Made by a program: the position numbers and the translations under genes. The notes beneath the pieces were generated by a model. It did not search any database, was not told where the DNA came from, and saw only the letters and a list, made by a program, of their open reading frames with translations. Below are positions 1 to 64,000 of a stretch of 64,000 nt of DNA, piece after piece. This DNA is from Bdellovibrionales bacterium RIFOXYD12_FULL_39_22 (lineage in GTDB: Bacteria > Bdellovibrionota > Bacteriovoracia > Bacteriovoracales > Bacteriovoracaceae), in contig MEQL01000040.1 of NCBI GenBank assembly GCA_001770205.1, positions 1 to 64,000 on the forward strand, written 5' to 3'. Every line of letters begins with the position of its first letter. Within the stretch, counting starts at the first letter, position 1.

Positions 1-327
1 TTCAATTGTAACATAAAGTATGCCTCCTTGTTTGATAACTATTTTTCAAGGATGGCAGATAAATCAGACTAAATCACTGGCTGCTGTGAAAGCCTTACGA
101 TTTTGACTACTTGAATGGGGGGACTAGTAAATTCTCGTGATTCAATAATTGATTTACTTCTATCTATACTAAATTCCGCCATAAATAATTCTCGCTATTA
201 ATTGACGAATTTTCTTTATCACGATTTCATTAATTCGTCTATATTTAAAAACCAATTAGCGAATTTATGCTTGTCATTTTGTTGCAAGTAAAAACTAAAT
301 TCCATGTAGGAATAAAAGGAAGTTGTT
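1..327. other. AT-rich non-coding stretch
   Basis: No open frame of coding character on either strand. The sequence is AT-rich with scattered short AATTCG/GAATTT motifs, and the only recognisable element is the AAGGAAG ribosome-binding site just before the gene at 328. The promoter of that gene presumably lies here, but no convincing -35/-10 pair was found. Confidence 0.4.
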
Positions 328-894
328 ATGAAAAAAATGTTTTGGTGCCTTACTCTTTTGACAATTGTTCATCTTTCTATTGTGAGGGCCGATTGCCCAA
401 AGGTAATTAAGCTGCGAAGTCAAAATAATACCTACATCACACTTAATGCCAATATACAGGAAGAGGTGAAATACACAGATTTGTCCCCTAGTTATCTCAC
501 TTACATTACAAAACTAGACATACTTATCAAGGGCAATAATCTGAAAAATGATTGGCCTCTTGAAGTTGAAATGGAAAATATTTGTTACGAAAATTATTAC
601 GAAAGAGAAAATTATTTTTCCGTAACACATTTTTTGACTTTGCAGTGGGATCAGAATGCCCAGGGATTTGTTGGTGATCTATTACACGCCAAGAGATGGA
701 CAAATGGCGGCACAACAATAACGACTCCGTTAGAAAAAATTCCAGTTTATGGAAATGGACATAGAAAATACAGAGATTGCTTCCAGCGTCTTCATATCAA
801 AGAAGAGTCTCGAGTGATTGGAGAATGGTCCTATCCTGGAGAACAATTAATTGATCCTGTTACAAATTTAGCATATTTCACAATGGATATTTAA
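328..894 (+). CDS. Secreted protein of unknown function
   Basis: 188 residues. The first 21 residues are a typical Sec signal peptide (MKK start, hydrophobic core, cleavage near RA-DC), so the mature protein is probably periplasmic or exported. The mature part begins with a cysteine followed by PKV, and has two more cysteines (in ENICYENYY and YRDCFQRL) that could pair. It is rich in Tyr, Asn and charged residues and ends in a run of aromatic beta-strand-like segments. I do not recognise a family. A good ribosome-binding site (AAGGAAG) precedes the ATG. It lies 23 bp upstream of the secreted alpha-amylase on the same strand, so the two may be co-transcribed and exported together; that is inference only. 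Confidence 0.75.
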   Translation: MKKMFWCLTLLTIVHLSIVRADCPKVIKLRSQNNTYITLNANIQEEVKYTDLSPSYLTYITKLDILIKGNNLKNDWPLEVEMENICYENYYERENYFSVTHFLTLQWDQNAQGFVGDLLHAKRWTNGGTTITTPLEKIPVYGNGHRKYRDCFQRLHIKEESRVIGEWSYPGEQLIDPVTNLAYFTMDI

Positions 895-917
895 TTGTAG
901 TACTCAAAGGAATTTTT

Positions 918-2297
918 GTGAAAAATATTTTTACATTGGTGATGATGATGATTTCTTTTAAGTGTTTGTCTCAGACTTATTCGAGGACAGTCCAACTTCA
1001 TCTGTTCGAATGGCCATGGGAAGATATTGCAAAAGAGTGTGAGCAATATCTTGGCCCAAATGGATTTGCTGCGGTTCAAGTATCTCCTCCACAAGATCAT
1101 GCCATTTTACCTGGAAGACCCTGGTATGAACGTTATCAACCAGTTTCTTACCAACTCATCAGTAGAAGTGGAGATAAAAAAAGCTTTATCAATATGGTTC
1201 AAAGATGCAAGCAGGCAGGTGTTGATATTTATGTCGATGCGGTTATTAATCACATGACATGGATTCCGCAAAATAGTGCTATTCTTAATAGCATTGGGGG
1301 GAATCAGTACACCTATTATCAATATCCCAATTATAGGTACAACGACTTTCACCATTTTAATTTTAATGGAGATGGTAGTATCGCAAATTACAATGATCGC
1401 TTTGAAGTGCAAAATGGTAATCTGGCTCTTTGTGCGGATCTTAATACGGCTTCGCCTTATGTTCAAAATACCATCGCAAATTATTTAAATGAATTATTAT
1501 CAATGGGTGTAACAGGCTTTCGAATAGATGCTGCAAAACATATTCCCAAGCAAGATTTACAACAAATCTTTTCAAGACTTGCTCATCCTCCATATATTTA
1601 CCAGGAGGTTATTGATTATGGAGATGGGCCAATAAGGGCAAATGAATATTTACCAAATGGAGATGTTTTAAATTTTAAATATTCTAAAATTATTAGTAAC
1701 GCTTTTCTTTACCATCAAACGGCAACACTTATTGATAATTTAAAAAACACAATGGATATTCCTTCAGACAAGGCAGTCGTATTTGTCGATAATCATGATC
1801 TCGAACGAAGCGAACAACACATAAATTATAAGAATGCAAAAGCGTATTACCTTGCCAATGTTTTTATGCTTGCATTTCCTTGTGGGTACCCTCAAGTGTT
1901 GTCTGGTTATCACTTCAATAATTATCATGAAGGACCTCCAACAGATAATCAAGGTTACACACTGTCTCCTTATCAAAGACCTGAGCGATGGGTATTATTT
2001 CACAGGAAGGTAGAAATTTTAAATATGGTACAATTTAGAAACAGAACCAATTCATATTTTGCTTTAACGAATCCTTGGAGTGGAGCTGATGGCCAAATCT
2101 CTTTCGGAAGAGGACCGCTAGGCCATGTTGTTATCAATCCTTCAAACAAAGGCTTTCGGGCAAATATTCAAACATCAATGCGACCTGGTATATACAATGA
2201 CCTTTTAAGACAAGGCAAGGTAGTTGTCATTGATCCTTTGGGGAAAATAAATATTTCGTTGGAGCCATTTGAAGCGATGGCCATTCTTACAAAATAA
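918..2297 (+). CDS. Secreted animal-type alpha-amylase (GH13)
   Basis: 459-residue endo-acting 1,4-alpha-glucan hydrolase with an N-terminal signal peptide (about residues 1-19). All four GH13 signatures are visible: VDAVINHM (106-113), GFRIDAAKH (200-208, nucleophile D204), QEVIDYG (acid/base E230) and FVDNHD (289-294). The N-terminal part (HLFEWPWEDIAKECEQYL, YQPVSYQL, RSGDKKSFINMVQRC) follows the animal-type subfamily GH13_24 rather than ordinary bacterial amylases, and Cys41/Cys97 match the conserved N-terminal disulfide of animal enzymes. Two chloride ligands of animal amylases are kept (R202, N292), but the third (pig Arg337) aligns with Gln326. A C-terminal beta-domain ends the protein; there is no starch-binding module. 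GGCC is much less frequent here than in the core genes, compatible with acquisition. ATG start with AAGGAAT upstream. Confidence 0.93.
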   Translation: MKNIFTLVMMMISFKCLSQTYSRTVQLHLFEWPWEDIAKECEQYLGPNGFAAVQVSPPQDHAILPGRPWYERYQPVSYQLISRSGDKKSFINMVQRCKQAGVDIYVDAVINHMTWIPQNSAILNSIGGNQYTYYQYPNYRYNDFHHFNFNGDGSIANYNDRFEVQNGNLALCADLNTASPYVQNTIANYLNELLSMGVTGFRIDAAKHIPKQDLQQIFSRLAHPPYIYQEVIDYGDGPIRANEYLPNGDVLNFKYSKIISNAFLYHQTATLIDNLKNTMDIPSDKAVVFVDNHDLERSEQHINYKNAKAYYLANVFMLAFPCGYPQVLSGYHFNNYHEGPPTDNQGYTLSPYQRPERWVLFHRKVEILNMVQFRNRTNSYFALTNPWSGADGQISFGRGPLGHVVINPSNKGFRANIQTSMRPGIYNDLLRQGKVVVIDPLGKINISLEPFEAMAILTK

Positions 2298-2402
2298 TAT
2301 TCTCCTGAGCGTTCTCCATCTGGAGAAAAGTGGATCAGAGATTACAAAACTTAAAATATTGTCATTGCTTCATAATTATTTCAAGTTGTTATCTTTGGAT
2401 AA

Positions 2403-2780
2403 CGCAAAGCAAGCAGTTCGAAACCTTTCGCACATTCTCCGCCACTATCAAACCAACCATTTGTTAAGATTGAAATTTTATTAGAAAAATTTCCGAGCTG
2501 TCTGGTTCTGTCTGGTTCGGTTGACCCAAACAGATCTCTCCGCCACAGTGAAATTTTAAACAGTGATCTGGCCAAGCTGTCTGGTCGAGTTTATGGTGAT
2601 GCGCAAAATTCAAGAGAGATCTTCTTTTTTTTAAAAAATCATGAATTAGACAATATAAGAAATAGCATTGGCTCAATTTTCTATTTCTTTGAGTCAGTGA
2701 AGTGCACTAAAGACATTTCAAATATTATTGGTGACAAATATAGCTGTTTTATTGAAATTAAAGATAAATATCTAGATTGA
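2403..2780 (+). pseudogene. Headless open frame, probable 3' gene remnant
   Basis: 126 codons open from a TAA at 2400-2402 to a TGA at 2778-2780 with no ATG and no plausible start. The second half reads like real coding sequence (for example LAKLSGRVYGDAQ, ELDNIRNSIGSIFYFF, YSCFIEIKDKYLD), and an intrinsic-terminator-like hairpin follows 33 bp after the stop, as expected behind a true gene end. No family recognised. It could be the 3' part of a gene whose head was lost in the rearrangements of this accessory zone; it could also be a chance open frame in AT-rich DNA. Confidence 0.35.
2496..2585 (+). repeat. Two copies of 11-bp repeat AGCTGTCTGGT
   Basis: Exact copies at 2496-2506 and 2575-2585, with an extra TCTGGTT at about 2508-2517 between them. 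A third exact copy lies at 3798-3808. All lie inside the accessory zone. They resemble in style, but not in sequence, the AACTGGCC repeats of the IS21 ends nearby. Confidence 0.5.
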
Positions 2781-2812
2781 CGACCAATTTGCGACTACAA
2801 AGACAAGATAAT

Positions 2813-2847
2813 AATGAGAAGGGCTCTTTTTCGTAGCCCTTCTCATT
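2813..2847 (+). terminator. Strong hairpin, intrinsic terminator-like
   Basis: Perfect 13-bp inverted repeat: AATGAGAAGGGCT, 9-nt loop, AGCCCTTCTCATT, then TCC. It closes the open frame ending at 2780. The A-rich side on one strand and the T-rich side on the other make it potentially active in both directions, so it may also stop transcripts coming from the minus-strand TA genes at 2953-3664. Confidence 0.6.
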
Positions 2848-2952
2848 TCCTGGCATTAAAAATCAACCAATGATGAGCATTGTGAATTGTCTTCGCGCCG
2901 GGCCATTAAAAGGCCAAGCGGCGCGCTCTACTAACAATTTAACTATCAATTG

Positions 2953-3390
2953 TTAAACTGCGATTTTGAAAACATCTTCTAGATCGTTCATCTGTTTTGC
3001 CATAGACGAGGGGCCGAGAATACTAAGGCCGTATTTTTCTCTAAAAAACTGTTGAAGAAAGTAGGCGTGGGAGTGATCGATCAGTTGATCGATGTCTTTG
3101 CCTTCCCAATTAGCAATCGTCGATTGGCCGACGTTCAAAAGATTAGCTAGATCGACTTGTGTTATTCCTGACGTCTTTCTTAAAAATCGAAGCTCTTTTC
3201 CGCGCAAGGGAATATTATTTTTTAAAATGGCAAAAGCAATTTTTTCGTGAAGCTCTTTGACGTTGGGTATGTTTATGGAGCGGCCATACTTTGTATTGAT
3301 GGCCTTAACCTTTTTTATGAAGACGTACTCTAGGCCAGATTCGAGGTAGTGATAGTTTTCAATGATTTTATTTTCCATAAATATCTCCAA
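2953..3390 (-). CDS. XRE-family antitoxin / repressor of DUF4258-type TA pair
   Basis: 145 residues. The C-terminal half carries a helix-turn-helix of the XRE type (about residues 60-95: LRFLRKTSGITQVDLANLL, then VGQSTIANWEG), typical of MqsA/HigA-class antitoxins that repress their own operon. The N-terminal half (about 1-50) has no zinc-binding cysteines, unlike MqsA, so it probably only contacts the toxin. It overlaps the upstream toxin-like gene by 23 bp and is translated after it, the toxin-first order of MqsRA- and HigBA-type modules. Role as antitoxin is inferred from family and context. Confidence 0.75.
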   Translation of the reverse strand: MEIFMENKIIENYHYLESGLEYVFIKKVKAINTKYGRSINIPNVKELHEKIAFAILKNNIPLRGKELRFLRKTSGITQVDLANLLNVGQSTIANWEGKDIDQLIDHSHAYFLQQFFREKYGLSILGPSSMAKQMNDLEDVFKIAV

Positions 3391-3664
3391 TTACGGTGAT
3401 GACTAAAGTTTTTGTCTCTTTTAGATAGGCCATGACGATTCTAATTATTTCGCCATCGCAACCTTTTCCATCCCAACAGACCTTAATTTCTTCACCAGTA
3501 TCTATTTCTATTTTTGAGATGCCGCCGGTTAAGTACGCGTCCTCAACGTCCGCAATAGTAATTCTTCGCTCAACCATTCTATTTCGCGCATGTTCCGTAT
3601 AATAAAAACCATCATGCAAGACGAATGATTTTTGTATCAGCGCTTCAATTTCCTTTTTTCTCAT
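3368..3664 (-). CDS. DUF4258-domain protein, probable toxin of TA pair
   Basis: 98 residues. The segment HARNRMVERRITIADVEDAY (about residues 25-44) is the hallmark of the DUF4258 family, small beta-rich proteins regularly encoded beside XRE regulators and regarded as RelE/MqsR-like candidate toxins. The C-terminal part (IIRIVMAYLKETKTLVITVIG) forms the expected last two strands. First gene of a two-gene operon with the HTH protein that overlaps it by 23 bp. Activity as an RNase is not shown by sequence; a non-toxic role is possible. Confidence 0.72.
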   Translation of the reverse strand: MRKKEIEALIQKSFVLHDGFYYTEHARNRMVERRITIADVEDAYLTGGISKIEIDTGEEIKVCWDGKGCDGEIIRIVMAYLKETKTLVITVIGDIYGK

Positions 3665-3684
3665 AAATCCGCCTCTGTTGATAA

Positions 3685-3725
3685 TATCATAAAATGATAA
3701 ATATTGAAAGATGATAACTAGTTAT
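3685..3725 (-). promoter_or_regulatory. Operator candidates of the DUF4258/XRE operon
   Basis: Two inverted repeats lie 20-60 bp upstream of the toxin-like gene: TATCAT-AAA-ATGATA (3685-3699) and the perfect 12-bp palindrome ATAACTAGTTAT (3714-3725). XRE-type antitoxins normally bind such palindromes in their own promoter. Position and symmetry are seen; binding is inferred. Confidence 0.5.
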
Positions 3726-3797
3726 ATTTCATATTTTATCCTAATCCTTTATTGAAAAAAATGTCGGAGACGTAATTTCTTCACCACTTAGATTTTT

Positions 3798-3834
3798 AGC
3801 TGTCTGGTCGGCCGGTCTGGTTTTGGTCTGGTCA
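3798..3834 (+). repeat. CTGGTC-rich repeat patch
   Basis: Contains the third exact copy of AGCTGTCTGGT (3798-3808), followed by three more TCTGGT units within 30 bp. Together with the copies at 2496 and 2575 it brackets the TA operon. Could be scars of an older element or protein-binding iterons. Confidence 0.4.
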
Positions 3835-4083
3835 GTTGCTAGTTTTAATGAAAAATAATGAGATCAGATGAGAAAGGAAAATAGGATAAGTTTTTGATTT
3901 TGCTCTTAGCAATCATCAGAAAACCTTTACTTGCTGTGTCTGCAATTGCAGACCACATAATATCAAAATGAATTCTTATCATGATCAGAAATGCCCATTG
4001 CTGATTTTACAAAAACATGTCGCGAATATATAGGCAATCTAGACAAATGAGCAATCCAAAAAATTAATAGCAAGGGAAAAATG

Positions 4084-4108
4084 AAAAGGGCCATCGTGGG
4101 CCCTTTTT
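4084..4108 (+). terminator. Rho-independent terminator-like hairpin
   Basis: AAAAGGGCC pairs with GGCCCTTTT across a 6-nt loop and is followed by T. The hairpin is symmetrical with A-run and T-run, so it can work in both directions. It lies 16 bp outside the left end of the IS21 element and would stop istAB transcripts leaving the element. Confidence 0.65.
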
Positions 4109-4118
4109 GCTATTGGAT

Positions 4119-4123
4119 GAATT
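4119..4123. repeat. Left target-site duplication GAATT
   Basis: GAATT at 4119-4123 immediately precedes the left IS21 end (TGCGTATTCC) and is repeated exactly right after the right end at 6763-6767. A duplication of 4-8 bp is usual for the IS21 family. Confidence 0.75.
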
Positions 4124-4138
4124 TGCGTATTCCGCTGA

Positions 4139-4193
4139 CAACTGGCCAACGATTCCGCTCGTAACTGGCCGGCCATTCCGCTGCTAACTGGCC
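4139..4193 (+). repeat. Left-end terminal repeats of the IS21 element
   Basis: Three copies of (T/C)AACTGGCC at 4139-4147, 4162-4170 and 4185-4193, exactly 23 bp apart. Multiple terminal repeats of this kind are the IstA-binding sites in IS21 elements. The matching copies at the right end are inverted. Confidence 0.85.
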
Positions 4194-4239
4194 ACCCCAA
4201 AATGCACAAAAAAACTTTTTTACTCTTCTTTATTTATCG

Positions 4240-5040
4240 TCATTTTTCTTTTTTACTTGAGCTTTTTATTTCAGGCTTCTTATTATTTTTGTCAATTTCT
4301 TTTTTCCCATTTTCGTTTTGAACTTTTCTAAGAGAAGGGCCATCTAATTCTATCCGATATGAGTTATGAACCAGTCGATCCAAGATGGCATCTGCAATAG
4401 TGGAATCCCCAATAAGCTCATGCCAATTTTTAACAGGAATCTGACTCGTCACTATAGTTGATTTTAAATCATGCCTCTCCTCAATAATTTCTAAAAAATC
4501 TTTTCTCTCCATTTCGTTGAGTCTTGAGAGGCCCCAGTCATCAATGATTAGCAAATCAACTTTAGCAATGGATGACATTATTTTTGGGTAGCGGCCATCT
4601 CCGTGCGCTACGGCCAGTTCTACGAGAAGTTTTGGCACCCTGGCATAAAGAGACGAATACCCCTCTAAGCACGCTTTGTGGGCCAATGCACACGCTAGGA
4701 AGCTCTTTCCAACACCAGTGTATCCTGTAATCAAAATGTTTCGATGCTCTTTTATCCATTTGCACTGGCCGAGCGAGAGGACAACGCTTCTATCTAAATT
4801 TCGATCACTTTTAAATGATAAGTTTTCAAGGCAAGCGTTGTGCTTAAGCTTGGCACTTTTTAAGCGGCCGGCCAATCTTCTATTGTCACGATCGAGGGCC
4901 TCCTGTTCAATAAGATGGCCCAACCTTTCGTCAAAATTTAGTTTGGAATAATTTTGTGACCTAAGCTGTTCTTCAAATGCCTTCACCATGCCGCTTAATT
5001 TTAACTGTTTCATTTTTTCTAAAGTAGGTACTATCAACAT
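4240..5040 (-). CDS. istB: IS21 transposition helper ATPase IstB
   Basis: 266-residue AAA+ ATPase that selects the target and activates IstA. Walker A GYTGVGKS is at residues 106-113 and Walker B around LLIIDDWG (about 163-170). The N-terminal region (about 1-65) is the IstB oligomerisation/DNA-binding extension; the C-terminal tail after about 240 is very lysine-rich (KKEIDKNNKKPEIKSS), longer than in the typical protein. The gene follows istA after 14 bp and is read on the minus strand. Intact length for the family. Confidence 0.95.
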   Translation of the reverse strand: MLIVPTLEKMKQLKLSGMVKAFEEQLRSQNYSKLNFDERLGHLIEQEALDRDNRRLAGRLKSAKLKHNACLENLSFKSDRNLDRSVVLSLGQCKWIKEHRNILITGYTGVGKSFLACALAHKACLEGYSSLYARVPKLLVELAVAHGDGRYPKIMSSIAKVDLLIIDDWGLSRLNEMERKDFLEIIEERHDLKSTIVTSQIPVKNWHELIGDSTIADAILDRLVHNSYRIELDGPSLRKVQNENGKKEIDKNNKKPEIKSSSKKEK

Positions 5041-5054
5041 ATGCTCTCCTTGTT

Positions 5055-6596
5055 TTAATGAAAATATTCGGGCCCTCTAATATTTTCATGGTTAATTGGG
5101 TTGTCATCATGTTTCGATATCGGTTGAGAATCCAGCCCTTTGTCTAAAATTGATTTGATATGCTTAAAGCCAATTCCTCCAATGGAGATTGCCCTTTTGC
5201 AAGCATTGTCAACGCGCTCTTTTGTGTAATGTTTTTCAAGGCGAATAATTCCTAGACACGTTCGAAAAGATAATTCGGGGTGCTCACCCTGTGAAAATAA
5301 TTTTTCCACCGCGGCCCGAACGTTGGGCCCAATCTTCTCGGCCCAATTTATGATCCTCTCCGGTGACCACTCCGCATAATCACGATGCCCCTTTGGCATA
5401 TGATCAGGGTTGGTCGTTTTGGTGCCCCTTTTATAAATACGTGTATGGGTAGCAATCCTATGATTGTTTAAAAAAATCTCCACGCAAATAGTAGTATATC
5501 TTGCAGTCAAATCATGATTTCTATATTTAAAATGAACGCTGTAATAGCAATGATCAAGTTCAATATGATAATCAATGTTTGCTCTGACATTTTTCCACTC
5601 GGCAATTTCAAAATGAGTTTCTGGCAACTTCTTTAATTCTTTTTTTTCAATCTCTTCAAAAACAGATCGGCGGCTTCCTTCCCGTTTTTGAAACTCCTCG
5701 CCGTTGTATTTTTCTAGCAAATCCCATATCGCCATATTCAATTCATCCAATGAAAAAAAGGTTCGATTCCTGAGTGCTGCCAGAATCCATCGAGAGGCAA
5801 TAAGCACGGCTCCCTCAACGGTTGCTTTGTCTTTGGGCCGTTTTGATCTCGCGGGGATTACGACTGCATAATAATGTTTTGCCATCTCCCTATAGGATTT
5901 ATTAATTGACGGCTCATACTTATCTGCCACCGTCACTCCACTCTTTAAATTATCAGGAACAAGTATCTCTGAGCACCCATCAAAATATTTAAAAGCATTA
6001 ATGTTTGAAGTTAAAAACTCTCTTGAGGTTTGTGACCATGTCGCCTCAATGTAGGTGTAGTGACTCAGTCCAAGAGCAGCAATAAATATTTGCGCTTCTC
6101 TAATCTCTCCTGTTTTGGGATTAGTTATGGGAACAGTTGTTCCCGCATAATCAATAAACATTTTTTCTCCGGCCTTATGAATTTGTCTCATACTTATCTT
6201 CTGATCATTTTTCCAGGCACGATATAAATCACAGTAGTGAGAGTAGTTGCAAAGATCCGGATTTTTCTCTCGACCTTCCTTCCATAAAAGTTTTAGAGTT
6301 ACATGTTTACGCTTGAGCTCCTTATGAATATATTCAAAATCGATTTGAATATTCTCCGCACCCATGTCAATATTTTTGAAAGGAAAAATTTTTATTTTTA
6401 ACTCTTCATCTGATAATTTTTCAATGTCGGTGAAGATTGTAATACCTGCATCAGTGGCCCTATCTACATATGTGGCAACCGTTGATTTTGAACGATGAAC
6501 AATACTCCCAATCAGCCGGTTACTTTTTTGTTCATTAAATTTTAGTCTCAAAATTTCTCGAACTAAATTCATACAAAACCTCTCGGGTACTGCCAT
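5055..6596 (-). CDS. istA: IS21 transposase IstA
   Basis: 513-residue DDE transposase that cuts and joins the IS21 ends. The N-terminal helix-turn-helix (about 18-47, with SNRLIGSIVHRSKSTVATYV) binds the terminal repeats. The catalytic core shows D149 (FIDYAG), D215 (LVPDNLKSG) and E261 (DKATVEG), the family's D-D-E triad. A C-terminal Mu-like beta-barrel and basic region follow (about 340-480). Start ATG at the 3' side of 6596; the protein begins MAVPERFCMN. Full length for the family, no frameshift. Confidence 0.95.
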   Translation of the reverse strand: MAVPERFCMNLVREILRLKFNEQKSNRLIGSIVHRSKSTVATYVDRATDAGITIFTDIEKLSDEELKIKIFPFKNIDMGAENIQIDFEYIHKELKRKHVTLKLLWKEGREKNPDLCNYSHYCDLYRAWKNDQKISMRQIHKAGEKMFIDYAGTTVPITNPKTGEIREAQIFIAALGLSHYTYIEATWSQTSREFLTSNINAFKYFDGCSEILVPDNLKSGVTVADKYEPSINKSYREMAKHYYAVVIPARSKRPKDKATVEGAVLIASRWILAALRNRTFFSLDELNMAIWDLLEKYNGEEFQKREGSRRSVFEEIEKKELKKLPETHFEIAEWKNVRANIDYHIELDHCYYSVHFKYRNHDLTARYTTICVEIFLNNHRIATHTRIYKRGTKTTNPDHMPKGHRDYAEWSPERIINWAEKIGPNVRAAVEKLFSQGEHPELSFRTCLGIIRLEKHYTKERVDNACKRAISIGGIGFKHIKSILDKGLDSQPISKHDDNPINHENIRGPEYFH

Positions 6597-6670
6597 AATT
6601 ACTCCTAATTTGTTTAAAAAAAACGATTAGGTTTTATTATGACACATTAAAAAGTTTTGCATTTTGGGGT

Positions 6671-6748
6671 GGCCAGTTACGGCCGGAATCGGTGGCCAGT
6701 TAGCAGCGGATTGAGTGGCCAGTTACGAGCGGAAAGACCGGCCAGTTG
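6671..6748 (-). repeat. Right-end terminal repeats of the IS21 element
   Basis: Four GGCCAGTT(A/G) copies at 6671-6679, 6694-6702, 6717-6725 and 6740-6748, again exactly 23 bp apart and inverted relative to the left end. The right end thus carries one more repeat than the left, which fits the end next to istA having an extra transposase site and overlapping the istA promoter. Confidence 0.85.
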
Positions 6749-6762
6749 GACTGGAATACGCA

Positions 6763-6767
6763 GAATT
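6763..6767. repeat. Right target-site duplication GAATT
   Basis: Exact copy of the 5 bp at 4119-4123, directly after the right IS21 end GGAATACGCA. Fixes the insertion point. Confidence 0.75.
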
Positions 6768-6803
6768 CACACACACACTGAATTATGTTCAATATTTCTG
6801 CAT

Positions 6804-7055
6804 TCAAGTTCTTTTTAAGATGCTCCACAATCTCTCAATATCTTCAAGAAGTAATTTGGCCATGAAAGTGGTGTAAGGCACGCCTAAGTTTTTTGCTAAG
6901 ATTTTTATCTTTGTGAGAGAATCGCTATCGATCCTCATATTAACTTGTGACGATTTTATCAGCGGTACGTTTCTTTTTTTATCAGCAAGCTTTGTGATTG
7001 CCTCAACGTCATCTTTCGATAGTGAGCTTAATCTGGATTTACTTTTAGACTTCAT
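6804..7055 (-). CDS. CopG/BrnA-like ribbon-helix-helix antitoxin
   Basis: 83 residues. The C-terminal half has the ribbon-helix-helix pattern (beta strand QVNMRIDSDSLTKIKILA followed by LGVPYTTFMAKLLLEDIERL, about residues 38-76), typical of CopG-type antitoxins that act as dimeric repressors. The N-terminal 30 residues are Lys/Ser-rich and probably wrap the toxin. The start overlaps the stop of the upstream gene by 4 bp (ATGA), indicating translational coupling in a toxin-first operon. Antitoxin role is inferred from fold and arrangement. Confidence 0.72.
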   Translation of the reverse strand: MKSKSKSRLSSLSKDDVEAITKLADKKRNVPLIKSSQVNMRIDSDSLTKIKILAKNLGVPYTTFMAKLLLEDIERLWSILKRT

Positions 7056-7375
7056 TTTTTCCTCCCAGGCTTACGGCGATAAGCATTTACGATTCCCAAA
7101 ATTTCTAGATCTTCTCCCCCTATGAGAAAAACGAGTCGGTAGATTTTTGGCGTATCACCATACTCGACATCTGCAACATAATATTCAATATCCTTTGTCA
7201 ATGAGTCTACCTCGAAACTATGCCCGTTGAGCATATAGACAAGCTCCAAGATCAACTCATCATTCATATACGAAGAATGTTTCCCTAAGTAGTGGTTGCC
7301 AATTCTTAGGAGTTTAATATTATGATGATTAACCTCAATGTTTATCGGATATTCTTCATATTTAAAATTATTCAT
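7052..7375 (-). CDS. Small protein, probable RelE-like toxin partner
   Basis: 107 residues, unrecognised at family level. The C-terminal half (IEYYVADVEYGD, KIYRLVFLIGGEDLEILGIVNAYRRK) has alternating strands and ends in the basic Ala-Tyr-Arg-Arg motif seen in RelE/ParE-fold toxins and BrnT-like proteins. No signal peptide or membrane segment. It precedes the ribbon-helix-helix gene with a 4-bp ATGA overlap, the usual layout of a type II toxin-antitoxin pair. The toxin identity is inference from context plus fold-like features; a different regulatory role cannot be excluded. Confidence 0.55.
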   Translation of the reverse strand: MNNFKYEEYPINIEVNHHNIKLLRIGNHYLGKHSSYMNDELILELVYMLNGHSFEVDSLTKDIEYYVADVEYGDTPKIYRLVFLIGGEDLEILGIVNAYRRKPGRKK

Positions 7376-7459
7376 TAATTAAGCTCCGCGTGGCTATACG
7401 AAAATCATTATAACATATCGATTTAATGAATACAACATGTCAAAAACGTATAGTAATCT

Positions 7460-7530
7460 AATTAGTTAAACTAATTCATAGTTGTTGAATGATTTTGTTG
7501 GTTCCTGATGAAATTAATAATATTATTAAT
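7460..7530 (+). promoter_or_regulatory. Promoter with two palindromic operators of the RHH gene
   Basis: A -35 like TTGTTG (7495-7500), 17-bp spacer and -10 like TAATAT (7518-7523) precede the ribbon-helix-helix gene at 7551. The -10 lies inside a perfect 18-bp palindrome (7513-7530, ATTAATAATATTATTAAT). A second palindrome, AATTAGTT-A-AACTAATT (7460-7476), lies upstream of the -35. This is the expected layout for autorepression by the RHH antitoxin. Confidence 0.6.
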
Positions 7531-7550
7531 CTTATTAACAGGAGGAGAGT

Positions 7551-7805
7551 ATGGCCGCAAAAATATTATCAATCTCTTTACCCCAAGACTTAAATGATGA
7601 GGTTGTAGCAATTGCAAATGAAGAGCGAAGAACTATTTCAGAAATTTTCAGGGAAGTAATTCGGCAGTACGCCGCAAATAGAGCGGTGGCCGATGTTAGG
7701 AAGGCGATTAAACGAACGAAAAAAAATATAGAGAGGAAGATATTGAAGAAATCGTTGATAAGAGAAGAAAATGAAACCTCTTGTCAAAGCGTGCGTGGAT
7801 ACTAG
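7551..7805 (+). CDS. CopG-family ribbon-helix-helix antitoxin
   Basis: 84 residues. Strand AAKILSISLPQDLNDEVVAI and helices through ISEIFREVIRQYAANRAVAD (residues 2-48) form a classic ribbon-helix-helix DNA-binding unit. The basic tail (AIKRTKKNIERKILKK) would carry the toxin-binding part. A strong GGAGGAG ribosome-binding site lies 6 bp before the ATG. The reading frame overlaps the 5' end of a truncated PIN-toxin gene by 35 bp, so this was the antitoxin of a PIN-type pair whose toxin is now broken. Its promoter and palindromes remain intact. Confidence 0.75.
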   Translation: MAAKILSISLPQDLNDEVVAIANEERRTISEIFREVIRQYAANRAVADVRKAIKRTKKNIERKILKKSLIREENETSCQSVRGY

Positions 7806-7911
7806 CGTCTGGCCTAGTGGTCTTGTTTTTTCTGGCGTACCGGTGAATGGGAATGCTGGGCAATTAATAGATCTTGCGCGGAAAACAATGTTCATGGCCG
7901 GCCACCGCTAA
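7771..7911 (+). pseudogene. Truncated PIN-domain toxin remnant
   Basis: 46 codons in the frame MKPLVKACVDTSVW, SGLVFSG, AGQLIDLARKTMF, ending at TAA 7909-7911. The start matches the first strand and helix of PIN (VapC-like) ribonucleases: the first catalytic Asp is kept in VDTSVW (Asp10), but the remaining two thirds with the other acidic residues are gone. PIN proteins are normally about 130-150 residues. It begins inside the antitoxin gene, as in intact RHH/PIN operons. Residue Ser12 stands where the family often has Asn. Non-functional by length. Confidence 0.65.
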
Positions 7912-8006
7912 GTTGAAGGTTACCTAGTGGCTAAAGAAGAATTTTGCGGAAATTAAAAAAAATCACCAAATAAATGTGGGTTTAGCTAAGGTTTAAAAGG
8001 ATGTGA

Positions 8007-8162
8007 GAATTAAATGATGCTGGGAAAAGTTATTCTAAAATTGCGGGAGAGGTAGGCACTGATCGTAGGACGGTGGCAAAATACATCAAAAGCAATACTG
8101 TAATAATTGCATGTCGAAAAAAAACAAGCCTGGCCATAGTACATACTATCATCAAATGTTAA
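8007..8162 (+). pseudogene. Fragment of an IstA-like helix-turn-helix
   Basis: Open frame directly after a TGA, no start codon, reading ELNDAGKSYSKIAGEVGTDR then RTVAKYIKS. This is the N-terminal HTH seen in IS21-type transposases (small residue-rich helix, then DRRTVAKYI recognition helix). It differs from the HTH of the intact istA at 6596, so it derives from another element. Nothing of the catalytic domain remains; the frame dies at TAA 8160-8162. Confidence 0.5.
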
Positions 8163-8326
8163 GTGCGGCGATTGTCCATCCAGACATGAAGGCAGTGATT
8201 CCACTAAACCAAGGGCCGATGTTGAGGCAAGATAACAGTGAAAAAAATGTCTGCGAATTTAATGCTTTTAAAAGATTTGCCAGTAAGTTTAGAAAAGATC
8301 ACCCGAAACCCACGGTTGTTCTTTAA
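8111..8326 (+). pseudogene. Internal fragment of a DDE transposase (ISNCY-like)
   Basis: 71 codons containing GHSTYYHQMLSAAIVHP, KAVIPLNQGPM, and NAFKRFASKFRKDHPKPTVVL. This pattern (YYHQ..AAIVHPD, then K.DCE.NA.KR, then a strand leading to a catalytic Asp) is what I recall from a family of ISNCY-type transposases. Both the N-terminal region and everything after the strand PTVVL, where the next catalytic Asp is expected, are missing, and the Asp-Cys-Glu motif reads VCEFN. Broken remnant. Confidence 0.5.
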
Positions 8327-8384
8327 GAAAATTGCAATAGAATCGTATTGATTAACAAAATGTCCGCAGGTAGTATTTGTATGC

Positions 8385-9014
8385 ATGAAATATTTTTTTA
8401 TTTATATAATACTACTTATGGGCGCGCCTTTATTGGGGGTGAATGCTAAGACTATTAATCAGACCGATGTAACTTGGATTTCTAAAATAATTGAAAAACA
8501 GATAAAAAATTTCAATATCTGTGGATCAGCCGATATTTTGTTGAATAAAAAATCATTGAATAAAGATTTTTTTCAGGGAGTTCCACCGCGAGGGTATTTT
8601 TTTACAGAAATGATTTCCTATCAAGAGTTTTTAGATGTTTTGGCCAGTAAGAATTTATTGGATGCAAAGGTTGCTCTTTTACAAAAATTTAATATTTCTC
8701 ATCTTTGGATTTTTACAGAGGGAAAAGGATTGGAGGATTTTGGAGTTCCTTCTAAAATCGATTTACCATTTACGGCAACAATTAAAGATTGCGTAGAAGG
8801 AGCTAAAACAACATTAGGTAATGATTGTTCAAGCTATAAGTTGAGTGAAAGGCGTAGTTGTTGTGCTGAAAAATTCAGTGGACCTTCCGTGTATTGGGGG
8901 AAAAGAAGTGATTTTAAATTGATGTATAGTCCAGATCCCAGTGTGCGCTTGAAAGTTTTTGGCGAGAGCAAACATCGTTATTGTAACGTTCAGTCATTGG
9001 TAATTCCCAGATGA
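8385..9014 (+). CDS. Secreted Cys-rich protein heading a Lol-like operon
   Basis: 209 residues with a signal peptide (about 1-21, cleavage near VNA-KT). The mature part contains eight cysteines (ICGSAD, KDCVEG, NDCSSY, SCCAEK, RYCNVQ among them), suggesting disulfides in the periplasm or outside. No family recognised. It is the first gene of a seven-gene set running to 16152 and overlaps the next gene by 4 bp (ATGA), so it is translationally coupled to the FadL-like barrel. No clear Shine-Dalgarno before ATG 8385. Confidence 0.7.
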   Translation: MKYFFIYIILLMGAPLLGVNAKTINQTDVTWISKIIEKQIKNFNICGSADILLNKKSLNKDFFQGVPPRGYFFTEMISYQEFLDVLASKNLLDAKVALLQKFNISHLWIFTEGKGLEDFGVPSKIDLPFTATIKDCVEGAKTTLGNDCSSYKLSERRSCCAEKFSGPSVYWGKRSDFKLMYSPDPSVRLKVFGESKHRYCNVQSLVIPR

Positions 9015-10135
9015 AAACCATTAATAGTTATTTCTTTTTTTTAATTTTATTTTTTTGTAACAATATCTTCGCTGGCTATATGTACTCTATGGGAAATATC
9101 TATCCGGTTGGATATAAAGAAAAATATTTGGCCAACACTGGGGTCGCTCTAATTGGTGAAGTCGGTAATGCCATATATAACCCAGGTGCACACTGTTTTA
9201 TCAAAAAAAACAGCGATATTTCGGTTAGTGGATTATCTCTCATCTCATATCAGGGTAAAAAATTTGAAACAGATGAAACCATTGATTCCAAGCTTGCTTA
9301 TACCGCTATCGCTAAATCACATGGTAAAAAATCATTGATTTTTTACGCCGAGTCACCCTTTGCTATTGCGAGTAAAGATTACTACAGCAGCACTAACATG
9401 CAGATGGATATTTCCTTTAAATTAGAAAGTTTCTATTTTGGAGTTAGTTTTTCCCGGAAGTTTGGAGATAGCTTTGGACTGGGAATTACCACTCAGCTGG
9501 TCAAAGAAAAGCAGACGACTTTAGGAAACAGTTTGATAGATCTTTCAGGTCCTGGCGGCCAGAAAGTTTTTAATGCTACTAAGTACACGGATAAAATTAG
9601 TTTCATCGAATTAAGTTTTGGAGGGTTAATAAAAGTTAATCCTGATTGGCAATTAGGATTGAAGCTGCTGCCACCATTTATAGCGGTGGACTCCTATTCA
9701 ATTTTTCAGATAAGCACTATGTCTTCTGCTGGAACTTTTTTGAAAACTAGCAAAGAGTATGAGACGAAGTTCCGTGGACTATTTGATATTTTGGCTGGCG
9801 CTAGTTATCAAGTAAATTCACAGTGGCAGATAATCTTTGATGTTGGCCATATTTTTCCGCATAAGACAACATCGACCTTTCTATCTACGCAAGAAAGTGA
9901 TGTTGCTGGCCAGTGGCGAGTTAGTGCCGGGAGTTTAATTAAAATTAATAGCAAATATACAGCTCTAGCTGGCGCCTTATACAAATACCGAAGTTATGAA
10001 ACTTCAAAAATGGTTACCGCCGGACTGTCTTATAAGAAAAAAGAGCACGAATTTACCTGGGGTGGATTTTTTTTAGAAGATGAGATGTTGGAGAATGTTA
10101 TCGGTGTCAATATTAGTACATTGTATAATATGTAG
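9011..10135 (+). CDS. FadL/OmpP1-like outer-membrane barrel
   Basis: 374 residues, signal peptide about 1-21 (FCNNIFA-GY). The N-terminal motif NTGVALIGEVGNAIYNPGA (about residues 42-60) is the plug-region signature of the FadL/TodX/PorV superfamily, whose members move hydrophobic compounds or act as assembly shuttles at the outer membrane. The rest alternates amphipathic strands and ends in an aromatic-containing C-terminal strand (IGVNISTLYNM). Coupled to the upstream gene by a 4-bp overlap and followed after 18 bp by the ABC ATPase. Substrate unknown. Confidence 0.75.
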   Translation: MKTINSYFFFLILFFCNNIFAGYMYSMGNIYPVGYKEKYLANTGVALIGEVGNAIYNPGAHCFIKKNSDISVSGLSLISYQGKKFETDETIDSKLAYTAIAKSHGKKSLIFYAESPFAIASKDYYSSTNMQMDISFKLESFYFGVSFSRKFGDSFGLGITTQLVKEKQTTLGNSLIDLSGPGGQKVFNATKYTDKISFIELSFGGLIKVNPDWQLGLKLLPPFIAVDSYSIFQISTMSSAGTFLKTSKEYETKFRGLFDILAGASYQVNSQWQIIFDVGHIFPHKTTSTFLSTQESDVAGQWRVSAGSLIKINSKYTALAGALYKYRSYETSKMVTAGLSYKKKEHEFTWGGFFLEDEMLENVIGVNISTLYNM

Positions 10136-10153
10136 TTTTATTCGGAGAAAATA

Positions 10154-10834
10154 ATGAAGAGTATCGCTTTAAAAGATGTGGTAAAAAATTACTATTTGGG
10201 TGAGGTGGTAGTTCCTGCACTTAAGAGTGTTAATTTAAATATTAGTAGTGGTGAATTTACGGTAATTGCTGGTCCTTCAGGGAGTGGGAAAACAACACTT
10301 CTCAATTTGGTTGGATGTGTGGATACCGCCACTGCTGGAATAGTTTCGGTGGGAGATGAAGATACCGCAAAGTTGTCAGAGAGAAAATTAACAGACCTTC
10401 GTTTGCACACCATTGGATTTATTTTTCAAAATTTTAATCTGATCTCAGTTTTAAATGTCTATGACAATGTCGAGTTTCCACTTCTTCTAAGAACGGATAT
10501 TTCCAAAAAAGAGAGAAGGGAACGGACGCTTAAATTTATTAGTCAAGTTGGACTAGAAGGACATATGCATCATCGTCCCAATGAACTATCAGGGGGACAG
10601 CGGCAGCGAGTAGCAATTGCCAGGGCCCTGGTCTCTAGTCCAAAAATTGTTTTGGCCGATGAACCAACAGCTAACCTAGATTCGGTCACAGGACAGAAAA
10701 TTATTGATTTGATGAAAGAGATAAATGAAAAAGAGAAGACTACCTTCTTATTTTCCACTCATGATGAAAAAATCATAAGTCATGCCAGAAGAGTTATTAG
10801 AATTCTTGACGGCCAGATTGTGACAGAACAGTAA
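10154..10834 (+). CDS. LolD/MacB-type ABC transporter ATPase
   Basis: 226-residue ATP-binding subunit at the cytoplasmic face of the inner membrane. Walker A GPSGSGKT (40-47), Q-loop FQNFNL (91-96), signature LSGGQRQR (145-152), Walker B IVLADE (165-170) and H-loop STHDE are all present. Length and motifs ([24 protein letters not shown]) fit the LolD/MacB/FtsE group, which powers FtsX-type permeases by mechanotransmission instead of transporting through the membrane. The two FtsX-type permeases follow directly, so the complex is likely one ATPase dimer with a permease heterodimer. Confidence 0.93.
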
Positions 10835-10849
10835 AAGAGCGAGGTTGCT

Positions 10850-12925
10850 ATGATTATTATAAAAATGGCGCTCAGGAATCTCTTTTCTCATAAAATGAAA
10901 ACTCTGATCGTGGGAACTGTTTTGATTTTAGGATCTTTTTTTGCAGTAGTGGGAGTGACTTTCGTTTTTGCCATTTCAGAGGGAATGAAAAATAGTCTTA
11001 CTCATAGTATTACTGGCGATTTGCAAATTTACTCTAAACTGGCCAAAGATAAGTTTTCTATTTTTGGCGACGAGAATGGTTCTTATCCTGATATTGATTA
11101 TGTTGAAAATTTTGCCACCATTAAAAACATTTTAGAAAAAGAGGTCTCTAATATTGAGGCCATAGTTCCGATGGGTGGTAATTTTGCGATGGTTAATCCT
11201 GGAAATATTTTAGATAAGAAACTAGAGGAGCTAAGACAGTGCTTTAAAGAAAAAATTTTTGATGCGGCCAAGATTTTAGAACTTAAAGAACATGTGCATG
11301 CTATTATTTTAGATATTGAAGCACAGTTTTTTAACAATACTGCATCCATCGTTAGTGTAAGCGCAGAAGATAGTGCGAAGGTACGTGCTGATCTTGATAC
11401 AGCGCGAGCAGAGAGTTTTTGGAAAGATTTTGATGCTAAATTTGAGAGAAAAATTGAGTTTTTATCTAATAAAATTGCCCCACTTATTTTTGATGATAAT
11501 GTTTTGTATGTAAGTTATATGGGCACCATTCCAGAAACGTTTGCCCGTTCCTTTTCGCAATTTGAGATCGTTAAAGGAACCAACATCCCGCCAGGCCATC
11601 GTGGAATGGTGCTTACTGATCGTTTCTATGAAGAAGAGGTTAAGCATCGGGTTGCTAGAAGACTTGATAAGATTAAGCGATCTCTGCTGGAAGATCATGA
11701 AACCATAAAAGGTTCAAAAACTCTGCAGGACAAAATTACTTCGAATATTTCTCAAAGTGCCGAAGTCTATAATCAACTTACTCCAAAGCGGGCGGAGGAA
11801 ATTGTCGTAAAGTTGCAGGCCTTTTTATCCTCTAAAGAGAGTGACATCAAAAAGCTATTGGAAGATTTTTTAAAAGTTGATGATGCTAATTTTATATCCA
11901 GATACGATTTTTTTTACAGCGAAATTGCGCCTTATATTGTTTTGTATAAAGTAAAGGTGGGAGAAGTTTTTCCAATAACAACATTTTCCAAGTATGGAAC
12001 TTCTCATTCTTTAAATATTAAAGTGTATGGAACCTATCGGTTTAAAAGTTTCGAAAGATCGCCCATTGCTACTGGTTTTAACTTAATTGATTTAATGTCC
12101 TTCCGTGACCTGTTTGGACTTTTGACGCCCGAGCGAAAAAAAGAAAATAGCGAGATGGAAGCAGAAATGGCGCTGGAGGATGTCTCCATTTCAGATATGT
12201 TTAAAAAAAGCGATAGTAAAAAAGAGAGTGAGGGGGCTAGTCTATCCAAACTAAAAAGCACAGTGTTTACCAGCGGATTTAAAGAAGATTTTGCGTCACA
12301 AGGCGATAAAGTATTTTCAAATGCGGACTTAGAAAATGGAATATTTTTAAATGCGGCCATATTGTTAAAAAATCCGGCCAAAATGGCCGCTACTATGAGG
12401 GCCATCGATAGCGTATCAGAGAAGGAAAAGTTAAATATTCAAGTTATTGATTGGAAAAATGCTGCAGGCATTATAGGACAGTTGATTTTATTTATTCGAG
12501 TGCTCCTTTTTTCTTTTATTGGTATTGTTTTTGGAGTCTCAATTTTCATTATAATGAATGCCTTTATTATGGCCATGCTGGAACGCTATAAAGAGATAGG
12601 TACTATGCGGGCCATTGGAGCACAAAAACAATTTGTACTTTCAATGTTATTTTTTGAAGTTTTAATTCAGAGCGTCTTTTTTGCATGTCTGGGGATTTTA
12701 TTATCTTGGCTGGTAATTGTGATCGTAGGAGGGCGAGGTATTCCTGCTTGGAATGACATTGCTACTTTCTTTTTTTCAGGATCAAGGCTCTATTTATTTT
12801 TTGATTGGTGGTATGCTGCCGGAGTTTTATTGTTGGCGGTAATTGTTTCGGCAATTGCAGGATTATATCCTGCCTATCAGGCAACTAAAATTCCGCCAGT
12901 TTCGGCGCTCGGGAAAACGCATTAG
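10850..12925 (+). CDS. FtsX/LolE-type permease with very large periplasmic insert
   Basis: 691 residues. One membrane helix near the N-terminus (about 18-45), then a periplasmic region of about 500 residues, then three helices (about 545-570, 595-625, 650-680). The FtsX signature MLERYKEIGTMRAIGAQ lies between helices 2 and 3. LolE/MacB permeases are usually 400-650 residues; here the insert holds long charged helical stretches (for example LAKDKFSIFG, EEVKHRVARRLDKIKRSLLE) not found in the classical LolE fold. Likely partner of the next permease; candidate role is releasing lipid or lipoprotein from the inner membrane to a LolA-like carrier. Confidence 0.88.
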   Translation: MIIIKMALRNLFSHKMKTLIVGTVLILGSFFAVVGVTFVFAISEGMKNSLTHSITGDLQIYSKLAKDKFSIFGDENGSYPDIDYVENFATIKNILEKEVSNIEAIVPMGGNFAMVNPGNILDKKLEELRQCFKEKIFDAAKILELKEHVHAIILDIEAQFFNNTASIVSVSAEDSAKVRADLDTARAESFWKDFDAKFERKIEFLSNKIAPLIFDDNVLYVSYMGTIPETFARSFSQFEIVKGTNIPPGHRGMVLTDRFYEEEVKHRVARRLDKIKRSLLEDHETIKGSKTLQDKITSNISQSAEVYNQLTPKRAEEIVVKLQAFLSSKESDIKKLLEDFLKVDDANFISRYDFFYSEIAPYIVLYKVKVGEVFPITTFSKYGTSHSLNIKVYGTYRFKSFERSPIATGFNLIDLMSFRDLFGLLTPERKKENSEMEAEMALEDVSISDMFKKSDSKKESEGASLSKLKSTVFTSGFKEDFASQGDKVFSNADLENGIFLNAAILLKNPAKMAATMRAIDSVSEKEKLNIQVIDWKNAAGIIGQLILFIRVLLFSFIGIVFGVSIFIIMNAFIMAMLERYKEIGTMRAIGAQKQFVLSMLFFEVLIQSVFFACLGILLSWLVIVIVGGRGIPAWNDIATFFFSGSRLYLFFDWWYAAGVLLLAVIVSAIAGLYPAYQATKIPPVSALGKTH

Positions 12926-12943
12926 TTAGCTTGTGAGGTTTAT

Positions 12944-14248
12944 ATGGGAATATTTTTTACCATTGGATTTAGAAGTTTGATTAAGCATAAGACTCATTCC
13001 CTTATTTTGGGTTCAGCAATTATTTCGGTTACAATTTTGCTTATCATCATCACCAATGTCACATCAGGTATTCAAGATACTATGATGAAAGGCTCAACTA
13101 CTTTATTTTCTGGCCATGTTAACATAACAGGCTTTTTTAAAACTAGCACGTCATCAGCAGCGCCAGTAATCACAGATTTAGCGCGGTTGCGAAAACTTGC
13201 TCGCGAGATTGTTCCGGAAGCAACCTTCATTGTCGATCGGGTTAATGGCTTTGGAAAAATTATCTCTGATCAATCATCCATGCAAATTCCCATGATGGGA
13301 ATTGATGTAGAAGAAGAGGCTCCTATTTTGAAAGATCTGTCGGTGGCAGCTGGTAATATTTCTGATCTGTCCAAAAAAAACGGACTGATTATTTTTGAGG
13401 CACAGGCAAAAAAATTAAAGGTGGCAGTTGGAGATCGAGTCACGGTATCTATGCCCACCTATCGAAATATGTATAACACGATGGATGTAAATGTGGTGGC
13501 GATTGTGCGTGATATGGGGTATCTCTCCAACTTTAGTGCCTTTTTAAATAAAGATGATATTCGTGAGCTTTATCAGATGAAAGAGGACTCTTCTGGGAGA
13601 GTTATGATTTTTCTTCCCAATTATAAAACAGTAGCAGCAGTGGAAAGCCGAGTTAGATCTGGCATTGAAAAGGCAGGATTCCGTTTGATGGATAAAGATC
13701 CGCAACCATTTTTTATGAAGTTTGATAAAGTGGCAGCTGAAGGGTGGACTGGTCAAAAAATTGATATCACGAACTGGGAAGATGAAGTATCCATCATGAA
13801 ATGGATTATAACACTGTTTAATGTTCTCACCGGAATGCTCACGATGATTTTGCTTACCATCGTTTCCCTGGGTTTAATGAATATGCTCTGGATTACTATT
13901 AAAGAGCGCACAGGTGAGATAGGGACGATGCGTGCTATTGGGATGCAGCGTCGATCGCTGGTCATTTTATTTATCATAGAGCCATTTATTTTATCATCAC
14001 TGTCAACAATCATTGGAATTGTCATCGGACTTTTAATTTCGGCCGGTCTCAATGCGATGCACATAATCATCGCTGATAGCGCACTTCGCACATTTTTAAT
14101 GAGTGATACGTTGCTGTTATCCACCAGCTTTTCTCAAATAATTATTACTTTTATTGCAATTACCACTTTTACAACCGTTGGGGCAATTATTCCAGCTTGG
14201 CGGGCCGGAAAATTAAGTCCGGTTATTGCGATGAGTACGATTGATTAA
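12944..14248 (+). CDS. FtsX/LolC-type ABC permease
   Basis: 434 residues with the standard four-helix FtsX layout: helix 1 at about 17-40, MacB-like periplasmic domain to about 280, then helices at about 285-315, 340-365 and 385-420. The coupling motif IKERTGEIGTMRAIGMQ (about 320-336) contacts the ATPase. Unlike the preceding permease, its length is ordinary for LolC/LolE. Follows after 18 bp with the ribosome-binding site GTGAGG. The two different permeases with one ATPase argue for a LolCDE-like heteromer. Confidence 0.9.
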   Translation: MGIFFTIGFRSLIKHKTHSLILGSAIISVTILLIIITNVTSGIQDTMMKGSTTLFSGHVNITGFFKTSTSSAAPVITDLARLRKLAREIVPEATFIVDRVNGFGKIISDQSSMQIPMMGIDVEEEAPILKDLSVAAGNISDLSKKNGLIIFEAQAKKLKVAVGDRVTVSMPTYRNMYNTMDVNVVAIVRDMGYLSNFSAFLNKDDIRELYQMKEDSSGRVMIFLPNYKTVAAVESRVRSGIEKAGFRLMDKDPQPFFMKFDKVAAEGWTGQKIDITNWEDEVSIMKWIITLFNVLTGMLTMILLTIVSLGLMNMLWITIKERTGEIGTMRAIGMQRRSLVILFIIEPFILSSLSTIIGIVIGLLISAGLNAMHIIIADSALRTFLMSDTLLLSTSFSQIIITFIAITTFTTVGAIIPAWRAGKLSPVIAMSTID

Positions 14249-14260
14249 TTTTAGGAGATT

Positions 14261-15028
14261 GTGATGAATCATTTTTTTGTAGTTATTTTATTTTTAATGG
14301 CCGCAAATTTATATGCACTGACTGAGGCTGAAACTTCGGCAATAATTAAAACAGTTGATGATTTGCAGCGCAATAGTGGAGACTACACTTCGCTATGCTA
14401 TATTAAGGACACTGAGAAAGGAAAAGAACCAAGGCTTAATCAAGCGCTAGTTTATAGGCGAGATACTGATAATAAATTTATGATTCTTTTTACTAAGCCC
14501 AAAGAGGATGCTGGGAAAGGGTATTTGAAAATTGATAAAAATCTTTGGAACTATGAACCCAGCACTGGTAAATGGGATCGTAAAACCGAACGAGAGCGTA
14601 TTGGAGGAACTAACTCCCGGCGTGGTGATTTTGATGAATCCAAACTTTCAGAAGAATTCACTGCCGTATATGACGGGGATGAAAAGCTTGGTGATTATGA
14701 TGCATATAAGTTTACCTTAGCTGGCAAAAATGGGGTAGATGTACCATACCCAGTATTAAAGCTTTGGGTCGATAAAGCATCTAAAAATATTTTAAAAAGA
14801 GAGGAGTATTCACTTTCTAAAAAGTTGATGAGAACCTCCTTTTACCCTAAGTGGATGAAAAAATTTAGTCCTTCTAAAAAATCGGATGTTTGGATTCCGG
14901 AAGAAATTAGAATTTTTGATGAACTCGAAAAAGGAAATACCACTATAATTTTAATTAAAGAGGTTGATCTTAATACACTGCCAGAGAATATGTTCACTAA
15001 AGCTTGGGTGGAGAGTAAAAGCAAATGA
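14261..15028 (+). CDS. LolA-like outer-membrane lipoprotein-sorting protein
   Basis: 255 residues with a signal peptide (about 1-19). The pattern ETSAIIKTVDDLQR, then YRRDTDNKFMILFTKPKED, KGYLKIDKNLWNYEPSTGKW and LKLWVDKASKNILKREEY matches the COG2834/LolA-like periplasmic carriers, which fold as an open beta-barrel holding an acyl chain. Encoded right after the permeases and overlapping the next barrel gene by 4 bp (ATGA), it would ferry cargo between the ABC complex and the outer membrane. Family assignment is firm; cargo is unknown. Confidence 0.85.
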   Translation: MMNHFFVVILFLMAANLYALTEAETSAIIKTVDDLQRNSGDYTSLCYIKDTEKGKEPRLNQALVYRRDTDNKFMILFTKPKEDAGKGYLKIDKNLWNYEPSTGKWDRKTERERIGGTNSRRGDFDESKLSEEFTAVYDGDEKLGDYDAYKFTLAGKNGVDVPYPVLKLWVDKASKNILKREEYSLSKKLMRTSFYPKWMKKFSPSKKSDVWIPEEIRIFDELEKGNTTIILIKEVDLNTLPENMFTKAWVESKSK

Positions 15029-16152
15029 GAAATTTATTTTTTGTAGGTGCATGTTTTTTTCTATTTAATCTAATTGCTGCAGATTTTCCTGGCGGTGATT
15101 TTGCTACTGAGATGGAAGCTGGGATTGCTGATATGGAAAAAAAACAAATTGATGAAGATGATCTGAAAATTGGTGGTGATCTTACCATGGAGTATGACTA
15201 TCGATATCTGGATAGTCATCATGAGGAAGCAGGAGCACTATCTATGCCACATGAATTAAATCTTTATATGGATGCACGTAAAAAAAATGATATTCGCGGT
15301 TATATTAAAGGTAAATATCTTGCTGATACAAAAAAGTTTACGCTGGATGAGATGAAAATGATGCTTAATCTCTCGCATAAAGTTTTTATGACATTAGGTA
15401 GACAAAAAATTAAGTGGGGGGCGGGGAAGTTTTGGAATCCCACTGATTTTATGAATATTAACTCTCGAGATCCTTTGAGTAGTGAGGACAGTAGATCGGG
15501 AGTTGATTTAATCAAGGTGCATGTTCCTATTGGTAACTCTAATTTTTATATGTTGGCCGATCTAACTGATGCGGATACAGTCAAAAAAACCAAAGCTGCC
15601 ATGCGATTGGAGATTCCATTTAGCTCATCTGAAATCTCAATATCAGCGCTATATAAAGAAGGAGAGGGACAGAAACTTGGAGTTGACGCTTCCGTAGGAA
15701 TTGGGGATTTTGACGTTTATGCTGAGTACGCTGAAATGGATTTTTCTGAGGTCGTACTTGGTTTCGTCTATGAGATTCAATACTCGGATGAAGATAGTTT
15801 GAATTTGATTGGAGAATATTTTTTTATGGAAAGGGGAGAGACTGAAACGCCAAACTATTCTGCACTTCTCTTTTGGGGTAACTACCATCCATATCATGAG
15901 GCGCGCCACTATGCTATGCTTGGACTGAACATTCCTAATCCGGGAAAATTTAATAATTTAAATCTTTCAATTTTTAATATTATGAATATTGTCGATTCAA
16001 GTTTTATAACCAGACTAGAGGCGGCGATAACTTCTTATACCGATGTAGTTTTATCTCCTTTCATAGGGTATCATTACGGACGAAATAATGGCGAGTTTGG
16101 TTTTGGAGAGCAATTTTTGGATTTAGGATTTAGTTGTAAGATTGCCTTTTAG
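15025..16152 (+). CDS. Outer-membrane barrel protein of the Lol-like operon
   Basis: 375 residues with a signal peptide (about 1-20, ending IAA-DF). After an acidic linker (ATEMEAGIADMEKKQIDEDD), amphipathic strands run to the C-terminus, which ends in a strand with terminal Phe (LGFSCKIAF), the usual barrel-assembly signal. The segment FMTLGRQKIKWGAGKFWNPTD (about residues 116-135) recurs in DUF1302/alginate-export-like porins. Last gene of the operon and coupled by ATGA overlap to the LolA-like gene. Possible outer-membrane acceptor of the carrier. Confidence 0.75.
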   Translation: MRNLFFVGACFFLFNLIAADFPGGDFATEMEAGIADMEKKQIDEDDLKIGGDLTMEYDYRYLDSHHEEAGALSMPHELNLYMDARKKNDIRGYIKGKYLADTKKFTLDEMKMMLNLSHKVFMTLGRQKIKWGAGKFWNPTDFMNINSRDPLSSEDSRSGVDLIKVHVPIGNSNFYMLADLTDADTVKKTKAAMRLEIPFSSSEISISALYKEGEGQKLGVDASVGIGDFDVYAEYAEMDFSEVVLGFVYEIQYSDEDSLNLIGEYFFMERGETETPNYSALLFWGNYHPYHEARHYAMLGLNIPNPGKFNNLNLSIFNIMNIVDSSFITRLEAAITSYTDVVLSPFIGYHYGRNNGEFGFGEQFLDLGFSCKIAF

Positions 16153-16767
16153 CTTTTAAAGGTAATTTGGGTTTATCTAACACGGATGCTTTTTACCACT
16201 GGCATTTAAGGTTCGATGGCCATCATGACTCCGGTTGGCGTTCCGTTGAGGTTAATAATGCCAGAAAATGGTATGCCCTTGGGATTGTCATACACGACTG
16301 TTCGGAATTATTTACAGCAGACTGGAGTATAATTTGGCAGTTTAATTTGGCAGTTAAAAAACAATTTTTAAATAAAGTTGAGCAAGACGACTGAGTAATC
16401 AAGCTAAGTCGCTGCATTTTTGACAAAACGCGACGATGAGAAAGTAGTTTTAAAGGATTTTTACAATTTTTTAAATCAGATCTAGAAAAGTGGACTATAT
16501 TATCACTCGCTCATCTACTTATTGAGCGAATAATTGAAATACTTCGAAGAGAGTTTTTGGATCATTTTTTATTTTGGAGCATGGTCTCTTTTACTGGTTA
16601 TTATAAATTAGATGTGTCGGTTCAGGATTATTTGTCCATCCGGATTCTTAAATTTTAGAATTTTTCTAAAATTTAAGGGTGGCCCTTTTCTTTACCTAGT
16701 ATTAGTATACTTCATGTTTTAATTCAGCAGTAGGCATTATGTTATCTACACAAGCAGTGGAGGAAGT
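16153..16767. other. Gap between Lol-like operon and sucCD
   Basis: No convincing gene. A TTG-initiated open frame at 16167-16394 has odd composition (Trp- and His-rich) and no homology I recognise. A second open frame without start runs from about 16438 to 16660 and reads like possible coding sequence (SLAHLLIERIIEILRREFLD), perhaps a scar of a lost gene. Terminator-like hairpins lie at 16647-16688. Confidence 0.45.
16647..16688 (+). terminator. Terminator hairpins upstream of sucC
   Basis: A 14-bp inverted repeat (CTTAAATTTTAGAA with TTCTAAAATTTAAG, 16647-16677) directly abuts a smaller AAGGG-TGG-CCCTT hairpin followed by TTC (16675-16688). Either can form; the second resembles an intrinsic terminator on the plus strand. 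They separate the Lol-like operon from sucCD. Confidence 0.5.
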
Positions 16768-17937
16768 ATGAATATTCATGAATTTCAGGCCAAAGAATTA
16801 ATGCGTAAGTTTGGTATTACTACGCTAAATGGCGGTGTTACTACTACAGTTAACGGAGCAGTTGAGGTAGCAAAGAAACTTGGAGGGAAAGTATGGGTAG
16901 TCAAGGCACAGATTCATGCCGGGGGCCGAGGGAAAGCAGGTGGGGTAAAGCTTGCCAAGTCACTAGATGAAGTTTTAGAACATGCCAAAAATATTTTGGG
17001 AAAGACTCTCATTACTCACCAAACGGGGCCAGAGGGTAAAGAAGTTAAAACACTTCTTATTGAAGAAGGATGTGGCATTGAGCACGAATATTATGTTGGC
17101 CTGGTTATGGATAGATCTAAGGGGAAAATTACATTTATGGCCTCTGCTGAAGGTGGAGTGGAGATTGAAAAAGTTGCAGCAGCGACCCCTGAAAAGATAA
17201 TAAAAGTTTCTATTGATCCGGCCGTGGGATATTCCCCTTATGTCGGCAGAAAGCTGGCATTTGGCATTGGCCTTAAAGGTGATTTGGTTAAAAAAGCGGA
17301 AAAGTTTTTTGAAAATTTATATAAATTATATATCGCTTGTGATTGTACAATTGCCGAGATTAATCCTTTGGTGACGACTACTGATGGTAACGTATTAGCG
17401 TTAGATGCCAAACTTAACTTTGATGATAATGCACTTTTTAAACATCCAGAGATTGAAGCATACAGAGATTCTAATGAAGAATCGAAATTGGAAATGGAGG
17501 CCCATGAGTTTGGATTATCCTATATCGCCTTAGATGGTAACATCGGGTGTTTGGTAAATGGAGCTGGATTGGCAATGGCGACCATGGATATTATTAAATT
17601 ACACGGAGGGACTCCTGCTAACTTTTTGGATGTTGGTGGAGGTGCTACTAAGGAAGCAGTAGAAAAGGCATTCTCGATCATTTTAACGGATCCAAAGGTG
17701 AAGGCCATTTTGGTCAATATTTTTGGTGGAATTATGAAATGTGATGTTATCGCTGATGGAATTATTGCTGCGGCAAAAAGCTTGGGAGTAAAAGTACCAC
17801 TGGTGGTACGTTTGGAAGGTACCAATGTGGCCTTAGGTAAAAAGATGTTAAAAGATTCTGGTTATGAGATTATTGCCGCGAATGATTTGGGTGATGCAGC
17901 AAAAAAAGTTGTTGAGGCGGCCAAGAGTAAAATTTAA
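16768..17937 (+). CDS. sucC: Succinyl-CoA synthetase beta subunit (ADP/GDP-forming)
   Basis: 389 residues, the usual length. With SucD it converts succinyl-CoA to succinate with substrate-level phosphorylation in the TCA cycle. The N-terminal ATP-grasp fold shows the start [31 protein letters not shown] (about 52-65) and the metal-binding EINPLV (about 196-201). The C-terminal CoA-ligase domain contains [11 protein letters not shown], and GGGATKEAV and [11 protein letters not shown] around the phosphohistidine-interacting site. Strong GGAGGAAG ribosome-binding site. First gene of an operon with sucD, probably ndk. Confidence 0.98.
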
Positions 17938-17961
17938 TATCAAGCATCGAAGGAGCAAGAG

Positions 17962-18846
17962 ATGGGAATTTTAATAGGTAGAGACACAAAATTAATAACA
18001 ATTGGCTTCACCGGCAAGCAGGGAACTTTTCACTCCTTACAATCTAGGGATTATGGAACAAATTTTGTGGGAGGAGTTACTCCCGGGAAAGGCGGAACTG
18101 TCCATGAGGGTTTTCCGGTTTTTAATACTGTTCGGGAGGCAATGAATAAAACAGATGCAAATGCGGCGATGATTTTTGTACCTCCGCCATTTGCCGCTGA
18201 TTCGATTTTAGAGTGTATTGCGGAGGAGATGCCACTAATCGTTTGCATTACTGAAGGTATCCCTATTGCTGACATGATTAGAGTTAGACCTATTCTGCAA
18301 AAGTCAAAATCACGCTTAATTGGGCCTAATTGTCCAGGCCTAATTACTCCAGGAGAATCTAAAATTGGGATTATGCCGGGACACATACATATGCCGGGTA
18401 AAGTAGGAGTCGTTTCGCGTTCAGGAACATTAACCTATGAGGCCGTCTATCAATTAACCCAAAGAGAAATTGGCCAATCTTCTTGTGTGGGAATAGGTGG
18501 TGATCCTCTGGCCGGTACGGACTTTATAGATGTTCTAAAACTTTTTGAAGCGGATCCACAAACGGAGGCCGTGGTAATGATAGGAGAGATTGGTGGTAGT
18601 GCGGAAACAGATGCTGCTCGTTGGATACAAAAGAATATGACGAAGCCGGTAGTAAGTTTTATTGCGGGTGCCACGGCCCCTAAAGGCAAGCGGATGGGCC
18701 ATGCCGGTGCCATCATTTCGGGAGGAGAGGATACTGCAGAAGCAAAATTTGCAGTATTGGAGAAATGTGGAATTACCATTGCTAGATCTCCGGCCGAGAT
18801 TGGCCAAAAAATGGAAGAGGTGTTAAAAGCAAGAAGCAAACATTAA
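17962..18846 (+). CDS. sucD: Succinyl-CoA synthetase alpha subunit
   Basis: 294 residues. CoA-binding Rossmann domain at the N-terminus ([11 protein letters not shown], about 15-25), ligase domain with the phosphorylated histidine His247 in [11 protein letters not shown] (residues 245-255), and the conserved [12 protein letters not shown] (121-132). Partner of SucC, starting 24 bp downstream with an AAGGAGCAAGAG ribosome-binding site. Nothing unusual. Confidence 0.98.
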
Positions 18847-18900
18847 TATTATTCTTAGAAGAATCCATGAATTCAATAATGAGCACGAAGGAGAGTTAGT

Positions 18901-19329
18901 ATGTCTATCGAGAGAACTTTAAGTATTGTTAAACCAAACGCGGTGGAAGATAACAACATTGGAAATATTGTTGGACGTTTTGAAAAAGAGGGCCTACGGA
19001 TTGCGGCCATGAAAATGGTTAAATTATCCAAAGAGCGTGCAGAAGGTTTTTATATAGAGCATAAATCTAGATCTTTCTTCACCTCGTTAGTAACTTTTAT
19101 GACTTCTGGCCCAGTTGTTTTAATGGTTTTAGAGGGTGAAAAGGCCGTTGAACGCAATCGCACAATAATGGGATCCACTAATCCTGCAGATGCCGCTAAT
19201 GGGACATTGCGCAAGTTATATGCAAAATCATTAGAGGCAAATGCCGTCCATGGATCAGATTCCTTGGCCTCGGCGGAGCGTGAAATTTCCTATTTTTTTG
19301 ATAAAAATGAGCTCTGTGGCCGTTTTTAA
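18901..19329 (+). CDS. ndk: Nucleoside-diphosphate kinase
   Basis: 142 residues, full length. Transfers the gamma-phosphate from ATP to other NDPs. The start ([12 protein letters not shown]) and the active-site segment NAVHGSDS with phosphoacceptor His117 are canonical, as is [18 protein letters not shown] for nucleotide binding. Lies 54 bp behind sucD with GGAGAG before ATG; association of ndk with succinyl-CoA synthetase is sensible because the synthetase can make GTP or ATP. Confidence 0.98.
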
Positions 19330-19452
19330 CACCTAGATTTCCTCATAATCTACTTTTAAATCATGTAGATATTACAGGCCAGCTTGTAATAAGCGACGCC
19401 TTGCGGTAAATTTACGCGGCCAAAGGGCCATATGGGTTTGTCGGAGGTATCT

Positions 19453-19947
19453 ATGTTTCAAATAGGAGATTATGCGGTATGTCCAGGCCATGGCGTAGGC
19501 CAGATCTGTGACATTGAAGAAAAGGATATCGCAGGAAGTAAAAGGTCTTTTTATATGTTAAAAATAATATCCAACGGTATGACGGTTATGGTTCCTACTG
19601 ATTCAGAAACTGGTATTCGTCAATTGACTTCTGCTGGTGATATTGACTCTGTCTATAATTTACTAACAGATCACGACATTAAGATCGACACCTCTACTTG
19701 GAATCGTCGTTATCGCGAATATATGAATAAAATAAAAACTGGTTCGCTCCTGGAAATCGCTGACGTTTTGCGCGCTCTTTTTCTTTTAAAAGATAAGAAG
19801 AGTTTGAGCTTTGGAGAAAAGAAAATGTTGGATCAGTGTCGGGAGTTGATTTCTTTAGAAATCTCTCTTTCTGGTGGCGAGGAAAAAAAGGCCATTGTTG
19901 CCAAGATAGACTCCTGTTTTACTACCTCAGAAAATGTGCAACAGTAA
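19453..19947 (+). CDS. CarD/CdnL-like transcription regulator
   Basis: 164 residues from the ATG at 19453; an in-frame ATG at 19432 exists, but the GGAGG at 19442 fits the later start. The N-terminal Tudor-like RNA-polymerase interaction domain (about 1-65; FQIGDYAVCPGHGVGQICDI) and the C-terminal helical DNA-binding domain (RYREYMNKIKTGSLLEIADVLR, LSFGEKKMLDQCRELI) match the CarD/CdnL family, which binds the RNA-polymerase beta subunit and stabilises open promoter complexes. Stand-alone gene between ndk and gltX. Confidence 0.93.
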   Translation: MFQIGDYAVCPGHGVGQICDIEEKDIAGSKRSFYMLKIISNGMTVMVPTDSETGIRQLTSAGDIDSVYNLLTDHDIKIDTSTWNRRYREYMNKIKTGSLLEIADVLRALFLLKDKKSLSFGEKKMLDQCRELISLEISLSGGEEKKAIVAKIDSCFTTSENVQQ

Positions 19948-19965
19948 GGTGCACGCTAGATAATT

Positions 19966-19995
19966 TTAACATACAAATTTCGCAATCTTTATAAT
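19966..19995 (+). promoter_or_regulatory. Sigma-70-type promoter of gltX-cysS-uvrB
   Basis: TTAACA (19966-19971), 18-bp spacer, TATAAT (19990-19995). The leader to ATG 20061 contains a direct repeat TAGAAACATG at 20026-20035 and 20039-20048 just before the GGAG ribosome-binding site. Both hexamers are near consensus. Confidence 0.6.
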
Positions 19996-20060
19996 ACAAT
20001 CATCTCTCTATATTCTTTATTCTTTTAGAAACATGTACTAGAAACATGCGGAGATGATTT

Positions 20061-21503
20061 ATGTCGATAAAACCGAGAGTTCGTTTTGCTCCCAGTCCAA
20101 CAGGTTTTTTACATATTGGAGGTGCTCGAACTGCGCTTTATAACTATCTTTTTGCAAAGGCCTATGGAGGAACTAATATATTACGGATTGAAGATACAGA
20201 TTTAGGTAGATCGACACCAGAATATGAGCAGAACGTAATTAACGAACTCAAGTGGTTGGGAATTGAATATGATGAGAGTCCAGAAAGGCCTGGCGAAGTT
20301 GGGCCATATCGCCAGTCAGATCGACTGCATATTTATAAAAAATATGCTCTAGATTTAGTAGAACAGGGTAAGGCCTTCTATTGTTTTTGTACAGATGAGG
20401 AGTTGGAGGCCAAGCGTCAATATGCTGCTGATAATAATTTGGCCCCTCACTACGACGGAACTTGTAAAAAATTCTCCAAAAAAGAAGTAGAAGAGAAATT
20501 GGCCAAAGGAGAAAAGGGGGCCATTCGTTTTTCTGTGCCCAGCAGATCTTATACCTTTAACGATTTTGTACGCGGGGAAGTAACCTTTGAGTCAGGGGTA
20601 GTCGGAGATTTTGTCATTATCCGAGCCAATGGATTGCCTATTTATAATTATGGGTGTGTTATTGATGACTGGCAGATGAAAATTACTCATGTGTTACGAG
20701 CAGAAGATCATCTTCCCAATACTGTTCGTCAATTGATGTTATACGAGGCCTTTGGAGTGACACCTCCTATTTTTGGCCATCTTTCTTTGCTTATTGGTAA
20801 TGATCGTCAAAAATTATCAAAACGCCACGGCGCAACTTCGGTTACTCAGTATCGAGAAAGTAGTTATTTGCCTGAGGCGATGAATAACTATCTTTGTCTT
20901 CTAGGGTGGTCGCATCCAAATGAGACAGATATTTTTACCAAAGAAGAAGTTACAAAACATTTTACGCTTGATCGCTTTACTAAATCGCCGGCCGTTTTTG
21001 ATCTAGAAAAATTTCGCTGGGTTAATGGCCAGCATCTGCGTGGACTAGATGGCATAACTTTGCATCAAGAGGCCTCTAAATTTATAAATAAAGATTCGCC
21101 TTACCATGCGCAAAATGAAGTATGGCAAAAAGAATTTTTAGATCTATTTAAAATAAAAGTAGATTTTTTTAATGAGTATAATGCTCATGCAACAGATATT
21201 TTTAATCCTACTCGTCAGGAAAATGAGGGACTCAAAGAAATCTATGGCTGGGAATCAACTGCCACTATTGCCAAGTTTGTAAAAGATGAAGCAGAAAAAC
21301 TAATAGGACAAGGAATTTCATTTTTAAACGCGGAACAATTTAAGAGTTGGGAAGATCATCTGAAGATTGAAAAGAAGATTAAAGGAAAATTTCTGTTTAA
21401 AGGTTTGCGCGGAGTGATTACTGGAAAGGATGAAGGCCCGGATTTACATCGATTGGCCCTACTTACGCCTTTAAAAATTATCTCCGGAAGGATTGATCTA
21501 TGA
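20061..21503 (+). CDS. gltX: Glutamyl-tRNA synthetase
   Basis: 480 residues, class I. HIGH motif in PSPTGFLHIGGART (about 11-24) and KLSKRHG (about 253-259) are present. Bacterial GltX charges tRNA-Glu and in lineages without glutaminyl-tRNA synthetase also tRNA-Gln; this window does not tell which. The zinc-site cysteines (FYCFCTDEELEAKR) are partly present. Ends with a 4-bp ATGA overlap to cysS. Confidence 0.97.
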   Translation: MSIKPRVRFAPSPTGFLHIGGARTALYNYLFAKAYGGTNILRIEDTDLGRSTPEYEQNVINELKWLGIEYDESPERPGEVGPYRQSDRLHIYKKYALDLVEQGKAFYCFCTDEELEAKRQYAADNNLAPHYDGTCKKFSKKEVEEKLAKGEKGAIRFSVPSRSYTFNDFVRGEVTFESGVVGDFVIIRANGLPIYNYGCVIDDWQMKITHVLRAEDHLPNTVRQLMLYEAFGVTPPIFGHLSLLIGNDRQKLSKRHGATSVTQYRESSYLPEAMNNYLCLLGWSHPNETDIFTKEEVTKHFTLDRFTKSPAVFDLEKFRWVNGQHLRGLDGITLHQEASKFINKDSPYHAQNEVWQKEFLDLFKIKVDFFNEYNAHATDIFNPTRQENEGLKEIYGWESTATIAKFVKDEAEKLIGQGISFLNAEQFKSWEDHLKIEKKIKGKFLFKGLRGVITGKDEGPDLHRLALLTPLKIISGRIDL

Positions 21504-22978
21504 AAGAGGTTCGGCTCTATAATAATCTAACTAGAAACAAAGAAGTTTTTTTCCCGATTACTCCAGGGGAAGTGAAGTTTTATTCATGCGGGCCGACGAC
21601 ATATGATTATATACACATCGGCAATGGGATGGCCTTGATCGTAGGAGATTTGATTCATCGCTGCTTTAAGGCCTTAGGTTACAAGGTTACTTTTGTTCGT
21701 AATTTTACCGATGTAGATGATAAAATTATTGATAAGGCCAAACTACGAAAAATTGATCCGTTGGCGCATTCTAAAGAATTTCTGCAAGAGTGTGAGCAAG
21801 ATATTGCTTCATTGGGCCTATTGCCTGTTACTTATGCCCCGAAGGTTTCTGAAACTATTCCAGAGATTATTGCCATGATTGAGGAGTTGGTGCGTAAAAA
21901 TTTTGCCTACGAGGTTAAAGGAGAGGTTTTATTTCATGTTCCGGCCTATGCGGATTATGGCAAGCTATCCAAAAAAGATTTGGAGAGTTTACAACATGGA
22001 ATTAGAGTAGAGGTGGAGGATCATAAAAAGCATCCTTCTGATTTTGTTTTGTGGAAGCCATATAAAGATGGTGAGCCTTGGTGGGATTCTCCGTGGGGGC
22101 GAGGCCGGCCTGGTTGGCATATTGAGTGTTCGGCGATGGCCAAAAAATTTTTAGGAGAGACCATAGATATTCACCACGGTGGTGTAGATCTGATTTTCCC
22201 TCATCACGAAAATGAAATTGCGCAAAGTGAAGCGGCCAATGGAAAACCTTTTTCACACTATTGGTGTCATAATGAACATCTAAATTTTGGTAAGGAAAAA
22301 ATGTCCAAGTCCTTGGGCAATGTCATAACGGTTCGAGGGTTTGTAGAAAATTATGGTGGAGAAATTTTGCGCCAAATAATTACTTCTGCTCACTATCGTT
22401 CAAAGATTGAGTGGGGAGATGCGGCGATTGATCGTGCCATTCGTGATGTTGAGCGTATTCACAAATTTTTAATAAATTATGAACATGCTAAGAACAATAA
22501 CATAGATAAAAGTGCTCAAAGTAGTCAAAAAAAGGAAATTGAAAATATGCTGGCCTCCATGCAAGAGGAGATGGCCAACGATTTGAATGTATCTGGAGCA
22601 CTTGGAATATTTTTTACAATGATCCGCAATCTTAATAGGGATTATTTGGCAGAGAACCTTAATTACCAAAATAAGAAAAAATTAACCGTGGATTTGGTAT
22701 CGGCCATTGATCAGACAATCGCTTTTTTTAAATTGGCCACGGGCCTTATTCATGATCGTCCCGAGCAGCTTATTGAAAAAATGAATATTGCCCGAGGGAA
22801 ATTAAGTAGTAGTGATAAAAAGTTAAGCGAAGAGGAAATCGTTGCATTATTGGCCGAGCGGAAAGTGGCCAGGGGGGAGCGTAATTTTAAACGTTCCGAT
22901 GAAATTAGAGATCAACTAAAGACAGCGGGGATTACCATTAAGGATAATCCTGATGGAACAACTTCCTGGAGCTATTAG
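21500..22978 (+). CDS. cysS: Cysteinyl-tRNA synthetase
   Basis: 492 residues, class I. Signature [15 protein letters not shown] contains the HIGH-equivalent HIGN and the first zinc ligand Cys; further ligands lie in WHIECSAM and the HHENE segment. KMSKSLGN (about 269-276) is the second ATP loop. The C-terminal anticodon-binding part is full length. Coupled to gltX by ATGA and to uvrB, whose start lies 1 bp after the cysS stop. Confidence 0.97.
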
Positions 22979-22979
22979 G

Positions 22980-24971
22980 TTGTCAATTTTTAAATTAAAG
23001 TCACACTTTTCTCCTCAGGGAGATCAGCCGGCGGCCATAAAAACATTAGTAGATAAATTTCAAACAGGGACAAAAAGACAGACGCTTCTTGGAGTAACGG
23101 GATCTGGTAAGACGTTTACCATGGCCAATGTCATTGCTGCCTTAGGAAAAAAAACTTTAGTTATGGCCCACAATAAAACCTTGGCCGCACAACTTTATGG
23201 AGAACTAAAAGATTTTTTTCCAGAAAATGCAGTAGAATATTTTGTCTCTTACTATGACTATTATCAACCTGAGGCCTATGTTCCACAGACGGATACCTTT
23301 ATTGAGAAAGATTCTTCAATTAACGATGATATTGATAAACTTCGTCATCGTGCGACTCGAAGTTTATTAGAGCGAGATGATGTTATCGTTGTGGCCAGTG
23401 TTAGTTGTATTTATGGTATTGGTTCTCCAGTAGAATATGAGTCTTTGAAAATTATTTTATTTTCAAACGATGAGATAGAGCGAGATGAACTTTTACGTCG
23501 ACTAATATTTATACAGTATATTCGCAATGATATTGATTTTGTGCGGGGAACTTTTAGAGTGCGTGGAGATGTGGTAGAAATTTTTCCGGCACATGAAGAT
23601 AGTAAAGTTATAAGAATAGAATTTTTTGGAGATATAATTGAAAGAATTTCGCTAGTCGATCCTTTGCGAGGAAGAAAGCTTGAAGAGCTTTCTCAAATCA
23701 TTATTTATCCAAAGTCTCATTATGTTGTTGGTAAGCAAAGGCAAGAAGCGGCCATTACCACCATTAAAGTGGAATTGCGTGAGCGGTTAATGGCGTTAAA
23801 GGCCGAGGAAAAATTATTAGAGCATGAGCGCTTAGAACAGAGAACCATGTATGACTTGGAGATGCTAGAAGAGATGGGATATTGTTCTGGCATTGAAAAT
23901 TATTCTAGGCACCTTACTGGTATGAGTCCAGGAGATCCACCACCTACTTTGATTGATTATTTTAAAAAAAATTTTCTTTTAATCGTCGATGAATCGCATA
24001 TGACACTGCCGCAGGTGGGAGGAATGTTTCGCGGGGATCGTGCTCGCAAAGAGACTTTAGTTAATTTTGGTTTTCGTCTTCCCTCGGCACTAGATAATCG
24101 CCCTTTGAAATTTGATGAATTTGAAGCGCGCCAAGACTTAGTGCTTTATGTTTCGGCCACCCCGGCCGATTATGAGCTTGCGCAAACTAGGGGGGAGTTT
24201 GTCGAACAAGTAATTCGGCCAACTGGACTATTGGATCCTCGGATTGCAATAAAGGGCGCAGATAATCAAGTTGATGATATGTTGGAAGAGAGCAAAAAGG
24301 TGATTGCGCAAGGAGAGCGTGTTTTGATTACGACTTTAACCAAAAAATTGGCCGAGGAGTTGACTAATTTTTACAAAGCGGAGGGAATGAAAGTAGAGTA
24401 TTTACACTCGGATATTTCCACCCTGGAGCGAGTTAAAATTATTCAAAGTTTGCGTGATGGAGAATGTGATATTTTAGTGGGAATTAACCTTTTACGTGAG
24501 GGAATTGATTTACCGGAAGTTTCACTAGTGGGAATTTTGGATGCAGACAAAGAAGGATTTTTACGTTCTGAGCGTGCGCTCATTCAAACAATTGGGCGGG
24601 CGGCCAGAAATGTTAATGGGAGAGTTATACTCTACTGTTATCGAGAAACAACCAGCATGCGCAAGGCGGTAGATGAAACAAATCGTAGACGTAAGATTCA
24701 AGAAGAATTTAACCAAAAAAACAATATTATACCAACCACTATCGCTAAGCGCAGTTCTCGTCTTATTATGGAAAAAGAAAATTCTGAAAATGGATCTTTC
24801 AAAAAAGGGGAGCATATTATTTCTCAGTGTAAAAGCATTGAGGATCTAGATAAAAAAATTCAAGAATTAACTGGTAAAATGAGAAAGGCAAGTAAACGAC
24901 TCAGGTTTGAAGAAGCGGCGGCCTTGCGTGATGAGATAAAATTGCTGGTTGATGCACGTCTTTTGCTTTAA
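22980..24971 (+). CDS. uvrB: Excinuclease ABC subunit B
   Basis: 663 residues from TTG 22980, which has GGAG (22968-22971) at the right distance; an in-frame ATG at 22953 inside cysS lacks this. Nucleotide excision-repair helicase that takes the damaged strand from UvrA and recruits UvrC. Visible: [13 protein letters not shown], Walker [11 protein letters not shown], the beta-hairpin region [16 protein letters not shown]-like VDESHMTL, motif [11 protein letters not shown], and a C-terminal UVR domain (about 620-655). Translationally coupled to cysS. Confidence 0.97.
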
Positions 24972-24987
24972 TGATAAACTAAATTAT

Positions 24988-26475
24988 ATGCATGATTTTT
25001 TGCACTACACAATGCTGTTTATTGCTGTTGGCTCGCTCGTTATGGCCTATACTGTTATTAAAGGTAGTAGGCTTTATAAAAAATTACTAGACAAAAAATC
25101 TCAACGTTATTGGAAGATTGCCCTTTTTTTAGAGCTATTTTTTGTACTTGCTTATTGGGCCCTCTTTATCTTAATTCACGAAGAGAATAATTATTTTTTG
25201 CTGGCCGCCACCATTGCGGCAATTTGTTTTTTTGGCTCTTTTTTTGTTTTTTATGTCACCAGTATTACTACTTCTATGACGGAACGACTTTTGGAGCTCA
25301 ATTTGGCGCAGCAAGAGTTAATTGCGTTAAAGTCAAAAAAATTAGCGATTGTGCAAGAGGAGTTATCCGATAAAGATATTCATTTGCAGCAAATTTTCAA
25401 TAGCGCTCCTGACGGAATGGCGGTGATTAGTCCGGACTTTGAACTTTTGGCCGCTAATCCACGCTTTTTAGAAATGTTTGGTATCGATAGAGATGTGTTG
25501 GTCAAGGACCAATATTGCCGCGATATTTTAAAAAGCGAACATTGTGGGGGAGAACGTTGTCTTTTGGAAAGAATTAGAAAAGGGGAAGAGAAGGTTATTG
25601 TCGAAATGGAAAAAGAGAGAATGGATGGTAGTGGAAGTAAATTTTCTTGCTTGGTAACCGCGGTTCCTCTAACTAATTCAAAAGGTGAGATTTGGGGAAT
25701 GGTAGAGCACATAATGGATGTTTCGGTTTTAAAAGAAAAAGAACGAAGAGAACAGGAGATGCAACGGCAGATTTTTCACTCTAGTAAGTTGGCCTCGGTA
25801 GGGGAGCTGGCGGCCGGAATTGGCCATGAGATAAATAATCCACTTACGATAATAAAGGGCAACGTTAAATTACTGCAAAGAGAAATGCAAAAGCAAGGGG
25901 TGGGAGAAGGGCCATACTTAGGTATTTTAGATGTGATGACTCGCACGATTACTAGGATAGAGCTGATTGTGCGTGGACTAAATGCCTACGCTAATATTTC
26001 CAATCGAAAGGTTCAAAATATCTCCATCAATGAAATAATTATCAATAGTCAATCACTGATTGATTATCAATTTAAGATGGCATCTGTGCAGTTAGAATTA
26101 AAGTTGGATAATAATTTGCCAATGATTGAAGGCAATCCCAGCTACGTTCAACAATTGCTAATGAATCTTTTGAGTAACGCCAAGGATGCTTGCAGTGGAA
26201 AGGGAAAATTCAATGGTTTGGTGGTAGTATCTTCAAAATATCTAGCAGCAGAAAAAATGCTTTCTATCTCGATTACTGATAATGGAGTAGGAATTCCCGC
26301 TGATAAGTTAGATAGAATTTTTGATATGTTCTATTCCTCCAAATCAACTGGAACTGGGGTTGGAATGGGATTGGCCATGGCCCATAAATTTGTTAAAGAG
26401 TTAAATGGTAAAATAAGTGTTGCCTCAAAAGAGGGAACAGGGACAACTTTTACTGTTAGCTTTCCGATTTTTTAA
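24988..26475 (+). CDS. Membrane histidine kinase with Cys-containing PAS domain
   Basis: 495 residues from ATG 24988 (in-frame ATG/TTG codons at 24949-24952 would overlap uvrB). Three membrane helices in the first 100 residues, a coiled linker, a PAS domain (about 135-235; IFNSAPDGMAVISPDFELLAA), a HisKA dimerisation helix with the phosphorylated His in GIGHEINNPL, and an ATPase domain with N-box NLLSNAKDAC, DNGVGIP and GMGLAMAHK. The PAS contains a cysteine cluster (YCRDIL, EHCGGERC), often seen in redox- or metal-responsive PAS modules. No cognate response regulator is adjacent; the regulators at 61854 and 63321 are distant. Confidence 0.92.
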   Translation: MHDFLHYTMLFIAVGSLVMAYTVIKGSRLYKKLLDKKSQRYWKIALFLELFFVLAYWALFILIHEENNYFLLAATIAAICFFGSFFVFYVTSITTSMTERLLELNLAQQELIALKSKKLAIVQEELSDKDIHLQQIFNSAPDGMAVISPDFELLAANPRFLEMFGIDRDVLVKDQYCRDILKSEHCGGERCLLERIRKGEEKVIVEMEKERMDGSGSKFSCLVTAVPLTNSKGEIWGMVEHIMDVSVLKEKERREQEMQRQIFHSSKLASVGELAAGIGHEINNPLTIIKGNVKLLQREMQKQGVGEGPYLGILDVMTRTITRIELIVRGLNAYANISNRKVQNISINEIIINSQSLIDYQFKMASVQLELKLDNNLPMIEGNPSYVQQLLMNLLSNAKDACSGKGKFNGLVVVSSKYLAAEKMLSISITDNGVGIPADKLDRIFDMFYSSKSTGTGVGMGLAMAHKFVKELNGKISVASKEGTGTTFTVSFPIF

Positions 26476-26588
26476 ATTAGGAGAAATCTATCTGATCACT
26501 TATTATATGAGCGTAGTTGTCAAAGAATTGAAAGATTTGCGTAATATTTTTATGGTTGTAAATTGGCCAATAAGGATCATAATTAGTT

Positions 26589-26604
26589 TATGCTTTTAAG
26601 CATA
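26589..26604. promoter_or_regulatory. Inverted repeat upstream of the rhodanese gene
   Basis: TATGCTT-TT-AAGCATA, 28 bp before the AAGGAGG ribosome-binding site region of the gene at 26633. Could be an operator or a small hairpin in the leader. Symmetry is seen; function is unknown. Confidence 0.35.
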
Positions 26605-26632
26605 GGTTAACTTATTTTAAGGAGGTTTTTGT

Positions 26633-27394
26633 ATGAGACTTATTTTTGTTTTTTTGTCATTATTTTTTTCTTTTTCTATGTTAGCAGCAGAGTTTCCGCT
26701 AAGAGGAGAGTATCCTGATGTTAAATTTATTACTACGAACGATTTGCTGACAGAATTTGGTAAAATTTTTATTGTGGACGTGCGTAGTGCGTTTGAATAT
26801 GAAATTGTCCATATTCAGGGAGCTCCAAATATTGAGGAGTCCAAGGCCACCTTTGTTGACAAATTGGCAGAGGCGGTTGGGGGAGATAAAAGTAAAAAAA
26901 TTGCTACTTACTGTAATGGATATAAATGTAAAAAAAGCTTTGATGCGGTAAGAAAGGCCGTGGCCGGAGGTTTTACCAACGTTTTTGTCTATGATGCGGG
27001 TATTTTTGAATGGACGAAAGCACATCCTGAAAAATCATTTCTATTAGGGAAGACACCTGCTGATCTTAAACAGTTAATTTCGGATGAGATGTTTAAAAAG
27101 CATATGCTTCCCAATGCGCAGTTTGAAAAAGATGCTGCCGGGGCCAATGCTTTTTTAATTGATGCTCGTGATCCAAGTCAGCGTAAAGTTATTCCACCGT
27201 TTGCTAGTAAAGCACCTAATTTCCCTTTCGAAAAGTTACAACAACTTTTGGATAACACAGAATTTAGAGGAAAAATTGCAGGGAAAACACTTTACATTTT
27301 TGATGCGGTTGGAAAACAAGTTATGTGGCTGCAATATGTTTTAGAGGCCAAAGGGATTAAGGATTATTTTTTTCGCGAAAGTGGAGCAGAGTAA
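26633..27394 (+). CDS. Secreted rhodanese-like protein
   Basis: 253 residues with a signal peptide (about 1-19, MLA-AEF), so periplasmic. A rhodanese domain spans about 30-140, with the active-site Cys94 in ATYCNGYKCKKS and the structural motifs VDVRSAFEYEIVHIQGAPN and FVYDAGIFEW. A second, degenerate domain (about 150-253; LIDARDPSQRK, TLYIFDAVGK) has no cysteine in the active-site position (FDAVGKQVMW). Likely handles sulfane sulfur or disulfides in the envelope. Very strong AAGGAGG ribosome-binding site; the chemoreceptor gene follows after 28 bp. Confidence 0.85.
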   Translation: MRLIFVFLSLFFSFSMLAAEFPLRGEYPDVKFITTNDLLTEFGKIFIVDVRSAFEYEIVHIQGAPNIEESKATFVDKLAEAVGGDKSKKIATYCNGYKCKKSFDAVRKAVAGGFTNVFVYDAGIFEWTKAHPEKSFLLGKTPADLKQLISDEMFKKHMLPNAQFEKDAAGANAFLIDARDPSQRKVIPPFASKAPNFPFEKLQQLLDNTEFRGKIAGKTLYIFDAVGKQVMWLQYVLEAKGIKDYFFRESGAE

Positions 27395-27422
27395 ATAGGC
27401 TGCCATTTAGTTGAGGTTTTAT

Positions 27423-28898
27423 ATGTCGAATCAATTGAGTTTGCGTATAAGGTTTCTCTTGGCCGTACTTGCCGCCTCTACCGTGATGCTAGCAATTTTT
27501 AGTGTAATAATTTTTACTAGTATTTCGAAGGCCCAACGGGGAGTTCTTTCCGATTTTAACGCGGTCATGGACAAGGAGAGAGAAAATCAAGAAAAGGCCT
27601 TCAAAAACATTACCAAGCAATCAATTGATTCGACATCCACTATCGTGGCAAATCTTTCCGGCCCATTGCTAGGCAGTTATGATTATGTTGGACTAGAAAA
27701 TTTGGTAAAGGCGGCAAAACAAGCAGAAGGAGTTGCCTATTTGGCCTTTCATGGCAGCGATGGTAAAAAAATTACCAAAGAAGAGGAAGTAGAGGGTGTA
27801 GATGAGGTGTTGGCCAAGAAGATTGTCTTTGATGGTGCTCCTCTGGGCGAACTGTTCGTGGGGATAGATTACAGTTTTATCAATGCTAAGGTGATGGCCA
27901 TCAAAGAGAGAATGGCCAATACCACAATGGCATTTCAAGAAGCAAGTCAGGTGCAAAATAGAAGCTTGCTTTTACAAATTTTTTTGTTTGCCCTGGTTTG
28001 CTTAGCGCTTTTAAGCTTTGTGATTTATTTTACAACAAACAAATCAGTCATAGGGCCTATTAAGAATATGTTGAGTGATCTGCAGGCCAGCGCTACGGAA
28101 GTTCGCACCGAATCTAAAGGCGTAATGACAGTTAGCAAAGAGTTATCAACGGCCTCTAATGAACAGGCCAGTGCAATTGAGCAGATTTCTGCTTCTATGG
28201 ATGAGCTATCTGGGATTGTGGAAAATAATGTTAAAATAGCACAGGAGACCCAGGGTAAATTTCTACAAGTAAAAGAGGAGTCCTTAAAAGGAAACAAGTC
28301 CATGGGGGAATTAGTTATTTCAATGCAAGAGATTATTCGCTCTACAGATGATATTGAAAAGTTGGTACAAGTTATTGGTGAAATCGCCCAGAAGACTAAA
28401 GTCATTGACGAGATTGTTTTTCAGACAAAGCTGCTATCCTTTAATGCTTCAGTAGAAGCAGAGAGGGCCGGCGAGCATGGACGAGGCTTTGCTGTGGTGG
28501 CGCAAGAGGTGGGTAATTTAGCGGCCATGAGTGGTAAATCTGCCATGGAAATTTCATCTATAGTTAAATCAAGTATCGACAATGCTCGTACTATAACCAC
28601 TAATAATAAAGAAAAAGTTCGCGCAGGTGGAGAAATGGTAAACATGGCGGCAGAAGCGTTAACAAAAATTGCTAGCATTGCCAACGATGTTTCTGCTCGG
28701 GCCAGCGAGATAGTACAGGCGTCCCTTGAACAATCTCGTGGAATTAAACAAGTAAATGTGGCCATTACGCAGTTTGAAAAACAAGTTCAAGGAAATAGCG
28801 ATCTATCATTTAAAGCGGCGCAAAGTAGTGAGTCTTTGGATCAACAATCTCAATCCTTAGAAGGAATCATCTCTAATATTTCACAAACTTTCAGGTGA
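27423..28898 (+). CDS. Methyl-accepting chemotaxis protein (transmembrane)
   Basis: 491 residues from ATG 27423 with GAGG upstream. TM1 about 9-32, periplasmic sensor about 33-180 (single CACHE-like: SYDYVGLENLVKAAKQAEGV), TM2 about 181-203, then the cytoplasmic four-helix signalling region. The hairpin tip reads EIVFQTKLLSFNASVEAERA, deviating from the usual EIAFQTNILALNAAVEA in three places, yet E, F, Q and N of the CheA/CheW contacts are kept. No CheR-tethering pentapeptide at the end. Its sensor resembles that of the receptor convergent with it at 28891-30300. Its stop overlaps that gene's stop region by 8 bp. Confidence 0.93.
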   Translation: MSNQLSLRIRFLLAVLAASTVMLAIFSVIIFTSISKAQRGVLSDFNAVMDKERENQEKAFKNITKQSIDSTSTIVANLSGPLLGSYDYVGLENLVKAAKQAEGVAYLAFHGSDGKKITKEEEVEGVDEVLAKKIVFDGAPLGELFVGIDYSFINAKVMAIKERMANTTMAFQEASQVQNRSLLLQIFLFALVCLALLSFVIYFTTNKSVIGPIKNMLSDLQASATEVRTESKGVMTVSKELSTASNEQASAIEQISASMDELSGIVENNVKIAQETQGKFLQVKEESLKGNKSMGELVISMQEIIRSTDDIEKLVQVIGEIAQKTKVIDEIVFQTKLLSFNASVEAERAGEHGRGFAVVAQEVGNLAAMSGKSAMEISSIVKSSIDNARTITTNNKEKVRAGGEMVNMAAEALTKIASIANDVSARASEIVQASLEQSRGIKQVNVAITQFEKQVQGNSDLSFKAAQSSESLDQQSQSLEGIISNISQTFR

Positions 28899-30300
28899 GA
28901 TATCTTGTTACTAGTGATTCGATCTTGGCAGATTCGGCCAGTAGTTGACTGCTGCTTTTTCCTAATTCATCGACTAATTGTCCATTTTGGTGCGTAGATA
29001 CTTCCAAGTTAGCGCTAGCAGAATTAATTTGGTTAATAGAAGAGTATTGACTATTGGTATGATCAGAAATTTCTTTCATTAGAGCGGCAACTTCATCAAT
29101 TCCTTTGGCAATTTCGGAAAGTTTGGCATTGGTTGTGGAAACTTTTTCTGACCCGAAATTTATATTTTCAAGACTTACTCCAATTAATTCTTTTATCTGT
29201 TTTGCCGAGGTAGAGGCCTTTTGTGCCAGATCGCGAATTTCAATGGCCACAACAGCAAAGCCTTTTCCGTGATCGCCGGCCTTCGAGGCCTCAATGGCCG
29301 CATTGAGGGCCAAAATATTAGTTTGAAAAGCGATCTCGGTAACGATCTTAATAAAGCTTTCTATTTTTTTTGAAGAATCGATAATAGAGGCCATCGCCTG
29401 TTCTGTTTCTTTAGAGAGACGAGTCCCATCTTGCGCCACTGTGGAGGCGGTAAGCGCAATGTTGGCGGCAATCTGAGCGTTGGAGGCAGTCTGTTTAATA
29501 GAAGCGGTTACTTCTTCGGTGGTGGCAGAATTTTCGGTGATAAAATTTGCCTGTTCAGTAGTTCGCTGTGATAACTTTTGATTATCATCTTCTAGCTTTT
29601 TCGACAAGGCGGCCACGATTTGTGCGGAGTCGATCAATGTCTGAGATGATTTATTGAAGGAAATGGACAAGAAGACTAGAAATATAAAAATTGCCAGGAT
29701 AACGACGCCACCGCTTAGTGCTACTGTTAGCAAAAAGGATCTCGAACTGGCGCGGCCACTTTCTGCCGTGGAATCCAGTGATTTTTTATTTTCTTCAGCA
29801 GCGACGGATAATTTTTGTGAGATATACGATTTAGTGACGCCAACTTCTAATCGCCCGAGCAAACTATTTCCTCCAGTTGGCGGATAGATATCTTTGCTGG
29901 TAGAATAATCCGCTGCCAAACTTTTAGTTGATTGGGCCGCAATAATATTTTTATCATTGAAAAATTTGATAAAACTTATATCTTGATCCTTCGCCACGAT
30001 GTTAATAAGTTGCGTGAGTCCCTCAAAGTCGTAGTTATTTACTAGGGCACTGGTATTGTTTGCCAAGATGGAAACTATCGATTCAATTTTTGTATCTAAA
30101 GATTGGCCAAGTTGCTCGGCCTGCTTTTGTCCTTGCGCAACAACAATATCAGAAAAGAGGGCCAACTGTTCGTTACCAGATTTTTGAACAAAGAATGAAA
30201 GGTAAATTACTACCGCTACCATAGCAATAATGATACTTGCTGTGCCGACAATAACTTGTTTTTTTATGCTCTCTTGCAGACCAATTATATTTTTTAGCAC
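28891..30300 (-). CDS. Methyl-accepting chemotaxis protein (transmembrane)
   Basis: 469 residues. TM1 about 18-40, periplasmic sensor about 41-185 (NYDFEGLTQLINIVAKDQDI, similar to the neighbouring receptor), TM2 about 190-212, signalling domain with a canonical tip EIAFQTNILALNAAIEASKA. C-terminus ends LVTRYLT, no pentapeptide. The gene converges with the receptor at 27423 so that the two 3' ends overlap by 8 bp and no terminator lies between them. The shared sensor type and inverted arrangement suggest an old duplication. Confidence 0.93.
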   Translation of the reverse strand: MLKNIIGLQESIKKQVIVGTASIIIAMVAVVIYLSFFVQKSGNEQLALFSDIVVAQGQKQAEQLGQSLDTKIESIVSILANNTSALVNNYDFEGLTQLINIVAKDQDISFIKFFNDKNIIAAQSTKSLAADYSTSKDIYPPTGGNSLLGRLEVGVTKSYISQKLSVAAEENKKSLDSTAESGRASSRSFLLTVALSGGVVILAIFIFLVFLSISFNKSSQTLIDSAQIVAALSKKLEDDNQKLSQRTTEQANFITENSATTEEVTASIKQTASNAQIAANIALTASTVAQDGTRLSKETEQAMASIIDSSKKIESFIKIVTEIAFQTNILALNAAIEASKAGDHGKGFAVVAIEIRDLAQKASTSAKQIKELIGVSLENINFGSEKVSTTNAKLSEIAKGIDEVAALMKEISDHTNSQYSSINQINSASANLEVSTHQNGQLVDELGKSSSQLLAESAKIESLVTRYLT

Positions 30301-30372
30301 TAAAGCTCCTTGAAGATTGTGAGAGATATTTTACTACTTAAATAAAAAAAACAAAAGAAATATTGAGGAAGA

Positions 30373-30415
30373 CATCCCCAAGTTTTTAACTCAGATGTTG
30401 GGGGATGATTTGAGT
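30373..30415 (-). promoter_or_regulatory. Alternative hairpins in the region between receptor and SBP genes
   Basis: CATCCCCAA (30373-30381) pairs with TTGGGGGATG (30398-30407), one bulge, and ACTCA (30389-30393) pairs with TGAGT (30411-30415); the two stems overlap and exclude each other. On the minus strand they would lie in the leader of the receptor gene. Function unknown. Confidence 0.3.
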
Positions 30416-30488
30416 AGTTGCATTTGATTAGAAGCGATAATATACTTTCTTGTACGCAGCAATTAATAATATGGGTGTGATCGTTTGC

Positions 30489-30501
30489 ACTACGATGTAG
30501 T
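30489..30501. promoter_or_regulatory. Short palindrome upstream of the SBP gene
   Basis: ACTAC-GAT-GTAGT, 40 bp before the gene at 30543; operator-like symmetry only. The ribosome-binding site AAGGAGG follows at about 30531. Confidence 0.25.
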
Positions 30502-30542
30502 ATTGTAAGTAGCAACAAAAAAATATCATCAAGGAGGATATT

Positions 30543-31292
30543 GTGAAAAAAATTTGTGCATTGGTACTGTTTGTTTTGTCGTTTTCGCTGATGGCCGAGG
30601 AGATCAAAATCTCCGGTGGGGCCGCCCCGCTCAATAATGTGTTTAAAAAAATTCAGAGCGCGTATGAGGCATCATCAGGTAATAAACTTATTCTTGCCGA
30701 AAATGGGCCAGATCTTGCTTTTATTGAGTTGGAAAAAGGGTTAATTGATGGAGCATCTGGAGGTGTAGGATTTGAAGATTGGATGAAGATGATGGCAGAA
30801 AAAGGTCATCCGGTGGCCAATCCTACCGATTATAAGTACCGAGTTGTTGGCAAAGATATTGTGACAGTTGTTGCCAGCAAAGATGTAACCAAAAAAGAAT
30901 TATCCAACGATGATTTAAAAAAAATCTTTACGGGAGCAGTGAAAAATTGGAAAGACGTTGGAGGATCGGATCTTCCTATCAAGCTAGTATTGGGGGAGAA
31001 CATCCCAGGAACGCTGAAAGTTTTTAAAAAACAGGCCATGGGTGATGCAGAGTATGCTCCTAGTACTGTTACTGGTGCAAAGACGGCCGTAGATGTTGTC
31101 GCCGTGGTGGCCAAGACTCCGGGATCAATTGGGGTTTCTGCCAAGGGAGTAGATTTTTCAGCGGTAGCACTACCTAAAACTGAAATATTCGGCCGACCAA
31201 TTACCTTTATTACCAAAGGTGCTCCATCAGAGAAGGTGCAAAAAATGCTAGATTTCATTGCTAAAGAAGGCAAAAAGCTAGGGGTAGATTAG
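30543..31292 (+). CDS. PstS-like periplasmic substrate-binding protein
   Basis: 249 residues; GTG start behind AAGGAGG. Signal peptide about 1-18 (SLMA-EEI). The fold pattern ISGGAAPLNNVFKKIQSAYE, LIDGASGGVGFEDWMKMM, and VAKTPGSIGVSAKG matches the PBP-like-2 family (phosphate-, molybdate- or tungstate-binding proteins). The Ser-Gly-Gly of the N-terminal loop is the phosphate-binding position in PstS; here it is ISGGAAP. No pst/ABC transporter genes are adjacent, so it may serve as a stand-alone binding protein, perhaps as ligand receptor for the chemoreceptors nearby. The latter is speculation. Confidence 0.8.
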   Translation: MKKICALVLFVLSFSLMAEEIKISGGAAPLNNVFKKIQSAYEASSGNKLILAENGPDLAFIELEKGLIDGASGGVGFEDWMKMMAEKGHPVANPTDYKYRVVGKDIVTVVASKDVTKKELSNDDLKKIFTGAVKNWKDVGGSDLPIKLVLGENIPGTLKVFKKQAMGDAEYAPSTVTGAKTAVDVVAVVAKTPGSIGVSAKGVDFSAVALPKTEIFGRPITFITKGAPSEKVQKMLDFIAKEGKKLGVD

Positions 31293-31314
31293 TTAGAATT
31301 TGCCTTAGATATTT

Positions 31315-31365
31315 TTCCTTCCCTTTTTAATACCTGTTAGCTGTTGGTATTAAAAAGGGAAGGAA
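31315..31365. terminator. 20-bp perfect inverted repeat, bidirectional terminator
   Basis: Left arm 31315-31334, right arm 31346-31365, loop 11 nt; each arm is TTCCTTCCC next to TTTTTAATACC. It lies between the convergent SBP and ung genes. The right arm and part of the loop are the last codons of ung, so the terminator is built into the coding end. Confidence 0.75.
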
Positions 31366-32053
31366 TCTCCCAATCAATTCCTGCTATATCATTACTTTCC
31401 AAAAATTTATTGGCCTGCGAAAAGGGGCGGCTGCCAAAAAAACCGCGATAGGCCGAAAGCGGAGAGGGATGGGGTGATCTTATAATCAGATGTTTTTTGT
31501 CATTCAGATTAGCTCCCTTGCTTTGAGCATAAGAGCCCCAGAGAATAAACACCATGGCCTTTTTTTGTAGGTTTAAGGCCTCTAAAACTTTATCAGTAAA
31601 TTGTTCCCAGCCACGTTGATGATGAGATGCCGGGCGATTTTGCTCCACGGTTAAAATACTGTTTAATAGTAGGACTCCTTGCTTGCTCCAACTTTCTAAA
31701 AAACCATGATTAGGAGGTGCGATTCCTAAGTCCGAAGAGAGCTCTTTGTAGATATTAAGTAGCGAAGGCGGTGGCGGTATATTGGGTTTGACGGAGAAAG
31801 AGAGGCCATGTGCTTGGCCAGGCCCGTGGTAGGGGTCTTGGCCAATAATTGCCACTTTTACGGCGTCAAAAGGTGTTGCCAGAAAGGCCGAAAAAATTTC
31901 AAAACTGGGAGGGTAGATGATTTTTTTTAGAGCAAACTCATGGGCCAAAAATTGGCGCAGTGAGGCCATGTATGGTTTGGAAAATTCTTCTCCCAAATGT
32001 TGCATCCAGCAGTCCGGGAGAGGCGGTTTTTTTTGTTTGCTTGTATTCTCCAT
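31337..32053 (-). CDS. ung: Uracil-DNA glycosylase
   Basis: 238 residues. Removes uracil from DNA. The catalytic water-activating motif GQDPYHG (71-77, Asp73), the proline-rich loop and the leucine loop HPSPLSAYRGFFGSRPF (about 200-216) are present. Family 1 Ung of normal length. The last codons (FNTNS) lie in the stem-loop that serves as terminator. Monocistronic on the minus strand. Confidence 0.97.
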   Translation of the reverse strand: MENTSKQKKPPLPDCWMQHLGEEFSKPYMASLRQFLAHEFALKKIIYPPSFEIFSAFLATPFDAVKVAIIGQDPYHGPGQAHGLSFSVKPNIPPPPSLLNIYKELSSDLGIAPPNHGFLESWSKQGVLLLNSILTVEQNRPASHHQRGWEQFTDKVLEALNLQKKAMVFILWGSYAQSKGANLNDKKHLIIRSPHPSPLSAYRGFFGSRPFSQANKFLESNDIAGIDWEIPSLFNTNS

Positions 32054-32099
32054 GAAGTTGAGGATAAACTATTGTGGATATAAAAAGTAGAGAAAATTT

Positions 32100-33206
32100 A
32101 TGGCCAGTAAATTAATCACCAAGGCCCAGCAAGCTGCTGGATATTACCTTGACAAAAATCAAGTAAAATCAATTATTCCCTTGGGGGGTGGGTTAATTAA
32201 TAAAACCTTTCTTATAATTTTTGAGCGTAGCGATGAAAAACTAATTCTACAAAATATCAACAAGATGGTTTTTAGTGATCCGTTATTGGTTATGCAAAAT
32301 ATTGAGCAGGCCCTCTTCTATGTTGCGGGCCAAGAAACCTCTTTGGAATTTCCGCGCTTTTTAAAAACACGAAATGGAAGATATCTCCATCTTGATGAGC
32401 AAGGAGAATTTTGGCGTTTGATGACATTTATTCCGCACACTCTATCATTTGATAAAACAGAAGACTTGGCCATCATCGCAGGAATGGCAGAGAGTTTGGC
32501 AAAATTTCATCTCGCCTTTAATGACGCTCCTCTTGGAAATTTTTCCGTAACGTTGCCAGGATTTCATAAGACTACAAGCTATTTAAAAAAATATGAAGAA
32601 GATTTATTATTATCTGTAGGCCTAGAAGATGGCACCGCCAAAGAAGATAATTATTGTCGTCAGATAATTAGTAGATATGGAAAGCAAGCGGCCGTACTAG
32701 AAGAGGCCACCGAAAGGGGAGAACTAGCTTTGTCAATTATGCATGGTGATCCAAAGCTTTCTAATATTTTATTTGATGCTATTACCAAAAGGCCTAGGTC
32801 TATTATTGATTTGGATACCATTATGCCCGGATTAATACTGTATGATGTGGGTGATGCGGTAAGATCTGTTTGTAATTTGGCCGGGGAAGATAATTTAAAA
32901 AATCAGAAGATAGAGTTTGACCTGAAGTTTTTTGCCACTTTCTGGCAAAGCTATCGACGACATGCTGCTTTGCTAATCAATGATGGGTTTATAAAATATC
33001 TTTTTGCCGCCATTTGGTTATTGCCTTTTGAATTAGGACTGCGCTTTTTCTTGGATTATTTACAGGGAAATGTTTACTTTAAAATCGATTATCCACAACA
33101 TAACTTAAAGCGAGCGCTGGGACAATTTCACCTAATGGAAGATATCTTTGTAAAAAAAGAGGCGATTTTAAAAATCATTAGAAATGGTGGGTTTTATGAG
33201 ATTTGA
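32100..33206 (+). CDS. APH-fold small-molecule kinase
   Basis: 368 residues, aminoglycoside-phosphotransferase (choline-kinase-like) fold. ATP-binding lobe GGGLINKTFLI and ILQNINK (about 23-60), catalytic loop IMHGDPKLSNILFD (Asp in HGDPKLSN, about 215-225), metal-binding IIDLDTIMPG (about 238-247). The pattern QNIN.. F..P, and the motif D-L-D-T resemble the N-acetylhexosamine 1-kinase (NahK)-like branch rather than antibiotic kinases. Substrate unproven. Followed with an 11-bp overlap by the DOMON-like gene. Confidence 0.8.
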   Translation: MASKLITKAQQAAGYYLDKNQVKSIIPLGGGLINKTFLIIFERSDEKLILQNINKMVFSDPLLVMQNIEQALFYVAGQETSLEFPRFLKTRNGRYLHLDEQGEFWRLMTFIPHTLSFDKTEDLAIIAGMAESLAKFHLAFNDAPLGNFSVTLPGFHKTTSYLKKYEEDLLLSVGLEDGTAKEDNYCRQIISRYGKQAAVLEEATERGELALSIMHGDPKLSNILFDAITKRPRSIIDLDTIMPGLILYDVGDAVRSVCNLAGEDNLKNQKIEFDLKFFATFWQSYRRHAALLINDGFIKYLFAAIWLLPFELGLRFFLDYLQGNVYFKIDYPQHNLKRALGQFHLMEDIFVKKEAILKIIRNGGFYEI

Positions 33207-33753
33207 GTTGCGGCAATTTCCCGCAGACAAGAAAAATTATCCATTCAAAATATATGGTGATATCTCAATGTTCCATCAGGTGATGAGAATAACCTTTATC
33301 CTAGAGGGAGATTTATCAGAAATTAATCTTCCTTCGCCAGGCACCTCCAACCGTCGTTTTTGTTTGTGGGAAGATAGTTGTTTTGAAGTTTTCTTTCGCG
33401 ATAGCAGTGGAAAAATTCCTGGTTACTGGGAGTGTAATTTTGCACCATCGACAGAGTGGAATATTTTCCGTTTTTTAGAGTATCGCAAAGAGATAAAAGA
33501 GGACTTACATTTTTCACAGATAAAAATTCATCCGAAACAGACCTCCTCTTGTTTGGAATTATCGATTGAATTAAATTTGGCCGAGAGCGATTTTGAATTG
33601 TTAAATCTTTCGGTGGCAATTTCTGCGGTAATCAAAAATAAAGAGAGCAAAGAGAGCAAAGAGAGCAAAGAGAGTAGTCTGTGGGCATTAGTGCATGGTA
33701 GGGATCGTCCGGATTTTCACAATCCAGATAGTTTTGTTATTGAATTACCCTAA
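33196..33753 (+). CDS. DOMON-like domain protein
   Basis: 185 residues from ATG 33196 with GGTGGG upstream. No signal peptide. The core LWEDSCFEVFFRD, YWECNFAPSTEWNIFRFLEY (about 55-95) is the DOMON-like type 1 signature, a beta-sandwich thought to bind sugars or heme. Near the C-terminus four Lys-Glu-Ser triplets (about residues 149-160) come from a 9-bp tandem repeat. Overlaps the kinase gene by 11 bp, so the two are coupled; a role in sugar handling is plausible. Confidence 0.75.
   Translation: MRFELRQFPADKKNYPFKIYGDISMFHQVMRITFILEGDLSEINLPSPGTSNRRFCLWEDSCFEVFFRDSSGKIPGYWECNFAPSTEWNIFRFLEYRKEIKEDLHFSQIKIHPKQTSSCLELSIELNLAESDFELLNLSVAISAVIKNKESKESKESKESSLWALVHGRDRPDFHNPDSFVIELP
33640..33675 (+). 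repeat. 9-bp tandem repeat encoding Lys-Glu-Ser
   Basis: Four units of AAAGAGAGC (the last ending in T) inside the DOMON-like gene, in frame. Unit number can change without a frameshift. A comparable AAAGAAAAC repeat is in the transporter gene at 37707. Confidence 0.85.
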
Positions 33754-33882
33754 AACTATAGCTGAAAAATTACGCATGCATTCCGGCCTGTCGATCACCA
33801 ACCAATTCTATCCAGTATTAAAGTGTGGCCAACTAAAATCAATCTTTGCATAATTATCAAAAATATATTTTAGGAGTTAGGT

Positions 33883-34407
33883 GTGACAATAATATTGAAG
33901 CAACTTTTTAATTTCATAAAGCTACTCAATTCAGATACCGGGTTAAATCAAATTTCCGCTGGTATAGCGTGTGGTTTTATTTTAGGAATGGCCCCGGTTT
34001 TTTCGTTGCAGACTTTATTGATTTTATTTTTGATGTTTTTTTTCCGCATACAGATGGGAGCGGCCTTCATGTCGGCCTTCTTTTTTGCCTTTATGGCGTA
34101 TTTGTTAGATCCAATTTTTCATGAAGTTGGTTGTTTTATTTTAGAAATGGATTCCCTCTATGGCATTTTTGCCGTTCTTTACAATACGCCGATTATTCCC
34201 TTTACTCGTTTCTATAACTCGGTGGTGATGGGAGCAGGAGTGACTTCTATTATTTTGTCTCCACTAATCTTTTTATTGGCCCGAGTTTTGATTAGTAAAT
34301 ATCGCCAGAATGTAGTGGAAAAATTAAAGAAATCAAAATTAGCAATATTGTTAAAATCAACCTCTTTTTACAAATGGTATGCAAAATATGACCAATTCTA
34401 TGGATGA
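33883..34407 (+). CDS. TIGR03546-family inner-membrane protein
   Basis: 174 residues, GTG start behind TAGGAG. Four hydrophobic segments (about 23-50, 55-75, 80-105, 110-135) and a basic C-terminal tail (KYRQNVVEKLKKSKLAIL). The pattern (GLNQISAGIACGFILGMAP, then YNSVVMGAGVTS) fits the uncharacterised TIGR03546 family, regularly paired with TIGR03545 proteins in Bdellovibrio, spirochetes and some gamma-proteobacteria. The next gene is that partner, overlapping by 29 bp. Function unknown. Confidence 0.8.
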   Translation: MTIILKQLFNFIKLLNSDTGLNQISAGIACGFILGMAPVFSLQTLLILFLMFFFRIQMGAAFMSAFFFAFMAYLLDPIFHEVGCFILEMDSLYGIFAVLYNTPIIPFTRFYNSVVMGAGVTSIILSPLIFLLARVLISKYRQNVVEKLKKSKLAILLKSTSFYKWYAKYDQFYG

Positions 34408-36382
34408 TGACAAAAATAATACTAAGATGACTACAGACGTTAAGGCCTCCCCTCCTGTTGAGGCCTTGGCCAAAATTCCTAAAAAGCAGGGCCCCATTCG
34501 TTGGGGCGCGGTAATTCCCTTCGCGGTAATTGTGGCCTTGCCGACACTCTACTATACCATCTTTTTTGATGCTCATTTTAGAGGGGCCATCGAAAAATAT
34601 GGAAGCAAATTTAATAAAGCACCGGTAACGGTAGGTGATGTTCGAAGTAGTTTTGCCAACGCCTCAATAGAGATCACAAGAGTGGCCGTTACCAACGCAG
34701 AAAAACCGGCCTACTATAGTTTTGTGTTAGGCAAGTTAACGTTCAAAATGAGATGGGATGCATTGCTGCGAGGAAAAATTGTCATAGACGAGGCCTCTTT
34801 AGAAAGGATTGAGATTAATCCGCCCAAAGAGGGAATTGCAAAATCTAAGCGAGAATCACCATTTGATGTAGATTTAATTGCAAGTAGCTATGCCGAAGAT
34901 AGCGGAGTAAAAGGAATGGCCTCGGAGGTTTTGCAAGAAAAGTATGAAGGAAATATTTTGGGTGATTTGGCCGCTATTTTAGATGGAGGTGATCCTCTGG
35001 CCGGATTTAAACCAACTTCGGAAAATTATGAGAGCTTGAAGAAAGTTAAAGAGATTGAGTCGGCGGTGACAGAAAAAGAAATAAAGTGGCAAGAGCGAAT
35101 TTCTAAGCTTCCTACCACTGAGAAAATTGATGAGATGAGCGCCAAACTTAAGGCCATTGATACCAAAAAGTTAAAAAATCCTAAGGATATTAAGGCCGCC
35201 GCCGAAAGCATAAAAGAGGTGGCCGATAACGCTAAGAGTACACTCAAAGTAGTAAAAGATGCCAAAGAGGCTGTGGGCGCTGATCTAAAATATTTTAAAG
35301 AGGGAGTTTCTCAAATTCAAAGCTTGGCCGAAAAAGATTATGAAGAATTAGAGAAACGATTAAAAATTCCCGATATAAATGTGGCAGACTTAGGGACTCA
35401 ACTGTTTAAACGCTACATAATGCAAAAGCTGGCCCCGTATCAGAAATACATAGATATGGTGGACGACTATCTTCCTAAACCCAAGAGAACACCCAAAGAA
35501 ATTTTGGAAAAACCAGCAAGGGGAGTTGGCCGCAACTATAGTTTTGGCCGACAAAATGCTTATCCTCTGTTTTGGTTGCGACATGCGAAAGTTAGCTCTA
35601 CTTCCACTGACTCTGCTTTTAGTGGCGATATCAGTGGTGAGATTAGCAATTTATCTACTGATCAGAAGATATCTGGCCGTCCTATTGAGGTGGCCTTTTC
35701 CGGAGCTTTTCCACAGCAGAAAATTTTGGGCCTCAGTGGACGAGCGACTTTTGATCATACAAAAGAAGTGGCGGTGGAAAGTTTTTTATTTAAAGTAGAT
35801 TCCTATCCGGTGGATACACAGTACATCGTTGATACAAAGGGAATAAAATTTGGATACAAAAAGGCCCTGGGAGAAGCGCAAATAAATGGCACTTTCTCTG
35901 CAGGAAAAATTAATCTAACTTTAAACAATAGTTTGCAAAATGTGGACTATGATGTTTATGCGCAATCAAAAATTTTATTGGATATTCTCAATACTACTGC
36001 AGAAAAAGTGGAGCCTCTAACTATAAATAGCAAAATCAGTGGTGATTTTTCATCTCCTTCCGTTTTAGTAGAATCCAATTTGGCCTCAGCATTAAAGGAC
36101 AGTTTAGGTGAGCAGCTTGATTTGAAAGTGGCAGAAAGTAAGGCGCGAGTGCGTGAAATGGTGGATGCACAAATTGCCGGGCCCAAAAAAGAGTTAGAAG
36201 ATAAGATTGCTAGTTTTTCCTCAAAATATGAGGACAAATTAAAACCCATTGAGGAAAAAACTAATGGGATTTTAAAGTTGGGAGATGAAAAAAAATCTGG
36301 GGCGGGAAAACAGGGTAGTAACGCTGTTAAAAATACCGCGAAGAAACAATTAGGTGGATTGAAAAAGAAACTTAAATTCTAA
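34379..36382 (+). CDS. TIGR03545-family AsmA-like envelope protein
   Basis: 667 residues. An N-terminal cytoplasmic segment (about 1-40), one membrane anchor (about 42-63, AVIPFAVIVALPTLYYTIFF), then a large periplasmic region with beta-rich stretches and a long coiled-coil-like part (about 210-330, many Lys/Glu/Ala). The N-terminal beta segment (APVTVGDVRSSF, LTFKMRWDALLRGKIVIDEA) resembles AsmA/DUF748-like proteins that bridge lipids across the periplasm. Partner of the TIGR03546 gene, overlapping by 29 bp. Lipid-transport role is inference by resemblance. Confidence 0.8.
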   Translation: MQNMTNSMDDDKNNTKMTTDVKASPPVEALAKIPKKQGPIRWGAVIPFAVIVALPTLYYTIFFDAHFRGAIEKYGSKFNKAPVTVGDVRSSFANASIEITRVAVTNAEKPAYYSFVLGKLTFKMRWDALLRGKIVIDEASLERIEINPPKEGIAKSKRESPFDVDLIASSYAEDSGVKGMASEVLQEKYEGNILGDLAAILDGGDPLAGFKPTSENYESLKKVKEIESAVTEKEIKWQERISKLPTTEKIDEMSAKLKAIDTKKLKNPKDIKAAAESIKEVADNAKSTLKVVKDAKEAVGADLKYFKEGVSQIQSLAEKDYEELEKRLKIPDINVADLGTQLFKRYIMQKLAPYQKYIDMVDDYLPKPKRTPKEILEKPARGVGRNYSFGRQNAYPLFWLRHAKVSSTSTDSAFSGDISGEISNLSTDQKISGRPIEVAFSGAFPQQKILGLSGRATFDHTKEVAVESFLFKVDSYPVDTQYIVDTKGIKFGYKKALGEAQINGTFSAGKINLTLNNSLQNVDYDVYAQSKILLDILNTTAEKVEPLTINSKISGDFSSPSVLVESNLASALKDSLGEQLDLKVAESKARVREMVDAQIAGPKKELEDKIASFSSKYEDKLKPIEEKTNGILKLGDEKKSGAGKQGSNAVKNTAKKQLGGLKKKLKF

Positions 36383-36398
36383 TTGAGCGGCCATTTTT

Positions 36399-38036
36399 AT
36401 GGGCATTTTTAAACTACTTCTGGAGAAGCGACTAGGGCCACTTTTTTGGACTCAATTTTTTGGTGCATTTAATGATAACCTTTTTAAAAATGCCTTAATC
36501 ATTTTGATTGCCTATAGCGCATCTGGGGCGAACGCTATAGTTTTGGTGAATATTGCTGCCGGCCTTTTTATTTTACCCTTTTTTATTTTTTCTGCCTTTG
36601 CCGGCCAATTGACAGATAAGCTAGAAAAATCTTGGATTATCAGACAAACTAAAGTTTTAGAAATTATTATCATGCTTTTAGCGGCCTTAGGATTTTATCT
36701 AGAAAATAATGAATATCTTATTTTTGTGCTATTTCTTATGGGGGCGCAGTCAGCATTTTTTGGCCCCGCTAAATATAGTATTTTGCCCCAACATTTAAAA
36801 CCAGAAGAACTAATGAGCGGAAATGCGCTGGTGGAGATGGGAACTTTCTTGGCAATTTTGCTGGGAACAGTGGCCGGAGGAGTTTTGATCTCTATTCCTC
36901 AGCGCGGCCCGTTTTGGGTTTCTCTGGGACTGGTGGCCGTTGCAGTTTTGGGTTGGCTTGCAAGTTTGAATGTTCCGGAGGCCAAGGCACCTAATCCCTC
37001 TTTGCAAATAAAATACAATCCGATGGTAGAGACTTTTAAAAATATGCGTGATTTGGCAGATAATCGCTTTGTTTTCATTGCGATCATGGCAATTTCCTGG
37101 TTTTGGTTTTTTGGATATTTTTATTTGGCACAGTTTCCTTCTTATACCAAAGAGATTTTAGGGGGAGATGAGCATATCGTTACGTTGTTACTTACCATTT
37201 TTTCCATTGGGATTGGCCTGGGGTCTTGGTTATGTGAGCGCCTATCCAACAAGCTAATTGAGTTGGGGCTAGTTCCTATCGGGGCCTTAGGACTTACTAT
37301 TTTTTCCATTGATATTTACCTGGCCCGGCCAGTGGCGGCAGATAATCTAGCGGCCCTCATCTCGATTTCTGAATTTTTAAGTGTTGGCGCGAATTATCGC
37401 CTTATCTTAGATCTTATTTTAGTTGGATTATTTGGTGGTTTTTTTATTGTTCCTCTGTATGCTGCAATTCAAGAACGGGGTGATCGCACTCGACTTTCTA
37501 GGCAAGTGGCCAGCAATAATATCTACAATGCACTTTTTATGGTAGGGGCCGCGATCTGCGCTATGATATTGGCCAAGTTTTCTATCACTATACCGCAGAT
37601 GTTTGTTATTATGGCCGTGACAAATTTAGTTGCACTTTTTCTGCTAGTTTTATCACTTCCTGAATTTGCCTTGCGTACCCAATTGTGGTTTTTGTATCGT
37701 TGGCCGAAAGAAAACAAAGAAAACAAAGAAAATCAAAGAAAATATGTGCTAAAAGAAGAGCTACTCAATGTAGTAATACTTCCATCTTCTTCCCAAGATA
37801 GAAACGCATGGGGAAATACAGTCTATCACTTAAGACAGAGGGCCGTTTTATGGGTGCCACAACTACCACTGCTTTATCGACTCTTTGGACGTAGTGGGCG
37901 AGATTATATTTTATATGAAGAAGAGATATCTCGGGCCTTAAGTGATCCTCATACGGTGTTGGTAATTGATCAAATGTTGTGGGATAAACATTCCCCGGCA
38001 ATTTTAAAATTCTCTCCATCTCTAAATATTTTATAA
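36399..38036 (+). CDS. LplT-like MFS transporter with C-terminal tail
   Basis: 545 residues. The MFS part (about 1-425, 10-12 helices) starts LGPLFWTQFFGAFNDNLFKN, the hallmark of lysophospholipid flippases LplT and of the N-terminal half of Aas fusions. A charged linker with KEN repeats (about 437-447) follows, then a soluble tail of about 100 residues (EEEISRALSDPHTVLVIDQ). In Aas proteins an acyltransferase follows; here the tail is much shorter and shows no HxxxxD motif, so it is not an acyltransferase. Likely flips lysophospholipids inward. Follows the TIGR03545 gene after 16 bp. Confidence 0.85.
   Translation: MGIFKLLLEKRLGPLFWTQFFGAFNDNLFKNALIILIAYSASGANAIVLVNIAAGLFILPFFIFSAFAGQLTDKLEKSWIIRQTKVLEIIIMLLAALGFYLENNEYLIFVLFLMGAQSAFFGPAKYSILPQHLKPEELMSGNALVEMGTFLAILLGTVAGGVLISIPQRGPFWVSLGLVAVAVLGWLASLNVPEAKAPNPSLQIKYNPMVETFKNMRDLADNRFVFIAIMAISWFWFFGYFYLAQFPSYTKEILGGDEHIVTLLLTIFSIGIGLGSWLCERLSNKLIELGLVPIGALGLTIFSIDIYLARPVAADNLAALISISEFLSVGANYRLILDLILVGLFGGFFIVPLYAAIQERGDRTRLSRQVASNNIYNALFMVGAAICAMILAKFSITIPQMFVIMAVTNLVALFLLVLSLPEFALRTQLWFLYRWPKENKENKENQRKYVLKEELLNVVILPSSSQDRNAWGNTVYHLRQRAVLWVPQLPLLYRLFGRSGRDYILYEEEISRALSDPHTVLVIDQMLWDKHSPAILKFSPSLNIL
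37707..37733 (+). repeat. 9-bp tandem repeat encoding Lys-Glu-Asn
   Basis: Three in-frame units of AAAGAAAAC (last AAAGAAAAT) followed by a one-base-shifted partial unit to 37743, located in the linker between transporter and tail. Confidence 0.8.
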
Positions 38037-38041
38037 AAAAT

Positions 38042-38061
38042 GGGGAGCAAAAAAGCTCCCC
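38042..38061 (-). terminator. Intrinsic terminator (minus strand)
   Basis: GGGGAGC, 6-nt loop, GCTCCCC. On the minus strand the stem is followed by ATTTTTTATAAAA, so it terminates the barrel gene at 38094; it may also halt plus-strand reading from the transporter. Confidence 0.8.
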
Positions 38062-38093
38062 GCGAGATAACAAAAGTTTAAAAATTATCTTAT

Positions 38094-38933
38094 TTAGAAG
38101 GCGGCCAAGGAGATGTTCATCCCATAAGTGGCCATTTCTGGATATTTGGTGATGTCTCCTTTGAAGGCCTTGCCGGGAGAGGCCGAAAAGGGAAACGCAT
38201 CAGCAAAGAGTGATGCCGAAACATTGGCCGAAAGGGCATAATCTATAGAAGGAATTAAGCGTAATGCTTGGTAGTAGTCTGGTGAAGCTTTGTCTTTTAC
38301 ATTGTACAATACCACTGCTGCTCCAGCAGATAATTTGTTGGTGAGGGAAATTGAAGGCGCGGCCTGTAGCACAATATAATTTTCATCACTGCCTCCGGCC
38401 ACGCGGGCAAATTGATAGAAGGCAGCGCCCCCACTCATACTTAGTATGCCCATAGAACGCGACAGGCCAACTGCGACTTTAGCATATCCTGCCAAACCAT
38501 CGGCCTTTTGAGTGGCCTCTGAAGGAGTTGCACTAACAGTTAGCGAGGCCCCCATATTAACGCCATGCTTATCTTGTTTTAAGATTCCAGAATGGCCATA
38601 TTTTATAAAGGATTCAGAAAAATTAGTTTTTCCGGGTGCGCCGGTGGGATCGGATTTATAGTTAACTTCATTGTACCAGCTTAAACTATCACTTTTGGTT
38701 AGTTTATATCCCAAGGTAGTGGCCAAGGTATTTCTAAAAGATTCTGGCCTCTTGTTGCCCAATGCATAAGCGCGAACTTCATTATCAACGGATAAGCTAA
38801 AAGATGTTTTTTGTAAAAGATGTCTTAAGTTTGAGATGCTAGTGCCACTGCTGGTGGCCGTAGATGAAGAAGTTGATGCGAGTGCCAACGAAGAGAGCGA
38901 GAGCGAAAAAAGTAGTGTGTTAAAAAGTTTCAT
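38094..38933 (-). CDS. Outer-membrane beta-barrel protein, family unknown
   Basis: 279 residues from ATG 38933, which is preceded by GGGGGAATC and starts the signal peptide MKLFNTLLFSLSLSSLALA; a longer frame from 39041 lacks these. After a Ser/Thr-rich stretch (STSSSTATSSGTSISN), strands with alternating hydrophobic residues run to a C-terminal Phe (YGMNISLAAF), a barrel signature. Overall character resembles small Bdellovibrio porin-like proteins. No assignable substrate. Monocistronic with its own terminator. Confidence 0.72.
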   Translation of the reverse strand: MKLFNTLLFSLSLSSLALASTSSSTATSSGTSISNLRHLLQKTSFSLSVDNEVRAYALGNKRPESFRNTLATTLGYKLTKSDSLSWYNEVNYKSDPTGAPGKTNFSESFIKYGHSGILKQDKHGVNMGASLTVSATPSEATQKADGLAGYAKVAVGLSRSMGILSMSGGAAFYQFARVAGGSDENYIVLQAAPSISLTNKLSAGAAVVLYNVKDKASPDYYQALRLIPSIDYALSANVSASLFADAFPFSASPGKAFKGDITKYPEMATYGMNISLAAF

Positions 38934-39103
38934 GATTCCCCCTGTATTTTTGTTGTTATCCAATTTGGTAAATCCCCGGGATGAAACTAAGCAAGTGATG
39001 TGCCAACAAAATTGCAAAAAATTTTGCAAAAACGTTCTCAAATGGTGTCACAATATATTTTTTGCTGCGGAGTGCGGTGCGAGTTGGGAACAGTTCTCTG
39101 AAG

Positions 39104-40285
39104 CTAGTTTTTCATTGTAAGAAAATGACAGATCGTCTTAATGCCACCATTTTTGAAACGCAGTTTTTCATGAAGGTAGTTGATGACTGGCGGTAGTTGG
39201 TATTCTGCTGGAAAAATGATTGCCGCTCTTTGTGGATGGAATTTTTCAATAACAGTTTTAACGATAGAGTCAAAATAATTTTGGAGATTGCTCTCATTAA
39301 CTTGGAGACGTTCGTTGTAAGGAGGATTAACAAAAACTATATTGTGTCCACTTATGGGCGGTGTCATATTGACAGCAAAGAGATCTTCTTTTTGGAAAGT
39401 TACGTTTTGAAATCTACCATCAGCATTTAAAAGGGAGAAATTTTTTATGGCGCACTCAACTGTTTTTTTTTGGATATCTGTTCCGTGCAGAGAAGAAAAA
39501 GAAAAGGCCAAACAGCACTCATTGGCCAGAGAGATGTTTTTATCAGATACAATAGGAAGGCCGCGGTATGCAAATGGCCGCTTATCATTTATCTCACAAA
39601 AAAAGAGCGCTTCACAAATAGAAGTACCACTTCCACACATGGGATCTATAAAGTTATAGTGCTGACTTTTATCTAACGGGGATAGGAGTTTATAGATTAG
39701 TCCGGCCGCTAGATTTTCGCGAATTGGTGCTTCGGCCGTGAATTGACGATAAAAACGTTTATGTAGATTTTCTCCTGAGCTGTTGATACTGATGGTGCAG
39801 TCATCATTGTGTATGCGTACAAAAATTTCTTGTTGGCCGGCGGCCTGTGTCTGGGCCTGTGCTTTTTTACTTGGGGGATTCGCTTTGAAGTAGCAGGCGA
39901 TTCCTTCCAGTAGGGCCTTTTCTATTTTTTTTGTGTGCATAAGACGAGAGCTGGTGGCAGAGATATTAGCGTGGATATTATTGTTGGTTATAAAGTCAAC
40001 CCATCTAATTTTGCAAATTTTATTGTATAATTTGGGGTAGTCTCGGCACTTGAAATTGGCGATGCGAAGGAGGATACGGTTGGGGATTTTTAAAAGATGA
40101 TTTAAGGCCAGGCCCTCTAATAGAGGTGCTGAAAAAGAAAAACCTCCAGTATCGAGTATAGTTTTAGGAGGAGCTTTAGCGAAGTAGTTTTGAAATTTTT
40201 CCCTAAATTCGGCCATTGCCAACTTTTCAAAATCAAGCGGGGTGCTGATGAAAAAAAGATTTTCATTAATTTCATTTTTTAGCAT
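39104..40285 (-). CDS. RlmL-like RNA (guanine-N2) methyltransferase
   Basis: 393 residues. N-terminal THUMP-like region (about 50-165), then a class I methyltransferase domain of the UPF0020 type: FIDPMCGSGTSICEALFF (SAM loop, about 215-232) and the catalytic motif VFVNPPYNERL (about 320-330). This family methylates N2 of guanine in 23S rRNA (RlmL N-terminal half) or tRNA. Single-module size, not fused to an RlmK domain. Divergent from the RsmI-like gene, with only 35 bp between the start codons. Confidence 0.85.
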   Translation of the reverse strand: MLKNEINENLFFISTPLDFEKLAMAEFREKFQNYFAKAPPKTILDTGGFSFSAPLLEGLALNHLLKIPNRILLRIANFKCRDYPKLYNKICKIRWVDFITNNNIHANISATSSRLMHTKKIEKALLEGIACYFKANPPSKKAQAQTQAAGQQEIFVRIHNDDCTISINSSGENLHKRFYRQFTAEAPIRENLAAGLIYKLLSPLDKSQHYNFIDPMCGSGTSICEALFFCEINDKRPFAYRGLPIVSDKNISLANECCLAFSFSSLHGTDIQKKTVECAIKNFSLLNADGRFQNVTFQKEDLFAVNMTPPISGHNIVFVNPPYNERLQVNESNLQNYFDSIVKTVIEKFHPQRAAIIFPAEYQLPPVINYLHEKLRFKNGGIKTICHFLTMKN

Positions 40286-40320
40286 AGATCATCTTGCCAA
40301 ATAATGGTGTAAAATACAAT

Positions 40321-41055
40321 ATGAGAAAAATGGCCGGAAAATTAACACTAATTCCTACTCCGATTGATGAAGAGACTCCGCTGGATTCGGCCGCGCGCAC
40401 TCTTTTACTTTCTGCTTTTGAAAAAGAGAGAGAGAAATCTATTTTTGCCATTGAAGATATTAGGCCTGGCCGTCGTCGTTGGTTGCGATTTGGTTTGCCA
40501 CGAGAGGCCGTTGATAATCTAGTGCAATACAATGAACATACTAGAGAGAAAGAGAGTGGCCGTCTGATTGAACTAATGCAGCAGGGGATGAATGTTTATC
40601 TAATGAGTGATGGCGGCCTTCCGGCCTTTTGTGATCCTGGCCAGGAGTTAGTGGCCCTTTGCCATCACCATAAAATTAAAGTAACCGCCTCTTCTTTTGC
40701 TAATTCCACCCTCTTGGCCTTAGCGCTATCGGGTTTTTCTCATAAAAAGTTTGTTTTCGAAGGGTTTTTGTCGGCCAAAAAAGAGGAGCGTTTTGGGGAA
40801 TTGGAGCGCTTATGCAAAGATAAACGGACAATCATCCTGATGGACACCCCCTATCGCTTAAAACAGCTATTAGAAGATCTATCTCTTGCCTTGGAGAAGC
40901 AGGGCCAACCAGATCGCAGAGTTTTTTTGGCCTTGGATTTAAATGCGGCCAATGAAGCACTTTACCTTGGAACTGTCGAGGCCTTACGTGCCGGCATTAA
41001 TTATGAGAAAAGAGAGTTTATTTTGGTTCTTGATTGTCTAAGACCGTTTCCTTAA
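40321..41055 (+). CDS. RsmI-like tetrapyrrole-methylase-fold SAM methyltransferase
   Basis: 244 residues from ATG 40321 (a later ATG at 40330 or a TTG at 40294 are alternatives; no clear ribosome-binding site). The core (LTLIPTPIDEETP, LMSDGGLPAFCDPG, LALSGFSHKKFVFEGFL, IILMDTPYRL) is the RsmI/TP-methylase fold; RsmI 2'-O-methylates C1402 of 16S rRNA. This is a shorter paralogue type lacking RsmI's C-terminal extension, annotated only as SAM-dependent methyltransferase in related genomes. Target not deducible. Confidence 0.78.
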   Translation: MRKMAGKLTLIPTPIDEETPLDSAARTLLLSAFEKEREKSIFAIEDIRPGRRRWLRFGLPREAVDNLVQYNEHTREKESGRLIELMQQGMNVYLMSDGGLPAFCDPGQELVALCHHHKIKVTASSFANSTLLALALSGFSHKKFVFEGFLSAKKEERFGELERLCKDKRTIILMDTPYRLKQLLEDLSLALEKQGQPDRRVFLALDLNAANEALYLGTVEALRAGINYEKREFILVLDCLRPFP

Positions 41056-41175
41056 ATCAAAGATTTACCTTACAGTATAAGAGCTCTATTTAGTAATTTG
41101 TGCCCTTATTTATAATTACATTATTTCAAAGGTAGTGACTTTTGATTTTTGCTCAGTTATCAACTTCTTTGCTTT

Positions 41176-42243
41176 ATGAAATCAAAAAAAGTTATAAAGA
41201 GAAAAGAGGATCATCTTGATCTGGCCAAAAAGGCACAGCTTTTTGCTGATTTGGCCGATGGCCGTTTTGATTATGAACCGCTTTTTTCTGCCCATCCCTC
41301 TCTTCAACAGTGTAAGACAGATTTATCTGTTAACTTTCTAGGTAAACAACTTATGGCCCCTCTCTGGATTTCGAGTATGACTGGAGGAGGGAAAAAATCA
41401 GGCCAGATTAATGGACGATTGGCAGAAGTTGCCTCTGAGTTTGGCCTGGGAATGGGATTAGGCTCTTGTCGTCAACTTTTGGAAAAAAATTGTGCAAAAA
41501 AGGTTTGGAACGATTTTGATTTTCGCCCAATTATTGGCGCGAAACTTCCCTTTTTTGCCAATCTGGGAATTGCACAGATTGAAAAGATGCTAAAAGAGGG
41601 CCAGACTGAGCGGATTTATGAATTGATCGATAAGCTTTCTGCTGATGGACTGATTATTCATATAAATCCCTTACAGGAGTGGCTGCAGCCAGAAGGTGAT
41701 AGGTTAGAAAAATCTCCTCTGGAGACACTACAAATTTTTCTCAAAGGTGCCCCCTTTCCGGTTATTGTTAAAGAGGTTGGCCAGGGGTTTGGGCCGGCGT
41801 CTTTACAGGCATTGATACAACTGCCATTGGCCGCCATTGAATTTGCGGCCTTCGGCGGTACTAATTTTTCGCTTTTAGAGTCACTACGTCGCAGACATCA
41901 GGGCCCAATTTCTACTTTGAATCCGCTATGCTTGGTTGGACATAGTGCCAGTGAAATGGTAGAAAATACGGGAAAATTAGTTGTTAAGTTAAAAGAGCTT
42001 GCCCTATGCCGCAATTTTATTGTTTCTGGTGGGATTAGCAATTATTTGGATGGGTATTTTTTTACTTCCAAACTAGAGCAGGCAGTCGGCCATCCAGTGC
42101 TTTATGGGCAGGCGGCGGCCTTTTTAGAGATGGCAACGGTTTCTTATAAGCAATTGAAAGTCTATGTCGCAAAACAGGTGCAGGGATTAATGATGGCCCG
42201 CAATTTTTTAAAAATAAAGTCATCTGCGGGAGAGGTATTGTGA
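41176..42243 (+). CDS. fni: Isopentenyl-diphosphate delta-isomerase, type 2
   Basis: 355 residues from ATG 41176; a TTG at 41149 would add nine residues. FMN-dependent enzyme interconverting IPP and DMAPP, the last step before prenyl chain building. RKEDHL at the start, MTGGGKKSGQINGRLAEVA, GLGSCRQLL, HINPLQEW (about 168-175) and FPVIVKEVGQGFG match the family; the flavin-binding GGTN and GGISN..DG near the end are kept. Heads the mevalonate operon and its stop overlaps the GTG start of the reductase (GTGA). Confidence 0.95.
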   Translation: MKSKKVIKRKEDHLDLAKKAQLFADLADGRFDYEPLFSAHPSLQQCKTDLSVNFLGKQLMAPLWISSMTGGGKKSGQINGRLAEVASEFGLGMGLGSCRQLLEKNCAKKVWNDFDFRPIIGAKLPFFANLGIAQIEKMLKEGQTERIYELIDKLSADGLIIHINPLQEWLQPEGDRLEKSPLETLQIFLKGAPFPVIVKEVGQGFGPASLQALIQLPLAAIEFAAFGGTNFSLLESLRRRHQGPISTLNPLCLVGHSASEMVENTGKLVVKLKELALCRNFIVSGGISNYLDGYFFTSKLEQAVGHPVLYGQAAAFLEMATVSYKQLKVYVAKQVQGLMMARNFLKIKSSAGEVL

Positions 42244-43580
42244 CAAATTTTTCCGGTTTTTCAAAATTATCTAAAGAACAAAAAATTTCGCTCCTTTCAA
42301 ACCATTTTATTTCCGCAAAAAGCAATACAGAAATGGCCTCACTGTTGAATGGTTTTTGTCACGCAGATAAAAAGATTCAAGAGTTATTTGATAAATTTAG
42401 TGAAAATACTATTTCTAATTACCATTTTCCTTACGGTGTAGTACCGGATTTATGGATGAATGGAAAATCTTATTGTGTTCCTATGGCCATCGAAGAGAGT
42501 TCCGTGGTGGCAGCTGCCAATAAGAGTGCGAAGTTTTGGCGCGCACGAGGTGGTTTTCATAGTGAGATTATTTCTACTACTAAAATTGGGCAAGTTCATC
42601 TGCTTTGGCACGGAGAGTCTTCTCGTCTATTTTCTTTTTTTGAGAGAATTAAAAGTTCGTTGATAGTTGAAGTTGCTCCGCTAATAAAAAATATGGAGTT
42701 GCGAGGTGGCGGAATTTTAGGGATGACGTTGGTAGACAAGACCCAAGAAGAGGCCGGCTATTATCAAATTTTTGTCACCTTTGATACGCGTGATGCTATG
42801 GGGGCCAACTTTATTAATTCTGTTTTAGAAAATTTGGCCAGAAATTTCAAGGCCCAACTGGAGCAGGCCGAGGAATTAAGTGAAGTAGAGCGAGATGTCG
42901 ATATTATTATGTCGATATTATCCAACTATACGCCGGAATGTTTAGTACAAACTTATGTGGAATGTAAGATTGAAGAGCTGCATGATAATAAATTGGAGAT
43001 GGATGCGCTGGAGTTTGCCCATAAATTTCAGATGGCCTGCAAAATTGCTAAGCTGGATGTTTATCGAGCGGTGACACATAATAAGGGAATTTTTAATGGG
43101 ATTGATGCGGTGGTGTTGGCCACCGGAAATGATTTTCGGGCCGTAGAAGCTGCCGGCCATGCTTATGCGGCCCGCGATGGGCAATATCGAGGATTGACCG
43201 ATGTCATCATTGACAATGGTATTTTTAGATTCACTCTAACGATTCCTTTGAGCGTTGGAACGGTGGGAGGACTCACCTCCTTGCATCCTCTGGCCGCACT
43301 CTCGCTGGAAATGTTAGGAAGGCCTTCGGCCAATGAGCTGATGATGATTACCTCGGCGATTGGTTTAGCACAAAATTTTGGGGCATTAAGATCTTTGGTC
43401 ACAACAGGTATTCAAAAAGGCCATATGAAAATGCATTTGATTAATATTTTAAATCAATTGCAGGCCGGGCGTGCCGAGAGCGAAGCGGCCTGTAGTTATT
43501 TTGCTGATAAAGTTATCTCTTTTAGTGATGTTCGCAATTTTTTGAAAAATGATATGCGGAGAGAAACGAATGTTAATTAA
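42240..43580 (+). CDS. mvaA: HMG-CoA reductase (class II-like)
   Basis: 446 residues, GTG start. Reduces HMG-CoA to mevalonate with two NAD(P)H. Catalytic residues seen: Glu in PMAIEESSVVAAANKSAK, Lys in THNKGIFNGIDAVVLATGND, Asp in TFDTRDAMGAN, and the flexible-lid His in QKGHMKMHL. Length and the spacing of these motifs fit class II (Pseudomonas mevalonii-type) enzymes. No membrane domain. Overlaps both neighbours, so translation is coupled through the operon. No HMG-CoA synthase gene is in the window, whereas an HMG-CoA-producing leucine operon lies 5 kb away. Confidence 0.95.
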   Translation: MTNFSGFSKLSKEQKISLLSNHFISAKSNTEMASLLNGFCHADKKIQELFDKFSENTISNYHFPYGVVPDLWMNGKSYCVPMAIEESSVVAAANKSAKFWRARGGFHSEIISTTKIGQVHLLWHGESSRLFSFFERIKSSLIVEVAPLIKNMELRGGGILGMTLVDKTQEEAGYYQIFVTFDTRDAMGANFINSVLENLARNFKAQLEQAEELSEVERDVDIIMSILSNYTPECLVQTYVECKIEELHDNKLEMDALEFAHKFQMACKIAKLDVYRAVTHNKGIFNGIDAVVLATGNDFRAVEAAGHAYAARDGQYRGLTDVIIDNGIFRFTLTIPLSVGTVGGLTSLHPLAALSLEMLGRPSANELMMITSAIGLAQNFGALRSLVTTGIQKGHMKMHLINILNQLQAGRAESEAACSYFADKVISFSDVRNFLKNDMRRETNVN

Positions 43581-44649
43581 ATCCAGAAGAAATAATACCA
43601 ACCAATATGATCAGTTCTTTTTTGGCCGAGGAAAGTTACTACTGACTGGTGAGTATTTTGTTTTAGATGGTGCAACTTCTTTGGCCTTGCCTCTTAAGGT
43701 AGGACAGGCCTTGACAGTGGAATATGCTCAGTCATATTCTCCCAAACTTCATTGGCGCAGTTTTGATGTTAATGGCAACTTATGGTTAGATTGCCGTTTT
43801 GAATTTTGGCGTTTTAACTGCTTGGATGAACGAGTGCCAAAAGAGATTGAACTTTTACAGACACTGTTGCGTCAAGCACGCAAACAAAACCCTCATTTTT
43901 TGCGTGATGAAGTAGATGTTTATGTTACGACCAAATTAGGCTTTCCTCTTGAGTGGGGATTGGGAAGTAGCTCTTCACTAATTTATAATATTGCTCAATG
44001 GGCATATATTAGTCCTTTTGAATTACTTTTTAATACCTATGGTGGCTCTGGCTACGACATCGCTTGCGCTCAATCAGACGGGCCAATCTTGTATGAAAAA
44101 CAAAAAAGTGGCCCGAACTGGTCACCAACCAAATTCAATCCACCCTTTTCAGATAAATTGTATTTTGTATATAGAGGAACTAAGCAAGATTCGCAGGCGG
44201 CAATTTTACGCTATAATCAATCATGGCCTTATCCGCCTGAAGCGATCTATTCTATCTCGGAAATAACTAAAGGAATTCTAGAGGCAAAGAGCTTAGATGA
44301 ATTTAATTTTCTGATTGCCGGCCATGAGAAACTAGTTGCCAAATATTTAAAACTTATTCCGGTAAAAGAAGAGTTTTTCGCTGATTATTGGGGGGAAATA
44401 AAATCACTTGGTGCCTGGGGCGGAGATTTTATTTTAGTGACCAGTGATCGATCTTACAAAGAAACTAAGGCATATTTCGAAGAACGTAATTTTAACATCT
44501 GTATTCCCTACAAAGATCTAGTACTTTCCGAAGATAGTTGTAAGGCCACGGTTAATACCACTTCCGTTGCAGATATTTTAGCAGAAGAAGTTATTCCCCT
44601 GGCCGTGGTTAATGACGGAAGAGCAGGATCAAATGTGCAGCTACAGTGA
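43570..44649 (+). CDS. GYDIA-family GHMP kinase, probable phosphomevalonate kinase
   Basis: 359 residues from ATG 43570 (GGAGAG upstream). GHMP fold: N-terminal KLLLTGEYFVLDGATSLALP, ATP loop PLEWGLGSSSSLIYNIA (about 128-144), and the GSGYDIACA motif (about 159-167) that names the GYDIA family, present in Bdellovibrio and Bacteroidetes mevalonate clusters. Because a mevalonate kinase and a decarboxylase are encoded next to it, the missing phosphomevalonate kinase step is the likely job. Exact reaction is inferred from context. Overlaps both neighbours. Confidence 0.85.
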   Translation: MLIKSRRNNTNQYDQFFFGRGKLLLTGEYFVLDGATSLALPLKVGQALTVEYAQSYSPKLHWRSFDVNGNLWLDCRFEFWRFNCLDERVPKEIELLQTLLRQARKQNPHFLRDEVDVYVTTKLGFPLEWGLGSSSSLIYNIAQWAYISPFELLFNTYGGSGYDIACAQSDGPILYEKQKSGPNWSPTKFNPPFSDKLYFVYRGTKQDSQAAILRYNQSWPYPPEAIYSISEITKGILEAKSLDEFNFLIAGHEKLVAKYLKLIPVKEEFFADYWGEIKSLGAWGGDFILVTSDRSYKETKAYFEERNFNICIPYKDLVLSEDSCKATVNTTSVADILAEEVIPLAVVNDGRAGSNVQLQ

Positions 44650-45754
44650 TGGTGGATTGACGCTGAAACAAAGTAAGCTGACGGCCGCAGAAATAGAAAA
44701 CAAAATTATTACAGTCAGCTCTCCCTCTAATATTGCACTGGTAAAGTACTGGGGGAAACATGGGAATCAACTACCGCTTAATCCTTCGATTAGTTTTACC
44801 CTATCACAGGCAAAAACAGAGAGTCGCTTACAAGTATCAATTTTGAAAGAGAGTTCTTCGGAGGTTGCATGTAACTTTGTTTTTGCCGGTGCTTCGGATA
44901 CTGCCTTCGCTTTGCGAATAAAAAAATTTTTACTAGAATTGGTTCCGATTTTTCCATTTATAAAAGAGCTAGAGTTCAATTTCGCCACGAAAAATACTTT
45001 CCCCCACTCCGCAGGAATTGCTTCTTCAGCCTCGTCTATGAGCGCTATCGCACTCTCATTATGCCTGTTAGAAAAATTTATTTTTTCACATTTGCTAATT
45101 AATGACGAGGAAGATGCTTTAAAAAAGAAGGCATCTTTTGTTGCTCGTTTGGGATCGGGGAGTGCTTGTCGTTCTATATTTGGCGGGGTGGTTTGCTGGG
45201 GAGATGTCGATAAAAACTGTGAGGAGCGTAACTATTTTGGAAAAAAAATTACAGAAGTTGCCCCTGTTTTTTTAGATTATCAAGATGCCATACTCATTGT
45301 TTCTTCTGCCAAAAAAGAGGTTTCTAGTTCTCAAGGACATCGGTTGATGGAAAATCATCCTTTTAAAAGAGCACGAGTTGAGATGGCCTATCATAATGCT
45401 TTGGAAATGCTGACTGCTTTACGCACCGCAGATCTTGCGAGCTTTGCTCGAATTGTAGAATTAGAGGCACTGACGTTGCATGGATTGATGATGTCTTCTT
45501 CTCCTTCTTATTGTTTATTACATCCAAATAGTCTGCAGATTATACAAAAAATAAAAGAGTATCGATCCCAAACTGGCCTGCCGCTGACTTTTACATTAGA
45601 TGCAGGGCCCAATATTCATCTTCTTTTTCCTTCCAAAATTCAAGGAGAAGTTAAAAACTTTATTACTAGAGAACTGCTTTCTTTTTTAGAAGATGGGCAG
45701 GTGATATATGATTGGATAGGCGAAGGAGCAGGTGAGATTAGTTATGCCACATGA
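44633..45754 (+). CDS. mvaD: Diphosphomevalonate decarboxylase
   Basis: 373 residues from ATG 44633 (AGGA four bases upstream; 44612 is an alternative). ATP-dependent decarboxylation of diphosphomevalonate to IPP. Signatures: SPSNIALVKYWGKHG (about 31-45), SISFTLS, HSAGIASSASSMSAIA (about 130-145), GSGSACRSIFGG (about 181-192) and the catalytic Asp in FTLDAGPNIHLL. Normal length for bacterial MVD. Overlaps the GYDIA kinase by 17 bp and the next gene by 11 bp. Confidence 0.93.
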   Translation: MCSYSDGGLTLKQSKLTAAEIENKIITVSSPSNIALVKYWGKHGNQLPLNPSISFTLSQAKTESRLQVSILKESSSEVACNFVFAGASDTAFALRIKKFLLELVPIFPFIKELEFNFATKNTFPHSAGIASSASSMSAIALSLCLLEKFIFSHLLINDEEDALKKKASFVARLGSGSACRSIFGGVVCWGDVDKNCEERNYFGKKITEVAPVFLDYQDAILIVSSAKKEVSSSQGHRLMENHPFKRARVEMAYHNALEMLTALRTADLASFARIVELEALTLHGLMMSSSPSYCLLHPNSLQIIQKIKEYRSQTGLPLTFTLDAGPNIHLLFPSKIQGEVKNFITRELLSFLEDGQVIYDWIGEGAGEISYAT

Positions 45755-46685
45755 ACGTCGTTTTTTTTCTAAAATATTACTTTTTGGAGAATATAGCATC
45801 ATTAAAGATTCAATGGCACTGGCCACTCCGTATGCTCTTTTTGATGGACACTTGAAATTTAAAAGCTCTCCTTCCCGTAGCAGCGATAATGGCAACTCTC
45901 AGGGAAATGAATTTCGCGCCTATGCCCAGCACATTGAAAATTTAATAGAACAAAAATTGTTGCCAGTAGACATTGATATTAATGCGTTTAAGTTTGATAT
46001 CGCGCAAGGTTTATTTTTTAGTTCCACTATTCCACAAGGCTTTGGCCTGGGAAGTTCCGGCGCATTGGTGGCGGCAATCTACGATCGTTATGTAGATAAG
46101 AAAGATCGCGAACGCTTGCGCGCAGATATATTAAAATTAAAAGAGATATTTGCCTTATTGGAATCACACTTTCACGGAGCAAGTTCGGGAATAGATCCCC
46201 TGATTAGTTATTTGAATACTTCTATTTTACTGCGAAGCAAAGATGAAATTTCCGCAGTAAAATTTCCTGATTACACCGAGGGAGTGGGGGGTATTTTCCT
46301 TTTAAACACTGGGCGATCTAGGAGAACAGAGCCACTAGTTAATCTTTTTTTGGAAAAATGTAATAGTAATTTAGAATTTAGCAATCTTTGTGTTAATCGC
46401 TTGGCCCCTATTACCAATAGTTGTATTAACTCTTTTTTGGAGAAAGACACGGCCACCCTCTATCAGGCATTTCGTGATATCTCTGATTTTCAATTGAGTC
46501 ATTTTACCCCGATGATTCCAAAATTGTTTCGAGATATTTGGGAGCGAGGCCTAAAAAGTGAATGTTACTCATTAAAACTTTGCGGTGCTGGAGGCGGGGG
46601 ATTTTTGCTGGGTATAACAAAAAATTTTAGCGATACTTTTTCTATGTTATCTAAGATTGAAGTCCGTTCATTATTTAAATTTTAA
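45744..46685 (+). CDS. mvk: Mevalonate kinase-type GHMP kinase
   Basis: 313 residues from ATG 45744; a GTG at 45732 is possible. GHMP fold: SKILLFGEYSIIKDSMALATP (start), IPQGFGLGSSGALVAA (ATP loop, about 95-110), FHGASSGIDPLISY (catalytic Asp) and LCGAGGGGFLLG (C-terminal loop). The ordering and the GEY/S-I-x-K and SSGIDP motifs fit mevalonate kinase. With the GYDIA kinase and MvaD it completes mevalonate to IPP. Final gene of the tightly overlapping part. Confidence 0.88.
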   Translation: MPHERRFFSKILLFGEYSIIKDSMALATPYALFDGHLKFKSSPSRSSDNGNSQGNEFRAYAQHIENLIEQKLLPVDIDINAFKFDIAQGLFFSSTIPQGFGLGSSGALVAAIYDRYVDKKDRERLRADILKLKEIFALLESHFHGASSGIDPLISYLNTSILLRSKDEISAVKFPDYTEGVGGIFLLNTGRSRRTEPLVNLFLEKCNSNLEFSNLCVNRLAPITNSCINSFLEKDTATLYQAFRDISDFQLSHFTPMIPKLFRDIWERGLKSECYSLKLCGAGGGGFLLGITKNFSDTFSMLSKIEVRSLFKF

Positions 46686-46697
46686 GGAGCAAGAGAG

Positions 46698-47789
46698 ATG
46701 AGTAATGTCTATCTAGCGCGAGTTTCGTCGTCAGCCTCAACAGCAGAAATCGAAGATAAAATTAGACTTCTGATTAAAAAAAGTGACCTTCTCCGCGTAG
46801 TAACCTCTAATGACCTAACGGCCGTAAAATGTCATTTTGGGGAAGAAGGAAATAGTACCTATTTACCGGCCAACTACATCAAACAAGTAGTTGAGGCAAT
46901 AACCAAGGTAGGAGCACGGCCGTTTGTAACAGACACAAATGTTTTATATAAAAGTCGAAGAGACAATAGCTATGATCATTTGCAGTTGGCCAGAGAACAT
47001 GGTTTTTCCCATGAGACATTACAGGCCCCTGTTATAATTGCCGATGGAATAAAAGGGAAAAACGAAAAAGAAATTTTAATTGAGGCCCCACAAAATAGAA
47101 CAGTGTTTATTGCGTCTGATTATGTAGATGCCGATTCGCTTATTGTGATCACACATGCCACTGGCCATTTGGCCACAGGACTGGGAGCAACTATTAAAAA
47201 TTTAGGTATGGGGATGGCCTCGCGTAAAGGAAAGTTGCGACAACATTCTGTCTCTCATCCGCTTATTGATGCTAAAAATTGTACAGCATGTGAAAAATGT
47301 CTACAGTGGTGTCCGAGTGATGCAATAAAAATGGTAAGTAGTAATAGTGGAAACAAACATCATTATGCTCAAATCAACGATGAAGATTGTATCGGCTGTG
47401 GAGAATGTCTGGCCACCTGTCGGATGGGGGCCGTAAAATTTAAATGGGACTCTTCTTCAAAATTTTTGCAGCAACAGATTGTTGAACATGCGTTGGGCAT
47501 TGTGAAAATAAAAAAAGACAAAATGGCCTATTTAACCTTTTTAGTGCAGATGACAAAAGATTGTGATTGTTTACCTCAAGCGGCCGAATTTGTAGTGGAA
47601 GATATTGGTATTTTGGCCGGTTTTGATCCAGTGGCCTTGGATCAGGCCGTTTTGGATTTAACGACTAGGAAAAATGGTAAAGATAATTTGGCAACACTGT
47701 CTTATGCCGCTCACGATCCAAGTATACAACTAGAGTATGGTGAGCAAGTAGGTCTAGGCCAACGAGAGTATCAACTGATAGAGATTTAG
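46698..47789 (+). CDS. DUF362 protein with two 4Fe-4S clusters
   Basis: 363 residues. DUF362 domain (about 1-180; VKCHFGEEGNSTYLP, PFVTDTNVLYKSRRDN, THATGHLATGLGATIKNLGM) followed by two ferredoxin motifs CTACEKCLQWCP (about 196-207) and CIGCGECLATCRMGA (about 232-246; each CXXCXXCXXXC). The remainder (GIVKIKKDKMAYLTFLVQMT, VALDQAVLDL) also belongs to DUF362. Cytoplasmic iron-sulfur protein of unknown electron partner. It follows mvk after 12 bp, so it is transcribed with the mevalonate genes. Confidence 0.85.
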   Translation: MSNVYLARVSSSASTAEIEDKIRLLIKKSDLLRVVTSNDLTAVKCHFGEEGNSTYLPANYIKQVVEAITKVGARPFVTDTNVLYKSRRDNSYDHLQLAREHGFSHETLQAPVIIADGIKGKNEKEILIEAPQNRTVFIASDYVDADSLIVITHATGHLATGLGATIKNLGMGMASRKGKLRQHSVSHPLIDAKNCTACEKCLQWCPSDAIKMVSSNSGNKHHYAQINDEDCIGCGECLATCRMGAVKFKWDSSSKFLQQQIVEHALGIVKIKKDKMAYLTFLVQMTKDCDCLPQAAEFVVEDIGILAGFDPVALDQAVLDLTTRKNGKDNLATLSYAAHDPSIQLEYGEQVGLGQREYQLIEI

Positions 47790-47795
47790 TATAAT

Positions 47796-48494
47796 TCAAG
47801 TTGCATCTGGAAGAGTAAGCGTCGCTTTTTTATTAATTTGGAGTGCACGCTCTGATCGGGATAAGTTCCAGGTGCGAATTATTTGTCCATTTTGAGAGTC
47901 AACATGGGCGGAATAACTTCGGCGTTCTTGATTGGGCATAATAAAAAATATATTTACTCGCTCAATAAAACGGCCTTCATTTTTGCTGTTTACTTCTATC
48001 CAACTATCTTCGTGATTAATAATAAGCGAAGTATTTTCCTCTTGAAAGCGAAAGAGTTCCTCTCCCAGTTTTGTCTCCCAGTCAGCAGAGATTTCATTGA
48101 GCATAGGGAGTTCTATTTTTTCATCGGTAAAGTTAGAAATATTTGCTCCAGTTAAATAACGATTTAGGCGTTTGGGATATTGGCCTTGTGCAATAAGCTC
48201 ATCATTTTCCTCATTGCTTGCTTCATTGCTATTTTTTGTAGAAGTTAGCGTATCGGCCGGTAGTTTATTATCTCCAATTTGTAATCGTTCTAAATCATCA
48301 TTTGTTGCTTTGGTTGCAGAAATCGTTTGATTGGATTTTGTGTAAAGGGTATAGCGTTGTTCTTTATCTTGGAGTGATGATGGGCGAGTTATTTGTCGAT
48401 TGCTAGAATCTGATTTTAGAAAATAAAAAGGAGAGAGAATAATTAAAGTGAAAATGAATAGGGATATTAGGGCCAAGATATTTTTTTTTCTCAT
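47796..48494 (-). CDS. Membrane-anchored protein of unknown function
   Basis: 232 residues from ATG 48494. One N-terminal membrane helix (about 6-26, ILALISLFIFTLIILSPFYF), with the rest outside the cytoplasm: a Ser/Asn/Glu-rich linker and a C-terminal domain (about 120-232; FRFQEENTSLIINHEDSW, QNGQIIRTWNLSRS). No family recognised. Downstream of the leucine operon on the same strand after 37 bp, convergent with the DUF362 gene with 6 bp between. Confidence 0.65.
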   Translation of the reverse strand: MRKKNILALISLFIFTLIILSPFYFLKSDSSNRQITRPSSLQDKEQRYTLYTKSNQTISATKATNDDLERLQIGDNKLPADTLTSTKNSNEASNEENDELIAQGQYPKRLNRYLTGANISNFTDEKIELPMLNEISADWETKLGEELFRFQEENTSLIINHEDSWIEVNSKNEGRFIERVNIFFIMPNQERRSYSAHVDSQNGQIIRTWNLSRSERALQINKKATLTLPDAT

Positions 48495-48531
48495 ACAGGC
48501 CAAAGTCTATAACGGCGCAAAAGAGACGTCA

Positions 48532-49470
48532 TTATTTTTTTGCGTTGATGGTTGCCAGGCATTTTGAGGTAGTGGCCTTACCAAGTTTATTTAAAATAAA
48601 GCGAGAGGCAACTGCTAGCTTATTTAAATCAACACCGGTGTTAATCTTGGAACTTTCTAACATAAAAACTAAATCTTCGGTGGCCAAATTACCAGGTGCC
48701 CCGGGAGCATATGGGCATCCACCCAATCCCCCAGAGGATGAATCAAATTTACTAATTCCATGCTGGAGACTGACAAAAACATTGGCCAAAGCTTGTCCAC
48801 GAGAGTCATGAAAATGCATGGCAAATTTAGCAAGGTCAAAATTAAGTTTAAGTTCATTTAAGAGTTTATTTACTTCCATGGGGGTGGCCACTCCAATGGT
48901 ATCACCCAACGATATTTCATAAGCACCTAGAGTAAAAAGTTTTTTGATTACCTTTTTTAGAGTAGAAATCTTAGTCTTGCCCTCGTAAGGGCAACCAAAA
49001 ACAGTAGAGATATACCCCCGCACTTTGCACCGATGCTTTTTTGCTAGCTGAGTAATTGGAATAAAACGGGTAAATGACTCATCAATGCTGGCATTGATGT
49101 TATGGCGATTAAAACTCTCTGAGGTGGCGGTAAAAATGGCCACTTCAGAAACCTTGGAAGCAATGGCCGCCTGCATTCCCTTGGCGTTAGGAATAAGAAC
49201 AGGAAGATTTATAGAATTGCCAAAAGCAGACTGGAGTTTTGCCAGTAGATATGCGGCATCGGCCATTTGTGGTACGCGATCTGGGCGTACGAAGCTAGTT
49301 ACTTCGATATTTTTAAGGCCTGCAGCAACTAAAAGTGAAATGTAATTAAATTTATCCTCGCTACTAAGCAGCAGACTTTCATTTTGCAGGCCATCTCTTG
49401 GCCCAACTTCAATAATTTTAACTTTTCTAGGAAGTGAGAATTTTACTGGCCTGGCGGTACCTGATGACAT
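48532..49470 (-). CDS. mvaB: Hydroxymethylglutaryl-CoA lyase
   Basis: 312 residues, TIM-barrel. Cleaves HMG-CoA to acetyl-CoA and acetoacetate, the end of leucine catabolism. KIIEVGPRDGLQNE (about 18-31, catalytic Arg and Asp), the SLGDTIG motif, FHDSRGQALAN (metal-binding His/Asp) and the active-site cysteine loop GGLGGCPYAPGAPGN are all seen. Follows the biotin carboxylase gene after 2 bp. This enzyme consumes the same HMG-CoA that the reductase at 42240 uses. Confidence 0.95.
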   Translation of the reverse strand: MSSGTARPVKFSLPRKVKIIEVGPRDGLQNESLLLSSEDKFNYISLLVAAGLKNIEVTSFVRPDRVPQMADAAYLLAKLQSAFGNSINLPVLIPNAKGMQAAIASKVSEVAIFTATSESFNRHNINASIDESFTRFIPITQLAKKHRCKVRGYISTVFGCPYEGKTKISTLKKVIKKLFTLGAYEISLGDTIGVATPMEVNKLLNELKLNFDLAKFAMHFHDSRGQALANVFVSLQHGISKFDSSSGGLGGCPYAPGAPGNLATEDLVFMLESSKINTGVDLNKLAVASRFILNKLGKATTSKCLATINAKK

Positions 49471-49472
49471 CT

Positions 49473-51470
49473 CTATTTTTCTAGCTCAATCAGATTTACA
49501 CCGCCATTAATAACCTCTCCCTCTTTAAAATGGATTTTGGAAATTTTACCATCGCCGTTGGCCTTAATAGTGTGCTCCATTTTCATTGCTTCCATGATTA
49601 AAAGAGGTTGGTTTTTTGCCACAGCTTCACCTTCTTTAACCAGGATTTTAAAAATTTTCCCCGGCATGGGAGAGAGCATTCCTCCATGTTCGGCCTCGCC
49701 ACTTTTTTTGCGTGTGCGTGTTGGAATTTCCATTACTACATCTTTACTTTGGATAACGGCATGAACCTTGTTAGTTCTTCTGTTTTTGGTCATGGAAACA
49801 GTAAAATTTTTCTTCCCATCGTTAATGACTAGTTGATCCCCTAGTGCGGCCACTTGGCGGAAATTATAGTTTCTATTCATAACAGATAATTGTACTTCAC
49901 CGTCACTATTTTTTGTAAGCTTGTAATCAACTTCCTCCCCATTAATTATAATTTTGCGGCCAACAAAATTGGCGGAGAAACTACCTAGGGTATCCCAAGC
50001 AGTAGTGGCCGAGCCACGAGTAGTAGCATTGTAGTTAACGTTGGTATGGTAAGTTTCTTGTGGGCAGAATAACTGAGAAGAGATGGCCAGAGCGATCTCC
50101 TCTCGGCGTAAATCTTTTGGTAACAGTTTATCTTTATTTACTTCCACGAAGTTGGTGTAGGTAAGGCCATCTTTAAATTCTTTTGTAGAGAGGATACGTT
50201 TGAGATAAGCGCGATTAGTTTTTAGGCCCAGAAAGATTACATCATCCAAAGATACGCCCATTTTATCAATGGCCTGGTTACGAGTTGCCGCATGTACAAT
50301 CAGTTTTGCCAACATAGGATCAAAATTAACGGTAACTTCATTGCCATCAATGTATCCGGTGTCCAGGCGAACATTGTTCAATGTAGGTCGGCCTGTTTTT
50401 AACACTTTGCCAATGGAGGGAAGAAAATTATTGGCCGGATCTTCCGCGTAAATACGAACTTCAATGGCGTGTCCTTGTTGAGAAATATCTTCTTGCTTAA
50501 CAGATAGTATATCTCCCTGGGCCACTTCGATTTGTAGTCGAACCAAATCATAACCGGTTACCATCTCGGTAATTGGGTGTTCCACCTGTAAGCGAGTGTT
50601 CATTTCTAAAAAGTAGAATTTTCCAGACTGATCCAAGATAAATTCCATCGTACCGGCCCCTTCATAGTTGATATAGGAAGTAATCTTGGTGGCCGTAGCG
50701 GTAATATCTCGACGAATCTCTGCGGTGAGAGCAGTAGATGGTGTTTCTTCAATAATTTTTTGATGACGTCGTTGAATAGAACATTCACGTTCAAAAAAAT
50801 GTAGATGATTGCCATGTTTATCTGACATCATCTGAACTTCAATATGTCTTGGATTTAAAATATATCTTTCCAGCAAAACGATATCATTACCGAAAGAGTT
50901 TTTGGCCTCTCGCTTAGCACTTTCAAGAGAGGATTGAAAATCTGCGGGATCATTAACCACGCGCATGCCTTTTCCTCCTCCACCAGCAGAGGCCTTAATC
51001 AAAACAGGATAGCCAATTTTATCGGCAGTCTCTTTAAGGAAGTTTGGATCTTGGTTGTTTCCATGGTATCCAGGGATTAAGGGTACGCCGATTTTTTCAA
51101 CAGTTTCCTTGGAAGTTTTTTTATCTCCCATTATGCGCATTGATTCGGGAGAAGGGCCAATAAAGATAATTCCCGCTTCCGTTACTTTCTTTGCGAAAGT
51201 GGGGTTTTCAGAAAGAAAACCATAACCAGGATGAATGGCGTCTACTTTTTGCTCCAAAGCAATTTTTACAATTAGTTCTTGATTAAGGTAGGTTTGCGAG
51301 AGTGGGCCTTGTCCTAAACAGATAGAAAAATCACCTGAAAAGGTGTGGGGTAATCCTATTTCATCTTCAGTGTAAATGGTTACAGTTTTAATGCCCATTT
51401 CTCGACAGGTATTGATAACGCGAATGGCAATTTCGCCACGGTTGGCAATTAAAATTTTGCTAATTTTCAT
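49473..51470 (-). CDS. Methylcrotonyl-CoA carboxylase alpha (biotin carboxylase) subunit
   Basis: 665 residues. Biotin carboxylase domain (about 1-450; ILIANRGEIAIRVINTCREM, ATP loop SAGGGGKGMRVV, MNTRLQVEHPITEMVTG), a linking beta domain, and a C-terminal biotinyl domain with the biotinylated Lys in MEAMKMEHTI (about 632). Could be the alpha subunit of a propionyl- or acetyl-CoA carboxylase too, but the neighbouring hydratase, beta subunit and HMG-CoA lyase point to methylcrotonyl-CoA carboxylase. Overlaps the hydratase gene by 11 bp. Confidence 0.92.
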   Translation of the reverse strand: MKISKILIANRGEIAIRVINTCREMGIKTVTIYTEDEIGLPHTFSGDFSICLGQGPLSQTYLNQELIVKIALEQKVDAIHPGYGFLSENPTFAKKVTEAGIIFIGPSPESMRIMGDKKTSKETVEKIGVPLIPGYHGNNQDPNFLKETADKIGYPVLIKASAGGGGKGMRVVNDPADFQSSLESAKREAKNSFGNDIVLLERYILNPRHIEVQMMSDKHGNHLHFFERECSIQRRHQKIIEETPSTALTAEIRRDITATATKITSYINYEGAGTMEFILDQSGKFYFLEMNTRLQVEHPITEMVTGYDLVRLQIEVAQGDILSVKQEDISQQGHAIEVRIYAEDPANNFLPSIGKVLKTGRPTLNNVRLDTGYIDGNEVTVNFDPMLAKLIVHAATRNQAIDKMGVSLDDVIFLGLKTNRAYLKRILSTKEFKDGLTYTNFVEVNKDKLLPKDLRREEIALAISSQLFCPQETYHTNVNYNATTRGSATTAWDTLGSFSANFVGRKIIINGEEVDYKLTKNSDGEVQLSVMNRNYNFRQVAALGDQLVINDGKKNFTVSMTKNRRTNKVHAVIQSKDVVMEIPTRTRKKSGEAEHGGMLSPMPGKIFKILVKEGEAVAKNQPLLIMEAMKMEHTIKANGDGKISKIHFKEGEVINGGVNLIELEK

Positions 51471-52263
51471 AGTTGATCCACCTCGGTTGACTCTTATTTA
51501 ATAATGAATTCATCCCTTCTTGCCCCTCTTGTGATATTCTGGCAAGAGAAATTGCTTGGCAGGTATAATCTCTAATCTCTTCTCTGTTTTTATTTGATTT
51601 TACCTTTTTAATTAATTTTTTAGCATTAGTGGTTGCGGATGGGCCGGCCTTTAAAAATTCCACAATAATCTCTTCTGCTTTTGCAGTAAGCTCGCTGCTT
51701 GCCACTACTTGATGAATGAGTCCCATAGTTTGAGCGCGGGCCGGAGAGAAGAGTTCGCCCGATAAAAAAGTTGCGCGAGCGTTGCTTTCTCCTATTTTTG
51801 CTATTACATATGGGGAGATAACCGCTGGTAAAAGGCCTAGACGAACTTCCGTAAAACCAAAACGGGCCGCTTCAGATGCCAAAGCGTAATCGCAGACGGA
51901 GACCAGTCCCGCGCCACCACCCAAAGCTGCTCCATTAATTTTTCCGATTACGGGGCAGTTACAGTTGTTTACTGCCTCAAACATGGCCGCAAGTTTTTGA
52001 CTGTCTTGGTAGTTTTCCTCTTGGGTATATTTGGCCATGCTTTTCATCCAATTAAGATCTGCTCCCGCACAAAAAGATTTCCCCGCCCCAGTTATTACGA
52101 CTAGGCGCGTATTGAGGCCATTATTAATGGATTCAAAGAGTTCCGTCAACTCAGAAATCAACTGATCGTTGAACGCATTATGTATATCGGGACGGTTTAA
52201 GGTGATTGTTAAAACACCTCGCTTATCTCGATTTTCCAAAAAAAGTTTTTCTTTTGCACCCAC
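51460..52263 (-). CDS. Enoyl-CoA hydratase, probable methylglutaconyl-CoA hydratase
   Basis: 267 residues, crotonase fold. TLNRPDIHNAFNDQLISEL, the oxyanion-hole GKSFCAGADLNWMKSM (about 63-78) and GAALGGGAGLVSVCDYALAS (about 110-129) are typical; VRLGLLPAVISPYV is the family's conserved LGLIPA segment. In this operon it would hydrate 3-methylglutaconyl-CoA to HMG-CoA. Substrate inferred from context. Lies 23 bp after the carboxyltransferase gene and overlaps the carboxylase gene by 11 bp. Confidence 0.88.
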   Translation of the reverse strand: MGAKEKLFLENRDKRGVLTITLNRPDIHNAFNDQLISELTELFESINNGLNTRLVVITGAGKSFCAGADLNWMKSMAKYTQEENYQDSQKLAAMFEAVNNCNCPVIGKINGAALGGGAGLVSVCDYALASEAARFGFTEVRLGLLPAVISPYVIAKIGESNARATFLSGELFSPARAQTMGLIHQVVASSELTAKAEEIIVEFLKAGPSATTNAKKLIKKVKSNKNREEIRDYTCQAISLARISQEGQEGMNSLLNKSQPRWINYEN

Positions 52264-52286
52264 AGGAAACTCCCCCTTTTGGCCAT

Positions 52287-53909
52287 CTACATACGGAAAA
52301 TACCCCAGCTACAATCTTCTATTTCGCTGTTTAGCGAAGCGGCCAGCGCTAGACCTAAAATATCCCGGGTCTGTGCGGGATCGATGATTCCATCATCCCA
52401 CAAGCGGGCAGTAGAGTAGTATGGATGGCCCTCTTTTTCATATTTTTCTAAAATGGGTTTTTCAAATTCGCGCTTTTCTTCAGCATTCATTTCTGATTTC
52501 TTTTTACTCTTCAAATTTTCTTGGCGCACGGTAGAAAGTACTCCAGCTGCTTGCTCTCCTCCCATTACGGAGATACGAGCATTAGGCCACATCCATAAAA
52601 AACGAGGATCGTATGCCCGGCCGCACATTCCGTAATTGCCAGCGCCAAAGGAGCCACCAATGATGACGGTAAGTTTGGGCACGTTGGCGGTAGATACGGC
52701 CGTAACCATCTTTGCCCCATGTTTGGCAATTCCTTCCGCTTCATATTTGCGGCCGACCATAAAACCAGTGATGTTTTGTAAAAAAATCAGAGGAATTTTT
52801 CGCATGCCACATAACTCAATAAAATGTGCACCTTTAACGGCAGATTCGGAAAATAAAATTCCGTTGTTGGCCACAATGCCTACTTGATGGCCATGAATAC
52901 GAGCAAAGGCACAAACTAAAGTAGTTCCATATTTTTCTTTGAATTCATGAAATTCAGAACCATCTACTAGACGACAAATAATTTCTCGAACATCGTAAGG
53001 GATTTTGGTATCTTTAGGTACTATGCCGTAGATTTCATCTGGTGAGTAGAGGGGGGGGGCGAAGGGGTTAGTCTCCTTCTGGCGTTTTAAGCTACCCTGT
53101 GATTTATAATTTAAATTCTCAATAATGTTGCGAGTAATCATGAGTGCGTCTTCTTCTGTTTCTGCAAAGTGATCGGCCACTCCAGATTCTTGCGTATGCA
53201 CTCGTGCTCCACCTAAATCTTCGGCATTAACTTCTTCTCCGGTGGCCGCTTTTACTAACGGTGGACCGGCCAAAAAGATAGTTCCATTCCCTTTAACGAT
53301 GACTGATTCGTCGGACATCGCTGGAACGTAGGCACCACCGGCCGTGCAGGAGCCAAGCACTACTGCAATTTGAGGAATACCTTTGGAGGACATTTGCGCT
53401 TGATTATAAAAAATGCGGCCAAAGTGTTCTTTATCAGGGAAAACTTCATCTTGCATAGGGAGAAATGCACCTCCGGAGTCGACAAGGTAGATGCAGGGCA
53501 AGCGATTTTCGAGGGCAATTTCTTGGGCGCGTAAATGTTTTTTGACGGTCATGGGGAAGTAAGTTCCACCTTTAACGGTGGCATCATTGGCCACAAACAT
53601 ACACTCCACTCCATGCACTCTACCAATACCACAAACGATTCCTGCCGAAGGAACATCTTCAGGATACAACCCATAAGCGGCCATTGGAGATAATTCTAAA
53701 AAGGGAGTCCCCTCATCAATAATGCGTTCAATACGTTCGCGAGGTAAAAACTTACCGCGCTTGTGGTGGCGCTCAATATATTCCGTGCCTCCGGCCTCTT
53801 TGACTGATTCTATTTTGGCCATCAAATCTTTGCGTAAATTTAGATTAAAGGCGCGGTTTTTCTTAAATTCGTCGGAATGAATATCAACTTGGGAGTTAAA
53901 CTGATCCAT
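52287..53909 (-). CDS. Methylcrotonyl-CoA carboxylase beta (carboxyltransferase) subunit
   Basis: 540 residues. Double crotonase fold with [18 protein letters not shown] (about 142-160), [16 protein letters not shown] and, in the C-terminal half, [19 protein letters not shown] and [12 protein letters not shown], as in MccB/propionyl-CoA carboxyltransferase family. Ends the reaction that adds carbonate to 3-methylcrotonyl-CoA. First gene of the minus-strand operon; the isovaleryl-CoA dehydrogenase gene usually upstream is absent here. Overall length is that of LiuB/MccB. Confidence 0.92.
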
Positions 53910-54167
53910 TTGTTTGCCCTTTTATAAATTAAATTTTTTCAAAAGCTAGCACATTGGGCCATTTTAGAAAAGAACAATTAATTCGGCCGGTTGTCGATAG
54001 TTTTGACAGTTGTTATACTTTTATCTATTTTGATTTCAACTTGCATCTAATTTGCCAATTAACTTACTGATTTTCAAGATATTATTGTTGATCGGTTTGG
54101 TCTGTCCATTGCAAAGAAAGTAGTAGCGGTTTCTGATTAGCTTAATTTGGCCAATGAGGAAATAAAA

Positions 54168-54497
54168 ATGGAGAATAACAATAGTAGCGATAATTCTTTT
54201 GGCGACAAGGTGGTTGATATCACCCGGACTAGGATTAATTTGAAGCAGTTATTGGCCGAAAAAGATCCAATAGAGGAGCTTTTAAATGAATTTCCAGATG
54301 CAAAAGATGAAGATGAAAATGTTGATGATGTAGGGGGCGAGTTAGTAGAAAAAAAAATAGAGAGATTTTGTGATAGCAAGCACGGACGGCCAACAACTGC
54401 CGGTGAGCAATTAGAGAGAGATTTGCTGTTTTTGGAAGAAACCATTAGAAGGATAAATTACTACATTGATGAAATAGAAACATCGCTGTTAGACTAG
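54168..54497 (+). CDS. Small acidic protein of unknown function
   Basis: 109 residues from ATG 54168, preceded by GAGGAAATAA. Very acidic (KDEDENVDDVGGEL in the middle), with a C-terminal helix-rich stretch (LERDLLFLEETIRRINYYIDE). No signal peptide or membrane segment, no family recognised. The opposite-strand frame covering the same DNA is a shadow. Confidence 0.55.
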   Translation: MENNNSSDNSFGDKVVDITRTRINLKQLLAEKDPIEELLNEFPDAKDEDENVDDVGGELVEKKIERFCDSKHGRPTTAGEQLERDLLFLEETIRRINYYIDEIETSLLD

Positions 54498-54529
54498 GCT
54501 CAAACATCTAAAAAACAAATTGTAATTAA

Positions 54530-54706
54530 TTATCGGCCACCACCGCCACCGGGAGGTTTGTCGCCACCGGGACTAGTTCCGCCACCTTCGTTGATTGGGT
54601 GGCTTGTGGTATGATCACGAGTGGGAGATGCCACAGCTGCACTGCTATAGACGGCCACAAAGGTTGCCAGAGAAAGCATTAATAGCGTAAAAAATATTCT
54701 TCCCAT
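54530..54706 (-). CDS. Tiny secreted Gly/Pro-rich protein
   Basis: 58 residues from ATG 54706 (GGAG upstream). Signal peptide MGRIFFTLLMLSLATFVAVY through AVAS, then about 30 residues rich in Gly, Pro and Thr ending GGGGGR. Either exported peptide or a membrane-attached small protein. No family. Divergent from the cytochrome cluster. Confidence 0.5.
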   Translation of the reverse strand: MGRIFFTLLMLSLATFVAVYSSAAVASPTRDHTTSHPINEGGGTSPGGDKPPGGGGGR

Positions 54707-54945
54707 ACATTTTCTCCTAGTAGCTTCTTCCCCAAGGTTCGAAATGGAAAAATGCCATTGCGAACGAATAAGGGAATTGACAATAAATTGATAGCATGGG
54801 CCATTCATTTCGTAAAGCCTTTAGTCGCAGTTTAATGAATTGTGAAGTTAAAGAGAAAAAAAAATTAACGGGTAGACAGAATAAGTTAGTTATTATATTT
54901 ATTTGTACCAATAATTCACTATTTATGTTTTGGCAGGCCTCGTAA

Positions 54946-56172
54946 GTGACAAGCTACAGTTTGATTTTTTTAAAAATTTTCTTACTTTTCATTCTTTCTG
55001 GAGAGATTTTTGCCCTCTATTCACTAAAATCGACGGCATCTAGTGGTTACTATCGCGATCGTAAAAACCTTGACCACGTCACGACTTTTTTTGATTTTCA
55101 ATACCATTACCTGGATAAAAGTGGTGTGGAAGGCTTTCTTGATTTGGGGTTAAATAATAATTTCTTACAGGATACGTGGGGAGTTTATCCACAGCAATTT
55201 AATATCAACGTGCCACTGGATAATGGGGTGAAAAATGCCCCATACTACAAGTCTAGAATCATCGTTGGCCGGCAGCTTTTAACCGAAGGTTTTGAAGTAG
55301 ATCTGTTAGATGGATTGATGTTGCCATACTATTTTTCGGCCGATGTCGGAGTAATCAGCTACGCCGGAGTATTACATGTGCTTGAACAGGCTCGAATTGT
55401 TACCTCCGATCAGATATACGGAACTTCACTACTCCTTAGAAAATGGGATTTAACTACCAAGATGGGGCCTGTCATAAAAAGCAGAGAAGGAAGTGAGCGA
55501 TTTTTAGGCCACATGTCGGTGATGAAAGATTTTGGAGAAACTTTTTTATCTCCAATTATTTTTGTCAAAACCCAATTCGACTTGGGAGAGATGGAGCACG
55601 ATCAGAGTTTGGCCGAAGCGCAACTTTTTTACAAAAAATTTCAAGGCGTACTTTCTTACTCCTCGCGGCGGCCAGATCGACTGTTACGGCCGGAGCGTAA
55701 TTTTATCTACTCGTTGGTTGCCATTGATAATCAGGAGAGTGTTGGGACGGCAATTTCTTGGGATAATGAGCGTGATCTTACTTTAGGCCATAAGGTGAAT
55801 GTGGTTAACTTCACATCATCTAAAGGAAAAGAGAGTGGCATGATTCAGGAGTTAAATGGTGACTGGAGGAAAGGGGCGCAAAAAATTTCACCGTTTTTAA
55901 CTATGATTTCCTCTTTTGGAGGGGAATATTATCAGGGTGGGGCAAATTATATTTACGTTGTGGATGATTTTCGAGAAGTTAATGTGGAATTTGATGTGGC
56001 CAGATGTGATAAGATTAACGGTATTGAGGCGTGGTTGTACCACTCTCAAGTCGGTATGAATTACAATTTTTGGAAGAGATGGAAAGCTCTTCTATCTGTA
56101 GAGGGAGAACGCAATCATCTTTTTGATTTTAATTTAAAGGCCGTGGTATATGTCACATATTTTCAATATTAG
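54946..56172 (+). CDS. Outer-membrane barrel heading the cytochrome cluster
   Basis: 408 residues, GTG start. Signal peptide about 1-23 (GEIFA-LY). The remainder shows alternating amphipathic strands with many aromatic residues (SGYYRDRKNLDHV, FDFQYHYLDKS, LYHSQVGMNYNFW) and a C-terminal YVTYFQY strand, consistent with a beta-barrel. No CXXCH motif. Its 3' end overlaps the first cytochrome gene by 23 bp. By position it could be the pore of a porin-cytochrome conduit, but it is not recognisable as MtrB/PioB; that is inference. Confidence 0.68.
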   Translation: MTSYSLIFLKIFLLFILSGEIFALYSLKSTASSGYYRDRKNLDHVTTFFDFQYHYLDKSGVEGFLDLGLNNNFLQDTWGVYPQQFNINVPLDNGVKNAPYYKSRIIVGRQLLTEGFEVDLLDGLMLPYYFSADVGVISYAGVLHVLEQARIVTSDQIYGTSLLLRKWDLTTKMGPVIKSREGSERFLGHMSVMKDFGETFLSPIIFVKTQFDLGEMEHDQSLAEAQLFYKKFQGVLSYSSRRPDRLLRPERNFIYSLVAIDNQESVGTAISWDNERDLTLGHKVNVVNFTSSKGKESGMIQELNGDWRKGAQKISPFLTMISSFGGEYYQGGANYIYVVDDFREVNVEFDVARCDKINGIEAWLYHSQVGMNYNFWKRWKALLSVEGERNHLFDFNLKAVVYVTYFQY

Positions 56173-56800
56173 GTTTTCTTCTAAAGTTATACTTTTCTGG
56201 ACATTATTGTTCGGATGGGGGTTGTTGTCGTTTGCTAGCGATAAGGACAAGGATAAAGATAATGAACTCGGCTACAGCGTAAAGGATCCGAAGTTAAAAT
56301 TGCCATTGGAAAAGTTATATTCCCATGGGCATCATGCTTTATATTTTGAAAATTTAGGCGTTAAGTGTAATGATTGTCATAATTTTTCCATTAAATCAGA
56401 TAGTGGCCCTTTAGCTCCTCTGGTGAATATTCGAGCGCTGAAGTCGAACAAAAAAACCTGTCATGAATGCCATCTTGGGCAAATTTCTATTCCGAGACGT
56501 AACCAATGTTCGCTCTGTCACGATGATATTGCGGTATTGATGCCAAAAGATCATAAGATTAACTGGAAAAACAGACATGGGGTAAAGGCCCAGTTTGACG
56601 GAGATGCATGTAAGCAATGTCATCAACAAAATGAGTGTTCGGCATGTCACATGCGAAGAGATAATATGAATCCCCGCGTACATAGAGGAAATTTTAGATA
56701 CATGCACTCGATAGAGGCACGGGCCACTCCGGCCAGCTGTGTTAGTTGTCATCAATCACAAAGTTTTTGCAATGATTGTCATATAGGGAAGAGAAATTGA
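56150..56800 (+). CDS. Seven-heme c-type cytochrome
   Basis: 216 residues, signal sequence about 1-30 (FWTLLFGWGLLSFAS). Seven CXXCH heme sites: CNDCH, CHECH, CSLCH, CKQCH, CSACH, CVSCH, CNDCH, with several extra His for distal ligands (HGHH, DHK, NRHG). Probably periplasmic. No clear named family; the cytochrome c7/c3-like spacing of short motifs is typical of electron-transfer modules. Overlaps the barrel gene by 23 bp, and its TGA stop overlaps the next ATG (TGATG). Confidence 0.88.
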   Translation: MSHIFNIRFSSKVILFWTLLFGWGLLSFASDKDKDKDNELGYSVKDPKLKLPLEKLYSHGHHALYFENLGVKCNDCHNFSIKSDSGPLAPLVNIRALKSNKKTCHECHLGQISIPRRNQCSLCHDDIAVLMPKDHKINWKNRHGVKAQFDGDACKQCHQQNECSACHMRRDNMNPRVHRGNFRYMHSIEARATPASCVSCHQSQSFCNDCHIGKRN

Positions 56801-57081
56801 TGAGCAAGATATTAATTTTATCATTGATGTTTGGTTTGTTGATCAGTTGTGGCCAGGATCGACAGTTGGAAGTTTATGATCAAATGCAAGAGTGCAATTT
56901 AGATTTAACAGAGAGTAATCATGCCCATGGATGGCAGCAGACAGACTGTTTTTATTGTCACGTTATGGAGAATATTCATCAGGCAGATCAGCAAGGATGT
57001 GGAATAGTGGTTGCCGGAGAAATGACTGATGAGCTTAGTGATTGTCTTTCTTCTTGTCATGGCCAGAATGGAGTTGAATAA
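56800..57081 (+). CDS. Small monoheme lipoprotein
   Basis: 93 residues from ATG 56800, which overlaps the previous stop. Signal peptide with lipobox LLISCGQ (lipidated Cys about 16). One canonical heme motif CFYCH; near the C-terminus a second motif CLSSCH has three residues between the cysteines (CX3CH), a rare variant of uncertain heme binding. His-rich segment SNHAHGWQ precedes the canonical site. Likely a lipid-anchored electron shuttle. Confidence 0.75.
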   Translation: MSKILILSLMFGLLISCGQDRQLEVYDQMQECNLDLTESNHAHGWQQTDCFYCHVMENIHQADQQGCGIVVAGEMTDELSDCLSSCHGQNGVE

Positions 57082-57651
57082 GTGAAGTTTAATTTTAAAA
57101 GATGTCTTTATTTTTTTCTATCACTTTTGGTGCTTGTTGGTGGAATTTCAGCGCAAACTTTTAAACGACTTGATCCACATGGTAGTCCAGAAATGAATTT
57201 AATGCATGCGTCGGTGCAAGCGGAAAACATGTGCTTGATCTGTCATTCCTACGATACCGGTAAAAAAGGAGAAGATATTAGGACGTTCGAATATAATGGA
57301 CATAAAATGGTGTTTTCGTTGACAACGTTACCAAATGCGATTGAGCGTTGCTCTTCTTGTCATAGTGGGATGCCTCATAGCGGATTGGTTGAACATCTCG
57401 GTGCTGATTTGTCAAAATTAAAGATTGGAGTGAAAGGGAAAGTTGACTGTCTTAGCTGTCATCGACCACATAGGGCAAAGATAGTAACTGAGGAGGATAA
57501 ACGCAAGATAGCTGTCAGAGCAAAAGTGCCATTTGTGTTCAAAAAGCGTGGAAATTTAACTTTGCCTGCAGGAATGATAGAGCGACGCAACAGTACGGCC
57601 ATGTTAAGACGGGAGTGTGTTGATTGTCATACGAAGGATAATTTATTATGA
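57082..57651 (+). CDS. Four-heme c-type cytochrome
   Basis: 189 residues, GTG start right after the previous stop. Signal peptide about 1-24 (LVGGISA-QT). Heme sites CLICH, CSSCH, CLSCH and CVDCH, with additional His (DPHG, MPHSG, EHLG). The C-terminal half (KIAVRAKVPFVFKKRGNLT) is basic. Probably a periplasmic tetraheme carrier. Overlaps the next gene by 4 bp (ATGA). Confidence 0.87.
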   Translation: MKFNFKRCLYFFLSLLVLVGGISAQTFKRLDPHGSPEMNLMHASVQAENMCLICHSYDTGKKGEDIRTFEYNGHKMVFSLTTLPNAIERCSSCHSGMPHSGLVEHLGADLSKLKIGVKGKVDCLSCHRPHRAKIVTEEDKRKIAVRAKVPFVFKKRGNLTLPAGMIERRNSTAMLRRECVDCHTKDNLL

Positions 57652-59747
57652 CAAAAATGTTTTTTTATGCATTGGTTTTTGCAGCAATGGCCGCGCAGAC
57701 AATGGGCAAGGATGTTGCTTTCGAGTCCCTCTTTAAAAAGAGTATTATTGGCCCTTCACTGCTTACTGTCTGTGATGGAAAATTATGGGTATATAGTGTC
57801 GGAGAGGGAAAGTTTATTGTGCTAACTGCCAGCGGTGAAATGCTAAAAACTTATGGCGTTAAATTGCTAGGTGTTTCAGAAAAAGTTACGGCCATGAGTT
57901 GTCGTGAACAGGAAGTTATTTTCGCTACTTTAAATGGGCAAAATAAGGCCGAGTTATATCTTCTGGATGGTGGACAGGCCAAAAAGTTAAATTATGTGGT
58001 GGAAGATCAGGGCCACATTCATACGATTGCTTGTCAAAAAGAGAGTTGTTTAATTGGGCATAAAAATTTTTATATTTCTGCAGATTTAAAAAGATGGAAG
58101 CAATTAAATTTGATGTCGACAGCGGCGATTCCGCTGGCACAGGCCGACAAAGATCTGAATCCGTTTGTTGATTGGCAAAGAAATTTTGAATTGAGTAAAG
58201 ATAATTATTCGCGAGCAGTTATTACTGATTTAGCGGAGCTTTATTTATTAGATCCTTTTCAGGGCAGTGTCTTGTTGGCCGGAAAGTTGGATAAAGGGGC
58301 GTTTGTCGCTGAGAGTGTTACTGCAAAATGGGGGAAGTGGGGGGCCTGGGAAGGGCAGTTGATGTATCCCAAGGCCATCAAATATTGGAAGAAGCATGAC
58401 CTTTTAGTTTTTGCGGATGTTGGGTTGAAACATATTTTTTTCTTTGGTAAAGACGGTGAATATTTTGGCAAGCTGGGGGTAGAATCGGCTGATCTGGCAG
58501 AGATGAATTATCCGTTAGATGTGGCGATGAATGATAATTACATCTATATTGCGGATTTTTTGTCAAATATAGTGTGGGGGGTTGATCTTACTAAATTTGA
58601 AAAGAGTCCTGATGTGATTCCGGCAGAAGTAGAGGATTATTTTCATCGCAACCTTTTTAAAAATGAGCGAGTTAATGCAGGATTTTCAAAAGTAAGATGT
58701 CTTAATTGTCACGATGGGTTGGAAGTTTACAGTTTAGATAATTTTGTCAAAGCAAGAAGTCATCACCCACTAGATGTTGAGGTAGCAAAAGGGGTGGATT
58801 TGCCGCTGTGGCTAGGGAAATATATTTCCTGCGCAACTTGTCATACCCAACACCACGTTCCACTAGAGGGGAGATCTTATACACAAACTGGCAAAGAAAA
58901 TAAGGTCGAAAAATTGCCGCACAACTTGCGAAGAGAGTATCGACAGCTGTGTACAACTTGTCACCAAGATAAGACGGAAACAGGCAACAATCACTTGGAT
59001 TTAAATTTAGATATGAGATCGAGCAAGGCCGGTGGAGTTAAAGTTGTTTCGTGTTCTCAATGTCACGAAATGCATCGTGCCAGTGAGAAGTTGTTAGTCG
59101 GAGAGGATTCCGCTGTCTGTGTTAGTTGTCATGGGCCGTCCCATACTCCAGTTTCTCATCCTTTTGGGGCCGTGAACGCTTGTATGAGTTGCCACAATCC
59201 TGACAAACGGCCATCTACTCATCCTGTTTTGCCAGAGACTGCTCATTTTGCTGATCAATTGGCCAACAAGAAAATTCAGTGTTTCTCATGTCATAAGATG
59301 CATAATTCTAGCAAAGCAGATTATTTTCCTCGCAAAGATGACAAGGGACGAGATTGGAGTTGTTTGAATTGTCATCAAACTTTTGCTGCCTACGTTGGTA
59401 CTAATGCACACCTTATCTCCTATGGTGGGCCAACCGGCGTGCCGTGTATGAAGTGTCACAATCCCCATGATAAAGAGGTCAAGAATATTACTGTATTGTG
59501 TACTCGCTGTCACGTAGATAGAAAACAGCAGCATCGAAAAATTCCTGCAATGGAGCGTTACGGCGCGGATAATGTTAGATTGAAAAATTCAGAAATTGTT
59601 TGTTCCACTTGTCATCAACAACATGGACTTTCAAAAAATGAGAAATTTTTACGAGATAAAAATGTGATTGCCTCCTTCTGCGCTAGTTGCCATGCTGATG
59701 AGGCCCCACGTTTGTTTGAGAATTTCCATAACAAATTGCGAAGATAA
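57648..59747 (+). CDS. Beta-propeller/12-heme fusion cytochrome
   Basis: 699 residues, signal peptide about 1-20. Residues about 25-330 look like an NHL/beta-propeller-type domain (repeated LWVYSVGEGKFIVL, DLLVFADVGLKHIFFF, NYIYIADFLSNIVWGVD with Asp/Gly turns). From residue 351 to about 682, twelve CXXCH sites follow: CLNCH, CATCH, CTTCH, CSQCH, CVSCH, CMSCH, CFSCH, CLNCH, CMKCH, CTRCH, CSTCH, CASCH, with plentiful distal His. Propeller plus multiheme tail is a rare combination, known from some metal-respiring bacteria. The propeller may bind a partner protein or substrate. Largest and probably central cytochrome of the set. Confidence 0.88.
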   Translation: MTKMFFYALVFAAMAAQTMGKDVAFESLFKKSIIGPSLLTVCDGKLWVYSVGEGKFIVLTASGEMLKTYGVKLLGVSEKVTAMSCREQEVIFATLNGQNKAELYLLDGGQAKKLNYVVEDQGHIHTIACQKESCLIGHKNFYISADLKRWKQLNLMSTAAIPLAQADKDLNPFVDWQRNFELSKDNYSRAVITDLAELYLLDPFQGSVLLAGKLDKGAFVAESVTAKWGKWGAWEGQLMYPKAIKYWKKHDLLVFADVGLKHIFFFGKDGEYFGKLGVESADLAEMNYPLDVAMNDNYIYIADFLSNIVWGVDLTKFEKSPDVIPAEVEDYFHRNLFKNERVNAGFSKVRCLNCHDGLEVYSLDNFVKARSHHPLDVEVAKGVDLPLWLGKYISCATCHTQHHVPLEGRSYTQTGKENKVEKLPHNLRREYRQLCTTCHQDKTETGNNHLDLNLDMRSSKAGGVKVVSCSQCHEMHRASEKLLVGEDSAVCVSCHGPSHTPVSHPFGAVNACMSCHNPDKRPSTHPVLPETAHFADQLANKKIQCFSCHKMHNSSKADYFPRKDDKGRDWSCLNCHQTFAAYVGTNAHLISYGGPTGVPCMKCHNPHDKEVKNITVLCTRCHVDRKQQHRKIPAMERYGADNVRLKNSEIVCSTCHQQHGLSKNEKFLRDKNVIASFCASCHADEAPRLFENFHNKLRR

Positions 59748-59773
59748 AAATTTAGAGTATCAAAGAGATGATT

Positions 59774-59947
59774 ATGAGTACAGATTTGGATAAAGAAGAA
59801 TTAGTTCGGCCGGAAATTTTGAAATCAGCAAGTAATAGATTCTTTTTCCGGATAGTGGGAGCGATGTTGGGTTTTTTTATGGTGATGTTTGCGGTATTTC
59901 AAATTCTTTTTTTAGCTAAAGTTCTCCCGCATGGAGGATTATTTTGA
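59774..59947 (+). CDS. Small single-pass membrane protein of the cytochrome operon
   Basis: 57 residues from ATG 59774 (an in-frame ATG at 59768 adds two). Hydrophilic, acidic first half (STDLDKEELVRPEI), then one membrane helix (about 30-50, AMLGFFMVMFAVFQILFLA). Stop TGA 59945-59947 overlaps the TTG start of the NapC-like gene (TTGA), so they are coupled. Size and placement suggest a small subunit of the membrane complex. Confidence 0.6.
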   Translation: MSTDLDKEELVRPEILKSASNRFFFRIVGAMLGFFMVMFAVFQILFLAKVLPHGGLF

Positions 59948-60741
59948 AGAAGTTTTTATTGAAAAAATTTTGGATGGATCTATGGAGTAGATCGTTGCCT
60001 GTTTTAGTTTTTATGTTCCCTTCAATAATTGGAGGCGGAATTGTGGGCGCATATCCCGGATATAAAATTTACGAATATATATGGGAAGATGCCGATTTTT
60101 GTACTTCTTGTCATGTTCATGACTATGCAACACTGGCCTGGCAAAAAAGCAGTCATGGGAAGCTTACTACCTGTCACGACTGTCACCATCAGCCGCTTAT
60201 TGCTTATGCCATGGAGCCTTTGATAATGATCACTCATCAACCTAAGTTTCCGCAGGATTTAGATCATGTGCCGCATGTTCCTAATGGCCTTTGTGAGGCC
60301 TGCCATGTTTCTGATCCACATGATACTTCCACAATAAGTGGGCCGATGGCAGAAGCAGATATTAGAAAGCTTCCCAAAGTAGATAAAACCTACCTGCATC
60401 AAATCCATTTAAATGCCAAAACCACTTACCTTTTATTGAAGGATTTTAAAATTCCGAAAGAGGCCAGGGAGAATAATACTCCAATAATGCCAGATAGGGA
60501 AAAAGGAGAGGCGCGTTCGATTACATGCAGTGATTGCCACGGTGGCCCTTCAAATAGGGGACATAATTTCTCGGCCGTTGATAGTGCTTGTATCCGTTGT
60601 CATAATCAGGTGCATACTGATTCAACAATGGTTCAAAAGTTCGGTTGTAGAAACTGTCACTTTGCTGGATTTATTATGGAAGATATTACGGAAAAAGCAT
60701 TGGAAGGGATAGAGCAAGAAGTAGGCGCAAGAGAAGAGTAA
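59944..60741 (+). CDS. NapC/NrfH-like membrane-anchored six-heme cytochrome
   Basis: 265 residues; TTG start overlapping the preceding stop. An N-terminal anchor helix (about 17-42, LPVLVFMFPSIIGGGIVGAY) places the protein on the periplasmic face of the inner membrane. CXXCH sites: CTSCH (about 55), CHDCH, CEACH, CSDCH, CIRCH and CRNCH. The first two, with the SSHG after the first motif, recall the NapC/NirT quinol-oxidising family. It would take electrons from the quinol pool and pass them to the other cytochromes. Contains an extended insert (about 120-190). Confidence 0.85.
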   Translation: MKKFLLKKFWMDLWSRSLPVLVFMFPSIIGGGIVGAYPGYKIYEYIWEDADFCTSCHVHDYATLAWQKSSHGKLTTCHDCHHQPLIAYAMEPLIMITHQPKFPQDLDHVPHVPNGLCEACHVSDPHDTSTISGPMAEADIRKLPKVDKTYLHQIHLNAKTTYLLLKDFKIPKEARENNTPIMPDREKGEARSITCSDCHGGPSNRGHNFSAVDSACIRCHNQVHTDSTMVQKFGCRNCHFAGFIMEDITEKALEGIEQEVGAREE

Positions 60742-60877
60742 TTAGTAAAAAGTCCGACCTTTGTCATAAGCTATTTTTATATTGATTAAAGTTTTTAGTT
60801 TTTAGTTAAAAAATTAGGTTAGTTGCCGACAAGGTTTTTAGGCCAGGTTTGTTCAACTAAAAGAGTAGGTGAGTTAA

Positions 60878-61831
60878 ATGAATAATTTTAATAAAAAGTC
60901 ATCTTATAGAAAGTTATTAGGTTTGTGGGCCCTGTTTGTTTTGCTATCTTTTTTAGCTATTTCCTGTACGAAGATGACTGAACTTTCAGAAGATGATACT
61001 ACTCATGGACGGATTGATCCGCTGGCGTCCTGTAGCAGTTTTCCACATTCCACTGATTTTAAACGAGGCCAGCATGGGAAGTGCTTTTCTGCGCAGAAAA
61101 ATTTATGTAAAACTTGTCACGGCCAGGATCTGACTGGAGGCAGTAGCAAGATTTCTTGCATAGGTTGTCATAAAATGTTTGATCATGATGATGATTTTGT
61201 CTATTCAACTCATGGGGCAGAGTATTTGCGAGATAGTTCTGCTTGTACCGGCTGTCACGATATTGGAGTGCTAGCGACGACTAGTCGTCCGGTTTGTTGG
61301 AATTGTCACAATTATCCTCATCCATCCACCTGGTCATTACCGGCCAATCATGGGAAGAAGTTGTTGGCCGAGTTTGATAACGGAGATATCGTGGTAAATT
61401 GTAAAGATTGTCACGCCAAGGACTCTTCTTTGCGCGAAAGGTTTCCTGAAAAATTTGTGGGTTGTGATGCTTGCCACATAGAGGTACCTCATAGCGACGA
61501 TTTTACTGATTATGATCATGGGGAAGTGGCCAGAACTTATGCTGGTGGGTGTACTAATTGTCATAAAAATATGAATACCCTTATGCCTCGTTATGGTTCA
61601 TGTCGCTACTGTCATGATGATGATTTAATTCCGGTGATGAAGTGGCTTACAGAAAAAGAGCGCAGTAGATATGGCGTACTAAATCAGAGTAATAAAAATA
61701 AGGCCAAACAGGCGGTAAGAGTTGGCCGAAATCCTTCTTCCATAGAGGCCCGGCCCAAGACTATTTGGGATAAAATAAAAGAACGTGACGTAAAGAAGGC
61801 CAATCTAAAAAATACCCCTTCTAAAAAATAA
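60878..61831 (+). CDS. Eight-heme lipoprotein cytochrome
   Basis: 317 residues. Signal peptide with lipobox LAISC (lipidated Cys about 30). Eight heme sites: CKTCH, CIGCH, CTGCH, CWNCH, CKDCH, CDACH, CTNCH, CRYCH, all in the middle of the protein (about 80-250). The C-terminal 60 residues are basic and Lys-rich (IKERDVKKANLKN). Lipid anchoring suggests an outer-membrane or inner-membrane leaflet position. Separated from the NapC-like gene by 136 bp with no terminator visible, so possibly part of the same operon or with its own promoter. Confidence 0.87.
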   Translation: MNNFNKKSSYRKLLGLWALFVLLSFLAISCTKMTELSEDDTTHGRIDPLASCSSFPHSTDFKRGQHGKCFSAQKNLCKTCHGQDLTGGSSKISCIGCHKMFDHDDDFVYSTHGAEYLRDSSACTGCHDIGVLATTSRPVCWNCHNYPHPSTWSLPANHGKKLLAEFDNGDIVVNCKDCHAKDSSLRERFPEKFVGCDACHIEVPHSDDFTDYDHGEVARTYAGGCTNCHKNMNTLMPRYGSCRYCHDDDLIPVMKWLTEKERSRYGVLNQSNKNKAKQAVRVGRNPSSIEARPKTIWDKIKERDVKKANLKNTPSKK

Positions 61832-61853
61832 TTGATTAACATTAAACTTAAAA

Positions 61854-63311
61854 GTGGATGGTAGCTTGAAGAGTATAACAACGGCGGCGACCATTTTGAT
61901 AGTAGATGATGGCCCCGATTGGTTGGACACTTGCCGCGATATTTTATCAGATCATGATTTTAATGTATTGACGGCAACCAGCGGCAAGGATGTTATTAAG
62001 ATTATCCGCGATAATTTTGTTGATGTTATTATCACAGATTTAGTAATGCCTGAAATTGGAGGATTGGAGATTATTGAGAAGATTATGGCCCTAAAAGAGG
62101 GCCATAGTTGTATTTTAATGACAAGCTTTCCCTCTATCGAATCGGCCATACCCGCCTTGAAATCGGGAGCGGCCGATTATCTTATTAAACCTTTTACTCC
62201 TGAACAGCTACTTCACTCGGTTCGTAGTGTTTTAAAAAAAGATCGCTTGGCCCGAGATAATAGATTTTTGCGCGCCGAAATGGAACGTATTGGCCACTAT
62301 GGGGAGTTGATTGGCAAAAGTGATGTCATGAGAGAACTTTATCGCCAGTTAGAGTCGGCCAAGGGAATTGACTCAAGCATGTTAATTTTAGGAGAGAGTG
62401 GAACTGGTAAGGAGCTGGTGGCCCGCATTTTACACAGAAACTCTATTCGTAGTGCGAACTCTTTTGTCCCTATTAATTGTGCTGCTATTCCGGCCGATTT
62501 ATTGGAGAGCGAACTATTTGGCCATGAGGTGGGTGCCTTTAGTGGAGCAGTAAAGGCCCGCGAAGGATTATTTGAGGCCGGAGAAGGCGGAACTATTTTT
62601 CTTGATGAGATTGGAGAGATGCCATTGGCCTTACAGTCTAAATTATTACGGGTATTAGAAGATAAGAAAATTAGACGAGTGGGGGCCAATCGAGAAAAGG
62701 CCATTAACGTAAGGATTATTTCTGCTACCAATCGTAATCTTTTAGAGATGGTGAAAGAGGGGAAGTTTCGCGAAGATCTCTATTATCGCTTAAATGTTAT
62801 TTCTATGGCCATACCACCATTACGAGAACGTCGAGAGGATATTATTTTATTGCTGCAACATTATTTTTCCGTATTTGCTAGCAAAGATCGGATCGCGCCC
62901 AGCAAGATTAGCACTCAAGTGCGCGATGCCTTGCTAAAATATGCTTGGCCGGGTAACGTAAGAGAGCTTTCTAATTTGGCCCAGTTTTTATTGTATGCTA
63001 GATGTGGGGAGAGTGTGGAAGTAGAGCATCTGCCCAAGCAATTGCAGGCCATTGTCGAGCAGGCAAATGAGGAGTCGTTTGTGCAAGAGCGTTCATCATC
63101 TCAACTATTGGTAAATGATTTTTCTGCACTATATGATTTGCCTCTGGCCGAGGCCAAGCAAAAATTGGCCGATCATTTTGAAAAAAATTATATCAAAAAT
63201 TTACTTATTAAATATGATTGGAATGTATCTCAAGCGGCGGAAAAGTCCAGGTTTGATCGACGCTCTCTTCATCGTATTATTCATCGACATAATTTAAAAC
63301 GGCCAGAGTGA
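61854..63311 (+). CDS. NtrC-family sigma-54 response regulator
   Basis: 485 residues. Receiver domain (about 12-130; acidic pair VDD, phosphoacceptor Asp in VIITDLVMP, Lys in YLIKPF). AAA+ domain with Walker A GESGTGKE (about 179-186), the sigma-54 contact loop as GAFSGA instead of GAFTGA (about 227), Walker B TIFLDEIGEMP and arginine finger region. C-terminal Fis-type HTH (KYDWNVSQAAEKSRFDRRS). Immediately follows the cytochrome cluster, 22 bp downstream, a natural candidate regulator for it. No kinase gene adjoins. Confidence 0.93.
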   Translation: MDGSLKSITTAATILIVDDGPDWLDTCRDILSDHDFNVLTATSGKDVIKIIRDNFVDVIITDLVMPEIGGLEIIEKIMALKEGHSCILMTSFPSIESAIPALKSGAADYLIKPFTPEQLLHSVRSVLKKDRLARDNRFLRAEMERIGHYGELIGKSDVMRELYRQLESAKGIDSSMLILGESGTGKELVARILHRNSIRSANSFVPINCAAIPADLLESELFGHEVGAFSGAVKAREGLFEAGEGGTIFLDEIGEMPLALQSKLLRVLEDKKIRRVGANREKAINVRIISATNRNLLEMVKEGKFREDLYYRLNVISMAIPPLRERREDIILLLQHYFSVFASKDRIAPSKISTQVRDALLKYAWPGNVRELSNLAQFLLYARCGESVEVEHLPKQLQAIVEQANEESFVQERSSSQLLVNDFSALYDLPLAEAKQKLADHFEKNYIKNLLIKYDWNVSQAAEKSRFDRRSLHRIIHRHNLKRPE

Positions 63312-63320
63312 AATTGGGGA

Positions 63321-63704
63321 CTATTTTAAAATGGCCTTGATGACGTTTTCTAGCTCGGAAGGGCCGTAGGGCTTCGGAACAATGAAAGAGACTCCATTTT
63401 TTTTTAATCTCTCGGTTTCTTCTTCGGAGAATGAATTACCAGTACAAAGAACTATTGGAACAGAAGCGTTGAGCTTATGTATTTCTGTAGCGAAGAGATC
63501 ACCGCGCATAAATGGCATAGATAAATCAGTGAATACGGCCAAGTAGTTAGTTGGGGAAGACTTAAACTTTGTTAATGCCTCCGTGGGGTTTAGATGAACC
63601 TCCACTTCATAACCCATATCTTGTAAAAAGAGCGTGGCAATTTCGGTGATATCAAACTCATCGTCAACAAACAAGATAGTCTTTTTGGAATGTGATTGGC
63701 ACAT
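63321..63704 (-). CDS. Single-domain response regulator
   Basis: 127 residues, receiver domain only. Acidic pair in LFVDDE, phosphoacceptor Asp in VFTDLSMP (about 58), Thr in CTGNS and Lys in VPKPYG. Likely works as a phosphoryl relay or a CheY-like output protein. Convergent with the sigma-54 regulator gene, 9 bp between the ends. The histidine kinase partner is not evident. Confidence 0.9.
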   Translation of the reverse strand: MCQSHSKKTILFVDDEFDITEIATLFLQDMGYEVEVHLNPTEALTKFKSSPTNYLAVFTDLSMPFMRGDLFATEIHKLNASVPIVLCTGNSFSEEETERLKKNGVSFIVPKPYGPSELENVIKAILK

Positions 63705-63734
63705 AATTAATTATTGATCAGATCCAAAAAGAAG

Positions 63735-63974
63735 TCATCCTATTTTTTCTTTAAAAATAAGCTCACACGCCTGTGAGTAGGAGTGCAATTGTTGTTGGAC
63801 AATAATATTTAAAACCGCTTGATGAATTTGCGCGGTCTTTTGGGTGAAAAAATTAGAGATAGTTTGGAAAAAATACTCTTCATTTTTATTTAAGTGCAGG
63901 CCTTGTTCTTCAACAAATGCCATCAAGAGCGGTGCAAGGCCGGTTAGTTCAGAAGGAATGAATATTTTTTCCAT
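63735..63974 (-). CDS. Small protein of unknown function
   Basis: 79 residues, no signal peptide or membrane helix, helical by composition (LAPLLMAFVEEQGLHLNKNE). Its end lies 30 bp from the start of the single-domain regulator, so the two are probably co-transcribed. No family recognised. Confidence 0.55.
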   Translation of the reverse strand: MEKIFIPSELTGLAPLLMAFVEEQGLHLNKNEEYFFQTISNFFTQKTAQIHQAVLNIIVQQQLHSYSQACELIFKEKIG

Positions 63975-64000
63975 AGATAATCTTAAGACAGCTTCTGCGG

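Follow-up and report, generated by a model that had tools for sequence, protein, structure and literature searches.

The genome of Bdellovibrionales bacterium RIFOXYD12_FULL_39_22 carries a compact group of multiheme cytochrome genes beside a gene for a predicted outer-membrane barrel. Does this group carry electrons across the outer membrane, and in which direction, or does it serve a soluble acceptor in the periplasm? The evidence points strongly to a Pcc-type conduit that spans the outer membrane and links the quinone pool with the outside of the cell. It is broadly akin to the conduits of iron-respiring bacteria but includes an unusual propeller-cytochrome fusion. The open-access journal papers searched contained no description of one in Bdellovibrionota; the present reading would extend trans-outer-membrane electron conduits to a phylum known for predators.

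Gene content and conservation of the cluster

The window (the whole stretch of 64,000 nucleotides analysed, from contig MEQL01000040.1) holds the barrel gene, a gene for a 57-aa membrane protein and six cytochrome genes, grouped at 54946-61831 on the + strand. These features and the regulator gene that follows them are as follows.

54946..56172, +, outer-membrane beta-barrel of 408 aa with 22 predicted strands, GTG start, putative sheath of the conduit (AlphaFold2 model, phylum conservation, profile match)
56150..56800, +, periplasmic c-type cytochrome with 7 hemes, the likeliest occupant of the barrel (7 CXXCH; neighbour of the barrel in relatives)
56800..57081, +, small outer-membrane-type lipoprotein cytochrome with one CXXCH and one CX3CH (lipobox LISC; alignment)
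57082..57651, +, 4-heme periplasmic cytochrome, GTG start (4 CXXCH)
57648..59747, +, fusion of an N-terminal NHL beta-propeller and a C-terminal 12-heme MtrA/DmsE-like domain (profile matches)
59774..59947, +, 57-aa single-helix membrane protein (sequence; relatives in 4 loci)
59944..60741, +, inner-membrane cytochrome with 6 hemes, NapC/NrfH-like and probably a quinol dehydrogenase, TTG start (sub-cut-off TIGR03153 and PF03264)
60878..61831, +, 8-heme lipoprotein, probable outer-surface terminus (lipobox AISC; heme counts in relatives)
61854..63311, +, NtrC-type response regulator, sigma-54 dependent, that may control the cluster (PF00158, PF00072)

The first-pass annotation of this DNA had counted 38 CXXCH sites and described most junctions as overlapping. 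The recount on the + strand gave exactly the same figures, namely 7, 1, 4, 12, 6 and 8 sites per cytochrome in gene order. The DNA pattern encoding CXXCH occurred 40 times in the window, with 38 occurrences inside the cluster, against a chance expectation of 2.7 and a maximum of 8 among 100 shuffles. Most genes indeed overlapped or abutted: the barrel and 7-heme genes overlapped by 23 bp, the 7-heme/1-heme and 4-heme/12-heme pairs by 1-4 bp, and the genes for the 57-aa membrane protein and the NapC-like protein by 4 bp, while the 1-heme and 4-heme genes abutted. The 8-heme gene stood apart after a gap of 136 bp. A scan for sigma-54 promoters gave nothing above chance near the cluster and no clear site 5' of it, and the promoter and terminator scans gave results close to chance level.

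When the phylum was searched at E<=1e-20, the propeller-12-heme protein was matched in 15 of 369 genomes, the source genome counted. Around the fusion there recurred the barrel, the 7-heme cytochrome, a di-heme lipoprotein, the 4-heme protein, the propeller protein with 11 or 12 hemes, the small membrane protein, the NapC-like 6-heme protein and a member of the 8-heme family. The 7-heme protein was present as a single copy in 14 of the 15 fusion-bearing genomes, and in the remaining one the locus lies on a 6-kb contig. The gene set is thus a real module that recurs together in about 15 of the 369 phylum genomes. In some genomes, the barrel, 7-heme and di-heme genes lie apart from the propeller-12-heme and NapC-like genes, and this split arrangement supports a division into an outer-membrane half and an inner-membrane half. 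In the tree of the NapC-like and propeller-12-heme proteins, locus L035, which belongs to the same family as the source genome, grouped with genomes of other families with 100% support, suggesting horizontal transfer.

The barrel, the propeller fusion and the remaining cytochromes

Structure prediction of the barrel gave a 22-strand AlphaFold2 model with a pLDDT of 82.7. The barrel had no match in Pfam or NCBIfam at E<=1, nor among PDB sequences. With Foldseek, the closest solved folds were ushers and porins, at a TM of about 0.5; these are general large-barrel matches, and at that level they establish the fold class of the barrel, not its relative.

In the window, as in each of the nine phylum loci where BLAST matched the barrel, the barrel gene adjoins the 7-heme gene, and the same adjacency was found in Desulfobacterota loci. 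The two are consistent neighbours. The alignment of the 7-heme family (n=11 sequences) contained 7 CXXCH and 7 more invariant His. The predicted model of the 7-heme protein was poor (pLDDT 55.7), too low to judge its fit in the barrel. Its profile, at E<=1e-15, matched in 15 of 395 Desulfobacterota genomes, and none of the plasmid records searched encoded the protein. Compared with its counterpart in locus L096, the 7-heme protein showed 34% identity (5e-29). The barrel profile matched two further Desulfobacterota barrels at 95% probability, both of which adjoin a 10-heme cytochrome of the 7-heme protein's family; the match to the L095 and L096 barrels was weaker, at 81% probability. As judged by sequence comparison, the barrel and the 7-heme protein of the window are homologous to Desulfobacterota porin-cytochrome pairs.

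The 12-heme protein consists of an NHL propeller (approximately residues 21-320) and a heme domain (approximately 345-699). In the profile searches, the propeller matched the NHL structures of TRIM71 and Brat, with an E of 1e-28 to TRIM71, and the heme domain matched 6r2q_A (E 2.4e-20), a chain that we take to be MtrA, although it bears another molecule name in the copy used. The protein also matched TIGR03508 with an E of 1.5e-18 and 67 bits, under the DmsE family cut-off of 192 bits. Its family keeps 11 conserved CXXCH and 13 more conserved His. In the Bdellovibrionota loci, the propeller and the heme domain form one protein, and the fusion was also found in L098. In L096 and L059, in contrast, the NHL protein and a large multiheme protein are encoded by separate adjoining genes, the former matching the propeller part and the latter the heme part of the 12-heme profile. 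A search of Desulfobacterota with the propeller-12-heme profile at E<=1e-25 missed even the known matches, and its empty result therefore carries no weight.

Where one lineage fuses two genes that another keeps side by side, their products are usually partners. Because the NHL gene is a separate neighbour in most of the Desulfobacterota clusters examined and is fused here, we infer that the propeller would be the docking part for the multiheme domain. NHL proteins have been found near the cytochromes of extracellular electron transfer with their role unexplained (PMC9769857; PMC10734462; PMC12016550), and the NHL-MtrA-like fusion offers a testable idea for what they do in many such clusters.

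The NapC-like 6-heme protein matched two families below their cut-offs, TIGR03153 (NrfH) at E 3.5e-9 and PF03264 at E 6e-5. Its relatives in 14 phylum loci showed 44-59% identity, and its family keeps 6 CXXCH and 8 more conserved His. Relatives of the 57-aa membrane protein were found in 4 loci with 38-53% identity. The 4-heme family keeps 4 CXXCH and 4 more invariant His (n=10 sequences). Across the set, every conserved heme can be paired with an additional conserved His, and CXXCK is absent. This pattern fits hemes with bis-His ligation that serve electron transfer, and nothing in it points to a catalytic site. The set thus resembles a wire rather than a reductase.

The second site of the small lipoprotein is CLSSCH (a CX3CH motif, window 57043-57060), at a position where nine relatives have CXXCH in the alignment, so that the cluster may bind a 39th heme. 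The multiheme domains of L035, L037 and L033 contain CX3CH as well, and have ten CXXCH each, most relatives having eleven. The occurrence of CX3CH at expected CXXCH positions suggests that the heme-attachment machinery of the lineage accepts this motif.

The 8-heme lipoprotein is probably the outer-surface terminus, judging from its lipobox and from the heme number of its relatives, which ranges from 6 to 30. It had no match to TIGR03507 (the OmcA/MtrC family) at E<=1. Relatives with 30 and 25 hemes are encoded at 3787-6267 of L036 and 2407-4740 of L038, respectively, and in both loci a second, 7-8-heme copy lies beside the larger gene.

Relation to known conduits

Pcc Group II comprises clusters of Desulfurivibrio alkaliphilus, Desulfuromonas acetoxidans and Desulfurispirillum indicum, D. 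alkaliphilus having one Pcc cluster, of this group (Shi et al. 2014, PMC4245776). The genes of L095 and L096 are ordered as 9-heme, barrel, 7-heme, 8-heme, 6-heme, cytochrome-b-like 3-heme, NHL, 20-heme and 8-heme, and L096 is likely the published Pcc cluster of D. alkaliphilus AHT2. The window cluster shares with Pcc systems a barrel of about 400 aa with 22 strands (18-22 in Pcc) beside a periplasmic multiheme cytochrome, a 7-heme gene overlapping the barrel gene (Pcc periplasmic c-type cytochromes have 5-14 hemes), and further associated cytochromes. The 8-heme protein, which has a lipobox, is a candidate for the outer-membrane multiheme cytochrome present in most Pcc systems. It differs from Group II in its phylum, in its 6-heme NapC/NrfH-like entry where L096 has a cytochrome-b-like 3-heme protein, in the fusion of the propeller to the multiheme domain, and in a predicted surface cytochrome of another family. 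By architecture, the barrel and the 7-heme protein belong to the wider Pcc kind; by descent they probably do so as well, as their comparison with the Desulfobacterota pairs suggests.

The likeness to MtrCAB, MtoAB and DmsE lies in the MtrA/DmsE-like C-terminal half of the 12-heme protein and to a NapC-type anchor as in CymA. The barrel has 22 strands instead of the 26-28 of MtrB/PioB and is not MtrB-like, no protein of the MtrC/OmcA family is present here, and the MtrA-like part differs from the decaheme proteins MtrA and DmsE in its attached propeller and its 12 hemes. The first-pass annotation had recognised no MtrB or MtrC and had considered an unrelated route. The former statement holds, with no family match at E<=1 and no MtrB in the Foldseek top 50 of the barrel. 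The latter holds only to that extent, since the barrel and the 7-heme protein have their Desulfobacterota homologues and the 12-heme protein contains the MtrA/DmsE-like domain.

Compared by description only, the Uet cluster of Tenderiales and Gallionella resembles the window cluster in its NHL, 11-12-heme, tetraheme and barrel components (PMC10734462). Uet has an undecaheme UetJ, the trihemes UetDEG, the PPIase UetB, the porin UetC and the NHL proteins UetHI (PMC10734462); its three trihemes, PPIase and separate NHL genes set it apart from the window cluster, which contains no triheme or PPIase gene. The PCC3 cluster of Gallionellaceae and others likewise has a surface cytochrome of widely varying heme number, but its 21-27-heme periplasmic cytochrome has no equivalent in the window cluster (PMC10734462).

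Proposed electron path and competing readings

The set had been read as a NapC-like quinol-oxidising anchor, periplasmic carriers, lipoproteins and a possible outer-membrane pore. The analysis supports this description, the parts forming a probable conduit. Outward electron flow is, in our judgement, somewhat more likely than not, and the order of transfer would be as follows. At the inner membrane, the NapC/NrfH-like 6-heme protein, partnered by the 57-aa helix, would oxidise menaquinol. The 12-heme protein with its propeller and MtrA-like domain would, together with the 4-heme protein, relay the electrons over the periplasm. To pass the outer membrane they would use the 7-heme cytochrome, which may be housed in the 22-strand barrel, the small lipoprotein lying at the barrel's mouth. 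They would leave by the 8-heme surface lipoprotein for an extracellular acceptor, possibly a metal oxide, a humic substance, a shuttle or a partner cell.

The same conduit could also work inward and pass electrons from extracellular donors (Fe(II), sulfide-derived compounds or others) or from partner cells to the quinone through the NapC-like protein. We consider this unlikely: NapC/NrfH-type anchors are established as a family that normally oxidises quinol, even though Mto/Mtr-type conduits work both ways and some iron oxidisers possess PCC3 and Uet, clusters of a related kind (PMC10734462). D. alkaliphilus, moreover, is an organism of the sulfur cycle (PMC5016858), which would suit inward flow. 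The other respiratory enzymes found in the source genome do not decide the direction.

It is improbable that the barrel is an ordinary porin that admits a soluble acceptor to a periplasmic reductase chain formed by the cytochromes. Substrate porins, OprD-type ones included, were among the Foldseek matches of the barrel; nevertheless, the set contains neither an enzyme nor a catalytic heme motif, the barrel is paired with the 7-heme gene across loci, two of the cytochromes are lipoproteins, and nrfHA lies on another contig of the source genome. A nitrite (NrfHA), sulfur or octaheme tetrathionate reductase operon, the nitrite, sulfur or tetrathionate reductase kind being named in the first-pass annotation as the finding that would overturn its reading, was rejected: no catalytic multiheme subunit of PF02335 or TIGR04315 was matched over the cut-off in the set. 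A prey-contact system, taking electrons from the prey cell or giving them to it during predation, is most improbable, for although Bacteriovoracaceae include predators and the source genome shares its family with the Bacteriovoracaceae MAGs SI053_bin57 and BS150m-G24, the propeller-12-heme protein was found in only 15 of the 369 phylum genomes, Desulfobacterota that are not known to be predatory have homologues of both the barrel and the 7-heme protein, and the cluster is devoid of predation genes.

For the conduit with outward flow, a wider proposal can be made tentatively: a Bdellovibrionota lineage might respire extracellular acceptors through its own porin-cytochrome branch, in which the NHL-MtrA-like fusion docks inner-membrane and outer-membrane partners. 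If true, such docking would explain why clusters for extracellular electron transfer often include NHL proteins. Every named carrier is an uncultured MAG. In their names we read Saanich Inlet for SI034 and SI053, a depth of 150 m in the Black Sea, and groundwater for GWA1, GWB1, RIFOXYD1, RIFCSP, CG22 and NC_groundwater, so that many carriers apparently come from anoxic water or groundwater. The conduit reading suggests that some Bdellovibrionota breathe extracellular acceptors in such habitats.

The source genome, a 3.9-Mb draft, was surveyed by searches and in selected stretches. A COX1-family match was found in 14 of the 15 carriers. The sole match in the source genome lies in a frame some 780 aa long, a length that suits a quinol nitric oxide reductase better than an oxidase, and nrfHA is encoded on a contig other than that of the cluster. 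The organism may plausibly live anaerobically or microaerobically and use several acceptors.

Further redox genes were seen in the source genome. At 6203-10049 of L044 (G000:C25), a 4Fe-4S protein, an NrfD-type membrane protein and 13-heme and 6-heme cytochromes constitute a second quinol-cytochrome complex, with cydAB-like genes nearby. L043 (8071-12564, G000:C13) encodes 9-, 6- and 8-heme cytochromes together with two cytochrome b561-type membrane proteins. On the same contig, L091 (6584-13864, G000:C13) holds a set resembling Complex I or a group 4 hydrogenase; its 49-kDa-type subunit has no CXXC, and the set is therefore probably not a hydrogenase. Just past the window, L089 (2736-12165, G000:C40) encodes NuoE/NuoF-like proteins and an Fe-S/pyridine nucleotide oxidoreductase with a molybdopterin-type Fe4S4 domain, adjoining a PPDK_N protein; this set is possibly an NAD-linked formate dehydrogenase or a bifurcating enzyme.

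Elsewhere in the window, inspection of 43549-53909 by eye revealed mevalonate-pathway genes (43549-46685) near leucine-degradation genes (48532-53909), and the two are possibly linked via HMG-CoA. A gene pair at 4240-6596 resembles an IS21-type transposase and its helper ATPase.
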